From positions 20,613 to 84,612 of the IMG/VR virus record IMGVR_UViG_3300028571_002036: 64,000 nt of DNA; one strand, given 5' to 3'. The translations under genes were made by a program, and so were the position numbers. Below, piece by piece: positions 1 to 64,000 of this stretch (position 1 is the stretch's first letter; every line of letters begins with the position of its first letter). Source of the DNA: a virus. Under the pieces are notes generated by a model. The model ran no database searches. It was not told where the DNA came from and saw only the letters and a program-made list of their open reading frames with translations.

Positions 1-127
1 TTCTGTCTCTGAGAGAAATGACAAATTTATCAACAAAGGAGATAAGAAATTCGATGAAAAAGTTCAAAAAGTTGTATACTGTTCTACAAACAAAGATGAA
101 ATATTAACTTTTCGTTTTTTTAAGTGA
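1..127 (+). CDS. 3' end of an upstream gene (partial)
   Basis: The reading frame that enters at base 2 stays open for 41 codons and stops at TGA 125-127. It encodes a Lys/Asp-rich tail (for example KFINKGDKKFDEK). The start lies outside the window, so no function can be given. It is followed by an AT-rich gap and the next plus-strand virion gene. A second frame is also open to a TAA at about 116, so the choice of frame is a judgement. Confidence 0.45.
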   Translation, partial: SVSERNDKFINKGDKKFDEKVQKVVYCSTNKDEILTFRFFK

Positions 128-142
128 TATTATAGTTAATAC

Positions 143-150
143 TATTTATA
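143..150 (+). promoter_or_regulatory. TATTTATA element (putative late promoter)
   Basis: TATTTATA ends 3 nt before the ATG at 154. It is the leftmost member of a motif family that recurs in front of virion genes across the window. Confidence 0.5.
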
Positions 151-153
151 AGT

Positions 154-519
154 ATGCCAAGACCGCAACGAAAAGAAATTAAATTTTCCAAGGACTCAAT
201 TTTGTCTTTGATGCAAGAGATTTACAATGAACTTGTAGAACAAAGAAACACTGCCATAAGGATTCAAAACAAAATGATATCTATGATGAAAGACGCCGAG
301 GATATGAAAGAAATCGGAACTGTGTTAGAAAAACAACAAAAAATTGTTAATGATTGTGTGGAGAAAAAAATTAGTCTATCTCGACTACAAAGCTCTATTT
401 GGGAAAAAACTACCAATCAAGAAGAGTCTTTCTCACTTTCAGATATGGATGATGATTTATTTGAAAAACTTTTAGAAAAAGATTCCGATGTTTCCGACGA
501 ACCAAAATATCGAATGTAA
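154..519 (+). CDS. Small coiled-coil virion-module protein
   Basis: 121 residues, mostly charged and helical. The middle (about residues 15-85) looks like a long amphipathic helix or coiled coil, and the tail is acidic (SDMDDDLFEKLLEKD). I recognise no family. It lies 5 nt upstream of the large structural gene at 525 and has a late-type TATTTATA element directly in front, so it is probably a small tail or baseplate component or chaperone. The function is inferred from position only. Confidence 0.7.
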   Translation: MPRPQRKEIKFSKDSILSLMQEIYNELVEQRNTAIRIQNKMISMMKDAEDMKEIGTVLEKQQKIVNDCVEKKISLSRLQSSIWEKTTNQEESFSLSDMDDDLFEKLLEKDSDVSDEPKYRM

Positions 520-524
520 TATCC

Positions 525-2681
525 ATGCCAATATTCAACAATCAATCTATAGACATCTCAAGTGGGTTTGAAAGTATCTCATCAAGGATATCAGCGCTTC
601 AAGCCTATAATGAAGCTCGTCAAGGTCAAATAGAGAGTGATAAAACTCGAGGAGACAGTTTAGCCCGTTCTTTAGAAATATTGGCAGGACAAAAGTCATC
701 GGTTGAGGCAAATCAGTCACGAAATAAAAGAAATCAAGAATCGAGTTTTGATAAATTAATTTCTTTAATTAATCAAAGTAGTTCTAACTCTACCGCGTCG
801 AATACTGCAACTCTTATACGACAAGAACTCTTAGGGTTGGTTTTCAAAATGAAAGACGAGATAAAAAAAATTATCTCCGAGGAAGCTTTTAAAGTACTCA
901 ACTGCGCACAACAAGAAACTTATCAAGGATTTCCAACCACACTTCTTGCAACTGGTTCAACATTTTCACTCTTACCACAACAAGATGGAATTTATGTAAA
1001 GGTAAGTGAGGTTGATTTTAATAGTTCGTTAAAGATAAAACCACAAACTGAGATAGGTAAATTATACTACGAAACCACCGGTATAACATCCTTGGCGGTT
1101 TACAATAACTATGCTGGTAGACAACCTTTTCCAATGAACTTTGAACTCAATCAAAGGATTCAACAACAAAATACTACCTTTCGTGATGAATTTTCAGTTC
1201 CTTATAATGGTCGAAGTAGACAAGGTGTTTTTGATATTGAGTACACCACACAAGATAGTTTTGGGGCAACAGGTGACTATTTTCGAGTTTTTTTGTTAGA
1301 TAGAGAAGGTACAGCCCCACCCCCCACAGGAGGCACCGTCAGTCAATTACTATATTCTGCAAATACAATTGCAGATACCTTGGGTGATTACTACCAATCA
1401 ATTGAAATATACAACTCTAAAATATTTTTGGGTAATTTATTAAATTTGGTTTCGGGCACTCTTTCACAATCCATTTCAATTCAACAAATTGAAAATCAAA
1501 ATAGATTTGTGACGATTCTTAATAGAATTATCGGAAGATGTGAACCAGGTCAAAGTGAAATTGATGTTTCAGGTGTTGCTAAACTTTCGGAGTTAGATTT
1601 AGATGATGATGAATTTTTCACATTTACAGAAACAGAATTAAACGATATTAATACAGAATCTGTAAATCAAAAACAAGGCGTAATTGAATTTATAGATTGT
1701 GATACGGTCAAACTCCCAATAAATAATAGTATCTTACTTCAAGAGGCACAAAATCTTGCAGATAACATAGACAACCTTAGTGTCGAACAACAAGTCCTCG
1801 AGATTGACAGAATTTTAGATTCAATAACCCAAGAGTTTTCACAAACTGGTTTTGGGGGTGTTTCGTTCAATGCTACCAACCCATTTAACCAAAGTTTGTT
1901 AAAAAAAATTCTGTTGGCTTTATTATCATCACTTTTCACTCCCAAGGTCTTACTACCAATTTTTGTTTTCAAACAATATCTTAATAACCAAGTTGTTGGA
2001 TTTGCAAACACACTTATTACATCCGCTAACACGATAATCACCTCAGCAAATACCTTAATTAATTCCGCAAACACAATTAATAATATAATTGCCGCCCAAA
2101 TTAATAATGGTGTGGATTTTGCTCGCCAATACAAAAAGTTTGTCTTCAATGTTGTGGGGAGAATCGTAAATAGATTCTTGGAACTTCTTTTCAATATGTT
2201 AAAGAAAAATTTATTAAGACTTTTAAGGGAAATCCTAAGAGACATTGCCCGTTCAAGTAAAGACGCAAGACTTAAAGCGATTAACGCAATATTGGACTAT
2301 GCCCAACCCCTAATACAAGGGTTTTTAAACTATAGAGAATGTAAGTCTTTAATACAACAAATTCAAAGAATCATTTCCCTACTTAGAGGTACACCAAGAA
2401 CTCCACAATCAGGGGTTAATTTGGCACTTTTAGCTTTGTCAGATTTTCTTCCAGGTATAAGTCCCGAAAGGGGTGTCTTGAATTCCATTGAATATATGGA
2501 GGCATATGGACTCAAAGTGGGTGCATTACCTGACGGGTCACCAAATAGAATGATAAGATTCAACACTGCAATTCAAAAAGGTGGTTACGACGAATTTATT
2601 CAAAATGGAAAAATAAATGGTGGGGTGATTGTACCACCAGTTACTGGTGGTATTGTTAAAATATTTGGTAAAGCATTTTGA
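525..2681 (+). CDS. Large putative tail/baseplate structural protein
   Basis: 718 residues. The N-terminal 120 residues are Ser/Gln-rich and helical. A beta-rich middle follows (about 130-260). Around residues 490-530 there is a degenerate repeat built on (S)ANTLI(T/N), which suggests a helical rod. The C-terminal third is Leu/Arg-rich and helical and ends in a glycine-rich tail. No enzyme motif is visible. It sits directly upstream of a small helical protein and a gp5-like OB-fold protein, so a baseplate or tail-assembly role is likely. Family not recognised. Confidence 0.75.
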   Translation: MPIFNNQSIDISSGFESISSRISALQAYNEARQGQIESDKTRGDSLARSLEILAGQKSSVEANQSRNKRNQESSFDKLISLINQSSSNSTASNTATLIRQELLGLVFKMKDEIKKIISEEAFKVLNCAQQETYQGFPTTLLATGSTFSLLPQQDGIYVKVSEVDFNSSLKIKPQTEIGKLYYETTGITSLAVYNNYAGRQPFPMNFELNQRIQQQNTTFRDEFSVPYNGRSRQGVFDIEYTTQDSFGATGDYFRVFLLDREGTAPPPTGGTVSQLLYSANTIADTLGDYYQSIEIYNSKIFLGNLLNLVSGTLSQSISIQQIENQNRFVTILNRIIGRCEPGQSEIDVSGVAKLSELDLDDDEFFTFTETELNDINTESVNQKQGVIEFIDCDTVKLPINNSILLQEAQNLADNIDNLSVEQQVLEIDRILDSITQEFSQTGFGGVSFNATNPFNQSLLKKILLALLSSLFTPKVLLPIFVFKQYLNNQVVGFANTLITSANTIITSANTLINSANTINNIIAAQINNGVDFARQYKKFVFNVVGRIVNRFLELLFNMLKKNLLRLLREILRDIARSSKDARLKAINAILDYAQPLIQGFLNYRECKSLIQQIQRIISLLRGTPRTPQSGVNLALLALSDFLPGISPERGVLNSIEYMEAYGLKVGALPDGSPNRMIRFNTAIQKGGYDEFIQNGKINGGVIVPPVTGGIVKIFGKAF

Positions 2682-2682
2682 T

Positions 2683-2892
2683 ATGACACAAGAAGAATTT
2701 AAAATATTAGTTGAGGTTGCAAAAGACGCAAAGAATGTTCCCAATATGAGGTTGGAACAGACCATGGACCAATTATCAAAAGAATTTGAAACAACAAAAC
2801 AGAGTATTTTGGGGTTAAGTTTTTATTTGGACAAAATTGAGGAATTGTATAACACAATGTTAAAAGAGTACCAAGAAAGAAATGGCGAGTAG
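2683..2892 (+). CDS. Small helical protein between baseplate genes
   Basis: 69 residues from the ATG at 2683, just after the upstream stop at 2681; a longer in-frame start at 2629 would lie inside the upstream gene. The product is charged and helical (MTQEEFKILVEVAKDAK start). Its 3' end overlaps the ATG of the next gene by 11 nt, indicating translational coupling. Function unknown, probably tail-module. Confidence 0.65.
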   Translation: MTQEEFKILVEVAKDAKNVPNMRLEQTMDQLSKEFETTKQSILGLSFYLDKIEELYNTMLKEYQERNGE

Positions 2893-4381
2893 AATTTGGT
2901 TTTATGCCGTAGTAATTGATAACCAAGACCCCCTTAACTTGGGTAGAGTCAGAGCAAATCTGCTTACTGACGATGTCAGCGCTATCAAAAAAAGTTATGA
3001 TGGTTTTGGTCCTCAAGACTATTGGACAGCAAAAGACCCTTTTGTATTTAATTCACTCTTACCACTTTATGTTTGGACCGTACCGAAAGTTGATGAGTTA
3101 ATCCAAATTTATTATCACGAGCCAGAAACAACTCAGTTTCTCAACGCATACTACATCCAAGGACCTTTCAACAGGATACAGAATATAGTACAAGAAAACT
3201 TTAATGAATCTCAAAAGTACACCGATATCTCAGGGGTTCAAATCATTGGAGCTCAGAATTTAAGAAATCCTGATGGCACCTACAAAAATCCTGACCCTGA
3301 TGGAGTATTTCCTGACCCAGGTGATGTAGCCGTATTAGGTAGAGGTAGTACCGATATTATTTTCAAAGAACATACAACCCTTATAAGGGCTGGAAAATAT
3401 TCAGGTGAGTTAGTATCAAACCGAGACCCCAAAGGAAACAAGAACAGAGCATTTATTCAACTGAGCAAATTTCAGAACAAAACATCAATTGGGGATACTG
3501 TAAGACAAGCCGACATCGGTATTCAAAACTTACAGGTAAATTACCTTATAGAGTACGATATCAACAACCCTGAGAATACATTCAACCTTTTTAACGGAAC
3601 AATCCGTCTTTATAGACTCATACCCAACACAGCAACCACATCTCAGAATCTAAAGGTAGATTCCGATGTTGAACAATATAAGTTTATCAAAGCTTCTCAG
3701 AGTTTTAGTTTTTTAAATTTAGACAACACCATTAAATTTATTAATCAATTCATTAGTGATTGTAATAGTAAATTGAAAACCGAAACAGGAGTTGTATTGT
3801 TTAATGTATTGGATGAGAAATTCCCGATGTATTTTAGACCATCAAACAATTTCTACAACCAAATGAAAACCACATCACAGAATGTGATTAGACAAAACCT
3901 TACAACAATATTTTCAAAGGTTAAACTCATCCCCACCGATAAAGTGGGGGGTTATGGTTTGATATTTCAGCAAGGAAGAGTCGGAGACCCGATTAAAATT
4001 ACACCCAAGAGTTTTAGAAAAATCGAAACAAATGCGTTACCTGAAACCTATGGTTCATTCGGGGCACAACATGTTTACCTTCTTTCCCAACTTTCTCAAA
4101 TACCGGGAAAAGGAAAAATTAATTTTGACAATAGTCTCTACGGAATCGACGAACAAAAATTTTCATTAGAAATTGAACCTAACACCTCAAGTATGGTAAG
4201 GGGTGAAGAACTACTTCAACTACTTAATGTAATTGTAAGGTTCTTAGTTTCACACACCCACGGATTTCCTGGTGAACCCCCAATTTCAATTACCGAGGAC
4301 GGTTCAACTGTTGACAACCTTATCAGAGAACTCAATGACGCATATAATAAAGTACTGAATCAATATATTCGTTTGAATTGA
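2882..4381 (+). CDS. gp5-like baseplate hub/spike protein with OB-fold
   Basis: 499 residues. The start carries the signature of phage gp5/VgrG-type OB-folds: a beta strand (IWFYAVVIDNQDP) followed by LGRVRANL, where such proteins usually read 'DPxxLGRVRV'. The C-terminal region has the HTHGFPGEPP segment typical of gp5-type tail-spike proteins. No lysozyme catalytic segment is evident, so the lytic domain of T4 gp5 seems absent. In T4-like phages this protein forms the needle at the baseplate centre. Baseplate assignment is fairly secure, exact hub versus wedge role is not. Confidence 0.7.
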   Translation: MASRIWFYAVVIDNQDPLNLGRVRANLLTDDVSAIKKSYDGFGPQDYWTAKDPFVFNSLLPLYVWTVPKVDELIQIYYHEPETTQFLNAYYIQGPFNRIQNIVQENFNESQKYTDISGVQIIGAQNLRNPDGTYKNPDPDGVFPDPGDVAVLGRGSTDIIFKEHTTLIRAGKYSGELVSNRDPKGNKNRAFIQLSKFQNKTSIGDTVRQADIGIQNLQVNYLIEYDINNPENTFNLFNGTIRLYRLIPNTATTSQNLKVDSDVEQYKFIKASQSFSFLNLDNTIKFINQFISDCNSKLKTETGVVLFNVLDEKFPMYFRPSNNFYNQMKTTSQNVIRQNLTTIFSKVKLIPTDKVGGYGLIFQQGRVGDPIKITPKSFRKIETNALPETYGSFGAQHVYLLSQLSQIPGKGKINFDNSLYGIDEQKFSLEIEPNTSSMVRGEELLQLLNVIVRFLVSHTHGFPGEPPISITEDGSTVDNLIRELNDAYNKVLNQYIRLN

Positions 4382-4389
4382 TATTTATA
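4382..4389 (+). promoter_or_regulatory. TATTTATA element (putative late promoter)
   Basis: TATTTATA lies 13 nt upstream of the ATG at 4403, right after the upstream stop codon. Confidence 0.45.
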
Positions 4390-4402
4390 AAGAAAAAGTA
4401 TA

Positions 4403-5917
4403 ATGTCAATTTATCGGTCGTATTTCAATAGAAATAATACTTTATTATCGAATCTCTACACCAACACCGCGAGAAACCCCGTGGTACAACTCAATTTTGG
4501 TAGTAGTGACCTTGTTGTACCCAATTTTGGATTCACCCGTTTTATATTTGATTTGGACTTAGAGGGTCTAGAGGAAATGATTGCCGATAAGGTTATCTCC
4601 ACAGGTTGTACCACAGGGATGACACACACACTTATGATGACAAACACATCATCATTTGACGATGAACTCCTTAACACCAACATGACTGACGGAAGAAAAA
4701 GAGCAACATCATTTGATTTAATACTCTTTAGAATACCAAAATTCTCAGGAACCACAGGTTCACCACAAATATGGGATGAAGGTGTTGGATACGACTATAA
4801 TGATTTTGGGACAACCCAAAATGGTCTTGCAGGGATGCAATCATCATTGGAACAACTTAACAATAAAAGTTTTTCTTTAAGACCATCAAACTGGTACCAA
4901 ACAACTACCGTAACAAATTGGTCTGAACCGGGAATCTACAACAATACAAACTCCCTTACAGGACTTACAGGTCTTAACTACTCATCAATTACAATTGTAG
5001 ATGAACAAAGATTTGAATTGGGTAACGAAGATATCCAATTTGATATGACCAATGAAATTAACGGAATATTAAACGGGTCAATAACAGGAGTCACAGGATG
5101 GGGTATCGCCTATAAACCCGATATCGAAAACATCACAGGTCTAACAGAATCATACTCTGTTGGATTTTTTGGAAAATATACACAGACATTCTATCAACCA
5201 TATCTTCTTACCGATTACGATGATTTGATTAAAGACGACAGAAACCTGTTCCTTAAAAACCAAACAAACAGACTCTACCTTTATGTTTACCAAAATGGTG
5301 ATTTTGCCAATTTAGATAATCTACCAGGTGTAAACATAGAAAACCAAAATGGGGACATCGTACCGGGGGGGTCAGGACTTACAACTTGTCAGGTCACAAA
5401 AGGTGTATATGAGGTTACTGTTCCAAATATTTTTACCAATCAACCTGTACCATGTTTGTTTTATGATATATGGACAGGTCTTACAATCAACGGACAATCC
5501 TTACCTAATGTAACAAACCAATTTGTTCTTCAAGCCTACAGTGCGGGAATTCAAATAGGTAGTAACTCCCAAGAACCGAGTAAATACGGATTCAGTTTCT
5601 ACGGTATTTTACAAAATGAAAAAGTACTCAATACAGAAATTAGAAAGATTGGAGTTGTTGCTAAGAAACAATGGACTTCCCAACATCAGTTGGAAAACAT
5701 TGACATTTACTATAGAGTTTATGTGAGAGAGGGAACTACTGAAGTTCAGGTACAAAATTGGACCCCTGTAAATCGTACTCCTAATGAATATTATTTCATC
5801 TTTGATATGAAAGACAAGATTCCGAATGAATATTTTGTTGACATCCGAGTGAATACTAGTGGTGAAAAAGATATTTATAAAGACACAATTCAATTCCAAA
5901 TTGTTAACAAAAAATGA
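4403..5917 (+). CDS. Virion structural protein, beta-rich, unknown family
   Basis: 504 residues starting MSIYRSYFNRNNTL. Thr/Asn/Gly-rich with many short beta strands and no enzyme motif, as in tail-fibre or baseplate-wedge proteins. A TATTTATA element precedes it and it follows the gp5-like gene. The stop overlaps the next ATG by 4 nt (ATGA). Probably a tail or baseplate structural protein. The family is not recognised. Confidence 0.65.
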   Translation: MSIYRSYFNRNNTLLSNLYTNTARNPVVQLNFGSSDLVVPNFGFTRFIFDLDLEGLEEMIADKVISTGCTTGMTHTLMMTNTSSFDDELLNTNMTDGRKRATSFDLILFRIPKFSGTTGSPQIWDEGVGYDYNDFGTTQNGLAGMQSSLEQLNNKSFSLRPSNWYQTTTVTNWSEPGIYNNTNSLTGLTGLNYSSITIVDEQRFELGNEDIQFDMTNEINGILNGSITGVTGWGIAYKPDIENITGLTESYSVGFFGKYTQTFYQPYLLTDYDDLIKDDRNLFLKNQTNRLYLYVYQNGDFANLDNLPGVNIENQNGDIVPGGSGLTTCQVTKGVYEVTVPNIFTNQPVPCLFYDIWTGLTINGQSLPNVTNQFVLQAYSAGIQIGSNSQEPSKYGFSFYGILQNEKVLNTEIRKIGVVAKKQWTSQHQLENIDIYYRVYVREGTTEVQVQNWTPVNRTPNEYYFIFDMKDKIPNEYFVDIRVNTSGEKDIYKDTIQFQIVNKK

Positions 5918-6393
5918 GAAAAGTTATCAGACTAACCGAAACAGATATTAAAAATATAGTTCTAAGAGCTTTAAAAGAGGCGGAACATGAACATAACCGT
6001 TACATGTTTTTTAGTAACTTAGAACAACTAAAAAGACAGGCTGAGAGGTTATTAGAACTTGACTCAGACGAAATTCATTCTATTTTGGAGGATGGACACG
6101 ATTGGGCAGATGACCATATCACCGTTGCTAAAGAAAATCTTGACCAAGTATTTGATTTTATGATGAATGAAATTCACGGGGAAGATGACGAAGACATGAT
6201 GATTGATGATATTGCTGTTATGGAAGGTAGGAAAAAAGCGGGTACTAAATTATGCGCTCGTGGTAAAGCCGCCGCCATGGCGAGGTACGACGTATTTCCC
6301 AGCGCATATAGTAATGGTCACGCAGTACAAGTCTGTAAAGGTAAAATCAAAGGTTTGGACGGTAAGAAAAGATGTTCAGGAGCCTATTGTTAA
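5914..6393 (+). CDS. Small virion-associated protein with C-terminal Cys/Tyr domain
   Basis: 159 residues. The N-terminus (MRKVIRLTETDIKNIVLRAL) is an amphipathic helix of the kind that recurs at the N-termini of virion proteins of this and related marine phages. The C-terminal 45 residues (ARGKAAAMARYDVFPSAYSN...VCKG) match a short domain I know from many phage proteins that often co-occurs with DUF5872-like segments. Its role is unknown. Overlaps the upstream gene by 4 nt. Confidence 0.6.
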   Translation: MRKVIRLTETDIKNIVLRALKEAEHEHNRYMFFSNLEQLKRQAERLLELDSDEIHSILEDGHDWADDHITVAKENLDQVFDFMMNEIHGEDDEDMMIDDIAVMEGRKKAGTKLCARGKAAAMARYDVFPSAYSNGHAVQVCKGKIKGLDGKKRCSGAYC

Positions 6394-6417
6394 TTTGAAA
6401 AGTTTTATTTACCTTTG
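6387..6417 (+). promoter_or_regulatory. Bacteroidota-type promoter
   Basis: TTG (6387-6389), 20 bp, then TACCTTTG (6410-6417), matching the TAnnTTTG -7 element. It would start transcription just upstream of the ATG at 6430 and argues against the in-frame start at 6415. Confidence 0.6.
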
Positions 6418-6429
6418 TTGTCAAATACA

Positions 6430-6837
6430 ATGGTAATGAAAAATCTCAAACACACATTTCGTCGTTTTATTCAAAAACAGGCTTTGAAATTATTTCGGTA
6501 TCTGAATACCGAACAAGAGAGGTCAATTTATGAACGGGACTGTATTGCTATTTGTAAAAAGTTTATTTATGAACCCGATTCAATAATGTTATTAACACCC
6601 ATTTCTGGTAAAAGATACATTAGAAGTGAAAACAATCAAATTTTTATTATTTTAGAATCACATCGTGTAAAAATTATCAATCATGTATATGCTTATGATG
6701 TACTTATGAATGACAGGTCATGGAACCAATTAATCAAACTTTTTGATAACGAAGTTGAAAAACGAAGAGAGGATTTCGAAAAACAAATCACGAAAAATAT
6801 TAAAACTTCACTCCAAAAAATTATTGCCGAAAAATGA
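6430..6837 (+). CDS. Hypothetical basic helical protein
   Basis: About 135 residues from the ATG at 6430 (6436 is also possible). The in-frame start at 6415 lies inside the -7 element and is unlikely. Basic N-terminus (MKNLKHTFRRFIQKQALK) and a charged helical C-terminus. No family recognised. Its stop overlaps the next ATG by 4 nt, so it is coupled to the membrane-anchored protein downstream. Confidence 0.6.
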   Translation: MVMKNLKHTFRRFIQKQALKLFRYLNTEQERSIYERDCIAICKKFIYEPDSIMLLTPISGKRYIRSENNQIFIILESHRVKIINHVYAYDVLMNDRSWNQLIKLFDNEVEKRREDFEKQITKNIKTSLQKIIAEK

Positions 6838-7187
6838 AACATCCATTTCACACTCTATACTATACAGGTCTTTCCGTTCTAATTTCACTATTAATTTTTG
6901 GTGGATTATTAATTTATAATCTTTCAAATATTGTACACCTTATACCGAAAGAAAAAACATTTAAAAAACATTCAGATATATTAATGAACCCTATTGTGTT
7001 GGAAACATTTACACCAAAACCTTTTATCGAGGTCAAGGTGTCTAAAGTTGAACCAAAAATTGAATCTAATCTCGAGAGCCCTAAACCAAAAGTTGTTGGT
7101 GACTCAATACCAAAATCAACCCCTAAGGACTCAAATCATATAACGGAACAAATGCGACAAGTAAAAGGAACTAACGATTCAATATAG
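6834..7187 (+). CDS. Membrane-anchored small protein
   Basis: 117 residues. A single N-terminal transmembrane segment (about residues 9-32, LYYTGLSVLISLLIFGG) is followed by a Pro/Lys/Ser-rich, probably periplasmic tail (PKPFIEVKVSKVEPK). Such architecture fits a spanin-like or envelope-anchored protein, but nothing proves it. Overlaps the upstream gene by 4 nt and converges on the minus-strand gene at 7171 with a 17-nt overlap. Confidence 0.55.
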   Translation: MKHPFHTLYYTGLSVLISLLIFGGLLIYNLSNIVHLIPKEKTFKKHSDILMNPIVLETFTPKPFIEVKVSKVEPKIESNLESPKPKVVGDSIPKSTPKDSNHITEQMRQVKGTNDSI

Positions 7188-7800
7188 ACTCTTTGAGAAC
7201 TTTTTGAATTAAGTCCCTTAATCCCTCATTTTTTTTCTTTGGTTTGTAAGAGGTCATAGTTGGTTTGTTACCTTTTCCAACTTTTGGGTCCTTTTTCTCA
7301 GCCGCTCTTTTTTGTGCACAAGCCGCTTTCTTCTCGGAATCAGACATCTTAGAAGCAACTCCCGCAGCTCTACATTTAGGGTATCCTTTAGATTCCCCTT
7401 CAGGTCGACCGCAAGGAGGATGTCCACCACCTTCTTTTTTTCTACAAATATTAACCCAAGGACCTGAAGGTTGTTTACTACCTTTAGGTTTTTTTTTAGT
7501 ACCAAACCAAACCGCCAAATCCTCTTTTAAAATATCTTCTTTAAAAATTTTCTTTCTCATATTTTCAACTTTTTTAACATTTGATTTAGTTTGTTTTTCA
7601 TCTTTGGCAATTTCTTGTTTTGTTTTTTTTATCTCACCATCATACGAATCAAAGGCGGTTCCATTATTGATATAACCCGAAACTTTCTCGGTGTAAGGTA
7701 TTAGTTCTTTATCTTTCCAAATTCGTGGAGTAATATTCAATTTACCTTTAAAAACACCATCGCTCGATGATGTAGTACTCTCGTTGATTTTTATTTTCAT
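7171..7800 (-). CDS. DUF5872-like phage protein
   Basis: 209 residues. Residues about 110-190 hold a Cys/Gly/Lys pattern (WVNICRKKEGGGHPPCGRPE...YPKCRAAG...KRAAEKK) that I associate with DUF5872, a domain common in marine phages. The N-terminus MKIKINESTT reads like a short targeting peptide with an I-x-E site (INE/S). Function unknown; probably packaged in the virion or DNA-associated given its basic charge. Confidence 0.6.
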   Translation of the reverse strand: MKIKINESTTSSSDGVFKGKLNITPRIWKDKELIPYTEKVSGYINNGTAFDSYDGEIKKTKQEIAKDEKQTKSNVKKVENMRKKIFKEDILKEDLAVWFGTKKKPKGSKQPSGPWVNICRKKEGGGHPPCGRPEGESKGYPKCRAAGVASKMSDSEKKAACAQKRAAEKKDPKVGKGNKPTMTSYKPKKKNEGLRDLIQKVLKESILNR

Positions 7801-7832
7801 AATCCTATATTTTAATAAATATTTAAATTTTT

Positions 7833-8069
7833 ATGCAAGACTTAAATTCTTTACCTTTATTCGATAGAATTCAAATTCAAAATTCAGAAGATTTTGATAA
7901 TTTAATAGACGCTCTGACAAAGGAACAGGGAGATTATATTATTAAAATTGCTCTTGAGAAGGCGTTCAATTCAGGTATCTATAGTTTAAGTGAAAGTGAA
8001 ATACTTTCAAAATCTCTCAGATTAAAAAATAAAAATACTGAAACAATTTCAGAAAATGACACTGAATGA
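7833..8069 (+). CDS. Small acidic hypothetical protein
   Basis: 78 residues, helical and acidic. Divergent from the DUF5872-like gene across a 32-bp AT-rich gap. Overlaps the following gene by 14 nt. No family recognised. Confidence 0.5.
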   Translation: MQDLNSLPLFDRIQIQNSEDFDNLIDALTKEQGDYIIKIALEKAFNSGIYSLSESEILSKSLRLKNKNTETISENDTE

Positions 8070-8241
8070 GATAAGTAAAAGAATAATAGATGGGGAATAC
8101 ATTTTAACCGAAGTTGTCAGAAATGGACACAAACCTTTTTTTGGTGATGAATATGAAAAAATAAGAACTGAAGTTGGTGTATTAAGGTGTCTATATTTTG
8201 GTGAAGATTCACCATATTGTAATTCAAGATATAAAAAATAA
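8056..8241 (+). CDS. Small hypothetical protein
   Basis: 61 residues with a conserved-looking tail (GEDSPYCNSRYKK). Starts inside the previous gene and ends just before a bidirectional terminator. Function unknown. Confidence 0.5.
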   Translation: MTLNEISKRIIDGEYILTEVVRNGHKPFFGDEYEKIRTEVGVLRCLYFGEDSPYCNSRYKK

Positions 8242-8246
8242 AAAAA

Positions 8247-8262
8247 GGGGACCGAAGTCCCC
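8247..8262. terminator. Bidirectional intrinsic terminator
   Basis: GGGGAC, CGAA loop, GTCCCC, flanked by an A run and a T run. It separates the convergent small plus-strand gene and the major capsid gene. Confidence 0.85.
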
Positions 8263-8284
8263 TTTCTTTTTGTAGTTTGAGATA

Positions 8285-10099
8285 TTATCTCAATTCTCTC
8301 AAGTCGAACGTTCTAACACCATCAACAGTGATTCTACCATAGAACCTGTTATTTACAACCTTCTTAGCGTATCTGGTCATGATACCCTTGATAGGTGTAA
8401 AGTTGAATGGGTTGTACATTGTTGGAGTGAGTTGTAAAGGTACATATGGAGCGTAGATGTATCCAGTATCCAATAATGAAGTACCTTTGTGTCCTAACAA
8501 CACCTGGTTTGCAGGGAAGTAAGGGTCACGGTAAACTTGGTATCTACCAGCCAATGTTCCAACTCTCTCAATACCCATGTTATATTGGTCTTGCTCAGGA
8601 GCTGCGTTTGATACGTGGAAGTACTCCAAGTCATCAAAGATTGCAGAAACCTCAGAAGATACAACAATCCAGTTTGCGCCTCCTCTAAGAGTTGACTTGT
8701 GGATTTGAGCTGAAATTTGGTTGATTGCAGTGATAAGAGTTTGGTTCCAGTCCTTTTGAGTGTAAGGAGTTGTACCAGCGTTAAATCTCTTCCATCCGTT
8801 GTAGTCCCAACGAAGGTTCCAAGAAGCAGCTTTTCTCAAGTCTCTTAAGATTTCGCGGTCGATTTCAGCAGCCACTTGCTCAGACAACAAAGCTGTCAAT
8901 TCAGCTTCAGCGTCGATGTTGTGGAACGCAGCTACGTCCTGAGCCATTTCAGGTGACCATTGAGCTCTAAGTTTTCTTTCAGTAACCGAAACAGTCACAG
9001 ACTGAAGGTCAAAAGAAACTTCACCAATTTTATCTTCAAATTCAAGATTCTTGTAGATTCTGTAAGTTGCTAAGAACGCGTTGTTGTTAGCGGTTGAAGA
9101 GGAGAATGTTGAACCCGTGTACCCGTCGAGTGATGAATCACCACAAGAAATACAAACAGGAACTTGAAGGTCAACTTCGAGGTAGATTTTACCTTCAGCG
9201 TCACAAACATTGTAGTAAGTACCACCGTCAGTCAAACTATTTGGGAATGCTAAAGGTACATTCTCACCATACTCAACAATACCCTTACCGTATCTTTGTG
9301 TTACAACTCTGAACAAGTAGTTGTTCGAAGTGTTTCCAGAAGTGTAAGCGTTTCCAGCAGCACCACGGATTTGAAGGTCAGTTAAGAATTCTTCGGTATC
9401 CATCGGTTGACCGTTTGGTCCGATAAGTTGACCAGCACCTGCAGATGCAAATCCCGATAACATAATAAGAACTTTTCTGTAGTTGTCAGACGCATATGCA
9501 GAAACAACTAATTGGTCAGCTAGCCAAGCAACTGTTCTTGTTCCACCATCAACTCCTGATGTAACACCTGGAGTTAATGCCGAAAATGAACCTTTAGAGT
9601 AGTCGTAAAGACCTGGAGGGTCTAAAGCAGGTTCGTTACCTTCGTAGAATCTATCGTAAAGGTCTTTTTGTGTGTTATAGTCATAACCACTGTTTGGGGT
9701 TTGACCAGCAGCTGCATTAGGTGCTCCAAAAGGTGCAAAGTGCTCAGTTGTTCCTGGTTGATATGACTGAATGTTTGGTACGAAGTAGAACAACTTACCG
9801 ATAGGAAGGTTCATTGCTTGTACAGAAACGATGTCGTTAGCCAAAAGCTTAGAGAATACTCTCCTTACAATTGGGAATACAACAGTTTCGAATGAACCGG
9901 TATCAGCAGTCGAAGCCGCTTCGTTAATCAAATATGACGCTTGGTTTTCATACAACTGTGCGATATTTTCTTTTAGGTGTCCGTTAAGCCCGTCAAGGAA
10001 ACCTAACTTGTCCCATTTGTTAATTGTATCTTCTTTGATAACTTTAAGGTGCTTAAGACCGATGTTACCAACAAGACCACTTTCTAATAATGCTCCCAT
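8285..10099 (-). CDS. Major capsid protein (T4 gp23-like)
   Basis: 604 residues. Residues 71-100 (FETVVFPIVRRVFSKLL...VQAMNLPIGKLFYF) align with the start of mature T4 gp23, which has VRRxxPxLIxxxxxxVQPMxxPxG. The preceding 60 residues would be the propeptide: YLINE/AAS at residues 56-63 gives an I-x-E cleavage site at E60, close to E65 of T4. The family forms the icosahedral hexamers. It is last in the head operon, followed by a strong terminator. Codon choice looks more constrained than in its neighbours, as expected for a highly expressed gene. Confidence 0.92.
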   Translation of the reverse strand: MGALLESGLVGNIGLKHLKVIKEDTINKWDKLGFLDGLNGHLKENIAQLYENQASYLINEAASTADTGSFETVVFPIVRRVFSKLLANDIVSVQAMNLPIGKLFYFVPNIQSYQPGTTEHFAPFGAPNAAAGQTPNSGYDYNTQKDLYDRFYEGNEPALDPPGLYDYSKGSFSALTPGVTSGVDGGTRTVAWLADQLVVSAYASDNYRKVLIMLSGFASAGAGQLIGPNGQPMDTEEFLTDLQIRGAAGNAYTSGNTSNNYLFRVVTQRYGKGIVEYGENVPLAFPNSLTDGGTYYNVCDAEGKIYLEVDLQVPVCISCGDSSLDGYTGSTFSSSTANNNAFLATYRIYKNLEFEDKIGEVSFDLQSVTVSVTERKLRAQWSPEMAQDVAAFHNIDAEAELTALLSEQVAAEIDREILRDLRKAASWNLRWDYNGWKRFNAGTTPYTQKDWNQTLITAINQISAQIHKSTLRGGANWIVVSSEVSAIFDDLEYFHVSNAAPEQDQYNMGIERVGTLAGRYQVYRDPYFPANQVLLGHKGTSLLDTGYIYAPYVPLQLTPTMYNPFNFTPIKGIMTRYAKKVVNNRFYGRITVDGVRTFDLRELR

Positions 10100-10129
10100 T
10101 TTAATTTTTGTTTTTAGGAATTTATATTT

Positions 10130-11653
10130 TTAGAGTTTATTCATCAAATCCTTAATTCTTAAGAATTGTGGATTCTCATATGTTTTAGACTCAATCAAGG
10201 TTGTAGATGAACCAGAAGTTTTTGCTGTGTTCAACTGTCTTTCAACACTTTCAGAAATATTTTTCGTTTCAGTGTTGGAAAGTTCATCCTTGACAGTTTT
10301 GTAGAGTTGTTTTGATTCTTTAAGTGATTCTACAGAATCAAATCTTCTCAGAATATTTATTTTTTCTTTTTTGGTAGTGGAATGCTCAGTAAACAATCTT
10401 GTAGCATATGCCAAGTTCGAGTTAAAAACAGCAACTTCGTTGAGTTTTTCTCTAAAGACATTAAGAGCCTTTCTGTACTCTTCATTCTTTTCTCTTAACA
10501 AATTTAATTCTACTTCAACAGCTTCTACTTTTACACCTTTATCACCATAAACATAATTTCTGTTATTTGTGATACCTTTTCTTAACCCTCTACCTTCTTT
10601 TGACCCCATACCATAAGTTCTAGCAGCCTCTTTTGTTTCCTCCTTGGTTTCATAGTCTTTCTTGCCAGGATTAGTTTCAGATTTGTCACCTTTGTTACCA
10701 CCGAACTTTCCTTCGTAGTCTTTGTAGTGTCCATCTTTACCTTCACCAGCTTTCTTTTCAACACCGTCTACTTTCTTACGTCTGTATTCGCGTTTCTTAG
10801 AATCTTCTTCCATTTCACCCTCTTTAAATTCAAATTTTGCTTTACCAGTACCCATAGTTTTAGGTCCAGCCTTTTTGTGGTCATCAAATCCTTTTTTTGG
10901 TAAAGTACTGTCGTACTTAAATTTAGGATGACCCATACCTACGCCTTTTGGTTTTACAGTCATTTTAGCTTCTTCAAGGTTATATTCCTCATGTGAGGAT
11001 TCTCCCATCTCTTCCATAGATTCTTCATCCATGTACTCAGAAAGGTCTAATTCTTCCTCATCCATTTCTATCTCATACATGATTTCGTCTTCTTCCATAG
11101 TTTCAGACGACGAATAAAGAGCATCTAAAACAGCATCTAAGTCGGGGTCTTCTTCAACATCAAGTTCATTGAATTCCATTTCTTGTTCTTCCATTTCCAT
11201 CTCTTCCATCATATCCTCTTCCTCATCCATTTCAGACTCGTCAAGTTTTACAATGTATTCAACATCTTCATTATCGTCGGTAATGTGAACCATACCTTCG
11301 TCTTTTACAACTACAATTCCATCTTCAGGTCCCATAGCTTTAAAAGCCTTAATAACTTCATCATCAGACATATCTGTCATATCGATAGTTTCTTCATCCG
11401 AATCAAAATCCATATTGAATTCATTATCAGAATCTTCCATATTATCAACATCGCTATCCATGTCAAAATCCATGTCTAGCTCAGTATCAACTTCAACCTC
11501 ATCTTCTTGTTCGGAAAGAGATTCCTTTACTAACTGACTGATTTCTTCCTTCATTGTAGAAGCAAGTATTCCTTTTGCGTTTTCGGCAATGACTTCTTCA
11601 ACATTTCTCATTTGAATAAGTGCCTCTTCAACTAAATTTTTAGTTTTTTGCAT
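10130..11653 (-). CDS. Acidic prohead scaffold/core protein
   Basis: 507 residues. Residues 45-235 are extremely rich in Asp, Glu and Met, the middle (about 240-370) is Lys/Gly-rich, and the C-terminal 130 residues are helical. It sits between the protease and capsid genes, exactly where T4 has the scaffold gp22, and scaffold cores are typically acidic helical proteins. The composition, not sequence identity, supports the call. A TATTTATA element lies 22 nt upstream. Confidence 0.65.
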   Translation of the reverse strand: MQKTKNLVEEALIQMRNVEEVIAENAKGILASTMKEEISQLVKESLSEQEDEVEVDTELDMDFDMDSDVDNMEDSDNEFNMDFDSDEETIDMTDMSDDEVIKAFKAMGPEDGIVVVKDEGMVHITDDNEDVEYIVKLDESEMDEEEDMMEEMEMEEQEMEFNELDVEEDPDLDAVLDALYSSSETMEEDEIMYEIEMDEEELDLSEYMDEESMEEMGESSHEEYNLEEAKMTVKPKGVGMGHPKFKYDSTLPKKGFDDHKKAGPKTMGTGKAKFEFKEGEMEEDSKKREYRRKKVDGVEKKAGEGKDGHYKDYEGKFGGNKGDKSETNPGKKDYETKEETKEAARTYGMGSKEGRGLRKGITNNRNYVYGDKGVKVEAVEVELNLLREKNEEYRKALNVFREKLNEVAVFNSNLAYATRLFTEHSTTKKEKINILRRFDSVESLKESKQLYKTVKDELSNTETKNISESVERQLNTAKTSGSSTTLIESKTYENPQFLRIKDLMNKL

Positions 11654-11675
11654 AAAAATTGTTTTTAATTTACCT

Positions 11676-11683
11676 TATAAATA
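11676..11683 (-). promoter_or_regulatory. TATTTATA element (putative late promoter)
   Basis: Minus-strand TATTTATA 22 nt upstream of the scaffold ATG, after the terminator of the preceding transcript; likely drives the scaffold and capsid genes. Confidence 0.55.
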
Positions 11684-11750
11684 GTTCTGTAAATAAAAAA
11701 ATCCGTTTATAAACCCCCTTCTTTACGAAAAAGATTTAAAACGGACAAAA

Positions 11751-11772
11751 AAAAGGTGGAAAACCACCTTTT
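11751..11772 (-). terminator. Intrinsic terminator
   Basis: AAAAGGTGG and CCACCTTTT arms around a 4-nt loop. On the minus strand it is followed by a T run, so it ends transcription from the 11776-11985 gene. Confidence 0.8.
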
Positions 11773-11775
11773 AAG

Positions 11776-11985
11776 TTATTCGATTACTTCGTCAATTTTG
11801 CTTTCCACAACTGAAACGATACGCCATTCGTGTTGGAACCCCGTATATTTCTTTGTTACTTTAGCTTCGACATCGGTAACTGAGAAACCATTAACAAGTT
11901 TCTCTTCTCTGATTTTTTTAAATCGTCCTGAATTTTCATCAGGTAAATCATAAACCACTTTAGCTACAAAAAATTTCTCATCCAT
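11776..11985 (-). CDS. DUF4494-like protein
   Basis: 69 residues. The pattern KVVYDLPDENSGRFKKIREEKLVNGFSVTDVEAKV resembles DUF4494 proteins of Bacteroidota (charged strand, 'KKVxExYLVxAxSFTEAE'). This supports a Bacteroidota host. Function unknown. It lies between the protease gene and a terminator. Confidence 0.55.
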   Translation of the reverse strand: MDEKFFVAKVVYDLPDENSGRFKKIREEKLVNGFSVTDVEAKVTKKYTGFQHEWRIVSVVESKIDEVIE

Positions 11986-12004
11986 AATTATTAATTCATT
12001 TTAG

Positions 12005-12721
12005 TTAACGATTTAAATAATCGGTTAATTTTTTCATTAAATCAACTGACTTGTTCATTCCTGAGTCAGAAATTTTTTGATTTTTTTCTTCATCGAGGTT
12101 TTCCTCGTACATTGACCTCTCTTCGGGGGAGTTAAATAGGTAAGCACCAGGGGTTGACGGGGAAGAGACCAAGTCAAAGCAAATTAACTCAAAATCGTCT
12201 TGAACTTCATTTTGTTCTCCTTTTTTTGCCAATGACCCTACACCACGAGATGAAACACCCATTGTCACACCTTGTCTAATGAGGTTTGCGGCGATATCTC
12301 CTTTAGTTGATACAATACCACTCTCGTGGAATCCAGGTGATGTTAGAAGTTTTAATTTACCCATAAGAATGTGACCATCCCACCATATGTCTGTAATAAG
12401 GTGTGATACTCTATCCAAATCAATCAAAGATGATTCTGGGTGATTTAACTCAGAGGTTGATAAACCTTTTTTGATTGCGGTTTTGTATCTATCGGATTCT
12501 CTTTTTAATATTCTTTCAGGGTATACTCTTCCATTTCTATTTGGGACACCATATTTTTGAAGAACAGCATAAAACTCAAATGGGTTTCTATAATCCATTT
12601 GTTTTTGTTCCTTCAAAAAAGATTCGTTAAGTGGGTCAGATGGTGAAATGTAACCTGCGTCCATTTCGATTAAAATCCCCTTACCTGTTTCTCTTGGCCC
12701 AAGAATGCGTAAATCTTTCAT
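12005..12721 (-). CDS. Prohead protease (T4 gp21-like)
   Basis: 238 residues. Residues 91-100 hold the histidine motif (ELNHPESS), residues about 152-162 the serine motif (MGVSSRGVGSL) and a later segment DLVSSPSTPGA, the arrangement seen in phage prohead serine proteases. The enzyme digests the scaffold and trims head proteins at (I/L)-x-E sites. Its position between portal and scaffold is T4-like. Predicted cleavage sites occur in the capsid protein and in several putative internal proteins elsewhere in the window. Confidence 0.88.
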   Translation of the reverse strand: MKDLRILGPRETGKGILIEMDAGYISPSDPLNESFLKEQKQMDYRNPFEFYAVLQKYGVPNRNGRVYPERILKRESDRYKTAIKKGLSTSELNHPESSLIDLDRVSHLITDIWWDGHILMGKLKLLTSPGFHESGIVSTKGDIAANLIRQGVTMGVSSRGVGSLAKKGEQNEVQDDFELICFDLVSSPSTPGAYLFNSPEERSMYEENLDEEKNQKISDSGMNKSVDLMKKLTDYLNR

Positions 12722-12747
12722 TATATTGTTTTAAAATAAATATAATG

Positions 12748-13200
12748 TTAGTTCATAGTTTTTATTTTTATCTTTTCTTTACTCGAAGTAAATGTGAAGT
12801 AATCATTTTTAATAACACAATCTTTATAAATTTCTCTTATAATTTTTTTTATTGCATCTTTAAGAATTGAACCTTTGAAATCTATTTCTGTTTTTGTAAA
12901 AAGATTTATCTCAAGATTCATAAAAGATTTTTTACCTAATTGAATCCCACTAGTTCTAAGGTCTAAATCAACAATAAATTTTTCTGCGAAAAGTTCTCTA
13001 TTAATACTCTCATAAACACTGTGTTTAACATTTCTTGAAAGACCACCCACTATACGGTCCCAATTTTCCATTTCGACTTTTGGGGCTACCCATGTTTGCA
13101 TGTTTATGTAAAGTGATTTTAGCTGTTTTGAATCTACTGTTCCGTATTGAGTTTTAATTGATTCATATTGGTTAATCTTAACCGTTTTTCCTTTTTTCAT
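12748..13200 (-). CDS. Head-module hypothetical protein
   Basis: 150 residues, basic, mixed alpha/beta, with no motif I recognise. It lies upstream of the prohead protease in the head operon and probably has a head-assembly role. AT-rich gap of 26 bp to the protease gene. Confidence 0.55.
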   Translation of the reverse strand: MKKGKTVKINQYESIKTQYGTVDSKQLKSLYINMQTWVAPKVEMENWDRIVGGLSRNVKHSVYESINRELFAEKFIVDLDLRTSGIQLGKKSFMNLEINLFTKTEIDFKGSILKDAIKKIIREIYKDCVIKNDYFTFTSSKEKIKIKTMN

Positions 13201-13278
13201 TCATATTCAGATTGGAATCTGTTTATTTTTTTATAAATCATAACAAACTTTTACCCCAAATCCAAATATTTCTATTAT

Positions 13279-13464
13279 ATGTTAATAGTACAGGTAGACA
13301 AAAATATTGAAAAAGCACTCAAGATGCTTAAGTCTAAAGTAATTAAAACCAAACAGAATCAGAAACTAAATTCTTTAAAAGAATACCAAAAAAAATCTGT
13401 TAAAATAAGAGCCGAAAAAATCAAAGCTTCTTATGTTCAAAAGTTTAAGAATCAAGAAGAATAG
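13279..13464 (+). CDS. rpsU: bS21-like ribosomal protein
   Basis: 61 residues, very basic. Aligned by eye to Bacteroidota bS21 it keeps the MLI-beta start, NIEKALKxLK, the central basic helix, and the K-x-SV-x-x-RA-x-x-x-KA-x-Y-x-Q...EE end, so it is full length. bS21 sits on the 30S platform; in Bacteroidota it helps cover the anti-Shine-Dalgarno end of 16S rRNA. The gene stands alone on the plus strand inside the minus-strand head operon, and its 3' end overlaps the convergent gene by 20 nt. No Shine-Dalgarno is seen upstream. Likely role: modify or restock host ribosomes during infection. Confidence 0.78.
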   Translation: MLIVQVDKNIEKALKMLKSKVIKTKQNQKLNSLKEYQKKSVKIRAEKIKASYVQKFKNQEE

Positions 13465-14152
13465 ACTCTTCTAATCTTTTTAACTTTACATAATTAACTT
13501 GGTCAAATTTTTCAATCTCAATCCTTTCAATCGTTTCGTTAATTTTGGATTGAATATCCGATTCCTCTTGTTTGTTAAGTAATACTTTCAATTTGTTAAT
13601 TGTTGATTCTTTAAGTGTTGTGTACTCGATTTCTAAATCTTCATTCTTTGATGCCAAAATATAGAATACCTCTTTTTTTGTTGCCTCGTCTAAACTCTCA
13701 ATATATTTTCCAATAGTTTGATTGGCAATCAAAACCATTGATTTTAAAGGAATTTTAGGGGTTTCATTTAAACCTTTTGTGGTTAACATAAGATTATCGA
13801 TTAACATTTTCTTTGACGACAACCTTTCGTGAATATTCACATTTTCAAAATATACCAAATTATCAATATTTTGGTAAATATTTGGGGATTTTTCCCCATT
13901 TTTTGGTAATGAAGTATTTTCTAATAAATGTCTAATTACATTTACAGACTCTTCTAAGAATTCTTTAGCATCGTTTTCAGATAAACCTTGTGGTAAATTA
14001 AGGTCATCATAAATGGAATAAACCTTTGAAAATGATTTATTTTTCAAAACATTATGTTTGAATTCTTTTAATGTTTGCTTGAAAGTAGAGGAATCTTTGT
14101 AAGACTCTACCAAGTTTTTTTCGATAATAGATTTGATTTGTCCGAAAGTCAT
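13445..14152 (-). CDS. Head-module protein downstream of portal
   Basis: 235 residues, helical and charged. N-terminus MTFGQIKSIIEKNLVES forms an amphipathic helix ending in an L-V-E/S site, like the targeting peptides of core proteins. In T4 the portal is followed by small core genes 67 and 68, so this could be a prohead core protein. Family not recognised. Confidence 0.55.
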   Translation of the reverse strand: MTFGQIKSIIEKNLVESYKDSSTFKQTLKEFKHNVLKNKSFSKVYSIYDDLNLPQGLSENDAKEFLEESVNVIRHLLENTSLPKNGEKSPNIYQNIDNLVYFENVNIHERLSSKKMLIDNLMLTTKGLNETPKIPLKSMVLIANQTIGKYIESLDEATKKEVFYILASKNEDLEIEYTTLKESTINKLKVLLNKQEESDIQSKINETIERIEIEKFDQVNYVKLKRLEESILLDS

Positions 14153-14179
14153 GAGGTCGTATTTATTCTCTAATAAATA

Positions 14180-17005
14180 TTAGGAATTTAACAACTTATC
14201 TAACTCGTCTTCTATTTTACCTAAACTTTGTTGTGCAATACCTAAATTTAAAAACTGATTACCATACAAACCAGTTTCTATCAAAATATTCATATCTTTA
14301 TTTTGTGTTGATTCTGGCGTAATTTCACCCTCTTCAGGGGTTGTTGCACCCAAGTCTGGTGTTTCACCAGCTAAGTCACCACCAAGGTCTCCACCAAGGT
14401 CCGCACCAACATCAAAACCACCACCACCAAACGCAGCAGCGGCTGGTTCAGAGGTTTCACCAGGAGGTGCTTGTGGCGCCCCTTCACCAGGTTTATTTCC
14501 ATACAACTTATCAAGTTGGTCAAACAATCCTGTTTTAGAGATTACTGTCGGAGTGTTTTTTAATTCCTCACCAATGGCTCTTTCCATTCTCTGTTGTAGA
14601 AGGTCAGTTCTGATTTCATCATCTGACCAATTGAAAATGTGTTTCTTAGCCCAAGTAGATGAAGCTGGTTGAATACCATTTCCGGGGTCTGAAACTAAAT
14701 CACGATACAAAAGAACTTTTTCTTTCCATATATCAACCTTCAGTAAGTCAGCTTGTGTTGATGGATTTGTAAGACCTAAAGTAAAATTAGAAATCTCTTC
14801 TTCAAAACCAAGTAGAAATAAATGGATAATTGCAACCTTATTAAGTTCTTGCAACATCGACTTTTGAATTCTATTAATGGTTCTCGCAAATCGGATATCC
14901 ATCAATGCTAAAGTTTTACCGTCACCGACAACTTCTTCAAAACCTAAAAAGGCCTTAGGAATTCTAAGTGCAGTAACAAGTTTTTTCTGAATGTATTCAA
15001 TGTCAGCAATCTCTGAAAGATTCTGTGCTCCAGGCAAAGTTTCAATTGGAGATGGTTGTGCTGGGTCTCTAACAGGAATAAAGAAATCTTGGTCTACAGC
15101 CATTTGGTTAAACCTCATATCAACATTGCCTGTTTTGGAATCAACAATTTGTTCCCTTTTGAACTTGTTAGCAACACGTTGTACATAAGCCTCGACATCA
15201 TCATCGTTCATGTTTCCAACATAAACTTTGAAAATTCTTCTTTCAGGGGCTCGTGAGGTACGATAAATTAACATCGCATCTTCAGATAACAAAAGTTGTT
15301 TCCAAATACGGCGAGATTTTTCCAACATTGAGGTACCATATGGGAGTTTTCTGTCGTCCCCTAATAATCTGAAGTGAGCAATTTCCCAAGTTTGAAATTC
15401 CATATTTTGGGTTTTCCAAGTAAACCTTAACCCTTTGTCTTCAGTATCATTTTTTGTGACACCAACCGATGCATTTCTTGTTGACAAACCTTGTTCAAAT
15501 CTCTCAATTTCGATGTTAGGTAGTTGTTGACATCCAACAACACCTTTTTCAGGGTCTAATCTCATATAAACGAAATTATCACCGTACTTACAGGTGTTTC
15601 TTGTCCACATGGGTAGATTAGTATTGATGTCTAAAGAATTATTAAATAAATCTGATAAAACGGATTTAATTCTTTTTGATTCAGAATAAATTTGAAGAAT
15701 TTGACCATCTTCGTTAGGTGTGGTAGATTCTTCAGCGTAGATATCTAAGGCCGCAGAAATTTCCGGAGTATTATGTGAAAAAATAGTGTCGGTGGCAAAA
15801 TTTTTATAACCAGGAACTGTCAAGTCATACACAGGAATAACACCATAAGGTTCAATAGATTCAATTTTGTGATTTAAATTGATTACATCACCTTTTGATT
15901 TTGCTGTGGAATATTTTGACTTTTCAATACCATAAGCATCTAAAAATGTTTGCCAATCAGAATATCCTGAATTAACAACTTCTCTTTGTATTTTTCTATA
16001 TGAAACATTTAATTTTGTTGCAGTTTTTTTAAGAGTTTTTTCACCTCTAGCAGCTTCAATAATATTGTCAAAACCAATTGTAAAATACGATGGATTGTTT
16101 ACACCAGAACGCTTACCATCCCAGGACATTTTACCTTTTCTTCTCGCAACCTCAGACATTTTTTCCCTGAATTTGGGATTAGACCATAATTTTTCGTTGT
16201 TCAATTTTGCATGATAAGCCCTATGTTCAGAGATTTTCATTATTTGAAGATTTTCTGGTTGATTATTTTTACCATTAAAATCAATATGATGAACTTCTTC
16301 GTCTTTTTCTATCGAAATGTCATAAAACCATTGTGCAATTAAATTATGTTCGGAAATCCAACCATTATGCCCTTCATTAGAATTACAGGTATAAATCCAA
16401 TTATACTTTTCATTATTGTAAAAAGATTTACGATAAAATGGCATCATTGAATCACCTTTTCGTAAATTCATCACTCTTTCAAAAGAACCATCCCGTTTCA
16501 TTAATTGATGTTCCCATGTTGCAATTATAAATGAACCATCATCAAAGGTGACTTTATATGTCATTTCATCCCTTGTGTAATGAGCATTTCTTGCTTTTGC
16601 TGGTACAACCTTTTTTAAATTGTGGTCATAAGAGTATGTTATAAATTCGTAGTTTATCCCTTTATCTGCAAGCTCCTTAATGGTAATAAATCCATCAGGC
16701 GTGGCTATTTTAGTATCACCATGAATACAATATTCCATAGATTCGTAATCGTAATACGAAGCCAAACGATTTGGTTCATAATATACGGCTTGAGTGTAGA
16801 GGTTATTTTCAACTTTAGCAAATTGATTTGCTAAATAAAATGATTGTTTGGCTTGAAGTTTTTCCCTTTCGTATTCAGTTTTATCAGTAGTTCTGAGTAA
16901 TTCCTTTTTATCTAACTTGTAAACAGGAAAATCTTGATTCATCAAGGCATTAGGACCCAAAGCCCTTGTTAACCTCTGCCAAACCGTTAAATTTCTATTT
17001 TTCAT
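14180..17005 (-). CDS. Portal vertex protein (T4 gp20-like) with in-frame intein
   Basis: 941 residues, of which residues 93-412 are an intein and the remaining 621 form the portal. The extein junction falls inside the conserved portal segment MEY/TPEISAALDIYAEEST. The later sequence (IEYIQKKLVTALRIPKAFLGFEE, GDGKTLALMDIRFARTI) is typical of gp20. The C-terminal tail is Gly/Pro/Ala-rich and acidic. The portal is the dodecameric DNA gate and nucleates prohead assembly. It lies directly downstream of the terminase, as in T4. A TATTTATA element lies 31 nt upstream of the ATG. Confidence 0.92.
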   Translation of the reverse strand: MKNRNLTVWQRLTRALGPNALMNQDFPVYKLDKKELLRTTDKTEYEREKLQAKQSFYLANQFAKVENNLYTQAVYYEPNRLASYYDYESMEYCIHGDTKIATPDGFITIKELADKGINYEFITYSYDHNLKKVVPAKARNAHYTRDEMTYKVTFDDGSFIIATWEHQLMKRDGSFERVMNLRKGDSMMPFYRKSFYNNEKYNWIYTCNSNEGHNGWISEHNLIAQWFYDISIEKDEEVHHIDFNGKNNQPENLQIMKISEHRAYHAKLNNEKLWSNPKFREKMSEVARRKGKMSWDGKRSGVNNPSYFTIGFDNIIEAARGEKTLKKTATKLNVSYRKIQREVVNSGYSDWQTFLDAYGIEKSKYSTAKSKGDVINLNHKIESIEPYGVIPVYDLTVPGYKNFATDTIFSHNTPEISAALDIYAEESTTPNEDGQILQIYSESKRIKSVLSDLFNNSLDINTNLPMWTRNTCKYGDNFVYMRLDPEKGVVGCQQLPNIEIERFEQGLSTRNASVGVTKNDTEDKGLRFTWKTQNMEFQTWEIAHFRLLGDDRKLPYGTSMLEKSRRIWKQLLLSEDAMLIYRTSRAPERRIFKVYVGNMNDDDVEAYVQRVANKFKREQIVDSKTGNVDMRFNQMAVDQDFFIPVRDPAQPSPIETLPGAQNLSEIADIEYIQKKLVTALRIPKAFLGFEEVVGDGKTLALMDIRFARTINRIQKSMLQELNKVAIIHLFLLGFEEEISNFTLGLTNPSTQADLLKVDIWKEKVLLYRDLVSDPGNGIQPASSTWAKKHIFNWSDDEIRTDLLQQRMERAIGEELKNTPTVISKTGLFDQLDKLYGNKPGEGAPQAPPGETSEPAAAAFGGGGFDVGADLGGDLGGDLAGETPDLGATTPEEGEITPESTQNKDMNILIETGLYGNQFLNLGIAQQSLGKIEDELDKLLNS
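15770..16729 (-). mobile_element. Mini-homing intein (HINT + HNH) in the portal gene
   Basis: 320 codons. Block A starts with the nucleophile Cys (CIHGDTKIATPDG). Block B holds TWEHQL. An HNH endonuclease lies in the middle (VHHIDFNGKNNQPENLQIM), followed by a helix-turn-helix-like segment (KTATKLNVSYRKIQREV). Block F is VYDLTVPGYKNFAT, and block G ends in His-Asn (FSHN) followed by Thr as the +1 residue. All splicing residues are present, so it should be active. Insertion in the most conserved part of an essential gene is typical of inteins. Confidence 0.93.
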
Positions 17006-17036
17006 TCTTACTCAAACTTAATCCCTTATGGATTAT

Positions 17037-17044
17037 TATAAATA
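17037..17044 (-). promoter_or_regulatory. TATTTATA element (putative late promoter)
   Basis: Minus-strand TATTTATA in the 42-bp gap between terminase and portal genes, 31 nt before the portal ATG. Confidence 0.45.
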
Positions 17045-17047
17045 CTT

Positions 17048-18808
17048 TTACCTTCCAAATAACCAACCATACTTTTGATAATCATTTCGGGTAGCCTCAT
17101 AATTTTTAGAGTGATTCATCCCCGAATGATTAAATTGTGGTAAAGAAGGATTAAAATATTCGGATTTTTCTTTATTTTCGGTAACAATAGTAGACCAAGA
17201 ATCCAACATTGCTTTTGTATGGTTTACCACCTTAACCAATGAGGGGAATGCCGCTTCCGCAACATAAGTCGCCATTGCAATTGACATAATACAATCATCA
17301 TGGTGACCTTTTTGGTGGTCAGGTCGACCATTGATATAAATAAAAGTCCCCATTTCATTTACCAGCCTACTCGACCTTACTTTAAATTCATGACGGAGGG
17401 ATTCTTCAAAGGAAGCGATGATTTGAACCCTTTTATTGTTAAAATTGATTCCAGGTATTTTTTCTTTAACTCTTGGGTCATATTTCCATTTATTTGACAT
17501 GTCAACCCCATCATAGAAAAAATTTTCATAACCCATTTCTTGAAGTTTTCTTGCCGTTGCAACCCCCATACCACCAGTCAAATCTATAACACACAAGGCA
17601 CTATACATAATACCCCACTTATATGCAATTTCGGCTAATGTATCGGGTGGTAATTTTCCAACAAATTCTAATACTTGTTCTTTTTCATCAAAATCAATAA
17701 TTACAAAACAAGAAAAGTCTTCAGAATCTCCCCGAGAAACATCTATACCCATGACATATTTGTGACCATTTACAGGTTCTTTCCATATCCATAACTGTCC
17801 ACCTATTAATTTGGCACTTGGTTCCTTAATATCATTTTTTTGGATATTCTGTAAAAGTTCAGAATCAAATACATTGTCACCTGAACCTAAAAAGTTACAT
17901 TCTAATTCTTGTGCAACTTTTCTTCTATCATATTTTAGTTTTTTAACCATACTTTCCAACCAAGATGAGCATGGTTTATAACCGTCTTCAATATATTTGT
18001 GTAAAGTATCTAAATTTCTTTCTTTTCTATTTTCAAGTGATAAATCAATAATACTATCTAATGTGTATTCATGTTTGTTAAGAAGGTAATGAACTAAGTC
18101 TTTAGTTTTAACCATATACAAATCTTTGGTATATCTAGGGTCACGATACCAATACATTTCAGTGATTTTGAAATCATTCATACCACGAAGCGCTTGGTCA
18201 TAAATTTCATAGTAAATTGCATCAAAACCATTAGGGGTTGAAATTACAACCACTTTACCTCCTGTAGAAAGAGATGCCATACAAGCCGCCCAAAAATCAC
18301 TATCGGCCTCAATAAAAGCTGCTTCGTCAAAAATTAATGTTGTGGGGGTGTAACCACGAAGTGCATCTTTTGAAGTTGCAACAGCTTTTACTTCACATCC
18401 GTTTGATAATTTAAAGTGACGAGCGGAATTTTTTTCAGGTGCAAACCCTATTCCGACCCAACTTGGCCATTGTTCGGTGAATCCACGGATTTTGTTTGCA
18501 AATTCCACCGAAGTATCTAATTTATTTGCAATTATAAGAACTTTCTCGGGTTTTTCTTTTCTTGCAAATGCTAGTCGTTTACTTGCCCAAGCGGCGGTAA
18601 CTGTCGATACCCCCGCTTGACGATACTTCAGGGCAATATTTTCATTGTACTCCTCATAATCCTCGACAAGTTGAACTTGGTCTTGAAACAATTCCAAAGG
18701 TACATAACGGGAAACCGTATTATCGTAAGTTTGTAAATAAGTCTTCAGCGCATACGGAGTGCTTTTCATGCACTTTTTATACTCAATAATAACTTGTTCT
18801 TTTGTCAT
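17048..18808 (-). CDS. Terminase large subunit (T4 gp17-like)
   Basis: 586 residues. ATPase domain: Walker A-like KYRQAGVST (about 62-70) and Walker B LIFDEAAF (about 155-162), then the coupling motif VVISTPNG. Nuclease domain: GIDVSRGDSEDFS (about 352) and the C-terminal acidic GHHDDCIMS. This is the packaging motor that cuts and pumps DNA through the portal encoded next to it. Length and motif order match gp17. The start is 6 nt from the stop of the upstream gene. Confidence 0.95.
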   Translation of the reverse strand: MTKEQVIIEYKKCMKSTPYALKTYLQTYDNTVSRYVPLELFQDQVQLVEDYEEYNENIALKYRQAGVSTVTAAWASKRLAFARKEKPEKVLIIANKLDTSVEFANKIRGFTEQWPSWVGIGFAPEKNSARHFKLSNGCEVKAVATSKDALRGYTPTTLIFDEAAFIEADSDFWAACMASLSTGGKVVVISTPNGFDAIYYEIYDQALRGMNDFKITEMYWYRDPRYTKDLYMVKTKDLVHYLLNKHEYTLDSIIDLSLENRKERNLDTLHKYIEDGYKPCSSWLESMVKKLKYDRRKVAQELECNFLGSGDNVFDSELLQNIQKNDIKEPSAKLIGGQLWIWKEPVNGHKYVMGIDVSRGDSEDFSCFVIIDFDEKEQVLEFVGKLPPDTLAEIAYKWGIMYSALCVIDLTGGMGVATARKLQEMGYENFFYDGVDMSNKWKYDPRVKEKIPGINFNNKRVQIIASFEESLRHEFKVRSSRLVNEMGTFIYINGRPDHQKGHHDDCIMSIAMATYVAEAAFPSLVKVVNHTKAMLDSWSTIVTENKEKSEYFNPSLPQFNHSGMNHSKNYEATRNDYQKYGWLFGR

Positions 18809-18814
18809 AATTTC

Positions 18815-20104
18815 TTAGTCAGGACGGGAAATTCCCAAACCTGATAAGAAATCTAAACCATCATCTTCGGAATCTTCGTCCGTGTCAAAACTTTCGTATT
18901 CCTCCTTATTTTGTTTTGCAATTGTAATCAACTCACGAAAAGAGTCGGTAGCCTTTGCAATTTTTTTGGTGTCTTCGGAAATTGCATTTCCAACAATTTC
19001 TAAGAATTCCTCAGCAGGGAGTTTATAAAGTTCCATTTGGAACCAATTAATCAAACCTTTGTTTTGTTCATCATAAACTTCATCAGGTAACGCAAAACGA
19101 ATTTTTTCAACAATTTGCGGTCCAATTCTAAGGGACCATGCTTCCATAGGTAAAGTATCGGTTTGACCCATAACTTTTTCACGAGTTGTGGGGTCTTCAG
19201 GTAAACCATAACGACCTTTAGCCTCTTCCAATCCTTTGATTATTTCATGACACACAATGGGAAACAACATCCCGTAAGCTTTAATTACCGTATCGGGAGA
19301 ACTATCACCATCCTCGTCTTCAAAACCATCATCTCCGGCGTCCTCAAGTTCAACCTTCCCAGCAACTCCTTGACCTGTAGCACCCATCATCTCAATCATT
19401 TGTTCCATGGTAAAGTACATAAAATCATTTAAGGACATTATCTCCAAATATGCGGGATAAAGTCTTGGGTCTATTTCATCGAGTTTTTTTCTAATTTCAG
19501 GTTTTTGAAAAAGATAGTGACCTTTTTTTGCTGACCCTTGGATAATTGCGTTGATAATATTTCTCTTATGCTTTTCTAATTCTAAAACTTCTTCAGGGGT
19601 TACCTCATCGATGTCAAAACCTGAGTCAATCATAATCTTTTGAGCGTCCTCTTCGTTTTTTTCCTCTAACTCCTCGGCTTCGTATCTAAAGTTACTAACA
19701 TCGATTGTTTCACGATTCAAATTTGCCTCAACAATAAACCAATCAGAGGGTACTTGGGTATCTTCCAAACAAGCCTCGATTGCCAAGTTTTCCAAAGCAT
19801 CCCTGTGTCTTGATTCAATTTGCATAACTTGGGGTACTTTCTGATACATTTCTGAAATTAACATCCTTCCCAACATTTGAGAATTAATTGTTTCTCTTCC
19901 TGTAACCTCTCGAACTTTGTCCACAACTTGTTTAAATCGGTTTGTAACCAATCTTTGTACATCTTCAGAACCTTTTCCCATTGCAGGATTTTTTGCGTAA
20001 GGACTCTCAGGGTCTCGGAGTTTTCTTTCGAGACTTGGGTCCATACGCTCGGGATAATCCCCGTAATCGATTTGTTCTCGAATTTTTCTATTTTTTGCCA
20101 TCAC
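18815..20104 (-). CDS. Head/packaging-module protein, unknown
   Basis: 429 residues, acidic and helical, with an acidic tail (DTDEDSEDDGLDFLSG). It overlaps the preceding gene by 17 nt and precedes the terminase by 6 nt, so it belongs to the packaging operon. In T4 the slot before gene 17 holds the small terminase gp16, but this protein is too long and shows no clear DNA-binding domain, so I do not assign it. Confidence 0.6.
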   Translation of the reverse strand: MMAKNRKIREQIDYGDYPERMDPSLERKLRDPESPYAKNPAMGKGSEDVQRLVTNRFKQVVDKVREVTGRETINSQMLGRMLISEMYQKVPQVMQIESRHRDALENLAIEACLEDTQVPSDWFIVEANLNRETIDVSNFRYEAEELEEKNEEDAQKIMIDSGFDIDEVTPEEVLELEKHKRNIINAIIQGSAKKGHYLFQKPEIRKKLDEIDPRLYPAYLEIMSLNDFMYFTMEQMIEMMGATGQGVAGKVELEDAGDDGFEDEDGDSSPDTVIKAYGMLFPIVCHEIIKGLEEAKGRYGLPEDPTTREKVMGQTDTLPMEAWSLRIGPQIVEKIRFALPDEVYDEQNKGLINWFQMELYKLPAEEFLEIVGNAISEDTKKIAKATDSFRELITIAKQNKEEYESFDTDEDSEDDGLDFLSGLGISRPD

Positions 20105-20957
20105 GAAGAATACTTTGAATTAGTTGTAATACATCTTTTTTAGCACCTTCCATTTCTTTATTAGAGGCCTTTGGTTTGGGATTTGGTCCTTCGAATGGTT
20201 TTTTACCAGGATGTGCAGGACGAATAGAGGGTCTCGTACCAGGTTTGGTAGTTGGTTTAACAGGTGCAGTTTCAGTTTCTGCCTCACCCATAGATTGTAA
20301 CATCCCTAAATCCCCAATAGGACGACTCATACGAACACTCTTTCCTCTTTTAGATTTTGGTTTGTAAACCGAGCGACGAATGACACCTTGTTCGGCAATC
20401 ATATTCAATATTTCTGTTTTTGTCATTTTTGGTTCTAAATAATTTTCAACCAAAGATACAATTTCTTCTTCAATAAAAAAATCCATCGGAGATTTTCCTT
20501 CCTTTAAACTTTTTTTAACTTGTTTAACACATCTTTCAAACTTGGCGTTTTTCTTAGGACCTAATTGTGCGTGGCATATTGCCCAAGGATTGTTTTCATC
20601 TTTTTCTTCTTCTGACATATCCTCCTTTTTATCAATCTCGGTATCACCTAAATCACCCATACCATCAGGGGCTTGAACTTGGTGTGGTGCTTGAGTGGTG
20701 GCACCACCTTGAGAACTACCCATATAGTCCACATCATCTTCAGTCATCTCAGTTTCAATACGAACATTAATACCTCTTGAAGTTAAATCTTTGAGTTTCT
20801 GTGGTTCCGCTTTTTCAGGGGAAATAATAACAGCACCTTGTTCTAAGATTGCAAGTTTTTCTAAGAGCACATCGATTTGAGTTTCATTTAATTTTACAAC
20901 GGTTGTTGGTGATAACCCCATTTCTACCAATTTAACAATTTTTTCCTTAGTTTTCAT
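20088..20957 (-). CDS. Head-module protein with (I/L)-x-E sites
   Basis: About 290 residues from the ATG at 20957 (8 codons in from a possible upstream start). The N-terminal 40 residues form a helix ending in I-L-E/Q. A second candidate site is M-I-A-E/Q. A Cys pair lies in NPWAICHAQLG...FERCVKQVKK, a motif I have seen in other phage proteins without known function. The C-terminus is Pro/Lys-rich. Probably a head or core protein. Confidence 0.55.
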   Translation of the reverse strand: MKTKEKIVKLVEMGLSPTTVVKLNETQIDVLLEKLAILEQGAVIISPEKAEPQKLKDLTSRGINVRIETEMTEDDVDYMGSSQGGATTQAPHQVQAPDGMGDLGDTEIDKKEDMSEEEKDENNPWAICHAQLGPKKNAKFERCVKQVKKSLKEGKSPMDFFIEEEIVSLVENYLEPKMTKTEILNMIAEQGVIRRSVYKPKSKRGKSVRMSRPIGDLGMLQSMGEAETETAPVKPTTKPGTRPSIRPAHPGKKPFEGPNPKPKASNKEMEGAKKDVLQLIQSILRDGKK

Positions 20958-21342
20958 ATACAACTTTTTTTTCGAACTCAAGAATTAGGTCTTTTTCGTA
21001 AAGTTTATTTTTTACCGATTCTTCTTCTTCACCAAATTTAAACACCAATCGATTGTTTTCATCATACTCTTCAATTTCCCAACCTAAAGCAATAACACCG
21101 TCCATGGCATCGGACATATTGAAATAATCTGAGTTTTGAACAAGTTCCAATTTGACATCTGAGTTTCTAAGTACTCCGACTTTATTGATATGTTCTAATT
21201 TAGGTGGTGTGGGATATCCACCCGAAGGTGACGACTCCCATGAATCACCCCACACATCTAAGTTTTCAGAAAATATAAATTCGTAGAGATTGTTTCCCTT
21301 ATAATCAGGACCTAGTCCATTGATATAAGTTAGATATCTCAT
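20947..21342 (-). CDS. Hypothetical head-module protein
   Basis: 131 residues, mixed beta/alpha, acidic, with no motif recognised. Overlaps both neighbours by a few nt (11 nt downstream, 4 nt upstream), so it is translationally coupled in the head operon. Confidence 0.55.
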   Translation of the reverse strand: MRYLTYINGLGPDYKGNNLYEFIFSENLDVWGDSWESSPSGGYPTPPKLEHINKVGVLRNSDVKLELVQNSDYFNMSDAMDGVIALGWEIEEYDENNRLVFKFGEEEESVKNKLYEKDLILEFEKKVVYEN

Positions 21343-22475
21343 AAAACTATTCCTTCAACAGAGATTTTAATTTGTTTATTTTTATTTTCAAATACCAAAT
21401 TCTTTTTATTTGTTCTACCAACAAATTCAAAATTTGAGTTTTCTTCTAAAAACTTCTTACTTGCCAACTCTTGTTCGATGGTCTCTGATAAAGTTTCAAT
21501 TTTTGAAATAAACGAATTAACTTTTTTCTTGTTTTCATTTTTTCTTTCCTCAAACAACTTTTTTGAAAGTTCTACTTCTGAATCCGTAACCTCAAAATAC
21601 TTACTAAGGACTTTGTCGATATTGCTTTCCCTAACCGAGTTGTAGTCATAGTCTTCAGAACCCATACCTTCCATAGGTTCTTCCATAGAAACTTCATCCT
21701 CAAAATCTAAATCCATTTCAACATCAGCTTCCACATCTTCAAACTTAGACATAATGTCCTCCATGTCCTCAGGGTCTAATTTAGTCAAATCAAGAGCTGA
21801 AAGAACCATGTTAATAACATATTTAATGTCCTCAGAAGACATTCCTTCTTGGTCTTCGAGGGCTCTCATTTTTTGAGTCAATTTACCAGTAAGTTTTTGA
21901 ATTACTTTAAAAGAAACTCTTTCTTCCATATCTTCACCACCTGTCATAGGTTCTTCAGCAGGAACATCCAAATCTAGTTCTGTGTCCATACCTAAATCAA
22001 GTTCATCGTCACCACCCATGTCGTCCATAGGTAGTTCAGGTGCGGGAAGCGCCATTGGTTCTGCGGGAACCGCAGGTGTAACAACTTCAGGTGTTGGTGG
22101 GGTTGGTGTTTTTAAAACAAATTTCTTTTGTTCACCAAACAATTTAACTTCTTCGTTTTGTCCGTTAAGCTCATTGTTTTCTTTAATTATTAAATTTAAC
22201 TTTCTAAGAGCTTGTGAGTATGAGGAGTGATACTTTCTATTTTTCATTGGTTCCATGTAATCTAAAGTGGATTCGTTAATCCCCTTTTTGATAATGTAAC
22301 CTTGTTTTTCTTTTACAATGTGGTAATCCATTCCATCCGGTAAATTAATGGAATATTCTGTTGCACCTTCTTTAATGCCTGTTGATGACGTACGGTAGGT
22401 GGCAATCTCCATAATTCTTTTTAATTTATCGGCTCCTTCGAGTTTTTCGCTACCGATTGCTTTTAATTTTGCCAT
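21339..22475 (-). CDS. Acidic, Pro/Ala-rich head-module protein
   Basis: 378 residues. The N-terminal 125 residues are basic and folded-looking. A Pro/Ala/Thr-rich linker (about 125-150) is followed by an Asp/Glu/Met-rich stretch to about residue 295, then a charged helical tail. The composition resembles the scaffold protein at 10130, so a core or scaffold role is plausible. No family recognised. Confidence 0.55.
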   Translation of the reverse strand: MAKLKAIGSEKLEGADKLKRIMEIATYRTSSTGIKEGATEYSINLPDGMDYHIVKEKQGYIIKKGINESTLDYMEPMKNRKYHSSYSQALRKLNLIIKENNELNGQNEEVKLFGEQKKFVLKTPTPPTPEVVTPAVPAEPMALPAPELPMDDMGGDDELDLGMDTELDLDVPAEEPMTGGEDMEERVSFKVIQKLTGKLTQKMRALEDQEGMSSEDIKYVINMVLSALDLTKLDPEDMEDIMSKFEDVEADVEMDLDFEDEVSMEEPMEGMGSEDYDYNSVRESNIDKVLSKYFEVTDSEVELSKKLFEERKNENKKKVNSFISKIETLSETIEQELASKKFLEENSNFEFVGRTNKKNLVFENKNKQIKISVEGIVL

Positions 22476-22494
22476 GGTTTTTTTTAATTAATTT

Positions 22495-23304
22495 TTAGTT
22501 GTTAAGGCCGTGCATACCCCCTAGTTGTACCGCACTTAAATCGATTACAGTTCCTTGTTTCCCACCATCGGGACCAACAGGAACCCAATCGGCTGGATGT
22601 GGGTATGGAGCAGTGGTTGGTGCAGCATCTCCACAAGTTACACAAGCCTCGGCTTCATACTGAACATTTACATCAAATACACCAAAAGGTGTTGGTGTAG
22701 GTGTTGGAGTTGAAGTTGTCGTTGCCGTAGGACTAGCGGTAATACTTGGAGTTGGTGTTCTTGTGAGGGTCGCTGTTGGGGTGTTGGTAACTGTTGCGGT
22801 ATTAGTGGGGGTAATTGTTTGTGTTGCGGTAATACTTGGTGTTGGTGTCTTGGTAGAACTTGGTGTTTGAGTGACAGTTGAGCTTGGTGTTTGTGTTTGA
22901 GTATTTGTTGGAGTGGTGGTTGGTGTACTAGTATTTGTGGGCGTTGCAGTGGCGGATGAAGTTATACTTGGTGTTGGTGTACGAGAAGCTGTTATACTTG
23001 GTGTTGGAGTCACCGTGTTCGTAGGGGTGTTTGTTGGTGTTCGTGTGGGTGTTGATGTTGGTGATTCCGTTGGTGTTGGTGTTAAGTCTCCCAAACAATC
23101 AACACAATTTTCCCATGGACCATTGAATACTGTTACAATTTGTGCAAGTGGAGTTTCATCAAAAGTAGTAAGGGTCCAACAACCAATGTTTGTTGCCCCT
23201 GCTAATAATTCATAAATTCTACCCGAAACAATTGTAGCTTCAGTAGCTAAATATCTGAAGGGTTGCCCCGTACAAGAAATTCCAATAAAATAATTCAACG
23301 CCAT
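22495..23304 (-). CDS. Virion protein with long Thr-Pro repeat
   Basis: 269 residues. The N-terminal 90 residues have paired cysteines and a beta-rich look ([21 protein letters not shown]). The middle is about 130 residues of T-P-T-x-T-P and related repeats. The C-terminal 55 residues again contain a Cys pair ([11 protein letters not shown]). Such architecture suits an exposed fibre or capsid decoration with an extended stalk. A second Thr-Pro protein occurs at 36248. Preceded by a TATTTATA element. Possibly O-modified; see the oxygenase and glycosyltransferase genes. Confidence 0.6.
22685..23087 (-). repeat. Thr-Pro coding repeat
   Basis: Degenerate short DNA repeats encoding T-P-(S/T)-x-T units. 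It is a low-complexity coding repeat, not a CRISPR array: units are irregular and stay in frame. Confidence 0.85.
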
Positions 23305-23315
23305 GGACTTTTTTC

Positions 23316-23323
23316 TATAAATA
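23316..23323 (-). promoter_or_regulatory. TATTTATA element (putative late promoter)
   Basis: Minus-strand TATTTATA 11 nt upstream of the Thr-Pro protein ATG. Confidence 0.5.
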
Positions 23324-23368
23324 TTGTCAGTTAATAATAACTTTAATAAATAAATATCTAAAATGGTA

Positions 23369-24121
23369 TTAATCTACCAATTTTACTTCAACTGATAATT
23401 CTTTGTCTGTTTGACGACTAACAGTATTATAGAGTTTTTCCAACAATCCTGACCTACGAAGGTACTTAAACACCAAATTTTCATAGGAATATTCCCCCTC
23501 TTTTTCGAGTCCCGACTTACGATAATCTTTTAATTTTTTTTTCAGTTTCTCAACTTTTTCTTCGTTGGCTTTGAGTCCTTCTTTTTTGATGTTGGTAATA
23601 AGATTTTCTATTTTGTCTTTCCAACCATCGATTTTGGTCGTTAGAACACCTCTTTCGAGTTGTGGTTTTTCTTTTGAGGGTTTAGAAATCCACTCATCAT
23701 TTAACACCGAATATACTCCCGAGGCAAAATGCATCTCCTGAGAATCTTGTGGGTATAGTTCAACTTCGTAACCAAAAATTTTAATATCGTGTTTGTCGTT
23801 AAATATCTGTTTTTTAAGACCAAATAAATCTCTGTAAAGTTGAGATTGTTTTCCGAATTGTTTGTAATCGATAATAAGATGTAGGTCAAAGTCTGAATAT
23901 TCTGACCAGTTGTAGTTTGATAGACTACCTGTTAGGACTACATCTTCAACTTCCAAGTCATCTATTAATGTATCGCCAAATGCTTCGGCAATTTTCATAA
24001 GAGCGTCTCTTACTTTTGGTTTAATCACCGCTTCTGAGGCATCGTCATAGTTTTCCCATACCTTTGGGTTAAGGGTGTCTCTAACTGTGAAGCTCTGAAG
24101 TATGGTTGATAGTTGGGCCAT
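23369..24121 (-). CDS. Nucleotidyltransferase-fold protein
   Basis: 250 residues. The segment [24 protein letters not shown] (about residues 63-86) is the GS-x(n)-SDxD signature of the DNA polymerase-beta-type nucleotidyltransferase superfamily. A third acidic strand could be EVELYP. Charged coiled helices fill the C-terminus. Members transfer NMPs to nucleotides, RNA ends or proteins; the substrate here is unknown. A TATTTATC element sits exactly 4 nt before the ATG. Confidence 0.75.
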
Positions 24122-24125
24122 CTGA

Positions 24126-24133
24126 GATAAATA
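24126..24133 (-). promoter_or_regulatory. TATTTATC element, 4 nt from ATG
   Basis: Minus-strand variant of the TATTTATA element with the recurrent 4-nt spacing to the start codon of the nucleotidyltransferase gene. Confidence 0.5.
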
Positions 24134-24141
24134 CCTCCTTG

Positions 24142-24384
24142 TTAGAGTTTGGTGTATTTAAATTTTTTGGCAATATCACTTGAAAAGTATTTCCCTTGAG
24201 ATTCTGCCATTCTAAACTTTGTGTAGGTTTGATGTGGAACTTCATTATATTGGTATTTTGTTCCATTTTTAAATTCTACGACCATTTCTTTTGACTCCGT
24301 ATCATAGACACTTTTAATGATTGTTGTTGAATCAATCTCATTGATGATTTTTGTTCCGTCTATAGTTTCTTTTTTTACTCCCAT
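24142..24384 (-). CDS. KTSC-domain protein
   Basis: 80 residues. The run from IDSTTIIKSVYDTESKEM, then EFKNGTKYQYNEVP, then ESQGKYFSSDI follows the KTSC domain, a short beta domain frequent in phages and next to lysyl-tRNA synthetases. The molecular role is unknown. Close upstream of the nucleotidyltransferase gene on the same strand. Confidence 0.75.
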   Translation of the reverse strand: MGVKKETIDGTKIINEIDSTTIIKSVYDTESKEMVVEFKNGTKYQYNEVPHQTYTKFRMAESQGKYFSSDIAKKFKYTKL

Positions 24385-24443
24385 TGTAAAGATGTTTTTA
24401 TAAGTTAATTTACTAGTGTATTGTTAATTGATAAATACAAAAA

Positions 24444-24465
24444 ACCCCCAACTTACGCGGAGGGT
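24444..24465 (-). terminator. Intrinsic terminator
   Basis: On the minus strand ACCCTCC pairs with GGGGGT and is followed by a T run, directly after the stop of the UVR protein gene. Confidence 0.65.
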
Positions 24466-24486
24466 CAAAAACAGGGTCTTTGATTA

Positions 24487-24912
24487 TTAGGAAAGTTTCT
24501 TTATTTCATCTCTTAATTGAATTGCTTTTTCATAGTCTTGTTGGTCAACTGCTTTTGTCAGTTGTAAGTTAAGGTCTTCAAGTTTAACTTTATTGTCTTC
24601 CAAGTTTTTAATCTTGTCACGAAGCTCCACCGCTTTTTCAAACTCTTGAAGGTTCACCGCATTTTGGAGTTCTTTTCTAAGACGCTCCAAGGTATTTTGT
24701 TCTTCGGGTTGTGGAGTGTTCCCGTAGGTTGACCTAAAAATCGTGGTGAATTGAATCATACCATCTTCAGAGGTAAAGGTTTCTTTTGACCAATCACCAT
24801 TCTCATCCTTACCATTCTCTTTTTGCGTTTTACCTTTAAAGATAAATGGGTCTTGGTTTAACAGTGAGTTAAAAAGGTTGTCAAATTCATTAAATAATTT
24901 TCTTCTAAACAT
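24487..24912 (-). CDS. UVR-domain protein, possible Clp adaptor (McsA-like)
   Basis: 141 residues. Two UVR motifs lie in tandem: about 85-108 (NAVNLQEFEKAVELRDKIKN) and about 115-140 (AVDQQDYEKAIQLRDEI). UVR motifs mediate contacts in UvrB/UvrC and in ClpC/McsA. The neighbour, transcribed divergently from a shared 198-bp region, is a ClpC-type unfoldase that also has a UVR motif, so an adaptor or regulator of that unfoldase is the best guess. No Cys zinc fingers of McsA and no kinase partner are seen. Confidence 0.7.
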   Translation of the reverse strand: MFRRKLFNEFDNLFNSLLNQDPFIFKGKTQKENGKDENGDWSKETFTSEDGMIQFTTIFRSTYGNTPQPEEQNTLERLRKELQNAVNLQEFEKAVELRDKIKNLEDNKVKLEDLNLQLTKAVDQQDYEKAIQLRDEIKKLS

Positions 24913-24979
24913 TTTTTGTATTTTTTAATTTTTTTATTTGAACCTGATAAGTCAATCCCCGTACCAAATCAAAATAACT

Positions 24980-24990
24980 GACAAAATGTC
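24980..24990. promoter_or_regulatory. Inverted repeat GACA-N3-TGTC, operator candidate 1
   Basis: Perfect 4-3-4 palindrome between the divergent UVR and clpC genes. The same palindrome with a different spacer recurs 41 bp to the right. Confidence 0.5.
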
Positions 24991-25020
24991 TGAATTAGTT
25001 TTATTTAGAAATATTTTTAT

Positions 25021-25031
25021 GACATCTTGTC
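25021..25031. promoter_or_regulatory. Inverted repeat GACA-N3-TGTC, operator candidate 2
   Basis: Second perfect copy, centre-to-centre 41 bp (about four helical turns) from the first, upstream of the clpC promoter. A further half site TGACA lies at 25049-25053. Confidence 0.5.
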
Positions 25032-25057
25032 AATTACTAACAAAATTCTGACAGGGG

Positions 25058-25089
25058 TTTGGAATTGTCCTTTTTTTGATTAACCTTTG
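25058..25089 (+). promoter_or_regulatory. Bacteroidota-type promoter of the clpC-like gene
   Basis: TTTG (25058-25061), 20 bp, then AACCTTTG (25082-25089), one base off the TAnnTTTG consensus, 21 nt before the ATG. Confidence 0.55.
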
Positions 25090-25110
25090 TACAAATCAAT
25101 TCTATAAATT

Positions 25111-27111
25111 ATGAACGACACATTAGGCGACGACGATAAGACACTCTCAAGGAAGAAACCTACCTCCGAATCGGGTACTCCCGTATTGGATAACTTTTCT
25201 CGTGACTTGAACAAATTGGCAGAACAAGGAAAACTTGACCCAGTGATAGGTCGGGAGAAAGAGATTATTCGTATTGCTCAAATCCTTTCCCGTAGAAAGA
25301 AGAACAACCCTATTATCTTGGGGGAACCAGGCTCAGGTAAAACCGCTTTGATTGAGGGATTGGCGTCTCTTATTATCAATGGAGAATGTCCCAAAAATCT
25401 TCTTGACAAGCGTATTGTCAATTTAGACCTCACCGCTGTGGTGGCAGGGACAAAGTATCGTGGTCAGTTCGAGGAGCGTCTAAAGGTTATCCTTGAGGAA
25501 CTCTCCAACAATCCCAACATCATTGTCTTTATCGATGAGATACACACATTGATTGGTTCAGGTAACTCAACAGGTAGTTTAGACGGTTCAAACATCTTTA
25601 AACCCGCACTTGCTCGTGGAGAAATTCAATGTATCGGTGCAACTACCTTGGATGAGTATCGTAAGTCATTTGAAAAAGACGGAGCTTTGGAGCGTAGATT
25701 CCAAAAGGTCATTGTAGACCCCTCATCAGTTGAGGAGACCATCCAAATTCTCACTCACATTAAAGACCGATACGAATCGTTCCACAAAGTGGCATACTCT
25801 CAAGAAGTAATCGAACTTTGTGTGAAGCTCGCAGACCGATATATCACCGACCGTGAGTTCCCCGACAAAGCCTTTGACATTTTGGATGAAGTTGGTGCTC
25901 GTAGTCAAACCGAGCAAAAGATTCCTGAAGTAATTGAAGAACTAAAACTCAAGGCTTCGGAAATCAAACAACAAAAGATGGATGTTGTAAAGAAACAGAA
26001 CTACGAAGAAGCGGCAGCACTAAGGGACAAGGAGCGTAAAATCCTTGCTAAACTCGAAGAGGAAAAGCGGAAATACGCGGAAGAATCCTCAACAACTCGT
26101 ATCCCTATCTCGGTGGAACAAGTCTACGATGTTGTTTCCAATATGACCAAAATTCCTGTGAGTAAAATGTCAGTTGACGATATTAACGCTCTTATTAATA
26201 TGGACAAATCCCTTATGGAAAAGGTAATTGGTCAAGACGATGCGGTGTCTATGATTGTCAAATCAATCCGTCGTAACCGAATCGGAATCAAAGACCCTAA
26301 CCGTCCTATTGGTTCATTTATCTTCTTGGGTTCAACAGGTGTGGGTAAGACCCACTTAGCAAAACAGATTGCTAAGGAGATGTTCGGGTCAGAGGATGCG
26401 TTGATTCGAGTCGACATGAGTGAATATCAAGAGAAGCACACACTGTCTCGTTTGGTGGGAGCACCCCCAGGATATGTCGGTTACGAAGAAGGTGGACAGC
26501 TTACCGAACAGGTAAAAAACAAACCATATGCGGTTATCCTATTCGATGAGGTTGAGAAAGCCCACAAGGACATTTTCTCTATTCTCCTTCAGATTCTTGA
26601 TGATGGTCACGCAACCGATTCCCTCGGTCGAAAAATCAACTTCAAGAACACCCTTATCATCATGACCACCAACCTCGGAGTCAAGAAACTTCAAGACTTT
26701 GGAGCTGGTATCGGGTTCTCCTCTAACAAGTACTCAAACGAGGAGGCTAAAAAACAAATCTTGATGAAGGAAATGAAGAACTTCTTTTCCCCCGAGTTCC
26801 TAAACCGTATCGATGACACCATTGTGTTCCAAACACTCACAAAGGAGAACATCGAGAAGATTGTAGGACTAGAACTTAGTAAACTCTCCAAGCGACTAGG
26901 TCACATGAAGTACAAAGTGGTGATGGACCCCACCCTCACAGAGTACATTGCAAAAGTCGGTTTCGATGATGAATACGGAGCTCGTCCAGTAAAACGAGCC
27001 ATCCAAGACAAAATCGAAGATTACCTATCGGAACTTATCCTAATAGGTAAACTTAAAGAAAATCGAAAATACACCCTAAAGGTGGTAAATGAAGAGGTGA
27101 AAATCTCTTAA
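25111..27111 (+). CDS. clpC: ClpC-type AAA+ unfoldase lacking the N-domain
   Basis: 666 residues against about 820-850 for cellular ClpC. First AAA+ module: Walker A GEPGSGKT (71-78), Walker B VFIDEIHT (139-146). A UVR motif lies in the middle domain (about 286-310). Second module: GSTGVGKT (407-414), ILFDEVEKAH (476-485), sensor regions and the C-terminal D2 domain. The tripeptide IGF (534-536) sits where ClpA/ClpC carry the ClpP-docking loop. The N-terminal Clp repeat domain is missing, so adaptor use should differ. The codons look less AT-rich than in nearby genes. It probably feeds the phage ClpP at 52082. Ends in a strong terminator. Confidence 0.92.
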   Translation: MNDTLGDDDKTLSRKKPTSESGTPVLDNFSRDLNKLAEQGKLDPVIGREKEIIRIAQILSRRKKNNPIILGEPGSGKTALIEGLASLIINGECPKNLLDKRIVNLDLTAVVAGTKYRGQFEERLKVILEELSNNPNIIVFIDEIHTLIGSGNSTGSLDGSNIFKPALARGEIQCIGATTLDEYRKSFEKDGALERRFQKVIVDPSSVEETIQILTHIKDRYESFHKVAYSQEVIELCVKLADRYITDREFPDKAFDILDEVGARSQTEQKIPEVIEELKLKASEIKQQKMDVVKKQNYEEAAALRDKERKILAKLEEEKRKYAEESSTTRIPISVEQVYDVVSNMTKIPVSKMSVDDINALINMDKSLMEKVIGQDDAVSMIVKSIRRNRIGIKDPNRPIGSFIFLGSTGVGKTHLAKQIAKEMFGSEDALIRVDMSEYQEKHTLSRLVGAPPGYVGYEEGGQLTEQVKNKPYAVILFDEVEKAHKDIFSILLQILDDGHATDSLGRKINFKNTLIIMTTNLGVKKLQDFGAGIGFSSNKYSNEEAKKQILMKEMKNFFSPEFLNRIDDTIVFQTLTKENIEKIVGLELSKLSKRLGHMKYKVVMDPTLTEYIAKVGFDDEYGARPVKRAIQDKIEDYLSELILIGKLKENRKYTLKVVNEEVKIS

Positions 27112-27119
27112 CATAAAAG

Positions 27120-27137
27120 GGGGGACGAAAGTCCCCC
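27120..27137 (+). terminator. Intrinsic terminator of clpC
   Basis: GGGGGAC, GAAA loop, GTCCCCC, then a T run, 9 nt after the clpC stop. Confidence 0.88.
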
Positions 27138-27158
27138 TTTTTTATTTATACAGAATTG

Positions 27159-27166
27159 TATTTATA
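27159..27166 (+). promoter_or_regulatory. TATTTATA element, 4 nt from ATG
   Basis: TATTTATA exactly 4 nt before the ATG at 27171; a second copy lies at 27143-27150. Confidence 0.5.
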
Positions 27167-27170
27167 ACAT

Positions 27171-27860
27171 ATGAGGGACATTATAATCAAGATATTAAAA
27201 GAAGAAGTTAGTAAAGGTAAGGTTACTTGTGACAATTGTGGTTGGTCTTGGAAACTATCCGAGGGGGGTCATGACCCATATATTTGTCATCAGTGTAATC
27301 ACAACAACGAACCCAAAAATTTAAAAGAATCTTACAAACACCCCAATCAAGAAAGTTTCGACAAATACTTTCTTTTAGTAAAAAAATATTGGGATAAAGT
27401 TGGTCTCTCTCGGAAATCGGAAAAAATGGCTGGTAAATATATTTTAGATTCTTCACTAACATTTCCTTTTGCCATAGAGTATCTTGGTGGTACCAAAAAA
27501 TTTATAAAAGAAATATCAGATAAAATTCAAAATCAAGTTTTTGATTGTAAAGAATGTGGGGGATATAATTTCAAGTATTATGTTGATGAGTTTGATGTGG
27601 AAAGAAACTATAATTTTCACGAAATTAATGTTTCGGTAGTTGTTGATACCTCAATATCAGGTAGTACTTACAGCTCCGAAGATTTCAGTTTTACAAATGT
27701 AGATTACCAATTATTGTCAAACTTAGAAGGTTCTGAATTTTATGGTGAGGTAATCCAAGAACTCAAGGCAATAATTAGTGAAGAATTAGAAAAAAAGATA
27801 GATGCACCGTTTGAACTTTGGGCTGACATTGTACGATTAGATTTTGAAACTTTTAATTAG
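27171..27860 (+). CDS. Zinc-ribbon phage protein
   Basis: 229 residues. After a short helix (MRDIIIKILKEEV) comes a four-Cys zinc ribbon (CDNCGWSWKLSEGG...CHQCNH, about residues 20-45), a domain I know at the N-termini of many Bacteroidota and marine phage proteins. A second Cys pair lies at CKECGG (about 126). The rest is alpha/beta without known motif. The N-terminal helix with L-K-E/E could be a capsid-targeting peptide. Function unknown. Overlaps the convergent gene by 4 nt. Confidence 0.6.
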   Translation: MRDIIIKILKEEVSKGKVTCDNCGWSWKLSEGGHDPYICHQCNHNNEPKNLKESYKHPNQESFDKYFLLVKKYWDKVGLSRKSEKMAGKYILDSSLTFPFAIEYLGGTKKFIKEISDKIQNQVFDCKECGGYNFKYYVDEFDVERNYNFHEINVSVVVDTSISGSTYSSEDFSFTNVDYQLLSNLEGSEFYGEVIQELKAIISEELEKKIDAPFELWADIVRLDFETFN

Positions 27861-28684
27861 AACACCCACGGATTTGTTTGAGGTTTCAAATCTTTTTGAT
27901 GTTTACGATATCCCAATTTTTCAATCATTTTTTTACCCATCTCAATTCCATTAAAAACATCTTCGATTACAACATATTCGTAGGGGGTGTGGTAGTCGTA
28001 GTACCCAATAGAGAAATTAATACAGGAGATGTCAAATTTACCCCGTAAAGCCCATACATCTGTATAGGGGTGAACCATATACTCTAAGTCTTCACCAATA
28101 CCCTCAGTTAAAATGTTATTACAAACATCAAAGAATTCAGAATCACGGTTGAACAATTGCTGACCCCAACAATATTCAGTCACCATCCAATTTTCGGGAG
28201 CATCGAACTGAATACCATATCCAACATTTTCAAAGAACTCGGGACTAGCTTTTTTTGAACCATGACAACCCGTTTCTTCAGAAACAAAAAATGTCGCTTT
28301 CAGATTCGGTAGTTCCTCCAATAATTCCAAACAAGCAAAAACACCAGCTTTGTCATCACCCCCAATTCCTGTGGGCTCGTCATGGTCGTTATAAGCTTTA
28401 AGAGAAGGGCGTTGCTCCCCTTGAGCATTTACCAAAAATTCCTCACGGATATTGATAGGTCCCAACCCATGTACGGTGTCGGTATGAGAAATCACACAAG
28501 GGAAATATTCAATATTCTCATCAGTTTGTTTAGTTGCATAAACATTTAGATGTTCATCCACGAAATATGGGATTTGTTTTTCCTTTAACCACTCACAAAT
28601 AAACTCGACCATCATACCCTCTCGGTATGTTGCGGTTGGAACGGATAAGACTTTCTTTAAGAATTCAATTTTACTGTGAGTCAT
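27857..28684 (-). CDS. M20-family zinc peptidase (PepT-like)
   Basis: 275 residues. Metal and catalytic motifs of M20 peptidases appear in order: HTD (ISHTDTVHG, about 66-74), GGDDKAG (about 108), EE (VSEETGCHGS, about 135) and a C-terminal His (YDYHTPYEY). Tripeptidase-T and related enzymes remove N-terminal residues from short peptides. No lid domain insertion, so it is compact. It could recycle peptides released by the phage Clp protease. A TATCTTTG promoter (28701-28708) lies 16 nt upstream. Confidence 0.82.
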   Translation of the reverse strand: MTHSKIEFLKKVLSVPTATYREGMMVEFICEWLKEKQIPYFVDEHLNVYATKQTDENIEYFPCVISHTDTVHGLGPINIREEFLVNAQGEQRPSLKAYNDHDEPTGIGGDDKAGVFACLELLEELPNLKATFFVSEETGCHGSKKASPEFFENVGYGIQFDAPENWMVTEYCWGQQLFNRDSEFFDVCNNILTEGIGEDLEYMVHPYTDVWALRGKFDISCINFSIGYYDYHTPYEYVVIEDVFNGIEMGKKMIEKLGYRKHQKDLKPQTNPWVF

Positions 28685-29819
28685 GAGATAATATTTTACG
28701 CAAAGATAGTAAAATATTCTTTGATTCCAAAGTCAGCTCATAATTGTGGTACCAGTTGTAAAAATTCAGAGGGGATATTTTTAGTTCATCACTACCCCAT
28801 CTACGAATTGGTAAATCAGAATATCTACCGTCTGTTACCTTATTAACAAAAAGAATGAGTTTATTAGAACCTGCGTCATAGTGACTTATCGCGAATCTGA
28901 TATTCTTCTGTGGCACATTGATGGGTTTACCCGTTCCGAATTGTTTTAATATTTTTGTCAAAATTTCTGTTCTCTGAGGTGAAACTTCCTCGTCCACTTT
29001 CTCAAGTAAATCCGTAATCATTCGATTAGTCTCAGAGACATACCTCGGATTCTTCTTAAATACATGAACATCAATGTTCCATCTTTCTTCTTCCCAACCC
29101 CCTATATCTTTTCCTCGAGTCAATCCATTCATTGTTGAATAGATACTTACCGAATCTGATTGTTCCTCTTTTTTGTTCGGATAAATTTTCATCAAATAGT
29201 ATAAATTTCCTGCCGATATAGACACATTGAAATAATTACTATATTTCTCATTGGTTTCTATATTCACACCATAAGGTCCTAATACCTCACTCAATTGATT
29301 TGATATCAATTTCCCCATTTTTTCGGTAAACTCCTCATTTTGATATTCATAAATGACATCTAAAATTTGAGTAATTTCTCTTGGATATGATTTTAAGATT
29401 GTTTCGTTGATAGGCCTTGTATCCGTATTTGCGGTAAAATTTTCGTTGAACTTCCGATACAACTTCAAAATCATCTGATATTCCTCACCGTTTCTATCGA
29501 AATAATCTCCAAGGAAAAAATCAGTCTCCGCCATCCTATCATAGATGATATCAGGACCTTCATACTCCATGTTGCCCCCATCCAAAAACATAGATAACCA
29601 CCAATAATCAAACTCGCCCAAATTGAAAAAATCTACCAACTCGTTACCATCCATCTTTATTTCAAAGATAGATTTTACCCTATTGGGATTTTCTATTATT
29701 TTATCTACCACACTCTGAGCTAAAACATCCTCTGCAGATACTTTACCTTTGATGTAATCGTAAACCAACTGAGGAAAATCCTTAGTACTTTCTGAAATTA
29801 TTCTTCGGGACTTGGTCAT
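28671..29819 (-). CDS. Hypothetical protein, late-type promoter
   Basis: 382 residues, acidic, alpha/beta. N-terminus MTKSRRIISESTKDF contains an I-S-E/S site and could be a targeting peptide. No domain recognised. A TATTTATA element lies 5 nt upstream. Overlaps the peptidase gene by 14 nt. The tmRNA promoter overlaps its start on the other strand. Confidence 0.6.
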   Translation of the reverse strand: MTKSRRIISESTKDFPQLVYDYIKGKVSAEDVLAQSVVDKIIENPNRVKSIFEIKMDGNELVDFFNLGEFDYWWLSMFLDGGNMEYEGPDIIYDRMAETDFFLGDYFDRNGEEYQMILKLYRKFNENFTANTDTRPINETILKSYPREITQILDVIYEYQNEEFTEKMGKLISNQLSEVLGPYGVNIETNEKYSNYFNVSISAGNLYYLMKIYPNKKEEQSDSVSIYSTMNGLTRGKDIGGWEEERWNIDVHVFKKNPRYVSETNRMITDLLEKVDEEVSPQRTEILTKILKQFGTGKPINVPQKNIRFAISHYDAGSNKLILFVNKVTDGRYSDLPIRRWGSDELKISPLNFYNWYHNYELTLESKNILLSLRKILSHDSQ

Positions 29820-29842
29820 ATTAATATAAATACTTATATTTG
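29812..29842 (+). promoter_or_regulatory. tmRNA promoter (Bacteroidota type)
   Basis: TTG (29812-29814), 20 bp, TATATTTG (29835-29842). Mature tmRNA begins 18 nt further on, leaving a short leader for RNase P to remove. The minus-strand TATTTATA of the divergent gene lies inside the spacer at 29825-29832. Confidence 0.75.
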
Positions 29843-29977
29843 TAGAGTTCTTTGAAATATGGGGGTGAACGGTATTGATTGGCAGGGTTAATCATACGGG
29901 GCATGCAGTGAGATGTTTCCTATCACTTTAATCTATGGGAGTGCTTTTTAAGTGGCAACACTTTTGAAAAGCTTCAG

Positions 29978-30019
29978 GCTGTAGGTCTTCTTACAACTGA
30001 AGCGGTTACTGTAGCTTAG
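29978..30019 (+). other. tmRNA tag reading frame
   Basis: The frame that ends at TAG 30017-30019 in the helix-5 loop reads AVGLLTTEAVTVA from GCT 29978. The stop position fits tmRNA architecture, but the resume codon is inferred; GGT at 29984 would give an 11-residue tag. The tag ends in TVA rather than the usual LAA. Confidence 0.6.
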
Positions 30020-30249
30020 GCTATAATAACCGTGGGTCGATGGGGACATATACCTTGAAACAGAAGTCCTTATGGTGTGGTTTCTACCTTAAAAGAAATG
30101 GAGGTAATGTTTGGTGTTCTACCGATTTGAGTGAACACTCCACAGTTTCTGATGACGATGGCAAAATAGGAATCAGATATTTCGGAGGGTTAAACAAACC
30201 CTGACCTAAGCATGTAGTCCTTTATGGGTAAACTGAGCAAGACGTGGGT

Positions 30250-30443
30250 TAAAAATCGAGCCCCTTCATATCGTGAGATATGTCGAAAATCGGATGAATT
30301 CAGGGGAAGTCTTTCGGGATTATCCTGAGCCAAGCCTGGTAGGAATAGGAAGGTGCAGAGACTAGTGGGTGGTAGACGCTTCTACCGTAATACCACATTA
30401 GCGTCCGACATCTTGAAAAAGATGATGATATAGTCCACTTGTG
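30250..30443 (+). mobile_element. Group I intron in the tmRNA T-loop
   Basis: 194 nt without an ORF. The 5' exon ends in U and the intron in G, as required. P1: exon GGGT (30246-30249) with internal guide GCCC (30260-30263), U-G at the splice site. P10: TCGA (30256-30259) with 3' exon TCGA (30444-30447). P4: TCAGG (30300-30304) with CCTGA (30324-30328). P7: GACTA (30360-30364) with TAGTC (30431-30435). Conserved Q, R and S elements (CCTGAGCCAAGC, GTGCAGAGACTA, GATATAGTCC) are all present, so it should self-splice. Confidence 0.93.
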
Positions 30444-30477
30444 TCGAATCCCACCACCTCCACCGTGGACAAATTTG

Positions 30478-30501
30478 AAAGGGTCTTTAATTAGACCTTT
30501 T
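30478..30501 (+). terminator. Terminator of the tmRNA transcript
   Basis: AAAGGGTCT and AGACCTTTT arms around a 6-nt loop, 15 nt beyond the tmRNA 3' end. Confidence 0.75.
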
Positions 30502-30618
30502 CATTTGTTCATAAATTAGATTTATAATTTATGTAAAATTTGATGTTAAGTTTTATTATTTTTTACTACTTGACAGATAATTATTGTCGATTATAATATT
30601 CAATATAATTTATACAAA

Positions 30619-30789
30619 ATGAAAAACATCATCGCATCTATTTTTGCTGCTGTCGTTTTAACTTCTTGTGGCGGTGAATCAACAGTTGAAGAAACTGTTA
30701 TTGACACCACAACTGTTGTTACCGAGGAGGATACCCTTGTAACTGAAGAAGTTGTTGAAACTTTAGGAGAAGAAGCTACCGCAGAGTAA
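30619..30789 (+). CDS. Small lipoprotein with acidic tail
   Basis: 56 residues. The N-terminal signal is MKNIIASIFAAVVLTSCGG, with a lipobox LTSC and Cys17 as the lipidation site. The remaining 39 residues are Thr/Val/Glu-rich and acidic. In Bacteroidota, acidic residues close behind the Cys can direct lipoproteins to the cell surface. A phage lipoprotein expressed beside RNA genes may act in superinfection exclusion or envelope change; that is inference. Followed by a strong terminator. Confidence 0.8.
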   Translation: MKNIIASIFAAVVLTSCGGESTVEETVIDTTTVVTEEDTLVTEEVVETLGEEATAE

Positions 30790-30812
30790 TTTACATTTCT
30801 CTTTGACGCAGA

Positions 30813-30835
30813 GGGGTCTTCGGACCCCTTTTTTT
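30813..30835 (+). terminator. Intrinsic terminator
   Basis: GGGGTC, TTCG loop, GACCCC, then seven T, 23 nt after the lipoprotein stop. Confidence 0.92.
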
Positions 30836-30863
30836 ATCACTAATAATTTTCTATATTTTAACT

Positions 30864-31265
30864 ATGAGTAAACACGCAAATATTTGTAGTAACAATTGTT
30901 TTGGTAGGAAAGATTATGATGGTAGTTGTTGTCACATAGAAGACAGAGATTACATAATTGGACCTCACACGGACCCCGAAGAGTTTCTTGAAAGATTATC
31001 TGATAGATTCAATAGAAAAGTAAAATTTGAAGAAATATTTTATTCATTCGAGGAAGGTTCAAGTTTATTTCCTGAAAGAAGTTCATGGCAAAATCCTAAT
31101 TCGTATCCGGCGTTAAAAATCGATATCGAAAAAGAACGGAAACCATGTATATTTTATAATTCTACATTGCGTTCTTGTTCTATTTATGATATCCGACCAC
31201 AGATTTGTAGAAAATATTATTGTCAGTTTCTGTTTGATGTTTTAAATCCTGTTGACAAAAAATAA
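30864..31265 (+). CDS. YkgJ-family cysteine-cluster protein
   Basis: 133 residues. Cysteines are spaced as in YkgJ-type Zn/Fe-binding proteins: GSCC near residue 20, PCIFY near 100, CSIYDIRPQICRKYYC near 110-125. The family is thought to bind a metal or Fe-S cluster; its reaction is not settled. A TATATTTT element sits exactly 4 nt before the ATG, suggesting a leaderless mRNA. Confidence 0.78.
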   Translation: MSKHANICSNNCFGRKDYDGSCCHIEDRDYIIGPHTDPEEFLERLSDRFNRKVKFEEIFYSFEEGSSLFPERSSWQNPNSYPALKIDIEKERKPCIFYNSTLRSCSIYDIRPQICRKYYCQFLFDVLNPVDKK

Positions 31266-31287
31266 TTTATTTATTATGGTTTCTCAC

Positions 31288-31375
31288 GGAAAAGTATCCA
31301 AGTTGTTGTACGGCACCTGACTTAAAATCAGACATAAGGTAAACCATATCGGGGAATCAAATCCCTCCTTTTCCG
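31288..31375 (+). tRNA. tRNA-Leu(UAA)
   Basis: Acceptor GGAAAAG/CTTTTCC. Anticodon arm CTGA-CTTAAAA-TCAG gives anticodon UAA. A long variable arm follows, as in class II tRNAs. The T-loop (ATCAAA) is non-standard and CCA is not encoded. It reads the AT-rich UUA codon. Confidence 0.75.
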
Positions 31376-31385
31376 CAGAAAAATA

Positions 31386-31417
31386 TTTGAAAGTTTATAA
31401 ATTATTTATTATATTTG
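31386..31417 (+). promoter_or_regulatory. Bacteroidota-type promoter of the tRNA-Arg unit
   Basis: TTTG (31386-31389), 20 bp, TATATTTG (31410-31417), 10 nt before the tRNA. It is one of the clearest promoters in the window. Confidence 0.78.
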
Positions 31418-31427
31418 TACAGACAAA

Positions 31428-31499
31428 GGGCCCATAGGTAAAGGGATATACCCTCTCACTTCTAATGAGATATTTCAGGTTCGAATCCTGGTGGGCCTA
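31428..31499 (+). tRNA. tRNA-Arg(UCU)
   Basis: Acceptor GGGCCCA/TGGGCCT, anticodon arm TCTCA-CTTCTAA-TGAGA with anticodon UCU, T-arm CAGG-TTCGAAT-CCTG. All arms fold; CCA is not encoded. Confidence 0.92.
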
Positions 31500-31507
31500 C
31501 AAAAGTT

Positions 31508-31684
31508 ATGAAATCAAGTCAAGAAGACATAAAAAAAACCCGATACAATGGTGTGGCACCTGAGGGCTATACCTTGCTTCGAAATGAAGTTTTAGCAGAA
31601 CTAAAAAATTTTGATAATTGGAAAGCTTGGAAAAACGACGAAATTTCCCTCTACGACCTCGATAAGACGGATATTTCGGAATAG
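31508..31684 (+). CDS. Small hypothetical protein
   Basis: 58 residues from the ATG 8 nt after tRNA-Arg; charged, with Trp/Tyr (GVAPEGYTLLRNEVLAEL). It would be co-transcribed with the tRNA. No family recognised. Confidence 0.5.
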   Translation: MKSSQEDIKKTRYNGVAPEGYTLLRNEVLAELKNFDNWKAWKNDEISLYDLDKTDISE

Positions 31685-31726
31685 AATTCATAATTTTGAT
31701 ATATTTAAACCTAAACCCCCCTTTCT

Positions 31727-31855
31727 ATGAATCCTGAAATTCTCAACACCACTGATATCCTCTTCCAAAGCGGTCAAATTATTGACAAAGCTCAATGTGA
31801 GATTTATCTTTGTGAATGGGATAATATCCATGGTGATATTGTCTTGTTTGTATAA
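31727..31855 (+). CDS. Very small hypothetical protein
   Basis: 42 residues (MNPEILNTTDILFQSG start). Between two tRNA genes on the same strand; stops 7 nt before tRNA-Gly. Coding is plausible but unproven. Confidence 0.35.
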   Translation: MNPEILNTTDILFQSGQIIDKAQCEIYLCEWDNIHGDIVLFV

Positions 31856-31862
31856 ATAAAAA

Positions 31863-31935
31863 GCGGTAATAGCTCAGTTGGTAGAGCACGTTCCTTCCAA
31901 GTACGGGGTCGCAGGTTCGAATCCTGTTTACCGCT
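31863..31935 (+). tRNA. tRNA-Gly(UCC)
   Basis: Acceptor GCGGTAA/TTACCGC, D-arm GCTC/GAGC, anticodon loop CTTCCAA (UCC), T-arm CAGG-TTCGAAT-CCTG. One mismatch in the anticodon stem. CCA is not encoded. Confidence 0.92.
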
Positions 31936-31938
31936 CAA

Positions 31939-32139
31939 AGTAGACCTTCAAAAGGGCCCTTCCGTATTTATACGGCTTGTTGGGCCCGGGTCTATTTTAA
32001 AATAAACAGTACCTCGAGGCTTCCCGTAAGAACAGCTCTAAATTCTGAGGTCTTATAGTGATACAAGTGAATAACCCAAGGCATAAGATACAATCACACC
32101 CCCAACCTCTCCTTGGAGGACGCTTCAAGGATGTTGGGG
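31939..32139 (+). ncRNA. Structured non-coding RNA candidate between two tRNAs
   Basis: Four consecutive stem-loops with no good ORF. Helix 1: TAGACC (31941-31946)/GGTCTA (31989-31994), continued by GGGCCC/GGGCCC and CCGTA/TACGG. Helix 2: ACCTC (32011-32015)/GAGGT (32047-32051). Helix 3: GTGAT (32058-32062)/ATCAC (32093-32097). Helix 4: CCCCAAC/GTTGGGG (32100-32139), with an inner CTCC/GGAG and a following TTTT that could terminate. It does not match RNase P, tmRNA, 4.5S or 5S RNA. Confidence 0.5.
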
Positions 32140-32144
32140 TTTTA

Positions 32145-32220
32145 GCCGAAGTAGCTCAGTGGTAGAGCAGCTTTCGTAAAAGATGGTGTGACGCGATAGG
32201 TTCGATTCCTGCCTTCGGCT
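32145..32220 (+). tRNA. tRNA gene with non-canonical anticodon arm
   Basis: Acceptor GCCGAAG/CTTCGGC, D-arm GCTC-AGTGGTA-GAGC and T-loop TTCGATT are normal. The 27 nt between the D- and T-arms do not form a standard 5-bp stem with 7-nt loop; CGT is the only triplet with U at position 33, and its stem is poor. It may be a decayed tRNA or one needing processing. Identity left open. Confidence 0.55.
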
Positions 32221-32238
32221 CTTAATTACTCAATAAAC

Positions 32239-32246
32239 TATTTATT
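32239..32246 (+). promoter_or_regulatory. TATTTATT element, 4 nt from ATG
   Basis: TATTTATT ends 4 nt before the ATG at 32251, which supports that start over the in-frame TTG at 32245. Confidence 0.45.
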
Positions 32247-32250
32247 GATT

Positions 32251-32883
32251 ATGAACAGTAGATTATTGAAAGAAATTTCTGAGATTAAAAAACAAATCTC
32301 TTTATTGGAAGACTATGTAAGAGTGGATGAAACAGGATTTTCATTCATTACTACCGATGATGATGCAACCAAAACTGACAAAATCTCAAGGGCTTTGTTA
32401 CAAGATATCAACACCGCCGCTAAAAGAGCTGGTGTTAAAGCGGTTATAACTACCGCCAGCTCGGGACACTCTGAAAAAACTATTAGTGGAACTCGTAGTA
32501 GACATCCCGATAATAACGCGGTTGATATTTCAAATATCAATGGAGAAGCCGCTCAGGGTGCGAGTTCAAACAACCCAGGTAACCCAAAATTCAAAAAACT
32601 TGGTGATGCTTTGGTGAATGAATTGGTTGATATGGGTTATTCTTTAAATGTCGAGAGTGGAAAAGATAAGGCAGTTTTATGGCAAACAAATACAGGTGGA
32701 AACCACTACAATCACATCCACATTTCAAATATTACGGATACACCAAGCGAAGAGTCAGAAACTGAAGATACCGAAACTACGACTGCCGGTGTCAGAGATG
32801 GTCAGTTTCAACAGGAAAAACCATCTTTTGATATCTCACAAACTTTAAAATCATTCCAAAAGTTCAAAGATATTTTCAAGTGA
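32251..32883 (+). CDS. M15-like peptidoglycan peptidase
   Basis: 210 residues. The zinc-site pattern of M15/D-Ala-D-Ala peptidases is visible: SRHPDNNAVDIS (His and Asp ligands, about 83-94) and NHYNHIHIS (about 150-158). These enzymes cut peptide stems of peptidoglycan. The N-terminal 20 residues form a helix ending L-L-E/D, like a capsid-targeting peptide, so it could be a virion-borne entry enzyme rather than the lysis endolysin. The C-terminus is Thr/Glu-rich. Confidence 0.72.
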   Translation: MNSRLLKEISEIKKQISLLEDYVRVDETGFSFITTDDDATKTDKISRALLQDINTAAKRAGVKAVITTASSGHSEKTISGTRSRHPDNNAVDISNINGEAAQGASSNNPGNPKFKKLGDALVNELVDMGYSLNVESGKDKAVLWQTNTGGNHYNHIHISNITDTPSEESETEDTETTTAGVRDGQFQQEKPSFDISQTLKSFQKFKDIFK

Positions 32884-32930
32884 CTTGTGGAAGGTGAGGG
32901 ATTTGCTCTATCAAGTAAGTTTTCTGTGAC

Positions 32931-33095
32931 TTAAATCATATCAGGATTATCACCATCATTATCCTTTATCGAATTCAATATACTTGGTAATGCAAGTGCC
33001 AACAAAGACCACCAAGGATTCTCAAAGTGGTAAACAATATATCCAATTAATAGAATAAATGCGAGTCCCAAAACAATTATCGCTAATTCTTTCAT
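32931..33095 (-). CDS. Small membrane protein
   Basis: 54 residues from the ATG at 33095. One or two transmembrane segments (ELAIIVLGLAFILLIGY; WWSLLALALPS) and an acidic tail. Start overlaps the upstream stop (ATGA), so it is coupled to the preceding gene. Function unknown. Confidence 0.6.
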   Translation of the reverse strand: MKELAIIVLGLAFILLIGYIVYHFENPWWSLLALALPSILNSIKDNDGDNPDMI

Positions 33096-33382
33096 TGTTC
33101 CCAATCTGAAAATTTCAAACCCCACATCAAACCAATCATAGCCATTTCCCTTTCCGCAAGGTGTTTGTTGATTCTAAGATTTTTTCTTATAAATTCAGTA
33201 CCCCACAACTGCCATTCATCATTTTGAGCTTTGGTCATTTCCCATTCCTGATACCAAGAATCTTTTCTGTCTTTAATATCCTCGTAAGAAATATTATGAC
33301 CTGCAATATAAAACATTTTGTTGATTAGTTCTTCAACAACTTTCTGATTTTTTTCCTGTTTTGATAATCGCTTCTTTGTCAT
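33092..33382 (-). CDS. Hypothetical phage protein
   Basis: 96 residues, charged, Trp-rich (SWYQEWEMTKAQNDEWQLW). The stop overlaps the membrane-protein start, and the start overlaps the stop of the HAD gene by one base. No family recognised. Confidence 0.55.
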   Translation of the reverse strand: MTKKRLSKQEKNQKVVEELINKMFYIAGHNISYEDIKDRKDSWYQEWEMTKAQNDEWQLWGTEFIRKNLRINKHLAEREMAMIGLMWGLKFSDWEQ

Positions 33383-33972
33383 TACATTAAAAATTTTATA
33401 ATTTTATCCTTTATACCTGATTGCTTTATACCTTCCCAAGACCTTGGTGTTTGAACAAAATTACTTAAGCCTGGTTTGTTATCTGAACCATCTCTGTCAG
33501 AAAATTGAGCACCCAAAAAATCTATAGACATATCCAAATCATCAACCGCAACCCAATGAGTAATCTCAGGATGAGATTCCAACCAATGTTGAATTTCCAT
33601 GAATCTCTCTAATTCCAAATCAGCCCTGAATCTTAGTTTAGCCCATTCAGATGGAAATAAATCTTTAAACATTCCTGTGGTATCTATTGGTCTTTTAATA
33701 ACACCCTGTGATAAGTAATAATCTCCAAGTTCCTCGAGTGTTGCGTGAAACCTCCAATCTGAACTCACCACATATTCTGCGCCTGTTTTCTCAAGAATTT
33801 TGTTGAAAACCTTAATCGCTTTTGGGTCGAAGTTATCAAATCGAACATATACAGGTAAGTCATTTGCTGATGTACCCATAGTTCTACCCTCTTTGATTTG
33901 TTTCTTCCTACGAGAACCCCAGTTCTCTGCCAAGCAGATTACACCATCATTATCTAAGAATATTACTTTCAT
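33382..33972 (-). CDS. HAD-superfamily protein (Swiss-army-knife RNA-repair type)
   Basis: About 196 residues from the ATG at 33972, chosen because the HAD motif I then lies at the N-terminus (MKVIFLDNDGVI). Motif II is VVSSDWR, and the C-terminal acidic motif is AVDDLD. The pattern resembles the HAD domain found in RNA-repair fusion proteins, which would act as a 3'-phosphatase or similar. A role in healing tRNAs cut by host defences is plausible but inferred. Confidence 0.68.
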   Translation of the reverse strand: MKVIFLDNDGVICLAENWGSRRKKQIKEGRTMGTSANDLPVYVRFDNFDPKAIKVFNKILEKTGAEYVVSSDWRFHATLEELGDYYLSQGVIKRPIDTTGMFKDLFPSEWAKLRFRADLELERFMEIQHWLESHPEITHWVAVDDLDMSIDFLGAQFSDRDGSDNKPGLSNFVQTPRSWEGIKQSGIKDKIIKFLM

Positions 33973-34132
33973 CTTGAATTGATTTGTAGTGAGATTCATA
34001 ATATGTGAGTGGCATCAAATGTCCCTTTTCACCTGATATTGCTTCTTTGAGTGTTGAATAATGAAACACTTGGTCATTGGAAACAACAACCCAATTTTTT
34101 TGGTTTGCTAAGTTTGGTCTAGTTAAATACAT
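33950..34132 (-). CDS. Small hypothetical protein
   Basis: 60 residues from the ATG at 34132 (MYLTRPNLANQKNWVVV). A TATCTTTG promoter lies 7 nt upstream, excluding the earlier in-frame start. Overlaps the HAD gene by 23 nt. Function unknown. Confidence 0.5.
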   Translation of the reverse strand: MYLTRPNLANQKNWVVVSNDQVFHYSTLKEAISGEKGHLMPLTYYESHYKSIQDESNILR

Positions 34133-34139
34133 AATACAA

Positions 34140-34147
34140 CAAAGATA
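34140..34147 (-). promoter_or_regulatory. TATCTTTG -7 element
   Basis: Minus-strand TAnnTTTG match 7 nt before the ATG at 34132; it probably drives the four-gene minus-strand unit down to 32931. Confidence 0.5.
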
Positions 34148-34303
34148 CAACAAAAATTACTACCAAACTAATAAAGGCGATTTTATATCCTCCTTGAATT
34201 TTGTGTTTTGACCTACCTTGCCAATCCTCGGGGTTCCAAGATTCTTTCCAATTGTCAGAATATTTGTTTCTCATATTTTTTTTAGTTATTACAGAATGAC
34301 TTG

Positions 34304-34369
34304 TAGCCCGACGGGGAATCGAACCCCTGAGTAAAAACCAGGTGCTCTATCTATTTGAGCTAATATCCC
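34304..34369 (-). pseudogene. Shortened tRNA-Lys(UUU)-like gene
   Basis: 66 nt. D-arm GCTC/GAGC and anticodon arm CCTGG-TTTTTAC-TCAGG (anticodon UUU) fold well and a T-loop TTCGATT is present. The variable loop and 5' T-stem are missing and the acceptor strands (GGGATAT and TCGGGCT) do not pair. A TATATTTG promoter lies at 34382-34389. Probably a tRNA relic or an unusual minimal tRNA. Confidence 0.5.
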
Positions 34370-34412
34370 TATTTGTTATTACAAATATAGAATAATAACA
34401 TAAAAGACCAAA

Positions 34413-35195
34413 TTATTTTTCGATTCTTTTATTGAATGTGAAAACAGGATTTTGACAAAATCTTTGGTCGGTGACATAACATCGGTCTAAACCCATGATA
34501 ATGTTGACATCATTTTCTAATGAAATTAATGGATGCAAGTCTTTTATCATTCCATGGAGTGAAACATGTTCCATCCAAAAATAAGCCAAAAAAGTTTTGA
34601 TATATTTTTTTGGGACAACATTAAAAACATTTCCAGTTACCCTATTGTATGTATTCCAAAACCAAAACTCGCTTCCCAATGATTCAACCATACTTTCTTT
34701 TTCATCCGTATAAAAACGAAAATCAGTCTCCGCCCACAAAAAGTTCATTTTGTTTTCGTTAATATTCAATTTTGAGATTGGGAGTTTGAATTGAGTGTCC
34801 GCCCTAACAAATACATACAAATCATATTCGGGAATTTCATCGTGTAATTTAAGAAATCTTCCACCACTTCTGAAATTTCCAGGACCCCATTGCATGGGTA
34901 CTTTTAATTGGTATAATTTACCAAGAAACTTTAAATCTTGATTAGAGATTTCATCGTAATCCAAATCAATTGCATAATATTCCTCTTTGAATTGTTGAAA
35001 ATATTTGTGTTTGTTTGTTACCAAAGCGGTGTCAATCTTATAACCTAAACTCCTAAGAGGTTTGTAAATCATTTTCTGATGATTCGGACGATTGTCCCTC
35101 ATGTCAACAGAATAGGTATAAGAACCACTATAATCCAAAACCTTTTCGGAATATCCATTTCCGATATAGATTACTAAACAAGTTTTATTAAACAT
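34413..35195 (-). CDS. Glycosyltransferase-like protein
   Basis: 260 residues. Alpha/beta sequence with YDLYVFVRADTQFKLPI (about 127-143), which resembles the acidic nucleotide-sugar strand of GT-A-type enzymes, and many aromatic residues. I cannot place it in a numbered GT family. Possible role: glycosylation of virion or host surface. Other glycosyltransferases lie at 41184, 43399 and 60257. Confidence 0.5.
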   Translation of the reverse strand: MFNKTCLVIYIGNGYSEKVLDYSGSYTYSVDMRDNRPNHQKMIYKPLRSLGYKIDTALVTNKHKYFQQFKEEYYAIDLDYDEISNQDLKFLGKLYQLKVPMQWGPGNFRSGGRFLKLHDEIPEYDLYVFVRADTQFKLPISKLNINENKMNFLWAETDFRFYTDEKESMVESLGSEFWFWNTYNRVTGNVFNVVPKKYIKTFLAYFWMEHVSLHGMIKDLHPLISLENDVNIIMGLDRCYVTDQRFCQNPVFTFNKRIEK

Positions 35196-35231
35196 ACTTG
35201 TAGTAAAATAGTTATTTCTGCGGTAAAGTAA

Positions 35232-36173
35232 TTATATCTGTCCACCTTCAGCCGTATTTGCTTCGGGTTCATATAAATCCACCTCTACTGGGAAATCTCT
35301 TAATTCAGTTTGTATTGCTCGGACCATTGGAGTTTCTTCCTGATACGACTTTTCAAGCTCTTTATAGAGAGAATAAGAAGTTTGCCACGATTGTTCATTG
35401 AGTTGCCTGTTAGTGAAAGAATCTTTTACAAACAAAATGTCTTTTATTACATCCATAATCGCATTTGGTAATTCACACAACATGGAATCAACTCTGTCGT
35501 CAACCATATTCCAAAAACTTAGCTCGGTTCCCTTATCTGAATGATTTCTATAAAAAACGGCAACTTTTTTTCCACTAATCTTATTGATACAATATACAAG
35601 TTTTCCATCTTCTGTATAATTGAAAAACTGACCCTGATATTTTTCAGAGGCGGTACACCATTTGGTCCCATAACCGTATTTTTGAGAAGCCTCAGCGGTA
35701 AATGGTCGAACAATTAACCATTCATCATCCTCATAATCTCTGAAAACTTGTTTTTGTAGTTTTTTTGAAATGTTCTTGAGTTTAATCAAACTTATTAATT
35801 GATGAATTTCTGAAATGTCCTTGATTTGCGTGACATCCATACCAGGTAATTGATTCTTTTCGGCAGCATCAATGAGATTTACCATCGACCTAACCAACTC
35901 AGATTCGAAAGAACCTAAAAACTGATAAATCAAAGGTATTTGTTCGTCTGAAATATTTTTTAACTCCAAATTATAGATATCTCGTATTTCTCTACGAAAA
36001 TCATCTATATGGTTTTTTTTAAAATTCCTCTGACTATAATTCTTCGTAAATAGTTTAACCATTAGGGGTGTATACTTGTTAGTTTTACTTGGGTCAAGTA
36101 ACATAATCACATCCAACAAATTCATTTTCATGAACTCCGAAGTTTGTTCTATAATGTCAGTTCGTTTTGCCAT
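35232..36173 (-). CDS. Phage protein with KWCTA motif
   Basis: 313 residues. The central segment (AEASQKYGYGTKWCTASEKYQGQFFNYTEDGKLVYCIN) is a conserved block I recognise from many phage proteins of marine and gut origin, where a TKWCTA box is followed by a short beta sheet. No activity is established to my knowledge. A TATCTTTA element lies upstream at about 36190-36197. Confidence 0.55.
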   Translation of the reverse strand: MAKRTDIIEQTSEFMKMNLLDVIMLLDPSKTNKYTPLMVKLFTKNYSQRNFKKNHIDDFRREIRDIYNLELKNISDEQIPLIYQFLGSFESELVRSMVNLIDAAEKNQLPGMDVTQIKDISEIHQLISLIKLKNISKKLQKQVFRDYEDDEWLIVRPFTAEASQKYGYGTKWCTASEKYQGQFFNYTEDGKLVYCINKISGKKVAVFYRNHSDKGTELSFWNMVDDRVDSMLCELPNAIMDVIKDILFVKDSFTNRQLNEQSWQTSYSLYKELEKSYQEETPMVRAIQTELRDFPVEVDLYEPEANTAEGGQI

Positions 36174-36224
36174 AATAAAATAATTTATGTAAAGATAAGA
36201 AAGAAAAAAGTCACAACCAAAGAC

Positions 36225-36232
36225 TATTTATA
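36225..36232 (+). promoter_or_regulatory. TATTTATA element (putative late promoter)
   Basis: TATTTATA 15 nt upstream of the ATG at 36248. Confidence 0.5.
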
Positions 36233-36247
36233 ATAAGTTATTAAAAA

Positions 36248-37756
36248 ATGCCCACAGCTCGTCCTTTTGCTTATAATCCAGGTTCCCCTATTGCTGGAAC
36301 TGAACAAGTCGGTGATATTGCCGTGGGTATAACTCCACAAAACTATTCGGGAGGATACGGAGGAGTCCGTTGGTGGAATGGACCCGACGAAGACTTGGGA
36401 TATATTATTTGTTACTCAGTTCCAACAGAGGACCACCCAAGCCCTGACGGACCAATTGCTGGTGTTGGATTTTTTAGGTCAAAATTCTTAACTGAACCAT
36501 CCTTTATTGAAATTGCAGAATATGTTTCAAATGGACAAACATTTGCAACTGGTGCTGATGCAAAAATTTGGTTGAATGCAAATGGTTATTGGACCTCCTA
36601 TGATGCTGTTAGTGTTACACCTACTCCAACACCAACCCCTACCGAAACTATACCGGTTACCCCAAATCCAACAGGAACTCCAACACGAACTCCAACACGA
36701 ACTCCAAGACCTACGGTTACTCCAACTAACACACCTTACCCACCTAACACATATAAATTCTATTTGACTGAGGGTTCAAATCCTGTTGTCCCACAAAGTA
36801 ATGGTGATATCATGTTTATCACTTCAGGAGATACGATAACATACAATCCAAATGATAGTTTTGAATTTGTGTTTACGGCAATCGATAAATCAGGAACTTC
36901 ACATCCTGAATATGATGATTTATTAATTTATGGTGGAACAATTACATTGACACAAGATACCAATACTTACATTGCAAGTGGTGACAGTGGATTTTTCTCT
37001 TATACTTCAACAATTGTAAGTTACTATTCAGCAAATTCTTTAGATGTAACACAGCTTTCGGCAAATCCGTTTGTTTCTGGAAGTCCAATCTATTTAACTG
37101 CCTCTATTAATTATCCACCAACACCAACTCCAACAAATACTCCAACTAACACAGAAACACCTACCGAAACTCCAACTCAAACTCCTACACCAAGTGTAAC
37201 TGTTGGACTAACTCCAACAATGACGCCAAGTAATTCGCCGACTCCTTCGGTAACGGCGTATATTACTCCAAACCCAACTGAAACTCCGATAAATACGCCA
37301 ACTAATACGGAAACATCAACCCCAACTCCAACACCTGCTGGACCAGGACAATATTTTTTCTTCCTTCCTGATGGGGCTACACCATCCAATCCAGATAGTC
37401 CAGGTAATATAATGTTTCTTTCAGAAACTAGTGGACCTCAACTTGTAACATATAATTGGAATTTAGCTTTCTCTGCTTATATTAATGCAACAGATGCTTC
37501 TGGATTAAACCATCCTGATTATTACGATACTTTAACTTATGGAGGTACAGTAACAATGACTCAAGGGGCAAATACAATAATCTTCAGTGGTAATCCTTCA
37601 GTGTTTGTTGATTACGGAAGTGGTATTCTTGCAGTTGACCCTGTAACAATTCAAAGTAGTAGTTTTGTTTCAAGTACTCCGATAAACGTATTAGTTGAGG
37701 TAAATTATCCTCCAACACCCACACCAACAAATACAGTTACCCCAACACCATCATAA
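36248..37756 (+). CDS. Thr-Pro-repeat virion protein (fibre-like)
   Basis: 502 residues. A beta-rich N-terminal domain (about 1-120) is followed by Thr-Pro repeats (about 122-160), a beta domain (about 165-285), more repeats (about 285-370), a second copy of the beta domain (about 372-490), and a last Thr-Pro stretch ending at TAA. The two beta domains are related ([20 protein letters not shown] and [20 protein letters not shown]). Looks like a fibre or surface spike with flexible stalks. The frame stays open after the stop codon. Confidence 0.65.
36602..37341 (+). repeat. Thr-Pro coding repeats (two blocks)
   Basis: Two blocks of short degenerate repeats encoding T-P-T units, about 36615-36735 and 37120-37341, separated by a beta domain. 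They mirror the minus-strand repeat at 22685-23087. Confidence 0.8.
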
Positions 37757-37966
37757 ATCCCATCCTCAGGATTTACAGTCACAGTACAAGAAATTGGGTC
37801 TGATGTTGTTTGGTCGGGTTCCGGTAATTTGAACCTGACTAACTTAACATTTCAAAATAGCAGCACATTGACCGCAGGATTTTCAGCTACTCAAGCAATT
37901 TGGGCTGCAGGTCCGAGGTTTTCAAAATATATTTTGCCATGTTTTTTTTTTCTTAAAATTAGTTAA
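37757..37966 (+). pseudogene. In-frame continuation after the stop of the Thr-Pro protein
   Basis: 69 further codons in the same frame to TAA 37964-37966. The first 50 (SGFTVTVQEIGSDVVWSGSG, then repeated N/T-rich strands) look like a real beta-sandwich end domain; the last part is low complexity. No start codon is near, so this is either a nonsense-truncated C-terminus or a readthrough extension. Confidence 0.5.
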
Positions 37967-38002
37967 TTAAAAATTTAAAGTCAAATAGCGGAAAAACTTT
38001 AG

Positions 38003-38076
38003 GGTGAATAATGGGAATCGAACCCACGACGCTCGGAACCACAAACCGATGCTCTACCAACTGAGCTATATCCACC
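38003..38076 (-). tRNA. tRNA-His(GUG)
   Basis: Acceptor GTGGATA/TATTCAC with an extra 5' G opposite discriminator C73, the hallmark of tRNA-His. Anticodon loop TTGTGGT gives GUG. D- and T-arms are normal. Confidence 0.92.
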
Positions 38077-38084
38077 GTAAAAAA

Positions 38085-38189
38085 CGTCGGGGTAGGAATC
38101 CCACCTACAAGCGAGAACAACCCTTTAAAAGGGTCTTGATGTTCTCCATTCAAAATTGAATGTGCCTTTGTCAATTCAGCCACCCGACT
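38085..38189 (-). ncRNA. Class II tRNA-like element
   Basis: Closed by GTCGGG/CCCGAC. A Ser/Leu-type D-arm, a stem CATTC/GAATG with a 6-nt loop in place of the anticodon arm, a long variable arm (GAGAAC/GTTCTC with an inner ACCC/GGGT hairpin) and a T-arm-like stem with loop TGGGATT instead of TTCRANY follow. It is either a decayed tRNA-Ser/Leu or a tRNA-like RNA. Its T-arm-like loop is shared with the RNA at 39141-39288. Confidence 0.45.
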
Positions 38190-38198
38190 AACCTATTT

Positions 38199-38741
38199 TT
38201 AATTTTTACCCACGACTTCAGCAACAACAAATCGTTCACCCGATAACACAGGTGTCACTTCATGAAATAGACTTCCATCAAAAAGAATCGCCATTCCTTT
38301 TTCTTTAGGTACAACTTTATTATTAACAATTAATTCGCCACCCTCAAAGTCATCATTTAACATCAATATCACAAGCCATCTTGTATCGGATGAGGGAATG
38401 AAATCAATGTGTCTAGTATGTTTACCACCTAAAGGATAATGAGTAAAATAATGTGGGAATTCCAAAATAAAATTTGTAAGAATACATCCAAAACATTTTA
38501 AAAAAATATCCGATAGAAAAGGTAAATCATTTTTTTGTATCCCAACAATATCAACAACTCTATTTGGAGCATTTATTCTTGTAATAGATTTTGAAGTAGT
38601 GTCCCACACATTTTTATCAATATCAATAAAAGAATTAAAACTATTCCAAAAGTTTATAACACTTTTAATTTCGTCATTAGAAATCACATTTCGGATTATT
38701 TTAAAATCACCATAGTCTTCTATATTTTTACAAATATCCAT
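38199..38741 (-). CDS. 2OG-Fe(II) oxygenase, prolyl-4-hydroxylase-like
   Basis: 180 residues. Iron-binding H-x-D in HTRHIDFIPS (about 107-115), distal His in LFHEVTPV (about 160) and the 2-oxoglutarate Arg in LSGERFVV. The order and spacing match prolyl-4-hydroxylase-type enzymes common in phages. Possible substrates are Pro-rich phage proteins or host proteins. Minus strand, next to a tRNA-like element. Confidence 0.82.
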   Translation of the reverse strand: MDICKNIEDYGDFKIIRNVISNDEIKSVINFWNSFNSFIDIDKNVWDTTSKSITRINAPNRVVDIVGIQKNDLPFLSDIFLKCFGCILTNFILEFPHYFTHYPLGGKHTRHIDFIPSSDTRWLVILMLNDDFEGGELIVNNKVVPKEKGMAILFDGSLFHEVTPVLSGERFVVAEVVGKN

Positions 38742-38771
38742 TTGAAATTGTTTTGTAGAATAATAAATTAA

Positions 38772-38933
38772 TTATTTTTTTTCTTCAATTTGAGACTCCA
38801 TCAATTCAATTGCCCTTTTTAAGTGATTAACATAAAAAGGTATGTCAAATTTGTCTTCCTTTCCATATGATTTAACTGAATCTTGAACATATTTCAGTTC
38901 CCAAAGTATTTCATTTACGGTTTCTTTTGTCAT
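38772..38933 (-). CDS. Small helical protein
   Basis: 53 residues (MTKETVNEILWELKYVQDSV start), acidic and helical, between the oxygenase gene and tRNA-Phe. No family recognised. Confidence 0.5.
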   Translation of the reverse strand: MTKETVNEILWELKYVQDSVKSYGKEDKFDIPFYVNHLKRAIELMESQIEEKK

Positions 38934-38949
38934 AATTTAATAATTTAAG

Positions 38950-39047
38950 TGGTGTGAGCGGGATTCGAACCACGCGGCACGGTCTTTTTCACGGACTTGC
39001 TCTACCATGGGAGTATCATATGAGTACTCCACCTGAGCTATCACACC
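38950..39047 (-). tRNA. tRNA-Phe(GAA) with a hairpin inserted in the D-loop
   Basis: Acceptor GGTGTGA/TCACACC with discriminator A. Anticodon loop GTGAAAA gives GAA; its stem has two mismatches. The D-loop is enlarged by about 24 nt that fold into GGAGTA/TACTCC with a 9-nt loop (about 39011-39030). The T-stem has one bulged U. The acceptor and T-loop (TTCGAAT) are otherwise canonical. Confidence 0.75.
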
Positions 39048-39054
39048 ATTTTTG

Positions 39055-39135
39055 TACCGGAAGAGGGACTCGAACCCCCACGCTAAAAAGCAGATGCTCC
39101 TAAGGCATCCGTGTCTACCATTCCACCACACCGGC
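39055..39135 (-). tRNA. tRNA-Leu(UAG)
   Basis: Acceptor GCCGGTG with TTCCGGT (one mismatch), anticodon arm GATGC-CTTAGGA-GCATC (UAG), variable arm and T-loop TTCGAGT. Discriminator A. Confidence 0.88.
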
Positions 39136-39140
39136 ACTTA

Positions 39141-39288
39141 GTTGGTAGTAGTTGACTTTATCAGGAATCCCGCCTAACCCCCAAAAGAGGTTCAGCTTCA
39201 CACACCATTAGAGAGAGGGTATATTCTTAGTGTGTACCCTTGCGATATGCTCTCTCATACTGTCAACTCACGCATTGTTACTACCAAC
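39141..39288 (-). ncRNA. Structured non-coding RNA with long basal helix and pseudoknot
   Basis: Plus-strand coordinates of the pairs: GTTGGTAGTA (39141-39150)/TACTACCAAC (39279-39288) stacked on GTTGAC (39151-39156)/GTCAAC (39262-39267); GAGAGAG (39211-39217)/CTCTCTC (39250-39256); GGGTA/TACCC within it; and CACAC near 39199-39205 with GTGTG near 39230-39234, crossing the previous helix. A T-arm-like AGG-(7-nt loop)-CCU is shared with 38085-38189. A TATATTTG promoter lies upstream on the minus strand. Not a family I recognise. Confidence 0.55.
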
Positions 39289-39336
39289 CGTTATTTGTTT
39301 TTAACATTTCAAAGACCTTATGTCTTAACAACACCA

Positions 39337-39344
39337 CAAATATA
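39337..39344 (-). promoter_or_regulatory. TATATTTG -7 element of the RNA cluster
   Basis: Minus-strand match about 48 nt upstream of the structured RNA; the leader contains an AAGAC/GTCTT hairpin. Probably drives the RNA and tRNA unit down to 38003. Confidence 0.6.
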
Positions 39345-39371
39345 TGTCGACATTTTTATAAAACCAAATGT

Positions 39372-39860
39372 CTAAAAAACTTTTTCCGAATTTTGTTCAA
39401 CCCAAGACAAACTTATAGAAACATGTTTAGAAGATTTCTTCTTAGACAACTCTATTTTGGTTTTAACAATTTCCAAAACCTTGTCAGTTGTACATTTCCA
39501 AATATTCTTACAAGTTAGACCATCTTTTTTATCAAACAAGGCAAAAAAGAAAGCATCGTTTCTTTCGACTCTATGAAGGTTGTCTTCGTGGATTCTGTCA
39601 AGTTGAAAGGTCCCCCCCTCTTTACAAGATAGGTATTCGTACTTTTCTTTACCGTCTTTAGAATATGCATCAGCACCATGTTTTGTCTTATGACATTTAT
39701 GGTCGAGAATTTCAGACACCATCCATTCTTTAATAAATCCTGGTGTTAACAGGTCTTGTTCGAACCCATTTTCTTTTTTATACAGGTTTAAAGTTCCCAC
39801 TAGTAGAAGGAGGGGGTTTTCCTGTTGTCTTATTAAATTTATCAATTCTTCTTGGGTCAT
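39372..39860 (-). CDS. Hypothetical protein, possible nuclease fold
   Basis: 162 residues. The central part (HGADAYSKDGKEKYEYLSCKEGG, about 62-84) has the D...E-x-K look of PD-(D/E)XK nucleases, but the evidence is weak. Several Cys and His residues could bind metal. Lies between RNA genes with an upstream tRNA-Met on the same strand. Confidence 0.45.
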   Translation of the reverse strand: MTQEELINLIRQQENPLLLLVGTLNLYKKENGFEQDLLTPGFIKEWMVSEILDHKCHKTKHGADAYSKDGKEKYEYLSCKEGGTFQLDRIHEDNLHRVERNDAFFFALFDKKDGLTCKNIWKCTTDKVLEIVKTKIELSKKKSSKHVSISLSWVEQNSEKVF

Positions 39861-39872
39861 AAGGGTATATGT

Positions 39873-39949
39873 TGGTGGGCCTGGCAGGAATCGAACCCGC
39901 GACCTCGAAATTATGAGTTTCTCGCTCTAACCGTCTGAGCTACAGGCCC
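39873..39949 (-). tRNA. tRNA-Met(CAU) or tRNA-Ile2
   Basis: Acceptor GGGCCTG/CAGGCCC, discriminator A and an encoded CCA. Anticodon loop CTCATAA gives CAU. T-loop TTCGATT. No initiator features (C1-G72 pair present), so elongator Met or lysidine-modified Ile. Confidence 0.9.
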
Positions 39950-40111
39950 TGATGTTTTGTCAATTATAGAAAATCAATTTCATATTGTCAAATCGTTTAC
40001 CTTGAAAGAGTTGAATTTCCGACATTTTTTATCTGAGTTAAAAGTGTTTAGTAAACTTTTTTTTGTTACAATAAACCTCATTAGTTTATTGAGCAATTTT
40101 TAGTTTATTGT

Positions 40112-40183
40112 GACCCCGAGGCGATTCGAACGCCCGACTAGTATGTTAAGACACACTGCTCTACCATCTGAGCTACGGGGTCA
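40112..40183 (-). tRNA. tRNA with 6-nt anticodon loop (possible Lys CUU)
   Basis: Acceptor GACCCCG/CGGGGTC, D-arm GCTC/GAGC, T-arm GGGCG-TTCGAAT-CGCCT all fold. The anticodon arm is GTGTG-TCTTAA-CATAC: five pairs close a loop of 6, not 7. If U is position 33 the anticodon is CUU. Opening the last pair would give an 8-nt loop. Confidence 0.7.
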
Positions 40184-40261
40184 GATTATTCGGTTAAAAC
40201 TTAGTTGTTTACGCATCAAAATCTTAAAAAATGAACGATAAAACAAACCAAAATGACCGAA

Positions 40262-40500
40262 AAATTTAACAAAGTATAACCAAGATTCTGTATTTAATCT
40301 ATCATTAGTCTATTTGCCCCCACCTTACCCGACCAGCTCACCGTCGTGGGTTGTTTTGGGTTGCATCCTCGGTGGTAATGACGATATAAGGATGTGGACT
40401 TATAACTGACCATTATAAGTTTGTTCCCTTATATCTCCCACCTTAAGCGTGTGATGTCCTGAGTTTCCTCTCCTAAGAGCGACAGAACTTTGTTAAATTT
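40262..40500 (-). ncRNA. rnpB: RNase P RNA (compact, bacterial type)
   Basis: 239 nt. P1: 14 perfect pairs between the ends (plus-strand 40262-40275 with 40487-40500). P2: TCTGTC (40481-40486) with GATAGA (40298-40303). P3: a short CTC/GAG hairpin. P4: AAC-U-CAGGA (40457-40465) with TCTTGGTT (40478's partner at 40278-40285), leaving the conserved bulged U; P2 and P4 cross as in the RNase P pseudoknot. Conserved boxes GAGGAAA and AATGATAGA...ACAGAA...GGTTATA match bacterial RNase P. The central arm is reduced. This is the catalytic RNA that cuts tRNA and tmRNA leaders; no protein subunit gene is seen here. Confidence 0.9.
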
Positions 40501-40580
40501 TTTTTTTCAGGTTTAGGTTCAGGTTCTTCGGGTTTCGGTGGAACATTCCACATTTCATCCCAAAAGGTATATTCACTCAT
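40473..40580 (-). CDS. Small Pro/Glu/Lys protein overlapping rnpB
   Basis: 35 residues (MSEYTFWDEMWNVPPKPEEP start). Its ATG overlaps the stop of the upstream gene (ATGAGTGA), suggesting coupling, and its last 9 codons lie inside the RNase P RNA. It may be a true small ORF whose mRNA continues into rnpB. Confidence 0.45.
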   Translation of the reverse strand: MSEYTFWDEMWNVPPKPEEPEPKPEKKNLTKFCRS

Positions 40581-41163
40581 TGTTGTCAGGTTTAGAAAAT
40601 GTTTCTTCGGCTTTACCGCCAAATTTACTGTTGTTAAACAAATCATCATAGTCTTTGAATCCCCTTGTACGGGCATAATCATCGTTTTTCTTTCTACGAT
40701 ACTCCTTGATTTTTTCAGGGTCGCTCATCTCATCAGGGGTTTCAAAACCAAGTGATTTGGCACACTCGTTTTCACACCACTTATGAGAACCGATTTCAAT
40801 GTGAATTGGTAAATCGGTCTGTAGTGAATCAATGAACTCTTCGAATTGGTTTGCGGCAATGAACGGCATCGTGTAGATACCCTCATCAACAGCATATCCT
40901 GATTCGTCCTGACTGTCAAAGATTTCAACCCTTCCCATACGGTATTTTTCACCCATCAAAGAGAATACTCCATAACCAACGGTTGAATAATAAAACCTAC
41001 CAGGGTCACTAACACCATGAATATCAATACACCCTGGATTTTTTTCTATCCAAGTTCCAAGATGATTGGCAATGTCCGTATTGGTGAGTTTAATATTATC
41101 CTTCTCAGCATCGTGACGGATATTTGTTAAAAACCAAGCAAGTTTCTTTCTATCTATTTTCAT
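40573..41163 (-). CDS. Hypothetical phage protein
   Basis: 196 residues, alpha/beta, acidic, with a Cys pair (KWCENECAKSLGFETPDEM). No family recognised. A TATATTTG element lies 5 nt before the ATG. It heads the unit that runs into the small ORF and rnpB. Confidence 0.55.
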   Translation of the reverse strand: MKIDRKKLAWFLTNIRHDAEKDNIKLTNTDIANHLGTWIEKNPGCIDIHGVSDPGRFYYSTVGYGVFSLMGEKYRMGRVEIFDSQDESGYAVDEGIYTMPFIAANQFEEFIDSLQTDLPIHIEIGSHKWCENECAKSLGFETPDEMSDPEKIKEYRRKKNDDYARTRGFKDYDDLFNNSKFGGKAEETFSKPDNNE

Positions 41164-41168
41164 AATTG

Positions 41169-41176
41169 CAAATATA
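41169..41176 (-). promoter_or_regulatory. TATATTTG -7 element, 5 nt from ATG
   Basis: Minus-strand TAnnTTTG match directly before the 41163 start; predicts a leaderless or nearly leaderless mRNA and could also drive rnpB. Confidence 0.6.
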
Positions 41177-41183
41177 GTAATTT

Positions 41184-42122
41184 TTAATAGGGTTTAGGTA
41201 GCTGGTCTTTGAAATAGGTGAATATTTTACCAACCTTTTCCCAACTACCAATTTCCCTGAGGTATTCTTCACCCCTTAGTGTTACCGTCTCATAAGCGTT
41301 CACATAAAAAAAATGAGAAGGATTTTCGATGAAATTCTTAGCACCCCACAAATGATAGATATATTTCCCCAAAGGAGAATCCACAGGTAAATCGAAATCT
41401 CCGTTATCGTAATAATGTCCAAAGGAATGAACAGTGTCAGACAAAGACCTTGATTTGAAATTACCATCGATTTCTTTATGGTATTTTAAAACCATCGACG
41501 ATAACAAATACTGCTCAGCAAAAGTCTGCATCGCAGTCTTGTCAACATAATCATCATCCTTGTAATCAAATTCACCTGAGTTATCCAACACAAAATCAAA
41601 ATATGACTTAATATAAAAATCCTTAAACTCTTGATGATTGAAATATAAAACCGATACATTAATCGGAAGTGACTGCTTGAAGTATTTCTTGTCTTTACCC
41701 CATTTCCAAGAAGGAGAAACACTTACCTCTGAGGGTCTTAAATAACCCGATTGTAACTCCCTGTGAAGATATACCATTTGATTGTCATTGAACTTACTAA
41801 TGGGTGTGTTTAAAATCAAATCGGTATCAATAACCAAAAAAGGTGTTTTTACCTTAGACATAACCCATAGTTTTGGCGTCGCCCAAAAAGCATCACTAAC
41901 CCTTTCATATGGATAATCATCAAAAAAATCAGTAACCACCTCATCGTAGAAATCTAACATCCCCAATTTTTCGTAAAAACCTAAAGACTTCTTATCCGTG
42001 GCAAAGACAAACGGAACATCAGGGTTCACATATTTGTGATTGCACACGGAGATAAGTTGAACCAAAAGTTCCAAATAAGAGGGGGGGTCATTATGAATGA
42101 TATATGTGTGATACACTTTCAT
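41184..42122 (-). CDS. Glycosyltransferase (GT-A type)
   Basis: 312 residues. N-terminal strand MKVYHTYIIHNDPP and the D-x-D motif in FLVIDTDLIL (about 96-105) mark a GT-A nucleotide-sugar-binding fold. Later segments (YLHREL, LPINVSVLYFN, YHLWGAKNF) resemble the putative phage/bacterial glycosyltransferases grouped as DUF6734. Substrate unknown. Confidence 0.65.
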   Translation of the reverse strand: MKVYHTYIIHNDPPSYLELLVQLISVCNHKYVNPDVPFVFATDKKSLGFYEKLGMLDFYDEVVTDFFDDYPYERVSDAFWATPKLWVMSKVKTPFLVIDTDLILNTPISKFNDNQMVYLHRELQSGYLRPSEVSVSPSWKWGKDKKYFKQSLPINVSVLYFNHQEFKDFYIKSYFDFVLDNSGEFDYKDDDYVDKTAMQTFAEQYLLSSMVLKYHKEIDGNFKSRSLSDTVHSFGHYYDNGDFDLPVDSPLGKYIYHLWGAKNFIENPSHFFYVNAYETVTLRGEEYLREIGSWEKVGKIFTYFKDQLPKPY

Positions 42123-42177
42123 GATAAAGGTATTTGTAGCGTCGAGTGGATTTAAAACATTGAGCTACTACGCCATA

Positions 42178-42669
42178 CTATGAGAATTCAGTTGATGTAG
42201 AAACCCGAAGACCATCAAGATATTCCTCGTGTTTTTTATTGTGAATAAAACTAATACGGTGCGAAGGATTTTCCTTGTAATATGTTTCAATATCCCATCC
42301 ATCCTCTTGACCCCACTGAAGAGCCATTTGAATGAATTCTTCTTGACCCATAAGTTCTCCGTATTCATCAACCACACGACCATTTCGGATAAACTCAAAG
42401 AGTTCTTCTTTGGTCTTATAGTGTTTTGAATCATTCCAATTCCACAGGAACTTCCAACCCGAACTTCGTTTACCCAAATGAATATTGGTTTCATCCAAGA
42501 ATTCTTCCCAAGGTGACATGTAATCCCACTCACCAACTGATATTGAACGAAATCCTCGTTCGATTTGAGACGGATTGATTGAATCCATCTCATTGATACG
42601 CCGTCTCAGTTTTTGCTCCCGCTTTATCATTTCATCACCTTTCGGTACTCTGTAATAGTTAGTTCCCAT
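42178..42669 (-). CDS. MGTNYY-family phage protein
   Basis: 163 residues. The start MGTNYYRVP and HLGKRSSGWKFLW (about 88-100) define a small family widespread in phages; its function is not known. Trp/Asp/Glu-rich. A TAACTTTG-like element lies about 15 nt upstream. Confidence 0.65.
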   Translation of the reverse strand: MGTNYYRVPKGDEMIKREQKLRRRINEMDSINPSQIERGFRSISVGEWDYMSPWEEFLDETNIHLGKRSSGWKFLWNWNDSKHYKTKEELFEFIRNGRVVDEYGELMGQEEFIQMALQWGQEDGWDIETYYKENPSHRISFIHNKKHEEYLDGLRVSTSTEFS

Positions 42670-42697
42670 AGTTTATTTTTTTTTCAAAGTTAACAAA

Positions 42698-43342
42698 TTA
42701 TTCTTCTTCGTCGGCATCCCAATCATCGTCACTGTCAAGGTCGTCCATTGTAAAGAGTTCCACAGTCAAACTTTTACCCCGAAAGAATTCTTCATCGAAA
42801 CTTCGCTCGAGTTCAGTCCCCTTAAAAAATACTTTCGAAACAAGTTCTTCTTCGTATTGGGGTGTTTCCATAGATTGGACGGTCACCGCAAAATCTGTTG
42901 GTTTTGGTTCTTCTTCAGACTCGATTTCAAGATTCAACATTGTTCCTTTAACTGTCTCATAAACCAAAAGAATGTTTTCTTTACCTTCATGAGGATATGC
43001 ATCGATTTCTTTAGTGTGGTCATCGGCGTTTTCAGGATATTCAAAATTTTCCATTGTTCGGTCCAAATCTTCAAATTTAACGTCCCAAATCACCTCGTCC
43101 TTTTCGTTTACCAAAACAAAATGGCAACTGTCATTAGCCAGAGTAGTTGTGGTAACCCAATAGTTGGTCATGTAGTGGTCGTAATCCTCCAAGATTTCAG
43201 GGAGGTCCATATACATTTCATCCAAAGTTTTATGTCCTTCTTTTTCTTTGAAAGACAGAATTGCTTGGACTTCTTCGTCAGTTAAGGTGTGGGCGGAACC
43301 ATCAAGTCCGTATCCGTTCACCAATAATTTATATTTTGCCAT
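42698..43342 (-). CDS. Hypothetical acidic protein
   Basis: 214 residues, acidic, ending in DDLDSDDDWDADEEE. The N-terminus looks folded (beta-rich). A TATCTTTG promoter (43364-43371) lies 21 nt upstream. No family recognised. Confidence 0.5.
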   Translation of the reverse strand: MAKYKLLVNGYGLDGSAHTLTDEEVQAILSFKEKEGHKTLDEMYMDLPEILEDYDHYMTNYWVTTTTLANDSCHFVLVNEKDEVIWDVKFEDLDRTMENFEYPENADDHTKEIDAYPHEGKENILLVYETVKGTMLNLEIESEEEPKPTDFAVTVQSMETPQYEEELVSKVFFKGTELERSFDEEFFRGKSLTVELFTMDDLDSDDDWDADEEE

Positions 43343-43398
43343 AATTTAAAATTTTATCTTTACCACAAAGATATTAAAAATTTTTTTAAAGACAAAAT

Positions 43399-44862
43399 TT
43401 ATTCTTCATTGTACAAATAATAATCCCCATAACCTCTGTATCCATCGGGTAATTTGTATAAAAATTTTTGTTCCCAAAGGGTTTCGACATCTTTTTCAAA
43501 GTAAGGATACATTATAAATGAAGGTAACTTAGGTTCTTTAGATAAGATTACCTCTAAATTTAAATGTGGTACATTACCCCACTTTAAGAAAAAAATCTGA
43601 CTGCTAACGACATGATAATCATAAGAGTTAAAATGATTTTCGTCACATCTTTGATATCCTGTCAATGTTTCTTTTATGGGATTATCATTTTTATCGATTG
43701 GATTATGTAAAAAATTGTGCCAATAATCATTAATTGAAACTTTTTCTGTATGGTATTTCACCGCCCTAAAAAAATAATCCCTTTCCTGATATCCAATCCC
43801 ACAAAATCTCTCATCCCATAGACCAATCCTACGGATGGCATTTGGAGTGTAACTAACAAAATTATCACCAGAACCACAAGTTACTAAATCGTATTGTTCG
43901 TGTAATTTGATTGTTTTATTTATAAAATGATTTGAAAAAATTGTATCATCTTGACAAGTAATTAAAATATCACAATGAGGGTCATTTAAATCTGTAAATC
44001 CATTGAGGATTGCTTGATTCCAATTTCGAGATAAATGTCCCGTTGAAAAATCAGGTCTTAGTTCGTTATTTAATATAGTGACTTTACCAACGTAGTTTTC
44101 GTTAAGAACAAAATTTGAATGATTATTAATTATAAAAATTTGTAAATTAGATAATTCTTGTTGATTAACATTAAAAAATATAGAGTCTAAACATTCGTTT
44201 AACAATACAGGGTTGTTATAGGTTACGATAAAAATTTTGATTTTCTTCTCCCTAACAAAATGAATATTAACTTCATTACCTAAGTGGTCGTTGTTAGTGA
44301 CAGCAACTATTTTGAATCCATTATCAATTAAAAATTGTTGTGTCTCTTCTAATGTATTTTGACCATAGTAAAGAATATTTGGTTTTGCTGCGGCTTCAAC
44401 CATTCCTTCTTTGACAATAGAAAGAAAATTCCCCATTCCCTTCAAGACTTTCAAATCAAAACCTTGAGTATCGACATGTAAAAAATCGATTTTTGGTATT
44501 TTATTTTTTTCAATGTAATTATCTAATCTTATTACCTTAACTTCCTCTTGGTTTGTAACCACAAAATCTTCACGGCCATCCCAATCAGTTTGAGATTTAT
44601 CGGAAAATTGTAAAATTGAACTACAACCCCAATCCGCTTGACCCGCGACATTTAAAATAGTAAATTGTTCAGTATCACCGACGGCAAATGGAGTGTAGTG
44701 TAAATTTTTAAGGTGTGAATACGATTTTCTGACATGTTCAAAAAAACGAGGCGTAGGTTCAAACGCATGTAAATGAGTAGTCGAGTTGTCTTTGACTTCT
44801 TGGATGAAATTTGAACAATCGTTGGCGCCGACATCAAAAATAATTTTTTTTGGTGGTAACAT
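43399..44862 (-). CDS. FkbM methyltransferase fused to a GT2-type glycosyltransferase
   Basis: 487 residues. Residues 1-205: FkbM-type SAM methyltransferase, with KIIFDVGANDCSNF, HAFEPTP and RLDNYIEKNKIPKIDFLHVDTQGFDLKVLKG. Residues about 208-487: GT-A domain starting KIFIVTYNNPVLLNECLDSI and with LITCQDDTIF as the acidic motif. One chain could transfer and O-methylate a sugar. It may decorate the virion or host glycans. Confidence 0.8.
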   Translation of the reverse strand: MLPPKKIIFDVGANDCSNFIQEVKDNSTTHLHAFEPTPRFFEHVRKSYSHLKNLHYTPFAVGDTEQFTILNVAGQADWGCSSILQFSDKSQTDWDGREDFVVTNQEEVKVIRLDNYIEKNKIPKIDFLHVDTQGFDLKVLKGMGNFLSIVKEGMVEAAAKPNILYYGQNTLEETQQFLIDNGFKIVAVTNNDHLGNEVNIHFVREKKIKIFIVTYNNPVLLNECLDSIFFNVNQQELSNLQIFIINNHSNFVLNENYVGKVTILNNELRPDFSTGHLSRNWNQAILNGFTDLNDPHCDILITCQDDTIFSNHFINKTIKLHEQYDLVTCGSGDNFVSYTPNAIRRIGLWDERFCGIGYQERDYFFRAVKYHTEKVSINDYWHNFLHNPIDKNDNPIKETLTGYQRCDENHFNSYDYHVVSSQIFFLKWGNVPHLNLEVILSKEPKLPSFIMYPYFEKDVETLWEQKFLYKLPDGYRGYGDYYLYNEE

Positions 44863-44869
44863 TTTTTAT

Positions 44870-45139
44870 TTAAAATATAGATGCCGCGTCGTCAGATTCA
44901 AGTAAAACTTTGATTCCCAAATATTTTTCACAAACCTCATAAAAGTCTTCCACCTTTGTTTTTGTCAAGTCCTGAGGGTTATCAATTGTTAGGTAGAAAC
45001 CTGATTTGCTTTCGAAGATAGATTTTTCTTCGTTGTACTCAAAATATGCCATTTTTCTGTATCCACGATACTTGGCTTCAGGTAAAAATTTATCAAACAT
45101 TGTTTGAAATGGTGGTTTAAAAAATGAACCTTTTGTCAT
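44870..45139 (-). CDS. Hypothetical protein
   Basis: 89 residues from the ATG at 45139; an earlier in-frame ATG at 45166 would lie inside tRNA-Ile. Mixed charge. No family recognised. Three nt separate it from the tRNA. Confidence 0.5.
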   Translation of the reverse strand: MTKGSFFKPPFQTMFDKFLPEAKYRGYRKMAYFEYNEEKSIFESKSGFYLTIDNPQDLTKTKVEDFYEVCEKYLGIKVLLESDDAASIF

Positions 45140-45141
45140 AG

Positions 45142-45214
45142 TTGTGTGAATGGGATTCGAACCCATGACCTGAATGGTATAAGCATTCTACTCTCACCAC
45201 TGAGCTACCACACA
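45142..45214 (-). tRNA. tRNA-Ile(UAU)
   Basis: Acceptor TGTGTGG/TCACACA, anticodon arm GAATG-CTTATAC-CATTC (UAU), T-arm ATGGG-TTCGAAT-CCCAT. It decodes AUA, rare in many hosts but common in this AT-rich genome. Confidence 0.92.
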
Positions 45215-45220
45215 AATTTG

Positions 45221-45305
45221 TACCTCGGGCGGGACTCGAACCCGCACGGACCCTTCGGTCCATTTGATTTTAAGTCAAACTTGGCTACCTTTACAACACC
45301 GAGGC
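45221..45305 (-). tRNA. tRNA-Leu(UAA), second copy
   Basis: Acceptor GCCTCGG/CCGAGGT, anticodon arm TTTGA-CTTAAAA-TCAAA (U-A-A), variable arm GGACC/GGTCC, T-arm GCGGG-TTCGAGT-CCCGC. It differs from the UAA tRNA at 31288 and is the better-formed of the two. Confidence 0.92.
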
Positions 45306-45316
45306 TACTAATACCA

Positions 45317-45324
45317 CAAATATA
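45317..45324 (-). promoter_or_regulatory. TATATTTG -7 element of the tRNA-Leu/Ile unit
   Basis: Minus-strand match 11 nt upstream of tRNA-Leu(UAA). Confidence 0.65.
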
Positions 45325-45336
45325 AGGAAGAAATTT

Positions 45337-46041
45337 TTAGAAATCCAACTCCACAATCGTATCTGAAGCACTTTCATAAATATTTTCAACATGATTGATT
45401 GTTACAGACTTGTCTTCCAAATCAAAATAAACAAAACCCTGTGCACCTTCGTTAATTTCCCAACCACCAGGAAGATTTTGGCTAATAAATCTTTCAACTA
45501 TGGGTGGTGTATCAAAATATTGACCTTGAACCATAAAAGTATCCGAAACTGCGCCATCATCACCACTACCTTCATATGAAACCTCGACTCGTTGAATTTT
45601 TTTATCACCCATAACACCAATCAAAGATTCATAAACCTCATCAGGGAGTTCTAACTCGAATATTTGTTCATCACACTGAGTCCAATAGTCTAATTGCGTA
45701 TTTACTGAAATTTTCCGTTTCCGTAGGTCCATTATAATAGATAATTCATAATTTGATGCCTCATCAGAATCAATGGTATTTAGTATTTTATTAAAACTTA
45801 CTAAAACTTCAGGTTCAATTTTTTCTTCATAGAATTTAAAAAGAAAATCTCTGATTTTTGTTGGAATAGTCAAACTTTCCCCCATAAAATTCATATCAGT
45901 GTCAAAATCTTCTTCAGAAATATTCAGTTCGTCCCAAGGGTTATCATCAAAGTTAAAGTCCCATCTTAAATATTTTCTTCCCTCAGAATTTCCATATTTC
46001 CACAGAAAGTTTAACATTCTTTGTTCTTCAGTTGTCCGCAT
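45337..46041 (-). CDS. Hypothetical acidic protein, late-type element
   Basis: 234 residues, acidic and Asp/Glu/Phe-rich, with no motif recognised. A TATTTATA element sits exactly 4 nt before the ATG, as in virion genes, so it may be a late or structural protein. Confidence 0.55.
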   Translation of the reverse strand: MRTTEEQRMLNFLWKYGNSEGRKYLRWDFNFDDNPWDELNISEEDFDTDMNFMGESLTIPTKIRDFLFKFYEEKIEPEVLVSFNKILNTIDSDEASNYELSIIMDLRKRKISVNTQLDYWTQCDEQIFELELPDEVYESLIGVMGDKKIQRVEVSYEGSGDDGAVSDTFMVQGQYFDTPPIVERFISQNLPGGWEINEGAQGFVYFDLEDKSVTINHVENIYESASDTIVELDF

Positions 46042-46045
46042 AAAT

Positions 46046-46053
46046 TATAAATA
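46046..46053 (-). promoter_or_regulatory. TATTTATA element, 4 nt from ATG
   Basis: Minus-strand TATTTATA directly before the 46041 start codon. Confidence 0.5.
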
Positions 46054-46407
46054 TCAATCAGCCGACTCAATTTTTAATGTCCGTGTCATCCAAATTGGTT
46101 TAGGATTAGTCTGCAACCCAATAATCCATTCCTTTGCTGTTGGAATATAGTTGTTACAGTCTTCCTTGACATGTTGTTCACCAACATATCGAGTGTAAAC
46201 GGTACGACTTTCAGAGTTGACAAAAGATACTCCAAATACTCTTTCCATTTCGAAAATACCTTCACTATGGTGACGAAAGATTCTATGTAAAGAATCTCCA
46301 AACCAACCTTTAGTTTCATCCATCCACTGATGTAGATGATGATAATCCTCGGGTTTACCACCAAATTTCCTCGCGGATGATTTTGAATGTTCAAATGGGT
46401 GAGCCAT
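46054..46407 (-). CDS. DUF6915-like protein
   Basis: 117 residues. MAHPFEHSKSSARKFGGKPEDY then HRIFRHHSEGIFEMERVFG follows the pattern I know as DUF6915, a small His-rich family of phages and bacteria with no known function. It shares one base with the upstream stop codon. Confidence 0.65.
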   Translation of the reverse strand: MAHPFEHSKSSARKFGGKPEDYHHLHQWMDETKGWFGDSLHRIFRHHSEGIFEMERVFGVSFVNSESRTVYTRYVGEQHVKEDCNNYIPTAKEWIIGLQTNPKPIWMTRTLKIESAD

Positions 46408-46553
46408 TAAGACAATTGTTTCACGGTGTATTTGTTTCCACTCAAAGAGTTGGACTCAAACAATTTTGCAATTTTATCCGCAGACTCGAAAGTCTCGAAT
46501 TCAATGGGTATACCCTCACTGTCGTTTACCAAAATTGTTATTTTTTGGCTCAT
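46407..46553 (-). CDS. Small hypothetical protein
   Basis: 48 residues (MSQKITILVNDSEGIPIEFE start). Its stop TAA overlaps the ATG of the DUF6915-like gene, indicating coupling. No family recognised. Confidence 0.55.
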   Translation of the reverse strand: MSQKITILVNDSEGIPIEFETFESADKIAKLFESNSLSGNKYTVKQLS

Positions 46554-46590
46554 AACCGAAGTTTCTTTCAGAATAATATAAGACATAAAT

Positions 46591-46683
46591 TTAGATGCTT
46601 GTTACGGTGTTACAATGAATCATAATCTCAACTTTTAAATCTTGACTGAAGGCAAAAAACAATTCGTTGATAAATTTTTTCAT
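46591..46683 (-). CDS. Possible tiny ORF
   Basis: 30 residues (MKKFINELFFAFSQDLKVEI start) between a truncated tRNA and the next gene. Weak evidence only. Confidence 0.25.
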   Translation of the reverse strand: MKKFINELFFAFSQDLKVEIMIHCNTVTSI

Positions 46684-46699
46684 AGTTTTAAAAATTTTG

Positions 46700-46759
46700 T
46701 AGGGGTGACAGGTCTCGAACTTGCGAATCCACGCGGTCCTAAACCTGAGATACACCCCT
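46700..46759 (-). pseudogene. Truncated tRNA-like gene
   Basis: 60 nt. Acceptor AGGGGTG/CACCCCT is perfect with discriminator A, and a T-arm with TTCGAGA is present. Only 26 nt lie between positions 9 and the T-arm, too few for both D- and anticodon arms; a 7-nt loop TTTAGGA (UAG) is flanked by just 2-4 pairs. It has its own TATATTTG promoter. Confidence 0.5.
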
Positions 46760-46768
46760 AATTACCCA

Positions 46769-46776
46769 CAAATATA
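46769..46776 (-). promoter_or_regulatory. TATATTTG -7 element
   Basis: Minus-strand match 9 nt upstream of the truncated tRNA-like gene. Confidence 0.6.
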
Positions 46777-46786
46777 GAAAGAAAAA

Positions 46787-46987
46787 CTAAAGAGACAACT
46801 TTTGTTGTGCCTTTCTTTCAGCAACTTTCTGTTCGTGAAGTCGTTCATATGCCTTACTTGCGGCATCGGCACGATTCATTTTGGGGTCTTTCTGTATAAT
46901 GGAAGAAGTCTCCATTCTCCATTCCTCAAAAAAACCTTTTTGGTGGGCGTCAAAACCATAAGATTCGTACATTTTCTCAGTTGTCAT
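46787..46987 (-). CDS. Small charged helical protein
   Basis: 66 residues, with a basic helical C-terminus (RADAASKAYERLHEQKVAER). No family recognised. The 239-bp stretch to its right (46988-47226) holds a terminator, a promoter and no convincing gene. Confidence 0.5.
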   Translation of the reverse strand: MTTEKMYESYGFDAHQKGFFEEWRMETSSIIQKDPKMNRADAASKAYERLHEQKVAERKAQQKLSL

Positions 46988-47176
46988 TTCAATTACCCTG
47001 TTTATATTAAATATAATAAAATTCTAAAAATTAATACACTAAATTATGAATATTTATGGTTTATGTACAGTTTTTGGAACACATTATCATCTAAATTATT
47101 TAATAAACTCGCTCGTTTTCAAATTAAATTTAAACGATGTGTTTTGCGGGACCTGAAACAACATCAAAATATCAAA

Positions 47177-47192
47177 GGGGTCCTCGGGCCCC
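47177..47192 (+). terminator. Intrinsic terminator
   Basis: GGGGTC, CTCG loop, GGCCCC, then six T. It insulates the HNH gene from upstream transcription; which plus-strand transcript it ends is unclear. Confidence 0.75.
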
Positions 47193-47214
47193 TTTTTTAT
47201 TCTTGTTTTTTTAA

Positions 47215-47222
47215 TATATTTG
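47215..47222 (+). promoter_or_regulatory. TATATTTG -7 element, 4 nt from ATG
   Basis: Exact TAnnTTTG match 4 nt before the HNH gene ATG, right after the terminator; predicts a leaderless transcript. Confidence 0.6.
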
Positions 47223-47226
47223 TCAC

Positions 47227-47715
47227 ATGCAAAAAGTACTTGTTTTGAACTTTGACTACTCACCACTGAATGTCACATCAGTTCAGAGGGGGTTTATTTT
47301 GGTCGTAAATGGAAAAGCTGAAATTATCAAATCAGCGGAAAATCCTATTACCACTTTTACCCACACATATGTACGACCTTTAATAATTCGTCTTTTAAAA
47401 TACATAAATTACAGAGGTTCAGGAATCAGAGTAAATCGACACCGAGTTTTTAGAAGAGATAATAATGAATGTGTTTATTGTGGTTCCAAAAAAGAATTGA
47501 CAATTGACCATGTTATACCACGCTCAAAAGGTGGAAAAAATACGTGGGACAATTTAGTCACTTGTTGCCAAAATTGTAATTTAAAAAAGGGAAATAAGAC
47601 TCCTGATGAGGCACGAATGCCGTTAAGACGGAAACCATATCAACCTAATTTTGTGGACGAAGAAACAACTTTGAATGATGTTTGGGACAGTTTCAAAGAA
47701 ACCTTTTTTTCTTAA
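47227..47715 (+). CDS. HNH endonuclease
   Basis: 162 residues. HNH core: CVYCGSKKELTIDHVIPRSKGGKNTWDNLVTCCQNCNLKKGNKTP (spread over about 91-135), with two CxxC zinc pairs and the DH/N catalytic positions. The N-terminal beta part (VLVLNFDYSPLNVTSVQRG) is typical of a stand-alone family common in Bacteroidota. It may be a homing or anti-competitor nuclease. Confidence 0.88.
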   Translation: MQKVLVLNFDYSPLNVTSVQRGFILVVNGKAEIIKSAENPITTFTHTYVRPLIIRLLKYINYRGSGIRVNRHRVFRRDNNECVYCGSKKELTIDHVIPRSKGGKNTWDNLVTCCQNCNLKKGNKTPDEARMPLRRKPYQPNFVDEETTLNDVWDSFKETFFS

Positions 47716-47748
47716 AGATTTTTTCTAATATTAAAGAAAAAAATATAC

Positions 47749-48009
47749 ATGAATACAAATAACCCACTCAGTCATCAAGATTTGATGAACGCCTCACTTT
47801 TGTTTTCCAAAGCACTCTCTTTAATTTTAGATGACAAACAAGGTATTGTTGTTGATATTGTCCCCGATTCAGGTGTTGACATGGGAGAAAACACAACCAA
47901 AGTTGTTATTTACCGTTTGGAAAATCAAATTCACGTGCAAAATTTAGAAATGGATATTGTTGAAGGAACTATAGTAGCTCTTAGTGATAAAGATAAAACT
48001 GAAAATTAA
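47749..48009 (+). CDS. Small hypothetical protein
   Basis: 86 residues, acidic, beta-rich (IVVDIVPDSGVDM...VVIYRLENQIHV). Between the HNH and carbamoyltransferase genes in one plus-strand unit. No family recognised. Confidence 0.5.
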   Translation: MNTNNPLSHQDLMNASLLFSKALSLILDDKQGIVVDIVPDSGVDMGENTTKVVIYRLENQIHVQNLEMDIVEGTIVALSDKDKTEN

Positions 48010-48016
48010 TAAAAAT

Positions 48017-49684
48017 ATGACAGTCTTAGGTTTCTCCGTTGGGCACGATAAAGGTGCTGTAATAATCAAAAATGGTCAAGTAATTGTTGGAATAACACAA
48101 GAAAGACTTACAAGAAGAAAACATGATGGAGCATTCACAGGTGGTGCAATTCCCGTGGAGTCTATTATGTATTGTCTTTCCGTATTGGATATTACCGTAG
48201 ATGATTTAGACCTCATTGTTTACAGTTCAACTGAATTGGTCGATAACACATACGAACTTTTCAATAAAATCTTCCAAGTACCAAAAAAGAAACTTGTGTT
48301 CATGCCTCATCATTTGGCTCACGCATATTCTTCTTTCTTTTCTTCAGGTTTCGATGAAGCTGCAGTTATTGTCGCAGATGCATCGGGTTCAATTTTAAAT
48401 CATAAAACTAAACTTGGTGAATGGTATCCTGAAAAATCACATGAAGGACTCAATGAGGGTGAAGATTGGACTGAAGGTATTTCTTTGTATCATTTTACCA
48501 GAAGTGGTCATAGTGAAGTTTACAAGAAATGGATAAAATATCCCGTGCCCCTTGAAAGTAATGATGGAGTGTCGTTAGGTACTATGTATTCACAGGGATG
48601 TTTACAATTGATATATGAACCCAACAGTAATGTTTGGCCGGCAGGTAAACTTATGGGATTAGCTTCATATGCAAATTCAGAATTTGTAAAGAATTTCCCT
48701 GAATACATAAAATATGAAAACGATGACATTCATATACCAAACGGTGGGATTCTTCCACATATTACTTGGAGAAATGATTTTCAAACTAAAGCTAATGTTG
48801 CAGGGGTTTATCAAAGAGAACAAGAAAAATCATCCCTGATATTGGCAGATATGATTAAAAAACTCACAAACTCAAATAATGTTTGTACTGCAGGGGGTTC
48901 CTTTTTAAATTGTAATTCTAATGAAATTATCATAAATTCAGGACTATTCGAAAATACATTTTTCGTCCCTCCAGCTGATGACAGTGGTATTCCTCTTGGA
49001 TGTGCGTGGTACGCATATCAACAAGTTGCTGAAATTCAACAAACATTTCCATTGTGGCCCTACTTTGGTAAAAAGTATTCAAATAGAGATGTTGAAGAAG
49101 CTACGAGTAAATTTCCAAACCTCCGAGTAGAATATTGGGATAATTTTGATGATATTGTTGAAACCATAACTGACAGACTTGTTGAAAATAAAGTTATCGG
49201 ATGGTTCCAAGGAGGTTCCGAAATTGGACCTAGAGCTTTGGGAAATCGTTCAATTATTGCGTCACCCACATCAAAATGGATGAAAGACAGAGTTAACCAT
49301 GACCATAAACATAGAGAATGGTATCGTCCTTTTGCACCTGCAGTAATTTTTGATTTACAGAAAGAAATATTCCAAACTGATTATTTTTCTCCATTTATGT
49401 TAGTTACCGCAACTGTTGCAGATGAATGGAAAGAAAGAATCCCTGCGGTAGTCCATATCGATGGGTCCGCAAGATTTCAATCTGTCACACCAAAAAGTAA
49501 TGAAAAGTTTTTCAAACTTATAAATAAATTTTACGAAAAAACTGGAATCCCTGTTTTGTTGAACACTAGCTACAATGGTGGTCACGAACCAATGATTGAA
49601 ACACCATTTGATGCTATTAAATCTTTTTTAGATTGTAATTTAGATTTTCTAATAGCTGAAAATTATATTATTAGTAAAAATTAA
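48017..49684 (+). CDS. Carbamoyltransferase (NodU/CmcH family), first copy
   Basis: 555 residues from the ATG at 48017, which starts the conserved MTVLGFSVGHDKGAVII strand. HHLAHAYSSFF (about 98) and the Asp/Gly-rich ATP-site segments (VADASG; GSFLNC) are present. The C-terminal domain has GWFQGGSEIGPRALGNRSI (carbamoyl-adenylate site) and VLLNTSYNGGHEP. The family transfers carbamoyl groups from carbamoyl phosphate to sugar or other hydroxyls. It is immediately followed by a divergent second copy. Confidence 0.88.
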   Translation: MTVLGFSVGHDKGAVIIKNGQVIVGITQERLTRRKHDGAFTGGAIPVESIMYCLSVLDITVDDLDLIVYSSTELVDNTYELFNKIFQVPKKKLVFMPHHLAHAYSSFFSSGFDEAAVIVADASGSILNHKTKLGEWYPEKSHEGLNEGEDWTEGISLYHFTRSGHSEVYKKWIKYPVPLESNDGVSLGTMYSQGCLQLIYEPNSNVWPAGKLMGLASYANSEFVKNFPEYIKYENDDIHIPNGGILPHITWRNDFQTKANVAGVYQREQEKSSLILADMIKKLTNSNNVCTAGGSFLNCNSNEIIINSGLFENTFFVPPADDSGIPLGCAWYAYQQVAEIQQTFPLWPYFGKKYSNRDVEEATSKFPNLRVEYWDNFDDIVETITDRLVENKVIGWFQGGSEIGPRALGNRSIIASPTSKWMKDRVNHDHKHREWYRPFAPAVIFDLQKEIFQTDYFSPFMLVTATVADEWKERIPAVVHIDGSARFQSVTPKSNEKFFKLINKFYEKTGIPVLLNTSYNGGHEPMIETPFDAIKSFLDCNLDFLIAENYIISKN

Positions 49685-49691
49685 TTTTATT

Positions 49692-51284
49692 ATGAGTGTA
49701 ATCTATGGTCTTTTCGCAGCTGGACATAGTCCATCAACAACTTTGATTGTTGACGGTGAAATAATACATGCAGTAGAAGAAGAGAGAATCAAACGAATTA
49801 AATCGGGAGAAGATTATGGGGCGTACCCCGATTTATCACTAAAGGCTGTCGAAGATAGAACTAATATAAAACTTAAAGATGCTGATTATGTGGTTTTTGC
49901 TGAGCCAGCACCACCGGTATATGCTAGGAGATTAACTAATGATAATTATTCTAAAGTGTCTCACCACCTTGCACATAATACCGCAGCTTATTTTACAAGT
50001 GGAATGGAAGGAAAAGTACTTTCAATTTCACATGATGGTGGTGGAGAATCTTCTTTTATGCGAGTCTATGTATGTGAGGATGGTAAGATGAATGAAGTTC
50101 ATCGATTATCCGGAACTAACTCTGGCAGTCTTTCACAACTCTGGGGATTTATAACAAATTGGATGATGGGTCGTAATTCAAATTGTAGGTTTGAATGGAT
50201 AATGTGTAAGGATGAAGGTAAGGTCATGGGAATGGCACCTGATGGTTATTACGATGAAAGAATCCAAAAAATTCTACATAGTATCCTATCATATAATGAT
50301 TTGAAATTTTATCCTTCGGGAACTGACCAAAAAACGAAGTTTGTTATGGAACGATTACTCGAAGAAGGTTTTTTTGACACTCTTAAAAAACGAGAAGTTT
50401 TCAGTTTTAATTTACAATACTTTACTGAAGAATTGATGTTGAGATTTATCGACGACCTACACAAGAGAATGCCCGACTACAAGAAACTCTGTTTTTCAGG
50501 TGGTCTTTTTGCAAATGTTAAACTGAACCAAAAAATAAATGAATTACCGTGGGTTGAAGAAATATACATTCTTCCTCCAATGGGTGATGAAGGGCTTTCT
50601 TTAGGCGCGGCAATTCATAAAGCAGTTGAATTAGGTGAAATTACAAAACCAATAAAACTTAAAAATGTATATTTTGGTTTTGATTATTCAGATGAAGAAG
50701 TTATAAACTTGGCTACAAAACATGATTTTTTAGTTAAAAAATATATTGTTGATGAAATTGCGACGGATTTAAATAAAGGTTTGATTATTGGATGGTTTCA
50801 AGGTAAAATGGAACTTGGACCACGTTCCTTGGGAGCAAGGAGTATTTTGGTAAGACCTACAGATTACAATACCCACGCAGAGTTAAATCGAAGATTGAAA
50901 AGATATGATACAATGCCTTTTGCACCAATGATAATGGGTGAGTTTTTTGAAACGGTTTTCCCGACCGCAAAATCCAAGTATGCCGCTCAGTTTATGACTT
51001 TAACATTTCCAACCCATGAACCATGGATTTATAAAATTCCCGCAGTAATTCAGAAATCGGATAAAACTGCCAGACCTCAGGTAGTGGAAAAAGAAAATCT
51101 TCCCAAAGTTTGGGAACTTATGAATTCGTACTACGAACTCTCAGGAATCCCATTACTACTTAACACCTCATTCAATGCTCATAACGAACCCATTATTGAG
51201 CACCCCGAAAATGCTTTTGTTCACCTTAAAAATAAAGTGATTGATAAATTAGTTATTGGAGATTATGTATACGAAAATAAATAA
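49692..51284 (+). CDS. Carbamoyltransferase (NodU/CmcH family), second copy
   Basis: 530 residues. The same motif order as its neighbour: GLFAAGHSPSTTLI start, SHHLAHNTAAYF, SHDGGGESS, GLFANVKLNQ, GWFQGKMELGPRSLGARSI and LLNTSFNAHNEP. The copies are clearly diverged, so this is not a recent duplication. They may act on different substrates or as a pair. Target unknown: surface glycan or modified nucleotide are both possible. Confidence 0.88.
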   Translation: MSVIYGLFAAGHSPSTTLIVDGEIIHAVEEERIKRIKSGEDYGAYPDLSLKAVEDRTNIKLKDADYVVFAEPAPPVYARRLTNDNYSKVSHHLAHNTAAYFTSGMEGKVLSISHDGGGESSFMRVYVCEDGKMNEVHRLSGTNSGSLSQLWGFITNWMMGRNSNCRFEWIMCKDEGKVMGMAPDGYYDERIQKILHSILSYNDLKFYPSGTDQKTKFVMERLLEEGFFDTLKKREVFSFNLQYFTEELMLRFIDDLHKRMPDYKKLCFSGGLFANVKLNQKINELPWVEEIYILPPMGDEGLSLGAAIHKAVELGEITKPIKLKNVYFGFDYSDEEVINLATKHDFLVKKYIVDEIATDLNKGLIIGWFQGKMELGPRSLGARSILVRPTDYNTHAELNRRLKRYDTMPFAPMIMGEFFETVFPTAKSKYAAQFMTLTFPTHEPWIYKIPAVIQKSDKTARPQVVEKENLPKVWELMNSYYELSGIPLLLNTSFNAHNEPIIEHPENAFVHLKNKVIDKLVIGDYVYENK

Positions 51285-51915
51285 CGTTGGAATTCATTAT
51301 TTTTTAGAAAATGGAGTTAGGGTTCGAGTAGAAGGTCCTGATAATTATTACTATGTAGAAATAAGAGAGTATCCTAAGAATTCTACTGAATCATATTATT
51401 TAGAGGGATATCATCTAATTAAAGAACCTTCTTCTTGTTATGGAGTTCAAGTATTTCAGTATGATGTGAAATTTTATTATGACTTCGAACTTTTAGTTTA
51501 TAAGTTAGATGTAAACCACGGATTAGTACAAATCTTTCACCATAGATTCGATGACAGAGAAAAATTAGTTTTATTCAACATCGATAGTCATGATTTAAAA
51601 GAGGCTACTTTGTGGTATGAAAAATGTTTGTTGTACACCGATTTACACGGTTGCAAGCCTGTAATAAGAACTCATTTCGATGAATTGAATCATCGTAATA
51701 AAAACTATTTCTCTACAGATGTTTTCGAATTTTACAAAGTCTATAGCATAGGGCGTTATCCAAAAACTAGTCAGGATTTCCGTAGTATTGGAGACCAAAG
51801 AGTTGAAAACACAACTTGGTTTGGTTTATGGAAAAAATTCTGGTCTTACGAACATCCTCGTGAATGGAAATTGCTAACCTCCGAGGAAATAGTTGATGAT
51901 ATCCTCGGATTTTAG
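51265..51915 (+). CDS. Hypothetical protein linked to carbamoyltransferases
   Basis: About 216 residues from the ATG at 51265 (51256 also possible); it overlaps the second carbamoyltransferase by about 20 nt. Tyr/Phe/His-rich, beta-rich first half, and no motif recognised. The coupling suggests the same pathway or the same late-infection product. Confidence 0.5.
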   Translation: MYTKINNVGIHYFLENGVRVRVEGPDNYYYVEIREYPKNSTESYYLEGYHLIKEPSSCYGVQVFQYDVKFYYDFELLVYKLDVNHGLVQIFHHRFDDREKLVLFNIDSHDLKEATLWYEKCLLYTDLHGCKPVIRTHFDELNHRNKNYFSTDVFEFYKVYSIGRYPKTSQDFRSIGDQRVENTTWFGLWKKFWSYEHPREWKLLTSEEIVDDILGF

Positions 51916-52045
51916 TATTTTTTGAGAAACAACTCTCAAATGTGAATGTTAAAAAATACTTTGAATTCACAAAAACTATAAACGGGACAAATTATTTCTT
52001 ACAACAACTTTTAACAATTGGTTTGGCAGTTATAAATTTAAACCT

Positions 52046-52053
52046 TATCTTTG
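52046..52053 (+). promoter_or_regulatory. TATCTTTG -7 element of clpP
   Basis: Exact TAnnTTTG match 28 nt before the clpP ATG, with TTTGG about 20 bp upstream. Confidence 0.65.
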
Positions 52054-52081
52054 TTAACTCAAATAATTTAAAATACAACGG

Positions 52082-52759
52082 ATGAACATTTCCCAAGAAT
52101 TCAAAAAGTACGCAATGAGTGATTACAATGTGTCTTCACTTACAATGTATAACTTCGAGAAACAAATCGAAAACTCACTAACCCCTTATATTTTGGAAGA
52201 GCGTGAACTTCGAGCAACTCAAATAGATATTTTTTCTCGATTGATGAGAGATAGACTTTTGTGGGTTGCAGGACCAGTCAATGATAATATGTCCACAATT
52301 GTTCAGGCACAACTAATGTTCTTAGATTCTGCCGATAAAACAGATATTACAATGCACATAGATTCTCCAGGTGGAAGTGTAAAATCAGGACTTTCTATTG
52401 TAGATGTTATGGATTATATCTCATGTGACATCCGTACCGTGAATACTGGTCTTGCCGCTTCTATGGGTTCGATATTGTTGGGAGCGGGAACTAAAGGAAA
52501 ACGAAGTTCACTTCGATTCTCCCGTACAATGCTACACCAATCATCTGGTGGTGCTGGCGGAAATATTCAGGATGCTGAGATTACATTTAAAGAATGGAAA
52601 AAAATTAACGACACTCTATTTATTCTTCTCGGTGACTACTGTGGAAAAGACTCTGAACAGGTCAAACAAGACGCACAACGCGATTTATGGCTCGATTCAC
52701 AGGAAGCCTTAGATTATGGTATTATCGATGAAATAGTGACAAAAAAAGGGGGTCACTGA
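52082..52759 (+). CDS. clpP: ClpP protease subunit
   Basis: 225 residues. The catalytic triad is complete: Ser127 (TGLAASMG), His152 (TMLHQSS) and Asp201 (QRDLWLD). The N-terminal part (TPYILEERELRATQIDIFSRLMRDR) closely follows Bacteroidota ClpP, pointing to capture from such a host. ClpP forms the tetradecameric peptidase that works with ClpC/ClpX. Together with the phage ClpC-like unfoldase this makes a complete phage-encoded protease. Its stop codon lies inside the terminator hairpin. Confidence 0.95.
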   Translation: MNISQEFKKYAMSDYNVSSLTMYNFEKQIENSLTPYILEERELRATQIDIFSRLMRDRLLWVAGPVNDNMSTIVQAQLMFLDSADKTDITMHIDSPGGSVKSGLSIVDVMDYISCDIRTVNTGLAASMGSILLGAGTKGKRSSLRFSRTMLHQSSGGAGGNIQDAEITFKEWKKINDTLFILLGDYCGKDSEQVKQDAQRDLWLDSQEALDYGIIDEIVTKKGGH

Positions 52760-52764
52760 CCCCC
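52748..52764 (+). terminator. Intrinsic terminator of clpP
   Basis: GGGGGTC, ACT loop, GACCCCC, then TTT. The left arm includes the last codons of clpP. Confidence 0.8.
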
Positions 52765-52832
52765 TTTAATAGATAAACACACCCCTTTCTTTTAACGTGT
52801 TTATATCAACACGAGTTTCCTCGGAAGATTTC

Positions 52833-54014
52833 TTAACGATTTAATCTAAAATCGAATTGGTATTCAACCTCACCTGTTGGTGTGAACTGTTGTTTTACGA
52901 CGGGTCTATTAACATCACGACCCGATTTTGGTAGTGTTGGGAATTTGGGGTCTCCTGTGTATTTTTCACGAAGAGCCAAGATTGCCTTTTCAACATTCTT
53001 TCCACCAATTCCCATAGTACCAAATTTGTGGTCTCGTTTCAAACAAGCATTAACTTCTTTTTTCATCGCTTCTAAAGTACCGAAGTCTGGTTCTTCAGGT
53101 GGCGGTTTTCTCCAAGAGTTGTAGTAAGCTAAAATAACTCTACCACAATACTTTTCATTGTATATTTTTTCACCTTCTTTTTGTTGGTCCCGAGTAATCT
53201 TAAGTAATTGTTTTCTATCAATTTTACTTGGATTAAGATAAATTACAATATTTTTAGTGAGACCAGCGCTTTTCGGGATGACTAACCGTCCACTCCACCA
53301 AGTTTGTCTTTCTTGCTCGGTCATTTCATTTTCGTACTTCCAAGGACCTCTTCCCTCTTCAGGTTTTTCAATTCCAAATGAATTTAAATAAGAATCAATG
53401 ATTTCAGATTCTTTTGAAGTCGTCGCACCAGGTTGCATTGTAGCCGCTTTGGGTCTATAAAGTTTGGTTGTTCCAACTTGAATGATTTCAAGAACTGTTT
53501 GGTCTCCTTGGTTTGCAGGTACCTCATAACCAGCAGGTAGATTGTCATAGGTAAAGTATCCGTAACCACCTTGCTTGATATCCTTTGTAAGGGTTGCAAT
53601 TAGATTATTCAATCTGTCTTCTTTAACATTCAATCCTTTACACGACCACTTGTCAGCGCTTCTTACACCTGTTTTTCCTCCTTGACTAACTGTTACTAAG
53701 AAAGTTCCATCTCCAAAGAAATATACCTCATCACCTCTATCCCAAATGACTCTGTCACCTGACATTTTTTGTTCTGTTGGACGGTATAACAATGCGTTTT
53801 TACCATCTTTCGTTGCTGGTTTGGATTGTCTGATAGCTTCATTGGTACACTTTTGTTGTGCTAATGCTAAAAATTGTTTCGGGTCGGTAACATCTTCAAT
53901 TTGCTCGGAAACCAAAGATTTGTCAAAAAGATGACCCATTAGAACATCTCTATACTTGTTGTGATTTTCAAGTATCGAGTTTCTCTCTTCTGTAGTAATT
54001 TTAATTCTTTTCAT
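52833..54014 (-). CDS. Putative internal virion protein with targeting peptide
   Basis: 393 residues. The N-terminus (MKRIKITTEERNSILENHNK, amphipathic) ends at residue 37 with V-S-E/Q, a plausible prohead-protease site. The rest is alpha/beta with Cys at the start and no enzyme motif I can name. Last of a five-gene minus-strand set that share such N-termini. A TATTTATC element lies 9 nt upstream. Confidence 0.6.
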   Translation of the reverse strand: MKRIKITTEERNSILENHNKYRDVLMGHLFDKSLVSEQIEDVTDPKQFLALAQQKCTNEAIRQSKPATKDGKNALLYRPTEQKMSGDRVIWDRGDEVYFFGDGTFLVTVSQGGKTGVRSADKWSCKGLNVKEDRLNNLIATLTKDIKQGGYGYFTYDNLPAGYEVPANQGDQTVLEIIQVGTTKLYRPKAATMQPGATTSKESEIIDSYLNSFGIEKPEEGRGPWKYENEMTEQERQTWWSGRLVIPKSAGLTKNIVIYLNPSKIDRKQLLKITRDQQKEGEKIYNEKYCGRVILAYYNSWRKPPPEEPDFGTLEAMKKEVNACLKRDHKFGTMGIGGKNVEKAILALREKYTGDPKFPTLPKSGRDVNRPVVKQQFTPTGEVEYQFDFRLNR

Positions 54015-54023
54015 ATCTTATAC

Positions 54024-54031
54024 GATAAATA
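54024..54031 (-). promoter_or_regulatory. TATTTATC element
   Basis: Minus-strand variant of the late element 9 nt before the 54014 start. Confidence 0.4.
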
Positions 54032-54034
54032 CAC

Positions 54035-54766
54035 TTATGATAGGTCTAAAATCTCAGAACCCCTGGATGTTTTCGGAAATTTGCGATAGAAATCTTCGGC
54101 TTCCTTTTTTTGTTTTTCCACCTCAAGATTCATTTCGTTGGTTTTTTTAATTAAATTACAAACACGGCTAACATCGGAATCATTGAAACCGTTTTGCCAA
54201 CCGTAGTTACCCAATTTATTATACATTAAATTATCGAAATTACCTGTTGATTCCAAACCTAAACATTCTTGTACTTTTTTAATTGATTCTGATTTACAAC
54301 CCAATTGATTGAAACCGGTACATGACTTATATGTTTGTGAAAGGTCGTTACGGACAATTTGTGGTTTACTCGTTGGGTTTTTCTCTTCCAACTTATTTCT
54401 TAAAACCCACAAATTATATTGCAGTTTTACTTTTTCAGCGGCACTAACTGTTGAATTTTTTACATTGTCTACGAGTATATTAAGTTCTTCCAATGCCTTT
54501 CTATAAGTTACACTGGTTTTAACTTCTTGTATTTTTTCTTCAAACTCTTCAACTTTTTTATCCAATTCATTTTCTGTCGTTGGTTCGGTAGTATTCTCAG
54601 GTTCTTCAGTTGATGAATTATCTTGCGTATCAATTTCACACTTATACCAAGTCACAGAACCAAAAACTACAGTGCGTAATTTACCCGAACAAGAAGGTCT
54701 TTTAGGCCTCCAACCTTGTTCACGCGCATCATACGCTGAAGTGGGGATTTTTTGTTCGTTTAACAT
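54035..54766 (-). CDS. Putative internal virion protein with PG-binding-like segment
   Basis: 243 residues. It starts M-L-N-E/Q, itself a minimal protease site. A Cys-bounded segment near residues 65-75, a long helical middle, and a segment GCKSESIKKVQECLGLESTGNF (split over about 165-190) that resembles a peptidoglycan-binding repeat (IxxLQxxLGLxxTGxF). Same strand and spacing as its neighbours. Confidence 0.55.
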   Translation of the reverse strand: MLNEQKIPTSAYDAREQGWRPKRPSCSGKLRTVVFGSVTWYKCEIDTQDNSSTEEPENTTEPTTENELDKKVEEFEEKIQEVKTSVTYRKALEELNILVDNVKNSTVSAAEKVKLQYNLWVLRNKLEEKNPTSKPQIVRNDLSQTYKSCTGFNQLGCKSESIKKVQECLGLESTGNFDNLMYNKLGNYGWQNGFNDSDVSRVCNLIKKTNEMNLEVEKQKKEAEDFYRKFPKTSRGSEILDLS

Positions 54767-54773
54767 AACATCA

Positions 54774-56111
54774 TTAATTAAAAATATTAAACATACTTTT
54801 ATTTCTATCCTCTTCGGTGTAAACTTTATGACCTAATACAGTGTCTTCTTTGTAAATAAGATAATCAACATCATCTCCTTCACCTACCCACAAAGCAATC
54901 ATTTTATTTGGGTCTTTGTTATCAACTTCAAAAAAGTAATTTTTAGGGTCAATCTTCATAGTATTTTGCATATAATCTTTAGCCTCTTCTTCAGAAACTT
55001 TTGAAAATGTTTTTGTTATAGTACCAAGACTCCCTTTTATCCCTGATAGTACATCACCAAGTTTATTAGTTAAAAAAAATGACGTTCCCGAAACAGGTCC
55101 TTTAGTGACGAAAGCATATAAAAATTCTATAAACAATATAATTCCAAAAAGAGCAGTACTCGCTCTCAAGAGTGTTGAAGGTAAGTTTAAAATATAACTT
55201 CCATCGGGAGCTTTCGCATAAACTTTTTGTTTACCCAAACCTGTTGTGTCGAGTTCTTTTCTATAAACAACTAATGCATTTTTAGCCCTGGTAAAAATGC
55301 CACCATAGTATTTGGATTGTTCAGGAGATAATTTTCCTAAAGAAGATTTGAATTTCTCATCTCGTAAAATATTGTCAATTTGAGATGCTACCTCTTCTAC
55401 CGCCTCATCCCAAGTTTTACCTCTTAGTTTTGTTTCGATTCTACGAAGCTCAACTTGAAAATCTTTCATCCCCTTTAAAGAGTTGAATGTATTTTCCCCA
55501 AAAACATTTCTAAGTACCGCTTCAGGAGTAACATCCGTCCCTACTTTGGCTAATGAAGGGACTCTTGCTTGATTGAGTTGTTTCCTAAATCTTGAAACCA
55601 ATCCTTCTTTCATTTCATCACTTAACCAATCCAATTCTTCAAGAGTCGTTTCATAATTTTTTACTGTAGCTTCGATGTATTCTTCAGAAACTGGAGTCCC
55701 CTTCCTTCCTAATTCTGTCACTTTTTTTATTGTGGAGGAGGTAATATTAACTATTTGACTTGGAATTATTTTGGATTTCAAAAGAAATTCTACAAATTCT
55801 TCAGTTGTGGCATTTCTTAAAATAAGTCTCAACGAGTCATCAGAAAATTGTTTCACGAATGAGAATCCTGCATCATAATCATCAATTTGTTTGGTGAAAA
55901 TATCTATTAAATCATCTGTCACAACACCAACCTTTTGAGCCTCTTTTTGGGCAATTGGTGTTATGAAATCAATAAACTCATCCCCTTGTTTTAGGGCAAA
56001 ATCAAAAATTTCTTGCGATAATTTAGGTGGAATCGGTTGTTCCAAAAGAATATTTTTACCTGAGATAATTTCTCTTATTCTATAAATTTCAGTAATGAGT
56101 TTTTTATCCAT
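54774..56111 (-). CDS. Putative internal virion protein with one TM segment
   Basis: 445 residues. N-terminus MDKKLITEIYRIREIISGKN then I-L-L-E/Q at residue 24. Long helical body; one hydrophobic segment (about 325-345, ALFGIILFIEFLYAFV). Helical, membrane-inserting proteins of this kind are typical ejection proteins. A TATTTATA element sits 4 nt before the ATG. Confidence 0.6.
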   Translation of the reverse strand: MDKKLITEIYRIREIISGKNILLEQPIPPKLSQEIFDFALKQGDEFIDFITPIAQKEAQKVGVVTDDLIDIFTKQIDDYDAGFSFVKQFSDDSLRLILRNATTEEFVEFLLKSKIIPSQIVNITSSTIKKVTELGRKGTPVSEEYIEATVKNYETTLEELDWLSDEMKEGLVSRFRKQLNQARVPSLAKVGTDVTPEAVLRNVFGENTFNSLKGMKDFQVELRRIETKLRGKTWDEAVEEVASQIDNILRDEKFKSSLGKLSPEQSKYYGGIFTRAKNALVVYRKELDTTGLGKQKVYAKAPDGSYILNLPSTLLRASTALFGIILFIEFLYAFVTKGPVSGTSFFLTNKLGDVLSGIKGSLGTITKTFSKVSEEEAKDYMQNTMKIDPKNYFFEVDNKDPNKMIALWVGEGDDVDYLIYKEDTVLGHKVYTEEDRNKSMFNIFN

Positions 56112-56115
56112 AATC

Positions 56116-56123
56116 TATAAATA
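56116..56123 (-). promoter_or_regulatory. TATTTATA element, 4 nt from ATG
   Basis: Minus-strand TATTTATA directly before the 56111 start codon. Confidence 0.5.
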
Positions 56124-56135
56124 TCTAACTTTGAC

Positions 56136-57371
56136 TTAATATATCCCATGAAACGCATTAATTGAGTCTTGGTTTGTTGTATACTTAATGTTTATTTTAA
56201 CAATGTCCATTTGTTTTTGAGAGCTGTCCGTTTTTTCGATTTCATCAATCGCTTTATCTCGAACTTCTTCTCTAACATCCTCTTCTAATTTTTTTATTTC
56301 AGAAATTGGTTGTTTTTTTTGTTCTACAGTGAGTTGGGTTTTATCATTAACACCAACCAAAATGACACCAATTTTCTTGGCTAAAGCGGCAACAGTATAA
56401 ATTACCCCTCCGATTCTAATTGTCCATTTACTTGTAATCAAACCTGCTCTTATCAAATACAAACAATAAAGAAGTAACTGTTTCAGATTCATTTTTGAAG
56501 TGATGGCTAAAGTAGATGAGCGAGCAGTAATTTTTGTCGTTAGTTTTACTAACTCATCTTTATTCTTATTAATAGCCTCAACCACCCCCGCTTCGGTTCG
56601 GTTTAAAGGTAATTTTTTTGAAACTTTTTTCAATAAATTTTTAATAAATCCACTAGTTAGATTTTTGTAACCAGGAATGAATTGTGCCAACTGGTGACCT
56701 GGTATTAATAAAAATAATGTACCTAATCCTGCCGCTAGTTCATTACCTTCTTTTACATACAAATTCACATCTGCCAATTCCAAAAGTCCACCAACAACAA
56801 TTCCCACAACTCCCGCGAAACCAAATGTTGCGGCAACAGAGGCTAAAGGTAAAAGAATGTGAGGGTCTGTCAAAATATCACTAATATCCACCATTGCTTT
56901 ATGATTTGTTGAATATTCTTTTGAATCCAAATCATAAATTTTTTCAAATTCTGTTTTCGCCGTCTTTGATTTACAAAAAGGGATTTTTTTTGTTTTACCG
57001 TAACAAACACATGATGATTTTTTACAAAGTAGTATTTCGGCTCTTGGAGAGTAATAGGGTAATTTCCATTGGAAATCTTCATCACTTGTGACTTTTCCTG
57101 GTGTGGTTGCAACACTCATTGCCTTGACAGGTTTTTCGGGTTTTTCAGGAAGGATGTATTCCATTGCGAGAGACTTTGAAACTCCTTCAGGGTCTTTCAT
57201 TCTAACTTGCATAGCTGGTGGAATAACATTTACACTACTTAGTCTATCACTAATAGGAACCGAAGAGGGGATTCTTTGTTCAATTAATGATATATTTTCA
57301 CCGTTGGTTTTTTTTGTGTCATAAAACATTCTCACAAGAATGTCATTCAAAACTTTTTTGTTTCTACTCAT
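56136..57371 (-). CDS. Putative internal virion protein with several TM segments
   Basis: 411 residues. N-terminal helix ends I-S-L-I-E/Q at residue 31. A Cys cluster (LLCKKSSCVCYGKTKKIPFC, about 112-131) could bind zinc. Hydrophobic segments around 180-215 and 305-345 could span a membrane. Overlaps the upstream small gene by 4 nt. Likely an ejected, membrane-active head protein. Confidence 0.6.
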   Translation of the reverse strand: MSRNKKVLNDILVRMFYDTKKTNGENISLIEQRIPSSVPISDRLSSVNVIPPAMQVRMKDPEGVSKSLAMEYILPEKPEKPVKAMSVATTPGKVTSDEDFQWKLPYYSPRAEILLCKKSSCVCYGKTKKIPFCKSKTAKTEFEKIYDLDSKEYSTNHKAMVDISDILTDPHILLPLASVAATFGFAGVVGIVVGGLLELADVNLYVKEGNELAAGLGTLFLLIPGHQLAQFIPGYKNLTSGFIKNLLKKVSKKLPLNRTEAGVVEAINKNKDELVKLTTKITARSSTLAITSKMNLKQLLLYCLYLIRAGLITSKWTIRIGGVIYTVAALAKKIGVILVGVNDKTQLTVEQKKQPISEIKKLEEDVREEVRDKAIDEIEKTDSSQKQMDIVKINIKYTTNQDSINAFHGIY

Positions 57372-57646
57372 GTCAGCGGATTGGCTTTACCTCTTGAAAC
57401 TCCAGTGTCCCATTTATATTTGGGGTCACCCATATAAGTTTTACCCATAGACCTGTCACTTTTCCACACATATCCATGTCCACCATAAGTTTTACCCATC
57501 TTTCTTCCCGACTCCCATGATTTGGCACTTGATTTTGAACCAGCAGAACCCCCCGTTTCAGCAGAGTCCTCTTGTTCTACCATCTCATTTTTGGATGATA
57601 AAACCTTAGATATGGTCTTTATTATATTATCAACATTCAAATCCAT
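57368..57646 (-). CDS. Small putative internal protein with internal repeat
   Basis: 92 residues. N-terminal helix ends E-M-V-E/Q at residue 24. The C-terminal half has a repeated unit (GRKMGKTYGGHGYVW and DRSMGKTYMGDPKYKW). First gene of the five-gene set; a TATTTATC element lies 4 nt before the ATG. Confidence 0.6.
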   Translation of the reverse strand: MDLNVDNIIKTISKVLSSKNEMVEQEDSAETGGSAGSKSSAKSWESGRKMGKTYGGHGYVWKSDRSMGKTYMGDPKYKWDTGVSRGKANPLT

Positions 57647-57650
57647 AAAG

Positions 57651-57658
57651 ATAAATAT
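57651..57658 (-). promoter_or_regulatory. TATTTATC element, 4 nt from ATG
   Basis: Minus-strand late element directly before the 57646 start. Confidence 0.45.
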
Positions 57659-57694
57659 TTTGATTACCCATAAAATAGTGTTATATTTTTTTTT

Positions 57695-58219
57695 ATGAAG
57701 AAACTATGGGTATTTATTGTCTTTTTTGTTGTAGGTTGTGAGGTTTACACCACTGAAACGAAAACTCCTACCTTAAGTGGTAAGTATGTGATTAACCTCA
57801 TTCAGATGTATCCTACAGACCAAGATGTATCCCCAAATAGAACTTACTATCCTGCAGATACTTTTATCTCTGAGCTCCCTTATCCTTTTGATACCTTAGT
57901 CATCGGTAATTTTTTCCTACACTTTGACTATTCGATGGTAATGATGAAAAGAATGGGTGTGGACTTTGGTGGTCGGGATATATGGGAGATTGGACCCACA
58001 CCGTATTATATTAGAAACGGGACACCCTTTTACACTGGTGACTTACAGTTCACATATGAATATAAAAAGGGGGGTAACACACATTGGATTACCTCAACAT
58101 TCACCATTATTGATGATGGGTACGAACATTTGATTATTCAGACCAAAGGATATTGGCCCAATGTTGAGATGGGCGAGAATTTACACACCACATTTACTCT
58201 AACAAGAGTCGGACCTTAA
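57695..58219 (+). CDS. Lipoprotein
   Basis: 174 residues. Signal MKKLWVFIVFFVVGC with Cys15 as lipidation site; the body is beta-rich with many Tyr/Thr, like a small lipocalin-type or immunoglobulin-like lipoprotein of Bacteroidota. A TATATTTT element lies 5 nt before the ATG. It could alter the host surface. Overlaps the convergent gene by 4 nt. Confidence 0.7.
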   Translation: MKKLWVFIVFFVVGCEVYTTETKTPTLSGKYVINLIQMYPTDQDVSPNRTYYPADTFISELPYPFDTLVIGNFFLHFDYSMVMMKRMGVDFGGRDIWEIGPTPYYIRNGTPFYTGDLQFTYEYKKGGNTHWITSTFTIIDDGYEHLIIQTKGYWPNVEMGENLHTTFTLTRVGP

Positions 58220-58536
58220 TAGATTGTTGGTTTTGGTAGATTTTCAGGGTTAACAAGGTAATACTCGTTCAGAAAAGATATGAGTTCCTCTTCATCAACG
58301 GTAATGTCCTCTTCAAAATCATAATCACTTTCGTCTTCATAATCGTCATCATCATCAATGTCTTCGAAAAAATCAAAATCTTCGGTGGTGATGTCATAAC
58401 CATATTCTTCAACTAAAGAATAATCTATTTTATCGGTTCTTTGTTCATCCTCAGCATCTTCTATGGTCCTGAATGAAACATCAAGAATATTAGATTTTAA
58501 GTTGATATTGTAATTTAGTATCTCTAAAATTTCCAT
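58216..58536 (-). CDS. Very acidic small protein
   Basis: 106 residues; residues about 45-85 are dominated by Asp and Glu, as in DNA-mimic proteins, but no family match is seen. A TATATTTG promoter lies at 58553-58560. Confidence 0.5.
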   Translation of the reverse strand: MEILEILNYNINLKSNILDVSFRTIEDAEDEQRTDKIDYSLVEEYGYDITTEDFDFFEDIDDDDDYEDESDYDFEEDITVDEEELISFLNEYYLVNPENLPKPTIY

Positions 58537-58623
58537 AATAAAACTTTATTAAACAAATATATTAAATCCATAGAAAATACTTTTCTTATTTAAACAAAAT
58601 GATTATTTTTCTAAAAAAATTAT

Positions 58624-59202
58624 ATGAGAATCAACTCTTTAGTAATCGATGATTTTTATTCTAACCCTACGGAAGTTAGAGAATTTGCATTAAAACAAGA
58701 ATTTAAAGTCAGAGGAAACTATCCAGGGCAAAGAACCGAATCATTTTTAAATGATGCAATAAAAGCCAAAATTCAAGAAATTTTATACCCCATTGCTGGC
58801 ACTGTCACCTTTTGGGGTGGTGAATACACTGGGTCCTTTCAGTATACAGTAGCTAAAGACCGTTCATGGATACATTCCGATTCAACCACCGATTGGGCTT
58901 GTTTGGTTTATTTAACCCCTGACGCACCCATAACCGCCGGTACAGGTATTTTCAAACACAAAGAGACTGATTTGATGACTTGGGATTATAGAAACAAAAG
59001 TCCTGAATATCTTAAATCCGCACCTCCAGGAGACGATTTTCAAGATATGACAAAGTGGGACATGGTTGATAGATTTGGTAATCTTTTCAATAGAATGATA
59101 ATGTACCGAGCAGACAATTACCATATGTCTTTAGACTACTTTGGTAATAGCAAAGAAAATGGTAGATTATTTCAAGTTTTCTTTTTGAATACTGAACGAT
59201 AG
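58624..59202 (+). CDS. 2OG-oxygenase-like protein (DUF6445 type)
   Basis: 192 residues. LVIDDFYSNPTEVREFALKQ and SWIHSDSTTDWACLVYL (about 79-95, with the H-x-D iron site) match DUF6445-type proteins, which belong to the 2OG-Fe(II) oxygenase fold. Distal His is probably in NYHMSLDYFG. Substrate unknown. One of four oxygenase-like genes in the window. Confidence 0.7.
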   Translation: MRINSLVIDDFYSNPTEVREFALKQEFKVRGNYPGQRTESFLNDAIKAKIQEILYPIAGTVTFWGGEYTGSFQYTVAKDRSWIHSDSTTDWACLVYLTPDAPITAGTGIFKHKETDLMTWDYRNKSPEYLKSAPPGDDFQDMTKWDMVDRFGNLFNRMIMYRADNYHMSLDYFGNSKENGRLFQVFFLNTER

Positions 59203-59204
59203 TA

Positions 59205-59633
59205 TTATTCGAAAATTGTGGGGTCAGTTAAATAAATTACCTCAGTGATTCCTTCTAAACAATAACATTTCACTTCTTGACTGGTACCGGCAATTTTTTG
59301 ACCGTTTTTAAAACCTATAAATTTGGGTCCGTAACAACCACAGGTAGGATTAAAAAGTTGCGTACCTACATATCTAAATCTGTATAAAAATGGTAGTGAA
59401 TCTTCAATAATAGACTCGTAAACTTTTATACCCAATTCTTCAACTAAGATATCAAGGGGTGATGTACATTTTTCCCCATTAATTGGCGACAAGGGTTTAA
59501 TAACCAAACTCTTTGTACAACTTGCATCATTCACATTTCGGTTAACAAAATGCCAAAAGAAAACTTCTTCTTCTTTAGCAATTTTATTAAACTCTGAAAT
59601 GTCAATTATTTGAAATTCGGTCCCGATAGCCAT
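59205..59633 (-). CDS. Hypothetical Cys-containing protein
   Basis: 142 residues with C-x-C and CYC motifs (NPTCGCYG; VKCYCLEG) and no family recognised. Overlaps the oxygenase gene upstream by 28 nt, so it is probably coupled to it. Confidence 0.5.
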   Translation of the reverse strand: MAIGTEFQIIDISEFNKIAKEEEVFFWHFVNRNVNDASCTKSLVIKPLSPINGEKCTSPLDILVEELGIKVYESIIEDSLPFLYRFRYVGTQLFNPTCGCYGPKFIGFKNGQKIAGTSQEVKCYCLEGITEVIYLTDPTIFE

Positions 59634-60199
59634 GAAACAAGAGAAATTCTTTTACCAGATGTTACTGGTGTAACCCTATGGAGTGTGAATGATGCGAAGA
59701 AACAAACTAACCCTCTTTCTTTGGGGATTTGAATAATATTACCATTGTTTATTTCTAAAACACCACCCTCGTAGTCCTTTGGGTCCGATAACTGAATAAC
59801 ACAAGAAAGTTTTCTGTTAGACATTCCTGGACCAACATCTGTATGCCAATCGTAATGTCCGCCACCACCGTTATAGAGGGTATACTGTAGGTCATCTTGA
59901 TAACCCCAAAGGTCAAAATTCCACATCTGGGCGTTTGCCGCAATTGATAATTCAGTGATTCTTTCATAAACCCAAAGAAAATCATCATTTTGAGGAATCC
60001 ATGAAATTTCACTTTTCCTATGGTCAGATTGTGTTGAGGTGTCACCAGCACCTACTAACCCTGATTGTTTAGGAAGTTTGTTGGCGGTCTTAATCAAAGT
60101 ATCTAACTCATCATCGGTAAATGCATTTACATAATAGTAATAGTTCATGTGATTGAGGTCGGTTCTGTGTTGGGCAACAAAAGGATATGATAAATTCAT
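59606..60199 (-). CDS. 2OG-Fe(II) oxygenase, prolyl-4-hydroxylase-like
   Basis: About 197 residues from the ATG at 60199; an in-frame start at 60244 is possible. Iron site HYDWHTD, distal His in FTLHRVTPV, and 2-oxoglutarate Arg in SGKRISLV. This is the classic phage P4H-like (PKHD-type) pattern and similar to the gene at 38199. Substrate unknown. Confidence 0.85.
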   Translation of the reverse strand: MNLSYPFVAQHRTDLNHMNYYYYVNAFTDDELDTLIKTANKLPKQSGLVGAGDTSTQSDHRKSEISWIPQNDDFLWVYERITELSIAANAQMWNFDLWGYQDDLQYTLYNGGGGHYDWHTDVGPGMSNRKLSCVIQLSDPKDYEGGVLEINNGNIIQIPKERGLVCFFASFTLHRVTPVTSGKRISLVSWLSGPNFK

Positions 60200-60256
60200 T
60201 TTAATTTTTTCTTCAAAAATAACACACCTTGAACTAATATTCAACTATTACTATCT

Positions 60257-61255
60257 ATGAAACAGAAAATCTTTGATGTTATTTTTTTTTACAACGAAAT
60301 TAACCTTCTTGATAAAAGAATTGAGTACATGGGAAATCATGTTACAAAATTTATAATTTTAAATTTTGGGCCAATTCATTTAAACACCTACCAAGACAAT
60401 ATTCAGGTTTACAAGATGTCTTTTAGAAAAACACCTTTTTTTAGAAATAATTTTTTAGAATATCTTTTTTATCTATTTGATTTTGATGATTTCAAATATG
60501 ATGATTTTTTTATTTTTTCCAAAGTAGATGAACTTCCTGACCTTGAGTCTCTCTTTAGTGAAATCAACCCCAAAAGTTTTATCCCATTGGTTTTAAACCA
60601 CACTAACTACGCATGGTCACACCTATTACAATCCAAAGAAACATATTTTGGTTCAAGAATATTCCAATACACTAACTTTTTACAAAATACTCATTTACAC
60701 CATTCATTATACAATAATAATCCCCTTTTGTGGAACGCACAAATTATTGATAACGGATTTAGATTATTTGGGTTTGGTTCTTTGGAGACCTTGGAGTTAT
60801 CAAAAAATTTTTGGTATGATGAATCACCTCATAATCAAACAAATCTTTCGAATTTATTGGACCAACATAATTCAATCAATTATGATGAAAAAATTATTCA
60901 CCATACTTTAGTTGAAAATACTTTGTTACCCATACATTTTCATAGTTTGTCTCACGAAGTAAAAAATTCGGAAAAATCTATATTATTCTTGGATTTAGCG
61001 GTATCCGATAATGAAATTCATTACAATTTTAACGGACAACAAAATATTGAAATAATCAATTATCCATCAAGGGTTTTATATTCCGATAAAAATTATGAAG
61101 ATTTCCAAAGTGATTTTAAAAAAAATGAAATACTAAGAATTTTGAAAAAGTTACCCACAGAAAATATCAAACATATTGAAATAAAAAAAACCACAGAAAC
61201 TGTGGTTTTTAATATGGAGGAAATTATTAATTCAGTCCCGAGTGAGTTACTTTAG
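60257..61255 (+). CDS. Glycosyltransferase, GT17-like
   Basis: 332 residues. The start IFDVIFFYNEINLLDKRIEYM is typical of GT17 (beta-1,4-GlcNAc transferase type) proteins, followed by FIILNFGPIHLNTY and FFIFSKVDELPD as the acidic nucleotide-sugar motif. Very Asn/Phe-rich. It overlaps the convergent gene by 4 nt. Confidence 0.7.
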   Translation: MKQKIFDVIFFYNEINLLDKRIEYMGNHVTKFIILNFGPIHLNTYQDNIQVYKMSFRKTPFFRNNFLEYLFYLFDFDDFKYDDFFIFSKVDELPDLESLFSEINPKSFIPLVLNHTNYAWSHLLQSKETYFGSRIFQYTNFLQNTHLHHSLYNNNPLLWNAQIIDNGFRLFGFGSLETLELSKNFWYDESPHNQTNLSNLLDQHNSINYDEKIIHHTLVENTLLPIHFHSLSHEVKNSEKSILFLDLAVSDNEIHYNFNGQQNIEIINYPSRVLYSDKNYEDFQSDFKKNEILRILKKLPTENIKHIEIKKTTETVVFNMEEIINSVPSELL

Positions 61256-61989
61256 AATTTTGACATTCGTTTGAACATTTCTAAAATAACCTCTTTCTGT
61301 TCTACGGTGCTTTCATCCAAGATTTCATCTTCTTCGTAAATGTCGCCATCCGCTGTGTCACCATATGAATCGCCAGCCTCAGGTCCATCAGAAACAAAGT
61401 TATAGGCTTTATCCTCACCACCCATCATTTCTTGACCATCATACTCTTTATTCATCATTTTATTCATTCGTGCAACCATCTCACGAGCATCAGAATCAGT
61501 ATCATGTTGTGATTCGTAATCTAAAACATCTTGTTGGTCCTGATATTCTTGATTGATAGTATCAAAATCAGTCTTTGAATTAAATTCTTCAGGACCATCT
61601 GTTCCGAAGTTGTATGCGGATTCCATTTCATCGTATTGTTCTTCCATGTCGTCTTCTTTGTAGAGTTTCTTGTGCATACCCTCAAAAGTATCAATATCAT
61701 TGGATGAACCTTGAACATAATCAAACCCAGCTTTTGGGTCCAAATCTTGGGTAACATCGAGTTTTTGACCGTACATTTGTTCGTTAATACCCATATTTGA
61801 AAATCCCTGAACTTTGCCGTTATTACCCACTGTCATACCTAACTTGTCCTTAGCAAAGTCTTGTACTGTTAGTGGTGTGAGATTATTTGTTGTATTTAAA
61901 GTGGCATATCCATCATATTGTGTTTGATGTTGTTTTAGAATATTTTCTTTTTCAGAATCACTTGGATTCCATATAGTCATGTATGACAT
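61252..61989 (-). CDS. Acidic putative virion protein
   Basis: 245 residues, Asp/Glu/Met/Gln-rich. The N-terminus carries the SEKENILKQHQ helix motif seen in other proteins of this set, and G-I-N-E/Q at residue 70 is a candidate protease site. A TATTTATA element lies 15 nt upstream. Probably an internal head or scaffold-like protein. Confidence 0.55.
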   Translation of the reverse strand: MSYMTIWNPSDSEKENILKQHQTQYDGYATLNTTNNLTPLTVQDFAKDKLGMTVGNNGKVQGFSNMGINEQMYGQKLDVTQDLDPKAGFDYVQGSSNDIDTFEGMHKKLYKEDDMEEQYDEMESAYNFGTDGPEEFNSKTDFDTINQEYQDQQDVLDYESQHDTDSDAREMVARMNKMMNKEYDGQEMMGGEDKAYNFVSDGPEAGDSYGDTADGDIYEEDEILDESTVEQKEVILEMFKRMSKF

Positions 61990-62004
61990 AATCAGATGTT
62001 TTGT

Positions 62005-62012
62005 TATAAATA
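62005..62012 (-). promoter_or_regulatory. TATTTATA element (putative late promoter)
   Basis: Minus-strand TATTTATA 15 nt before the 61989 start. Confidence 0.45.
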
Positions 62013-62060
62013 GTTCCTCAAACCTCTTTTTTTGTTTTTCACTTTTACTATAATTGATTC

Positions 62061-62318
62061 ATGGATTTAGACGAACTTTTTGAAACAGCTGAAGGAGCCG
62101 TTGTTCTCACTGGATTTGATGAGGCAATAATTGGACTTGTTGAAGAATTTGGTAATGGACCTAGAATACTATACTCAAGAGAAAAAATATTACAAATACT
62201 CCAAGAAAGGGATGAAATGAATTTTGACGATGCGTTGGATTTCTATGATTTTAACATTCTTGGTATGTATGTCGGAGAACAAAATCCACTAATCCTTTAT
62301 GAAACCTTAAACAAATAA
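62061..62318 (+). CDS. Small conserved phage protein
   Basis: 85 residues. The pattern GFDEAIIGLVEEFGNGPRILYS...FYDFNILGMYVGEQNP is one I recognise from many tailed phages; no function is known. A TATAATTG element sits exactly 4 nt before the ATG. Confidence 0.65.
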   Translation: MDLDELFETAEGAVVLTGFDEAIIGLVEEFGNGPRILYSREKILQILQERDEMNFDDALDFYDFNILGMYVGEQNPLILYETLNK

Positions 62319-62323
62319 TAACT

Positions 62324-62536
62324 ATGGTAACACTTACTTTTAATACCACCACCAAAACTGTGAAAATCTCAAACACAGCAGATAAAAACATATACGAATA
62401 CTCAAATATCCCAACTGTCAAAGTTCGGGACGGATTCTATGAGGTAATGCAAAAAGAGGCATCTCTTACAGAAGAAATTCAAATCCCAATTTGTCGTCTT
62501 CCTATCTCACAAACCATAATGTTTATTACTAAATAA
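62324..62536 (+). CDS. Small beta-rich protein
   Basis: 70 residues. Thr-rich strands, then YEYSNIPTVKVRDGFYEV, vaguely like KTSC-type domains. 5 nt after the previous gene and 5 nt before the next. Function unknown. Confidence 0.5.
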   Translation: MVTLTFNTTTKTVKISNTADKNIYEYSNIPTVKVRDGFYEVMQKEASLTEEIQIPICRLPISQTIMFITK

Positions 62537-62541
62537 AAAAA

Positions 62542-63285
62542 ATGATTAATACTGAACTATCAAATCTGCTTAAAACCAGCTACCAATCCGCATTTCCATT
62601 TCCACACATTGTAATTGATAATTTTATTCAAGAAGATATTGTAAATGAGGTTGCCGAGGAAGTAAAAAAATATGAAATGTGGGGGTATGACCCTTCAGCC
62701 TACTCTGTAAAACATCAAGTAAATAAATTTTTTAGTCCTTGGTGTGATGAAAACTTGAATGATATTCAACAAACCGCCCCAAAAACTTGGCAGGTTTTAT
62801 CTTACCTTAACTCTAAAGAGGCAACTTTATTCTTGGAAACATTAACTGGTATTGATAATATTCTACCCGATAACAAATTTGTTGGTGGTGGGATGCATAA
62901 AATTAACACAGGTGGAAGATTAGCCGTACATGCGGATTACAATGTCCACCCTGAAAATGAACTTCATCGAAGAATTAATTTACTCCTGTATTTGAATAAA
63001 GATTGGAAATCTGAGTGGGGAGGAAATTTAGAATTGTGGGAAAAAGATATGTCTAAAGTTACACACTCTATTGAACCTGTTTTCAATCGGGCAGTAATTT
63101 TCAATATTACTGATGATGCGTTCCATGGACACCCTCACCCACTTACAAGTCCTGAGGATGTTTCTCGTTACTCTTTAGCACTCTACTATTTCACTGAGAC
63201 ACGACCTAAAAATGAAATTAGCGAAAAACATGCGGCAATATGGCAAGAGCATGACCACAGTGTGAGAAACTACGCGAAGTTTTAA
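62542..63285 (+). CDS. 2OG-Fe(II) oxygenase
   Basis: 247 residues. Iron site H-x-D in [11 protein letters not shown] (about 130-140), the strand [19 protein letters not shown], distal His in FHGHPHPL (about 192) and Arg in SRYSLALYY. This is the common phage/cyanobacterial 2OG oxygenase type. It ends 1 nt before the thyA ATG, so both are in one operon with the two small genes upstream. Confidence 0.85.
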
Positions 63286-63286
63286 T

Positions 63287-63781
63287 ATGAATAACTTAGA
63301 TAAAAGCTATCAAGCACTCCTACAAGATATCCTAAATATTGGGATAATAAAAGAGGACCGTACAGGTACGGGTACCCTATCAGTATTTGGTCGTCAGATT
63401 CGACATAAAATGTCAGAAGGTTTTCCTCTTCTCACCACCAAGAAGATGGCGGTTAAAGCAATGATAACCGAACTGAAATGGTTTTTGAAAGGAGATACCA
63501 ATATCAAGTATTTGGTTAATAATGGTTGTCATATTTGGGATGGAGATTGTTATAAAGCGTATATTAAAAGATATAATAAAGGTAAATATGTTGTTGCCAA
63601 ATTATTAGAAAATTCTAAGAAAAATAGAACATTGACTGAACCATTAACACCTAAACAATTAAAAGAATTGGGATTATCAATTAATGTAGATGTATCAGAT
63701 TGTAAAAACTTTAAAGAAGCATCTAAAGTACAAGAACAAATTATTAACGGAGATGTTAAAATCAACATTATAAAAAAATAA
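63287..63781 (+). pseudogene. thyA: Thymidylate synthase, interrupted after about 110 residues
   Basis: 164 residues. Residues 1-98 are a good ThyA N-terminus ([55 protein letters not shown]). After [11 protein letters not shown] the sequence becomes Lys/Asn-rich and unrelated, and it stops without the catalytic Cys or the dUMP-binding C-terminus (ThyA is usually 260-320 residues). The foreign tail includes a 62-bp sequence repeated exactly 300 bp downstream. The rest of thyA may lie beyond the window. Confidence 0.7.
63639..63700 (+). repeat. 62-bp direct repeat, copy 1
   Basis: Identical to 63939-64000. It encodes [20 protein letters not shown] within the foreign tail of the thyA fragment. 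The repeat distance is exactly 300 bp. Confidence 0.92.
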
Positions 63782-63783
63782 AT

Positions 63784-64000
63784 TATGAAATCAAATTTAA
63801 CAGAAAAACTACTATCAATCTGCGGAAGTGCAGATAAAACTTACGGGTATAATGATATTAAATCAATAACCCATTATTTCTTTAAGAAAGAACCACTTAA
63901 ACGAACTTATCCAAAGTTTGTAGAACCTGAGCCGATTAAACCATTAACACCTAAACAATTAAAAGAATTGGGATTATCAATTAATGTAGATGTATCAGAT
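63784..64000 (+). CDS. Partial ORF sharing the repeat with the thyA tail
   Basis: 72 codons to the window end without a stop (MKSNLTEKLLSICGSADKTY start). Its last 20 codons repeat the peptide in the thyA tail. Possibly the real carrier of that segment, such as an inserted element. No family recognised. Confidence 0.5.
63939..64000 (+). repeat. 62-bp direct repeat, copy 2
   Basis: Second copy, reaching the last base of the window, so its true right end is not visible. Confidence 0.92.

Follow-up and report, generated by a model that had tools for sequence, protein, structure and literature searches.

What does a phage do with a ribosomal protein gene that sits on the opposite strand in the middle of its head genes, and how is that gene started? 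The question is raised by a 64,000-nucleotide stretch of viral DNA (hereafter the window; positions 20613-84612 of an 84,612-bp IMG/VR record), in which an earlier note had pointed to a gene for bS21 and proposed that a phage copy could keep ribosomes in the state that prefers phage mRNAs that are leaderless or lack a Shine-Dalgarno (SD) sequence. bS21 is the commonest ribosomal protein in phages (PMC6375957, PMC9723584). Chen et al. (2022; PMC9723584), who studied 47 phages and 14 more from IMG/VR and place bS21 phages in clades a-e, described a bS21 gene that lies on the reverse strand and is flanked by two hypothetical genes, in the midst of terminase (TerL), portal, protease and major capsid protein (MCP) genes, with Bacteroidetes hosts, Tyr54 or another aromatic residue kept, and late expression; they proposed substitution of the phage protein into ribosomes. 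Our phage resembles theirs in gene order, opposite strand, an aromatic residue at 54 and low GC, and nothing basic differs, although their group has genomes of about 293-331 kb and ours is an 84.6-kb piece. The gene, its place, its strand, Tyr54 and the idea of a ribosome takeover were thus already published, and the general idea behind the interpretation in the earlier note is prior art (Chen 2022; McNutt 2023). In the passages on which we draw, Chen et al. do not discuss promoter, start region, the SD of the phage gene or inteins (PMC9723584), and McNutt et al. speculate on phages without analysing phage start regions (PMC9976891). What we add, all of it in silico, is a missing SD switch, a predicted leaderless late start and a candidate sigma factor.

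A bS21 gene set against the head block

The open reading frame at 13279-13464 (+) is intact, with 61 codons and a stop. It matched the Pfam family Ribosomal_S21 (PF01165) with an E value of 3.9e-7, residues 4-54 of the protein aligning to positions 2-54 of the 55-position profile, and the profile search that the earlier note had named as a check therefore came out in its favor, at 30.1 bits versus a curated cut-off of 27. The product is short and basic (61 aa, computed pI 10.1, 17 K/R versus 6 D/E), its best solved relative was Flavobacterium johnsoniae bS21 (7jil_z, E 2.5e-4), and its Tyr52 aligned with Tyr54 of that protein. This was the single Ribosomal_S21 match in the 84,612-bp record. 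A PHROGs scan returned no bS21 family for the protein; a sub-threshold terminase match in PHROGs was taken as chance.

The gene stands alone on the plus strand, and the T4-like head block around it is encoded on the minus strand. This block comprises the terminase large subunit (17048-18808; phrog_2, E 1.5e-40), the portal protein (14180-17005; phrog_213, E 1.4e-61), orf235 (13445-14152), orf150 (12748-13200), a prohead protease of type S77 (12005-12721; E 1.6e-23), a 507-aa ORF (10130-11653) and the major capsid protein Gp23 (8285-10099; PF07068, E 1.8e-73). The 3' end of bS21 overlaps the convergent orf235, which occupies a prohead-core position, by 20 nt, and a divergent gap of 78 bp (13201-13278) separates bS21 from orf150. 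The 507-aa ORF, a scaffold by position only, between protease and MCP, had no family match in the Pfam and PHROGs profile searches. We modeled orf150 and orf235 as possible bS21 partners. The orf150 model (mean pLDDT 88.8) had no clear PDB match, with a best E value of 0.011 and a best VIA-align Z of 7.4, a level called common; the helical orf235 model (mean pLDDT 81.9, pTM 0.51) had good matches solely to uncharacterised viral proteins, and no function was concluded for either. The portal gene carries an in-frame, intein-like insert of 320 residues (15770-16729 (-), residues 93-412) that is missing from the portal of relative L010; it begins with Cys, ends with His-Asn, is followed by Thr and contains an HNH endonuclease match.

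A scan of IMG/VR viral contigs with bS21 yielded 99 relatives, of which 80 were kept. bS21 was present at all 80 fetched loci, and every matching neighbor lay on the strand opposite to it: orf235 at 79 loci, orf150 at 77, the protease at 75, the portal at 72, the 507-aa ORF at 62, TerL at 53 and MCP at 49, the lower counts reflecting that many contigs end inside the head block. Codon differences in bS21 were mostly synonymous (22 synonymous versus 9 non-synonymous against L014, 8 versus 4 against L010), which, together with the arrangement shared by 80 of 80 loci, argues against a chance ORF. The frame is a confirmed, genuine bS21 gene, and the claim that it lies opposite in strand inside the head operon held: the PF01165 score is above the cut-off, the neighbors are on the minus strand and the relatives repeat the arrangement. 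Searches among GenBank phages gave five distant bS21 records (42.9-46.0% identity) and no relatives of orf150 or orf235, so the synteny rests on IMG/VR. A viral contig search with F. johnsoniae bS21 as query returned one locus, L187.

The conserved place between genes in prohead-core position and the overlap with orf235 might suggest that bS21 acts in head assembly or packaging within the virion, and not on ribosomes, and virion packaging was raised as a possibility by Chen et al. (PMC9723584). The protein keeps its family residues and the Tyr that contacts rRNA, and the gene has its own strand and its own promoter-like box, which makes a role in the head improbable. The aromatic residue is Tyr in all 81 proteins of the clade. 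This C-terminal Tyr region is kept while the stretch of residues 18-31 is replaced, being strongly different from host bS21 (KSKVIKTKQNQKL-type in the phage versus KRKFDKTGTVRQL-type in the host). A search within Bacteroidetes found the nearest bacterial bS21 at 48% identity; the phage probably infects Bacteroidota, with which the SD avoidance described below and Tyr54 fit.

Start regions without the extended SD of rpsU

In F. johnsoniae, rpsU, the gene for bS21, is autoregulated: ribosomes lacking bS21 recognise an extended SD (McNutt 2023; PMC9976891). bS21-deficient ribosomes are less active on SD-less mRNA, and the bS21 Tyr stacks on A1534 of the 16S tail (7JIL; PMC9976891). The phage copy shares with Bacteroidia rpsU/bS21 the protein family, Tyr54 and the SD-less mRNAs around it. 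We computed how the 20 nt before each start pair with the 13-nt 16S tail, using ViennaRNA duplex and tail letters that we supplied ourselves. Flavobacterium-type rpsU starts had a median of -19.8 kcal/mol, and all 79 reached -13 or lower (80 loci fetched, with L148 dropped for having no start on its contig; the query was a Flavobacterium protein, so the scan gave mostly Flavobacterium, and these hosts are close to each other). Unlike them, the bS21 starts of the phage clade had a median of +1.8 kcal/mol, and 0 of 81 reached -7. The 78-bp intergenic region of the window has no SD by pairing energy, and the phage bS21 thus lacks the pairing stronger than -13 kcal/mol that marks an SD-autoregulated rpsU.

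To what extent does this separate phages from bacteria? In a wider phylum sample, 16 of 30 bacterial bS21 starts were at or below -13 kcal/mol and 23 of 30 at or below -7, the sample being the best-scoring 30 loci of 61 genomes and including lineages without Tyr54. A search for the bacteria nearest to the phage protein matched 50 of 296 genomes; nine of the 12 loci fetched were at or below -17 kcal/mol, and the other three had no SD, so SD absence is not unique to phages. Five of the genomes sampled from Flavobacterium's phylum (G048, G099, G114, G129 and G209) had two bS21 matches each.

On the phage side, L001, which is the window itself, was also dropped from the pairing rows. For a comparison outside the clade, 79 loci were reduced to 58 distinct ones, and setting apart 17 as the window's clade by a marker of our own, KSKVIKTKQ, left 41. 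Among these other phage bS21 genes, 0 of 41 reached -13 kcal/mol and 6 of 41 reached -7 (-7.0 to -12.1). Five records (four huge phages and L187) included one bS21 start at -12.1 kcal/mol, which belongs to a huge phage; the other three huge phages do not have such an SD, and the fifth GenBank record, H2, was left out because its match was that of H1. As a rule, then, phage bS21 genes do without the extended SD, though there are exceptions. One exception is L256:1501-1698 (LR756501.1, a 735-kb phage), which encodes the identical bS21 protein as the 152-kb contig L262; the SD of these genes is AAAGGAGG, at -12.1 kcal/mol. In the 45 kb around the -12.1 gene, 11 of 62 genes reached -7 compared to 5 of 62 in the mock region.

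SDs are avoided across phage genes in all four contigs tested (G000, G001, G004 and G006). Mean pairing was -0.97, -1.17, -1.14 and -0.44 kcal/mol, respectively, versus -1.92, -2.10, -2.24 and -1.68 for a mock region further upstream (Mann-Whitney p = 0.012, 0.0009, 0.006 and 0.005), with gene calls from a simple longest-ORF script, so that some starts are wrong. The same avoidance has been reported for Flavobacteriales (McNutt 2023; PMC9976891). Phage starts were enriched in A at -11 to -14 and at -3 and depleted of G, and this A-rich profile fits the known Bacteroidia start signature (PMC9976891).

These data bear on the reading that phage bS21 sets the 16S tail free and thereby allows translation of phage mRNAs with an SD. 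A few phage genes do look SD-like, such as 23369-24121 (-12.6 kcal/mol); SDs are, however, avoided across phage genes, all 81 proteins retain the Tyr, and the SD-like run of this very gene lies upstream of a box and may not be transcribed. Release of the anti-SD is therefore very unlikely. The run in question, before 23369-24121 (-), reads AAGGAGG, is also found in G001 and lies just upstream of a TATTTATC box; in G003 and G004, the orthologous genes show the box at -12 and lack the run.

A box at a fixed distance from the start codon

In place of an SD, the bS21 gene is preceded by the promoter-like box TATTTCTA (13267-13274 (+)), of TATTT(N)TA type, at -12 to -5 of the ATG. Among the 22 distinct upstream regions of the clade, 20 have it, 15 exactly (TATTTNTA at -12 or -14) and 5 as a close variant, and it is absent from 2. 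Across six phage contigs, TATTTNTA occurred at -13 to -11 from gene starts 6, 9, 6, 4, 9 and 4 times, versus shuffle means of 0.22-0.45 and maxima of 2-4, the count for G004 (4) being equal to its shuffle maximum. The broader form TATTTATW was found, over 753 starts, 48 times at -13 to -11, 3 times at -18 to -14, 74 times at -30 to -19 and never at -10 to -8. As G000, G001 and G003 are related and their counts not independent, we also used a subset with one contig for each of three lineages (G001, G004 and G006; 429 starts), where the numbers were 22 at -13 to -11, 1 at -18 to -14 and 45 at -30 to -19. Eleven other AT-rich motifs occurred at most 7 times at -13 to -11 in this subset, compared to the 22 occurrences of the box, which was found just once at -13 to -11 of 5708 internal ATGs. 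The distance is also conserved among orthologs: the 121-aa gene at 154-519 has its box at -11 in five contigs and at -13 in the sixth. Several boxes directly follow a hairpin and a T-run, as judged by eye; this, together with the fixed orientation, is as expected for promoters. Within the head block, the boxes lie at -21 (protease), -27 (orf235) and -30 (507-aa ORF), compared to -12 for bS21.

The -7 element of F. johnsoniae promoters spans T-12 to G-5 from the transcription start (PMC6847099) and that of F. psychrophilum -12 to -5 (PMC9723704). Leaderless mRNAs make up 5.5% in F. psychrophilum (PMC9723704), so such hosts can use them, and a TA-like signal about 10-12 bp before the start has been published as a mark by which leaderless genes can be recognised in silico (PMC3160421). 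The bS21 box, about 12 bp upstream, agrees with this mark in position and is not an exact TANNNT. By the Flavobacterium geometry, transcription from the -12 class of boxes would begin with the A of the ATG. We thus predict that the bS21 mRNA is leaderless, its 5' end lying on or right beside the AUG. That hardly any box lies at -18 to -14 would then reflect an avoidance of very short leaders. Within open-licence PMC literature, we recognised no work on the start regions of phage bS21 genes or on leaderless genes of Bacteroidota phages.

The earlier note had also stated that many starts leave no room for an SD. This stands for some starts, including that of bS21, where the box lies so near that one expects hardly any leader or none; "many" is an overstatement, as the box is at the start in 38 of 753 cases with TATTTNTA and in 48 of 753 with TATTTATW, and tight spacing (5 nt or less at 19 of 55 same-strand starts in the window) does not by itself exclude an SD.

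In more distant relatives (L050, L063, L075, L078, L079 and others), a GTCAAAA element precedes the bS21 start by about 35 nt; it was not seen in the window's clade and could belong to either of the divergent promoters. Elsewhere in the window, a gene at 45337-46041 (-) with a DUF6878 match (E 2.1e-7) keeps a box at -12 or -11 in four contigs, and nine tRNAs were called in 31428-45305, the anticodon being odd or undetermined in two.

A box before head genes raises the question of which factor reads it. PF04542 matched one orthologous ORF of 248-252 aa in all six contigs, each time below the cut-off (E 0.004-0.024). In the record it lies at G000:19973-20719, mostly left of the window, and its 3' end occupies window positions 1-107 (+), followed by the 121-aa gene with the box at -11. 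It matched phrog_234 (late sigma transcription factor) with an E value of 0.013, and hhalign, comparing profiles with seven gp55 proteins, aligned the same segment (P 4e-4, but a probability of only 35%). Pfam and PDB alone gave nothing firm, and the solved-structure search no relative. The likeness to sigma region 2 is suggestive only and makes this ORF a gp55-like sigma candidate. The T4 late promoter consensus is TATAAATA. As a late box in the present contigs, TATAAATA was rejected, for it is not concentrated near starts, whereas TATTTATA is. The phage system would share with T4 a gp55-like candidate and, ahead of head genes, a short AT-rich box that has no clear upstream element; it differs in the box itself (TATTTATA versus TATAAATA) and in having one class of boxes 3-5 nt from the ATG.

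A proposed late bS21 outside the rpsU feedback

The explanation that we favor, at a probability of roughly 0.55, is that a late, feedback-free bS21 of Bacteroidota type keeps 30S subunits SD-blind and active on the SD-less mRNAs of the phage. The protein would be made late, judging by the RNA data of Chen et al. (2022) on relatives, and would replace or replenish host bS21 on 30S subunits. There, its Tyr would hold the 16S 3' tail in the platform pocket and render ribosomes blind to SDs, and such replete ribosomes would stay good at SD-less initiation on phage mRNAs. The bS21 mRNA would itself begin on or right beside the AUG, driven by a box of phage type that is also found before head genes. 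Since the gene has no extended SD, its synthesis would be independent of bS21-less ribosomes and its output should stay up while ribosomes fill; replete ribosomes would meanwhile hold down translation of host rpsU, and independence from an SD may matter once the rpsU mRNA of the host is gone. The interpretation in the earlier note is supported in part, namely by the bS21 family match, by Tyr in 81 of 81 proteins, by SD pairing weaker than that of the mock region in four of four contigs and by the boxes that closely precede some starts; a preference for leaderless mRNAs brought about by bS21 is a conjecture.

Several observations stand against this explanation, among them the three starts without an SD in the 12 nearest bacterial loci and the strong divergence of residues 18-31 from host bS21. 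Moderate SDs precede six of the 41 other bS21 genes from phages, one of them at -12.1 kcal/mol, and the one viral bS21 that has been tested, from pelagiphage HTVC008M, enters E. coli 70S ribosomes and lowered their in vitro translation to about 5% (Mizuno et al. 2019; PMC6375957). That protein is phage-encoded like ours, and entry into 70S ribosomes is shown for the HTVC008M protein. It is, however, of alphaproteobacterial type, from an alphaproteobacterial host, and is not known to involve a Bacteroidota anti-SD pocket. The drop to about 5% (PMC6375957) would also be expected if phage bS21 served as a translation shut-off, leaving the ribosomes of the host inactive or inefficient on its own mRNAs. 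The proteins and ribosomes in that test came from distant hosts, though; phage mRNAs resemble those of the host, so both would be hit, and the late expression of bS21 is rather late for a shut-off, which we accordingly consider improbable.

The divergence of residues 18-31 points to more than simple replacement. Chen et al. (2022) suggested a specialised ribosome, in which the altered N-terminal helix and loop of phage bS21 favor phage over host mRNAs. The replaced stretch next to a kept C-terminal Tyr region is in line with this, and the same divergence is seen in their proteins (PMC9723584); yet phage and host mRNAs both have SD-less, A-rich starts, leaving no obvious mRNA feature to select. 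We hold such selectivity to be a tentative possibility. It is compatible with the SD-blind, feedback-free bS21 favored here: the changed residues may add selectivity, as Chen et al. suggest, and both readings may be true.

A further step, speculative though worth considering, would be that a feedback-proof, leaderless, late bS21 takes over the circuit by which the host senses its ribosomes, with SD-dependent rpsU switched off, all ribosomes phage-marked and the pool locked in the SD-blind state. If this were true, saturated 30S subunits would mean that host bS21 is no longer made, and leaderless or SD-less phage mRNAs would depend on the SD-blind state. For Flavobacterium, a specialised ribosome that depends on bS21 has been shown to exist (PMC9976891), and a phage bS21 gene that lacks the SD switch opens a simple way to ask whether phages exploit the rpsU circuit. 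With the position-locked box, in turn, leaderless late genes of this phage group could be predicted. Finally, the window encodes a large ATP-dependent protease-like protein at 25111-27111 (+) (phrog_4871, E 1.7e-237); that a phage protease might remove host bS21 is a speculation found in McNutt 2023 (PMC9976891).

What the first reader, a model, noticed from the sequence alone, without database searches (positions are those of the whole stretch)
40262..40500. Phage-encoded RNase P RNA
A 239-nt minus-strand RNA has P1 (14 bp), P2, P3 and P4 with the conserved bulged U and the universal boxes GAGGAAA and ACAGAA, in the correct order. RNase P RNA is normally a cellular housekeeping gene. In a phage with many tRNAs and a tmRNA it suggests independent 5' processing of phage RNAs, or interference with the host enzyme. 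Its small size and reduced central arm are notable.
Basis: partly seen in the sequence, partly recalled or inferred. Interest (0 to 1): 0.92.

Follow-up and report, generated by a model that had tools for sequence, protein, structure and literature searches.

The report
Miniature RNase P RNA in a phage
This phage carries its own shrunken copy of the RNA enzyme that cells use to trim the front end of transfer RNAs, and it belongs to a widespread, apparently undescribed set of such RNAs in large tRNA-carrying phages.

Summary
A 239-nt minus-strand RNA at 40262-40500 has every catalytic-domain element of bacterial RNase P RNA: P1 (14 bp), P2, a 3-bp P3, P4 with bulged U, P5, P6 pseudoknot, P7, P15 with a GGU loop, P17, CR-I, CR-IV and CR-V. 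Rfam misses it at its gathering cut-off, but permissive searches find it (35.7 and 34.1 bits). Pattern scans of viral contigs found dozens of relatives. A 22-sequence alignment shows 96% standard pairs and 108 two-sided changes (23.6 in shuffles). A model built from it finds the RNA in three 484-735 kb phages outside the alignment. The specificity domain is replaced by a plain hairpin (62 nt here, as little as 17 nt elsewhere). The gene lies beside tRNA genes on the same strand (35 of 53 mini loci; 1 of 147 control loci), and none of 33 records encodes RnpA. Most likely it is an active catalytic-domain-only RNase P RNA that borrows host RnpA to process phage tRNAs and tmRNA. Activity is inferred, not shown. 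No paper in the searched library describes a phage-encoded RNase P RNA.

The parts
40262..40500 (-). RNase P RNA gene (P1 to P1')
   Evidence: RF00010 35.7 bits E 4.4e-11; RF00373 34.1 bits; own model R1 145.5 bits, but the window is in its training set; coordinates
40487..40500 (-). P1, 5' strand
   Evidence: 14 bp with 40262-40275; P1 beats 5000/5000 partner swaps in 52 RNAs
40262..40275 (-). P1, 3' strand
40481..40486 (-). P2, 5' strand (UCUGUC)
   Evidence: pairs with GAUAGA at 40298-40303; covaries
40470..40479 (-). P3 reduced to a 3-bp tetraloop hairpin CUC-UUAG-GAG
   Evidence: variants CUC-UACG-GAG and CUC-GAAA-GAG in relatives
40461..40470 (-). CR-I GAGGAAACUC
40457..40465 (-). P4, 5' strand with bulged U
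   Evidence: 98.9% paired, 5 of 8 pairs with two-sided changes; sequences were pre-selected for P4 of at least 7/8
40453..40456 (-). P5, 5' strand (CAUC; 3' strand GAUG 40364-40367)
   Evidence: 100% paired, 4 of 4 pairs with two-sided changes
40444..40448 (-). P6 pseudoknot, 5' strand (GCUUA); partner UGAGC inside L17
   Evidence: 95.5% paired across 22 RNAs
40438..40442 (-). P7, 5' strand (GGUGG; 3' strand CCACC 40371-40375)
   Evidence: 99.1% paired, 4 of 5 pairs with two-sided changes
40376..40437 (-). Remnant of the specificity domain: one 62-nt hairpin in place of P8-P14
   Evidence: 17-69 nt in relatives
40331..40345 (-). P17 hairpin, loop carries the P6 3' strand
   Evidence: 100% paired, all 3 pairs with two-sided changes
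40316..40360 (-). P15/L15 with GGGUAAGGU (putative CCA-binding GGU)
   Evidence: L15-type GGU motif in 90% of 51 RNAs against 23% in shuffles
40302..40314 (-). CR-IV (AAUAGACUAAUGA)
   Evidence: motif in 80% of 51 RNAs against 2.5% in shuffles
40277..40291 (-). CR-V and P4 3' strand (ACAGAAUCUUGGUUA)
40110..40182 (-). tRNA gene directly downstream, same strand, unusual 8-nt anticodon loop (CUUA)
   Evidence: ARAGORN, RF00005 48.4 bits
39873..39949 (-). tRNA-Met with encoded CCA, same strand
29861..30464 (+). tmRNA gene split by a group I intron (30250-30443); possible further substrate
   Evidence: ARAGORN on joined exons; RF00028 75.1 bits

Best explanation
The RNA is a phage-encoded bacterial-type RNase P RNA cut down to its catalytic domain. 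Shown here: the sequence and pairing architecture, the covariation, the loss of the specificity domain, the linkage to tRNA genes and the lack of a phage RnpA in the records held. Inferred: it is transcribed along with phage tRNAs, folds, binds the host protein RnpA and cleaves the 5' leaders of phage pre-tRNAs (and probably of the phage pre-tmRNA). The GGU in L15 would pair with the CCA end of the substrate. Because the domain that reads the tRNA T-loop is gone, substrate choice would rest on the acceptor stem, the CCA and RnpA contacts with the leader, which might let it accept phage tRNAs of unusual shape.
For: Identity: RF00010 and RF00373 sub-threshold hits. 22-sequence alignment with 96.0% standard pairs against 77.6% shuffled, and 108 two-sided changes against 23.6, including the P6 pseudoknot. 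P1, P2, P3, P5, P6 and P7 beat 5000 of 5000 partner swaps over 52 RNAs. Model R1 finds it in 595, 735 and 484 kb phages outside the training set (115, 96.5 and 77.8 bits). Activity: P4, bulged U, CR-I, CR-IV, CR-V and the L15 GGU motif are kept. Substrate: same-strand tRNA within 1 kb in 35 of 53 mini loci against 1 of 147 false-positive loci (Fisher p 1e-24). Protein from the host: no RnpA in 33 records up to 416 kb. The C-domain alone can cleave pre-tRNA with or without RnpA, at lower rate and affinity (PMC4919922).
Against: No transcript or activity data. Host bacteria already have RNase P, so the benefit is unclear. Nearest sequenced cultured relatives of the window phage show no hit (strict filters). 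Some RNA-bearing loci have no tRNA within 1 kb (18 of 53). Huge-phage copies deviate in CR-I and CR-V (GAGGAAG, ACAGGA), which could mean altered activity. The RnpA-negative records may be fragments.
Confidence: 0.72

Rival explanations
1. A decoy: the phage RNA binds host RnpA, starves host RNase P and so shuts down host tRNA supply.
For: The RnpA-binding part (C-domain) is kept and no phage RnpA is present; the substrate-recognition domain is lost.
Against: A decoy needs neither the P4 metal site, the L15 GGU motif nor tRNA linkage, yet all are kept. Shutting down tRNA processing would also hit the phage tRNAs.
Confidence: 0.12
2. An RNase P RNA with new substrates: with the T-loop reader gone it mainly cleaves other phage transcripts or odd tRNA-like RNAs.
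For: Loss of the S-domain; 18 of 53 mini loci have no tRNA within 1 kb.
Against: Most loci are next to tRNA genes on the same strand; L15 GGU is kept, pointing to CCA-ended substrates.
Confidence: 0.1
3. A decaying copy of a host gene, or bacterial DNA in the contig.
For: RNase P RNA is normally cellular; Rfam gathering scores are not reached; L079 seems to have lost the P1/P2 5' strand.
Against: Compensatory changes across many phages; the same contig has head, portal and terminase genes; found in three huge phages outside the training set.
Confidence: 0.03

Closest known systems
Bacterial type A RNase P RNA (RF00010; E. coli M1 RNA)
   Same: C-domain order and motifs: P1, P2, P4 with bulged U, P5, P6 pseudoknot with L17, P15 with GGU loop, CR-I, CR-IV, CR-V
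   Different: 239 nt instead of 340-420; P3 a 3-bp hairpin; S-domain with CR-II/CR-III replaced by one hairpin; P18 absent in this copy; phage-encoded, beside tRNA genes, without rnpA
Pyrobaculum minimal RNase P RNA (type T, also called type P; RF02357)
   Same: Catalytic domain only, nearly the whole specificity domain lost (PMC4919922)
   Different: That one is archaeal and cellular and works with archaeal proteins; the phage RNA keeps the bacterial P6 pseudoknot and an L15 GGU
Diverged RNase P RNAs of CPR bacteria (PMC8172020)
   Same: Missing helices, below Rfam thresholds; a Dojkabacteria copy scores 39.7 bits with R1
   Different: Cellular; much weaker match to the phage model than the related phage RNAs
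Theta ribozymes of gut phages (PMC10879173)
   Same: Phage-encoded catalytic RNAs beside phage tRNA genes
   Different: HDV-like self-cleavers proposed for tRNA 3' trailers; the RNA here is an RNase P homologue, expected to act in trans on 5' ends

Membership tests
RNase P RNA (bacterial type) | P4 helix with bulged U and CR-I/CR-V nucleotides | tested here: met
RNase P RNA (bacterial type) | P1, P2, P3, P5, P7 in the canonical order, with covariation | tested here: met
RNase P RNA (bacterial type) | CR-IV motif | tested here: met
   (80% against 2.5% shuffled)
Bacterial type A RNase P RNA | P6 pseudoknot between the P5-P7 joint and L17 | tested here: met
   helix 3, 95.5% paired
Bacterial type A RNase P RNA | P15/L15 with GGU for CCA binding | tested here: met
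   motif test; the exact L15 register in the window is by eye; P15 only 72.9% paired in the alignment, partly misaligned
Bacterial type A RNase P RNA | Specificity domain P8-P14 with CR-II and CR-III | tested here: not met
   62-nt plain hairpin in its place
Rfam RF00010 / RF00373 | Score at or above gathering cut-off | tested here: not met
   35.7 of 100 bits and 34.1 of 84 bits
RNase P holoenzyme | RnpA protein encoded alongside | tested here: not met
   No PF00825 in 33 phage records, all possibly fragments; it would come from the host
RNase P RNA | Cleaves pre-tRNA 5' leaders | not testable with these tools
   needs biochemistry
Pyrobaculum type T RNase P RNA (RF02357) | Match to RF02357 | tested here: inconclusive
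   Not among matches with E up to 10, but only the best family of a clan is listed

The most novel reading that the evidence does not exclude
Large tRNA-carrying phages widely encode a distinct class of S-domain-less RNase P RNA that captures host RnpA and builds a phage-specific RNase P with relaxed or changed substrate choice, devoted to phage tRNAs and tmRNA. It would be the first virus-encoded RNase P described and a natural bacterial-type catalytic-domain-only ribozyme.
Probability: 0.5. Interest if true: 0.92.

Novelty: new variant of a known kind. Interest (0 to 1): 0.87.

Why it matters
RNase P RNA is treated as a cellular housekeeping ribozyme; searches of about 5.4 million open papers found no report of a phage-encoded one. 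If active, it shows phages bringing their own catalytic RNA for translation, extends the known translation kit of huge phages, and gives natural catalytic-domain-only bacterial-type RNase P RNAs (CR-I to CR-V core as short as 146 nt) for testing what the specificity domain is for. It also exposes a blind spot: default Rfam cut-offs do not report this RNA, so it can go unannotated.

Tried and rejected
Rfam gathering scan: no RNase P hit, explained by large deletions. BLAST of the RNA and three relatives against 50,697 phage records: no significant annotated homologue (the one full-size relative matched two unannotated fecal phage records); one weak hit (Clostridioides phage pCD1602_4, L381) gave no RNase P features or Rfam match and is taken as chance, another led to the 735-kb phage and was real. 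Rfam RF00010/RF00373 on 12 named phages found nothing, but those strict filters also missed the copies that R1 finds. The overlapping small ORF at 40473-40682 was rejected as a coding explanation: in the close relative L072 a TAA ends the upstream frame before the RNA (read by eye). Near-identical full-size copies with a 288-nt core (L275 and others; L275 has no tRNA in its locus) may be bacterial flanks and are left out of the argument.

Full report
The element. The minus strand at 40262-40500 reads as one 239-nt RNA closed by a perfect 14-bp P1. Inside, in the order of bacterial RNase P RNA: P2 (UCUGUC/GAUAGA), a minimal P3 (CUC-UUAG-GAG), CR-I GAGGAAACUC, P4 with a bulged U (AAC-U-CAGGA/UCUUGGUU), P5 (CAUC/GAUG), the 5' strand of P6, P7 (GGUGG/CCACC), a 62-nt hairpin, P15 with a GGGUAAGGU loop, P17 whose loop holds the P6 partner, CR-IV (AAUAGACUAAUGA) and CR-V (ACAGAAUCUUGGUUA). 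The MFE of the whole is 3.7 sd below dinucleotide shuffles.

Statistics in the window. A pattern of CR-I and CR-V at this spacing occurs once and in none of 100 shuffles. Rfam at gathering cut-offs reports no RNase P. RF00010 scored on the whole record gives a single hit at this place, 35.7 bits, E 4.4e-11, and a permissive scan of the stretch gives RF00373 with 34.1 bits, E 1.9e-8. The gap to the cut-offs (100 and 84) is what the missing specificity domain would produce.

Relatives. Four pattern scans of IMG/VR with different spacing gave 130 loci whose P4 pairs at 7 or 8 of 8 positions, well apart from a chance background mostly at 2-6. They range from a 146-nt core to full bacterial size. 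Mini-class contigs reach 416, 373 and 343 kb. Selection by P4 biases P4 itself, so the other helices were tested: in 52 non-redundant mini RNAs, P1, P2, P3, P5, P6 and P7 pair better with their own partner than in any of 5000 partner swaps. On a 22-sequence alignment, 96.0% of cells pair (77.6% shuffled, 29-47% when slid), with 108 two-sided changes against 23.6; P5, P7, P17 and the P6 pseudoknot all carry compensatory changes. The structure was drawn on this alignment, so the slid control favours it somewhat. Model R1 built from it then found the RNA in three huge phages outside the training set: LR756511 (595 kb, 115 bits), LR756501 (735 kb, 96.5 bits) and LR756508 (484 kb, 77.8 bits), while the false-positive loci scored at most 18.8 bits. 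I take these records to be from the huge-phage study PMC7162821 (not checked); its main text does not mention RNase P.

What was lost. Between the P7 strands the window has 62 nt, and relatives 17-69 nt, against a domain that makes up about 40% of a 340-420-nt bacterial RNA (PMC4919922). CR-II and CR-III, which contact the D and T loops of tRNA, have no counterpart that I can see. P3 is reduced and P18 is absent here, though some relatives have it.

What was kept. The active-site helix, CR-I, CR-IV (80% against 2.5% shuffled) and an L15-type GGU motif (90% against 23%) are conserved. These are the parts for chemistry, for RnpA and for the CCA end of the substrate.

Context. The record is a phage: T4-like portal, major head protein and terminase, nearest to Flavobacterium phage immuto, Microcystis phage Mel-JY01 and huge phages; a Bacteroidota host is plausible but not shown. 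A tRNA gene begins about 80 nt downstream on the same strand, then tRNA-Met with encoded CCA. Over the family, 35 of 53 mini loci, 20 of 23 mid-size and 20 of 30 full-size loci have a same-strand tRNA within 1 kb, against 1 of 147 false-positive loci from the same scans (Fisher p 1e-24 for mini). RnpA (PF00825) is absent from the window record and from 32 relatives, though all may be incomplete.

The tmRNA. It is there: the group I intron at 30250-30443 sits in the T-loop, and the joined exons are read as a tmRNA at 29861-30464 with tag GNTFEKLQAVGLLTTEAVTVA. Since RNase P also matures pre-tmRNA (PMC4919922), this is a second candidate substrate.

Mechanism. The kept and lost parts, the tRNA neighbours and the lack of RnpA fit an RNA that joins host RnpA and trims phage pre-tRNAs and pre-tmRNA. 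The catalytic domain alone is known to cleave with reduced rate and affinity (PMC4919922). A decoy that ties up RnpA is possible but does not explain conservation of the catalytic and CCA-binding parts. None of this has been tested biochemically here.

Novelty. Ten searches of an open-access library of 5.39 million papers, and term searches in two RNase P reviews, found no phage-encoded RNase P RNA. Most subscription papers are not covered, so priority is not certain. As a molecule it is a member of a known ribozyme family by the C-domain tests; as a catalytic-domain-only, phage-borne form it is a new variant.

Noticed in passing
window 29861-30464 (+), intron 30250-30443: tmRNA gene interrupted in its T-loop by a 194-nt group I intron; hidden from ARAGORN and Rfam until the exons are joined. 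A 27-nt piece of the intron also occurs in locus L041.
   Followed up: partly
window 14180-17005 (-): Portal protein (PF07230) carries an in-frame intein with HNH endonuclease (PF14890, PF13392).
   Followed up: partly
window 40110-40182 (-): tRNA with an 8-nt anticodon loop read as CUUA by ARAGORN; could read UAAG or a stop codon.
   Followed up: no
window 39963-39991 (-): Perfect 12/12 sigma-70 promoter match just upstream of tRNA-Met.
   Followed up: no
window 47984-51284 (+): Two tandem Nol-like carbamoyltransferase genes (phrog_1601).
   Followed up: no
window 25111-27111 (+): ClpA/B-like AAA+ ATPase (phrog_4871, E 1.7e-237).
   Followed up: no
L382 about 2948-3130 (735-kb phage LR756501) and L514 (595-kb phage LR756511): Copies of the RNA with changed 'universal' bases (GAGGAAG in CR-I; ACAGGA in CR-V of LR756501).
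   Followed up: partly
L275, L277, L302, L310, L317, L333, L342, L346: Near-identical full-size RNase P RNAs on short viral contigs, several from isolates; may be bacterial flanks or an integration site at rnpB.
   Followed up: no
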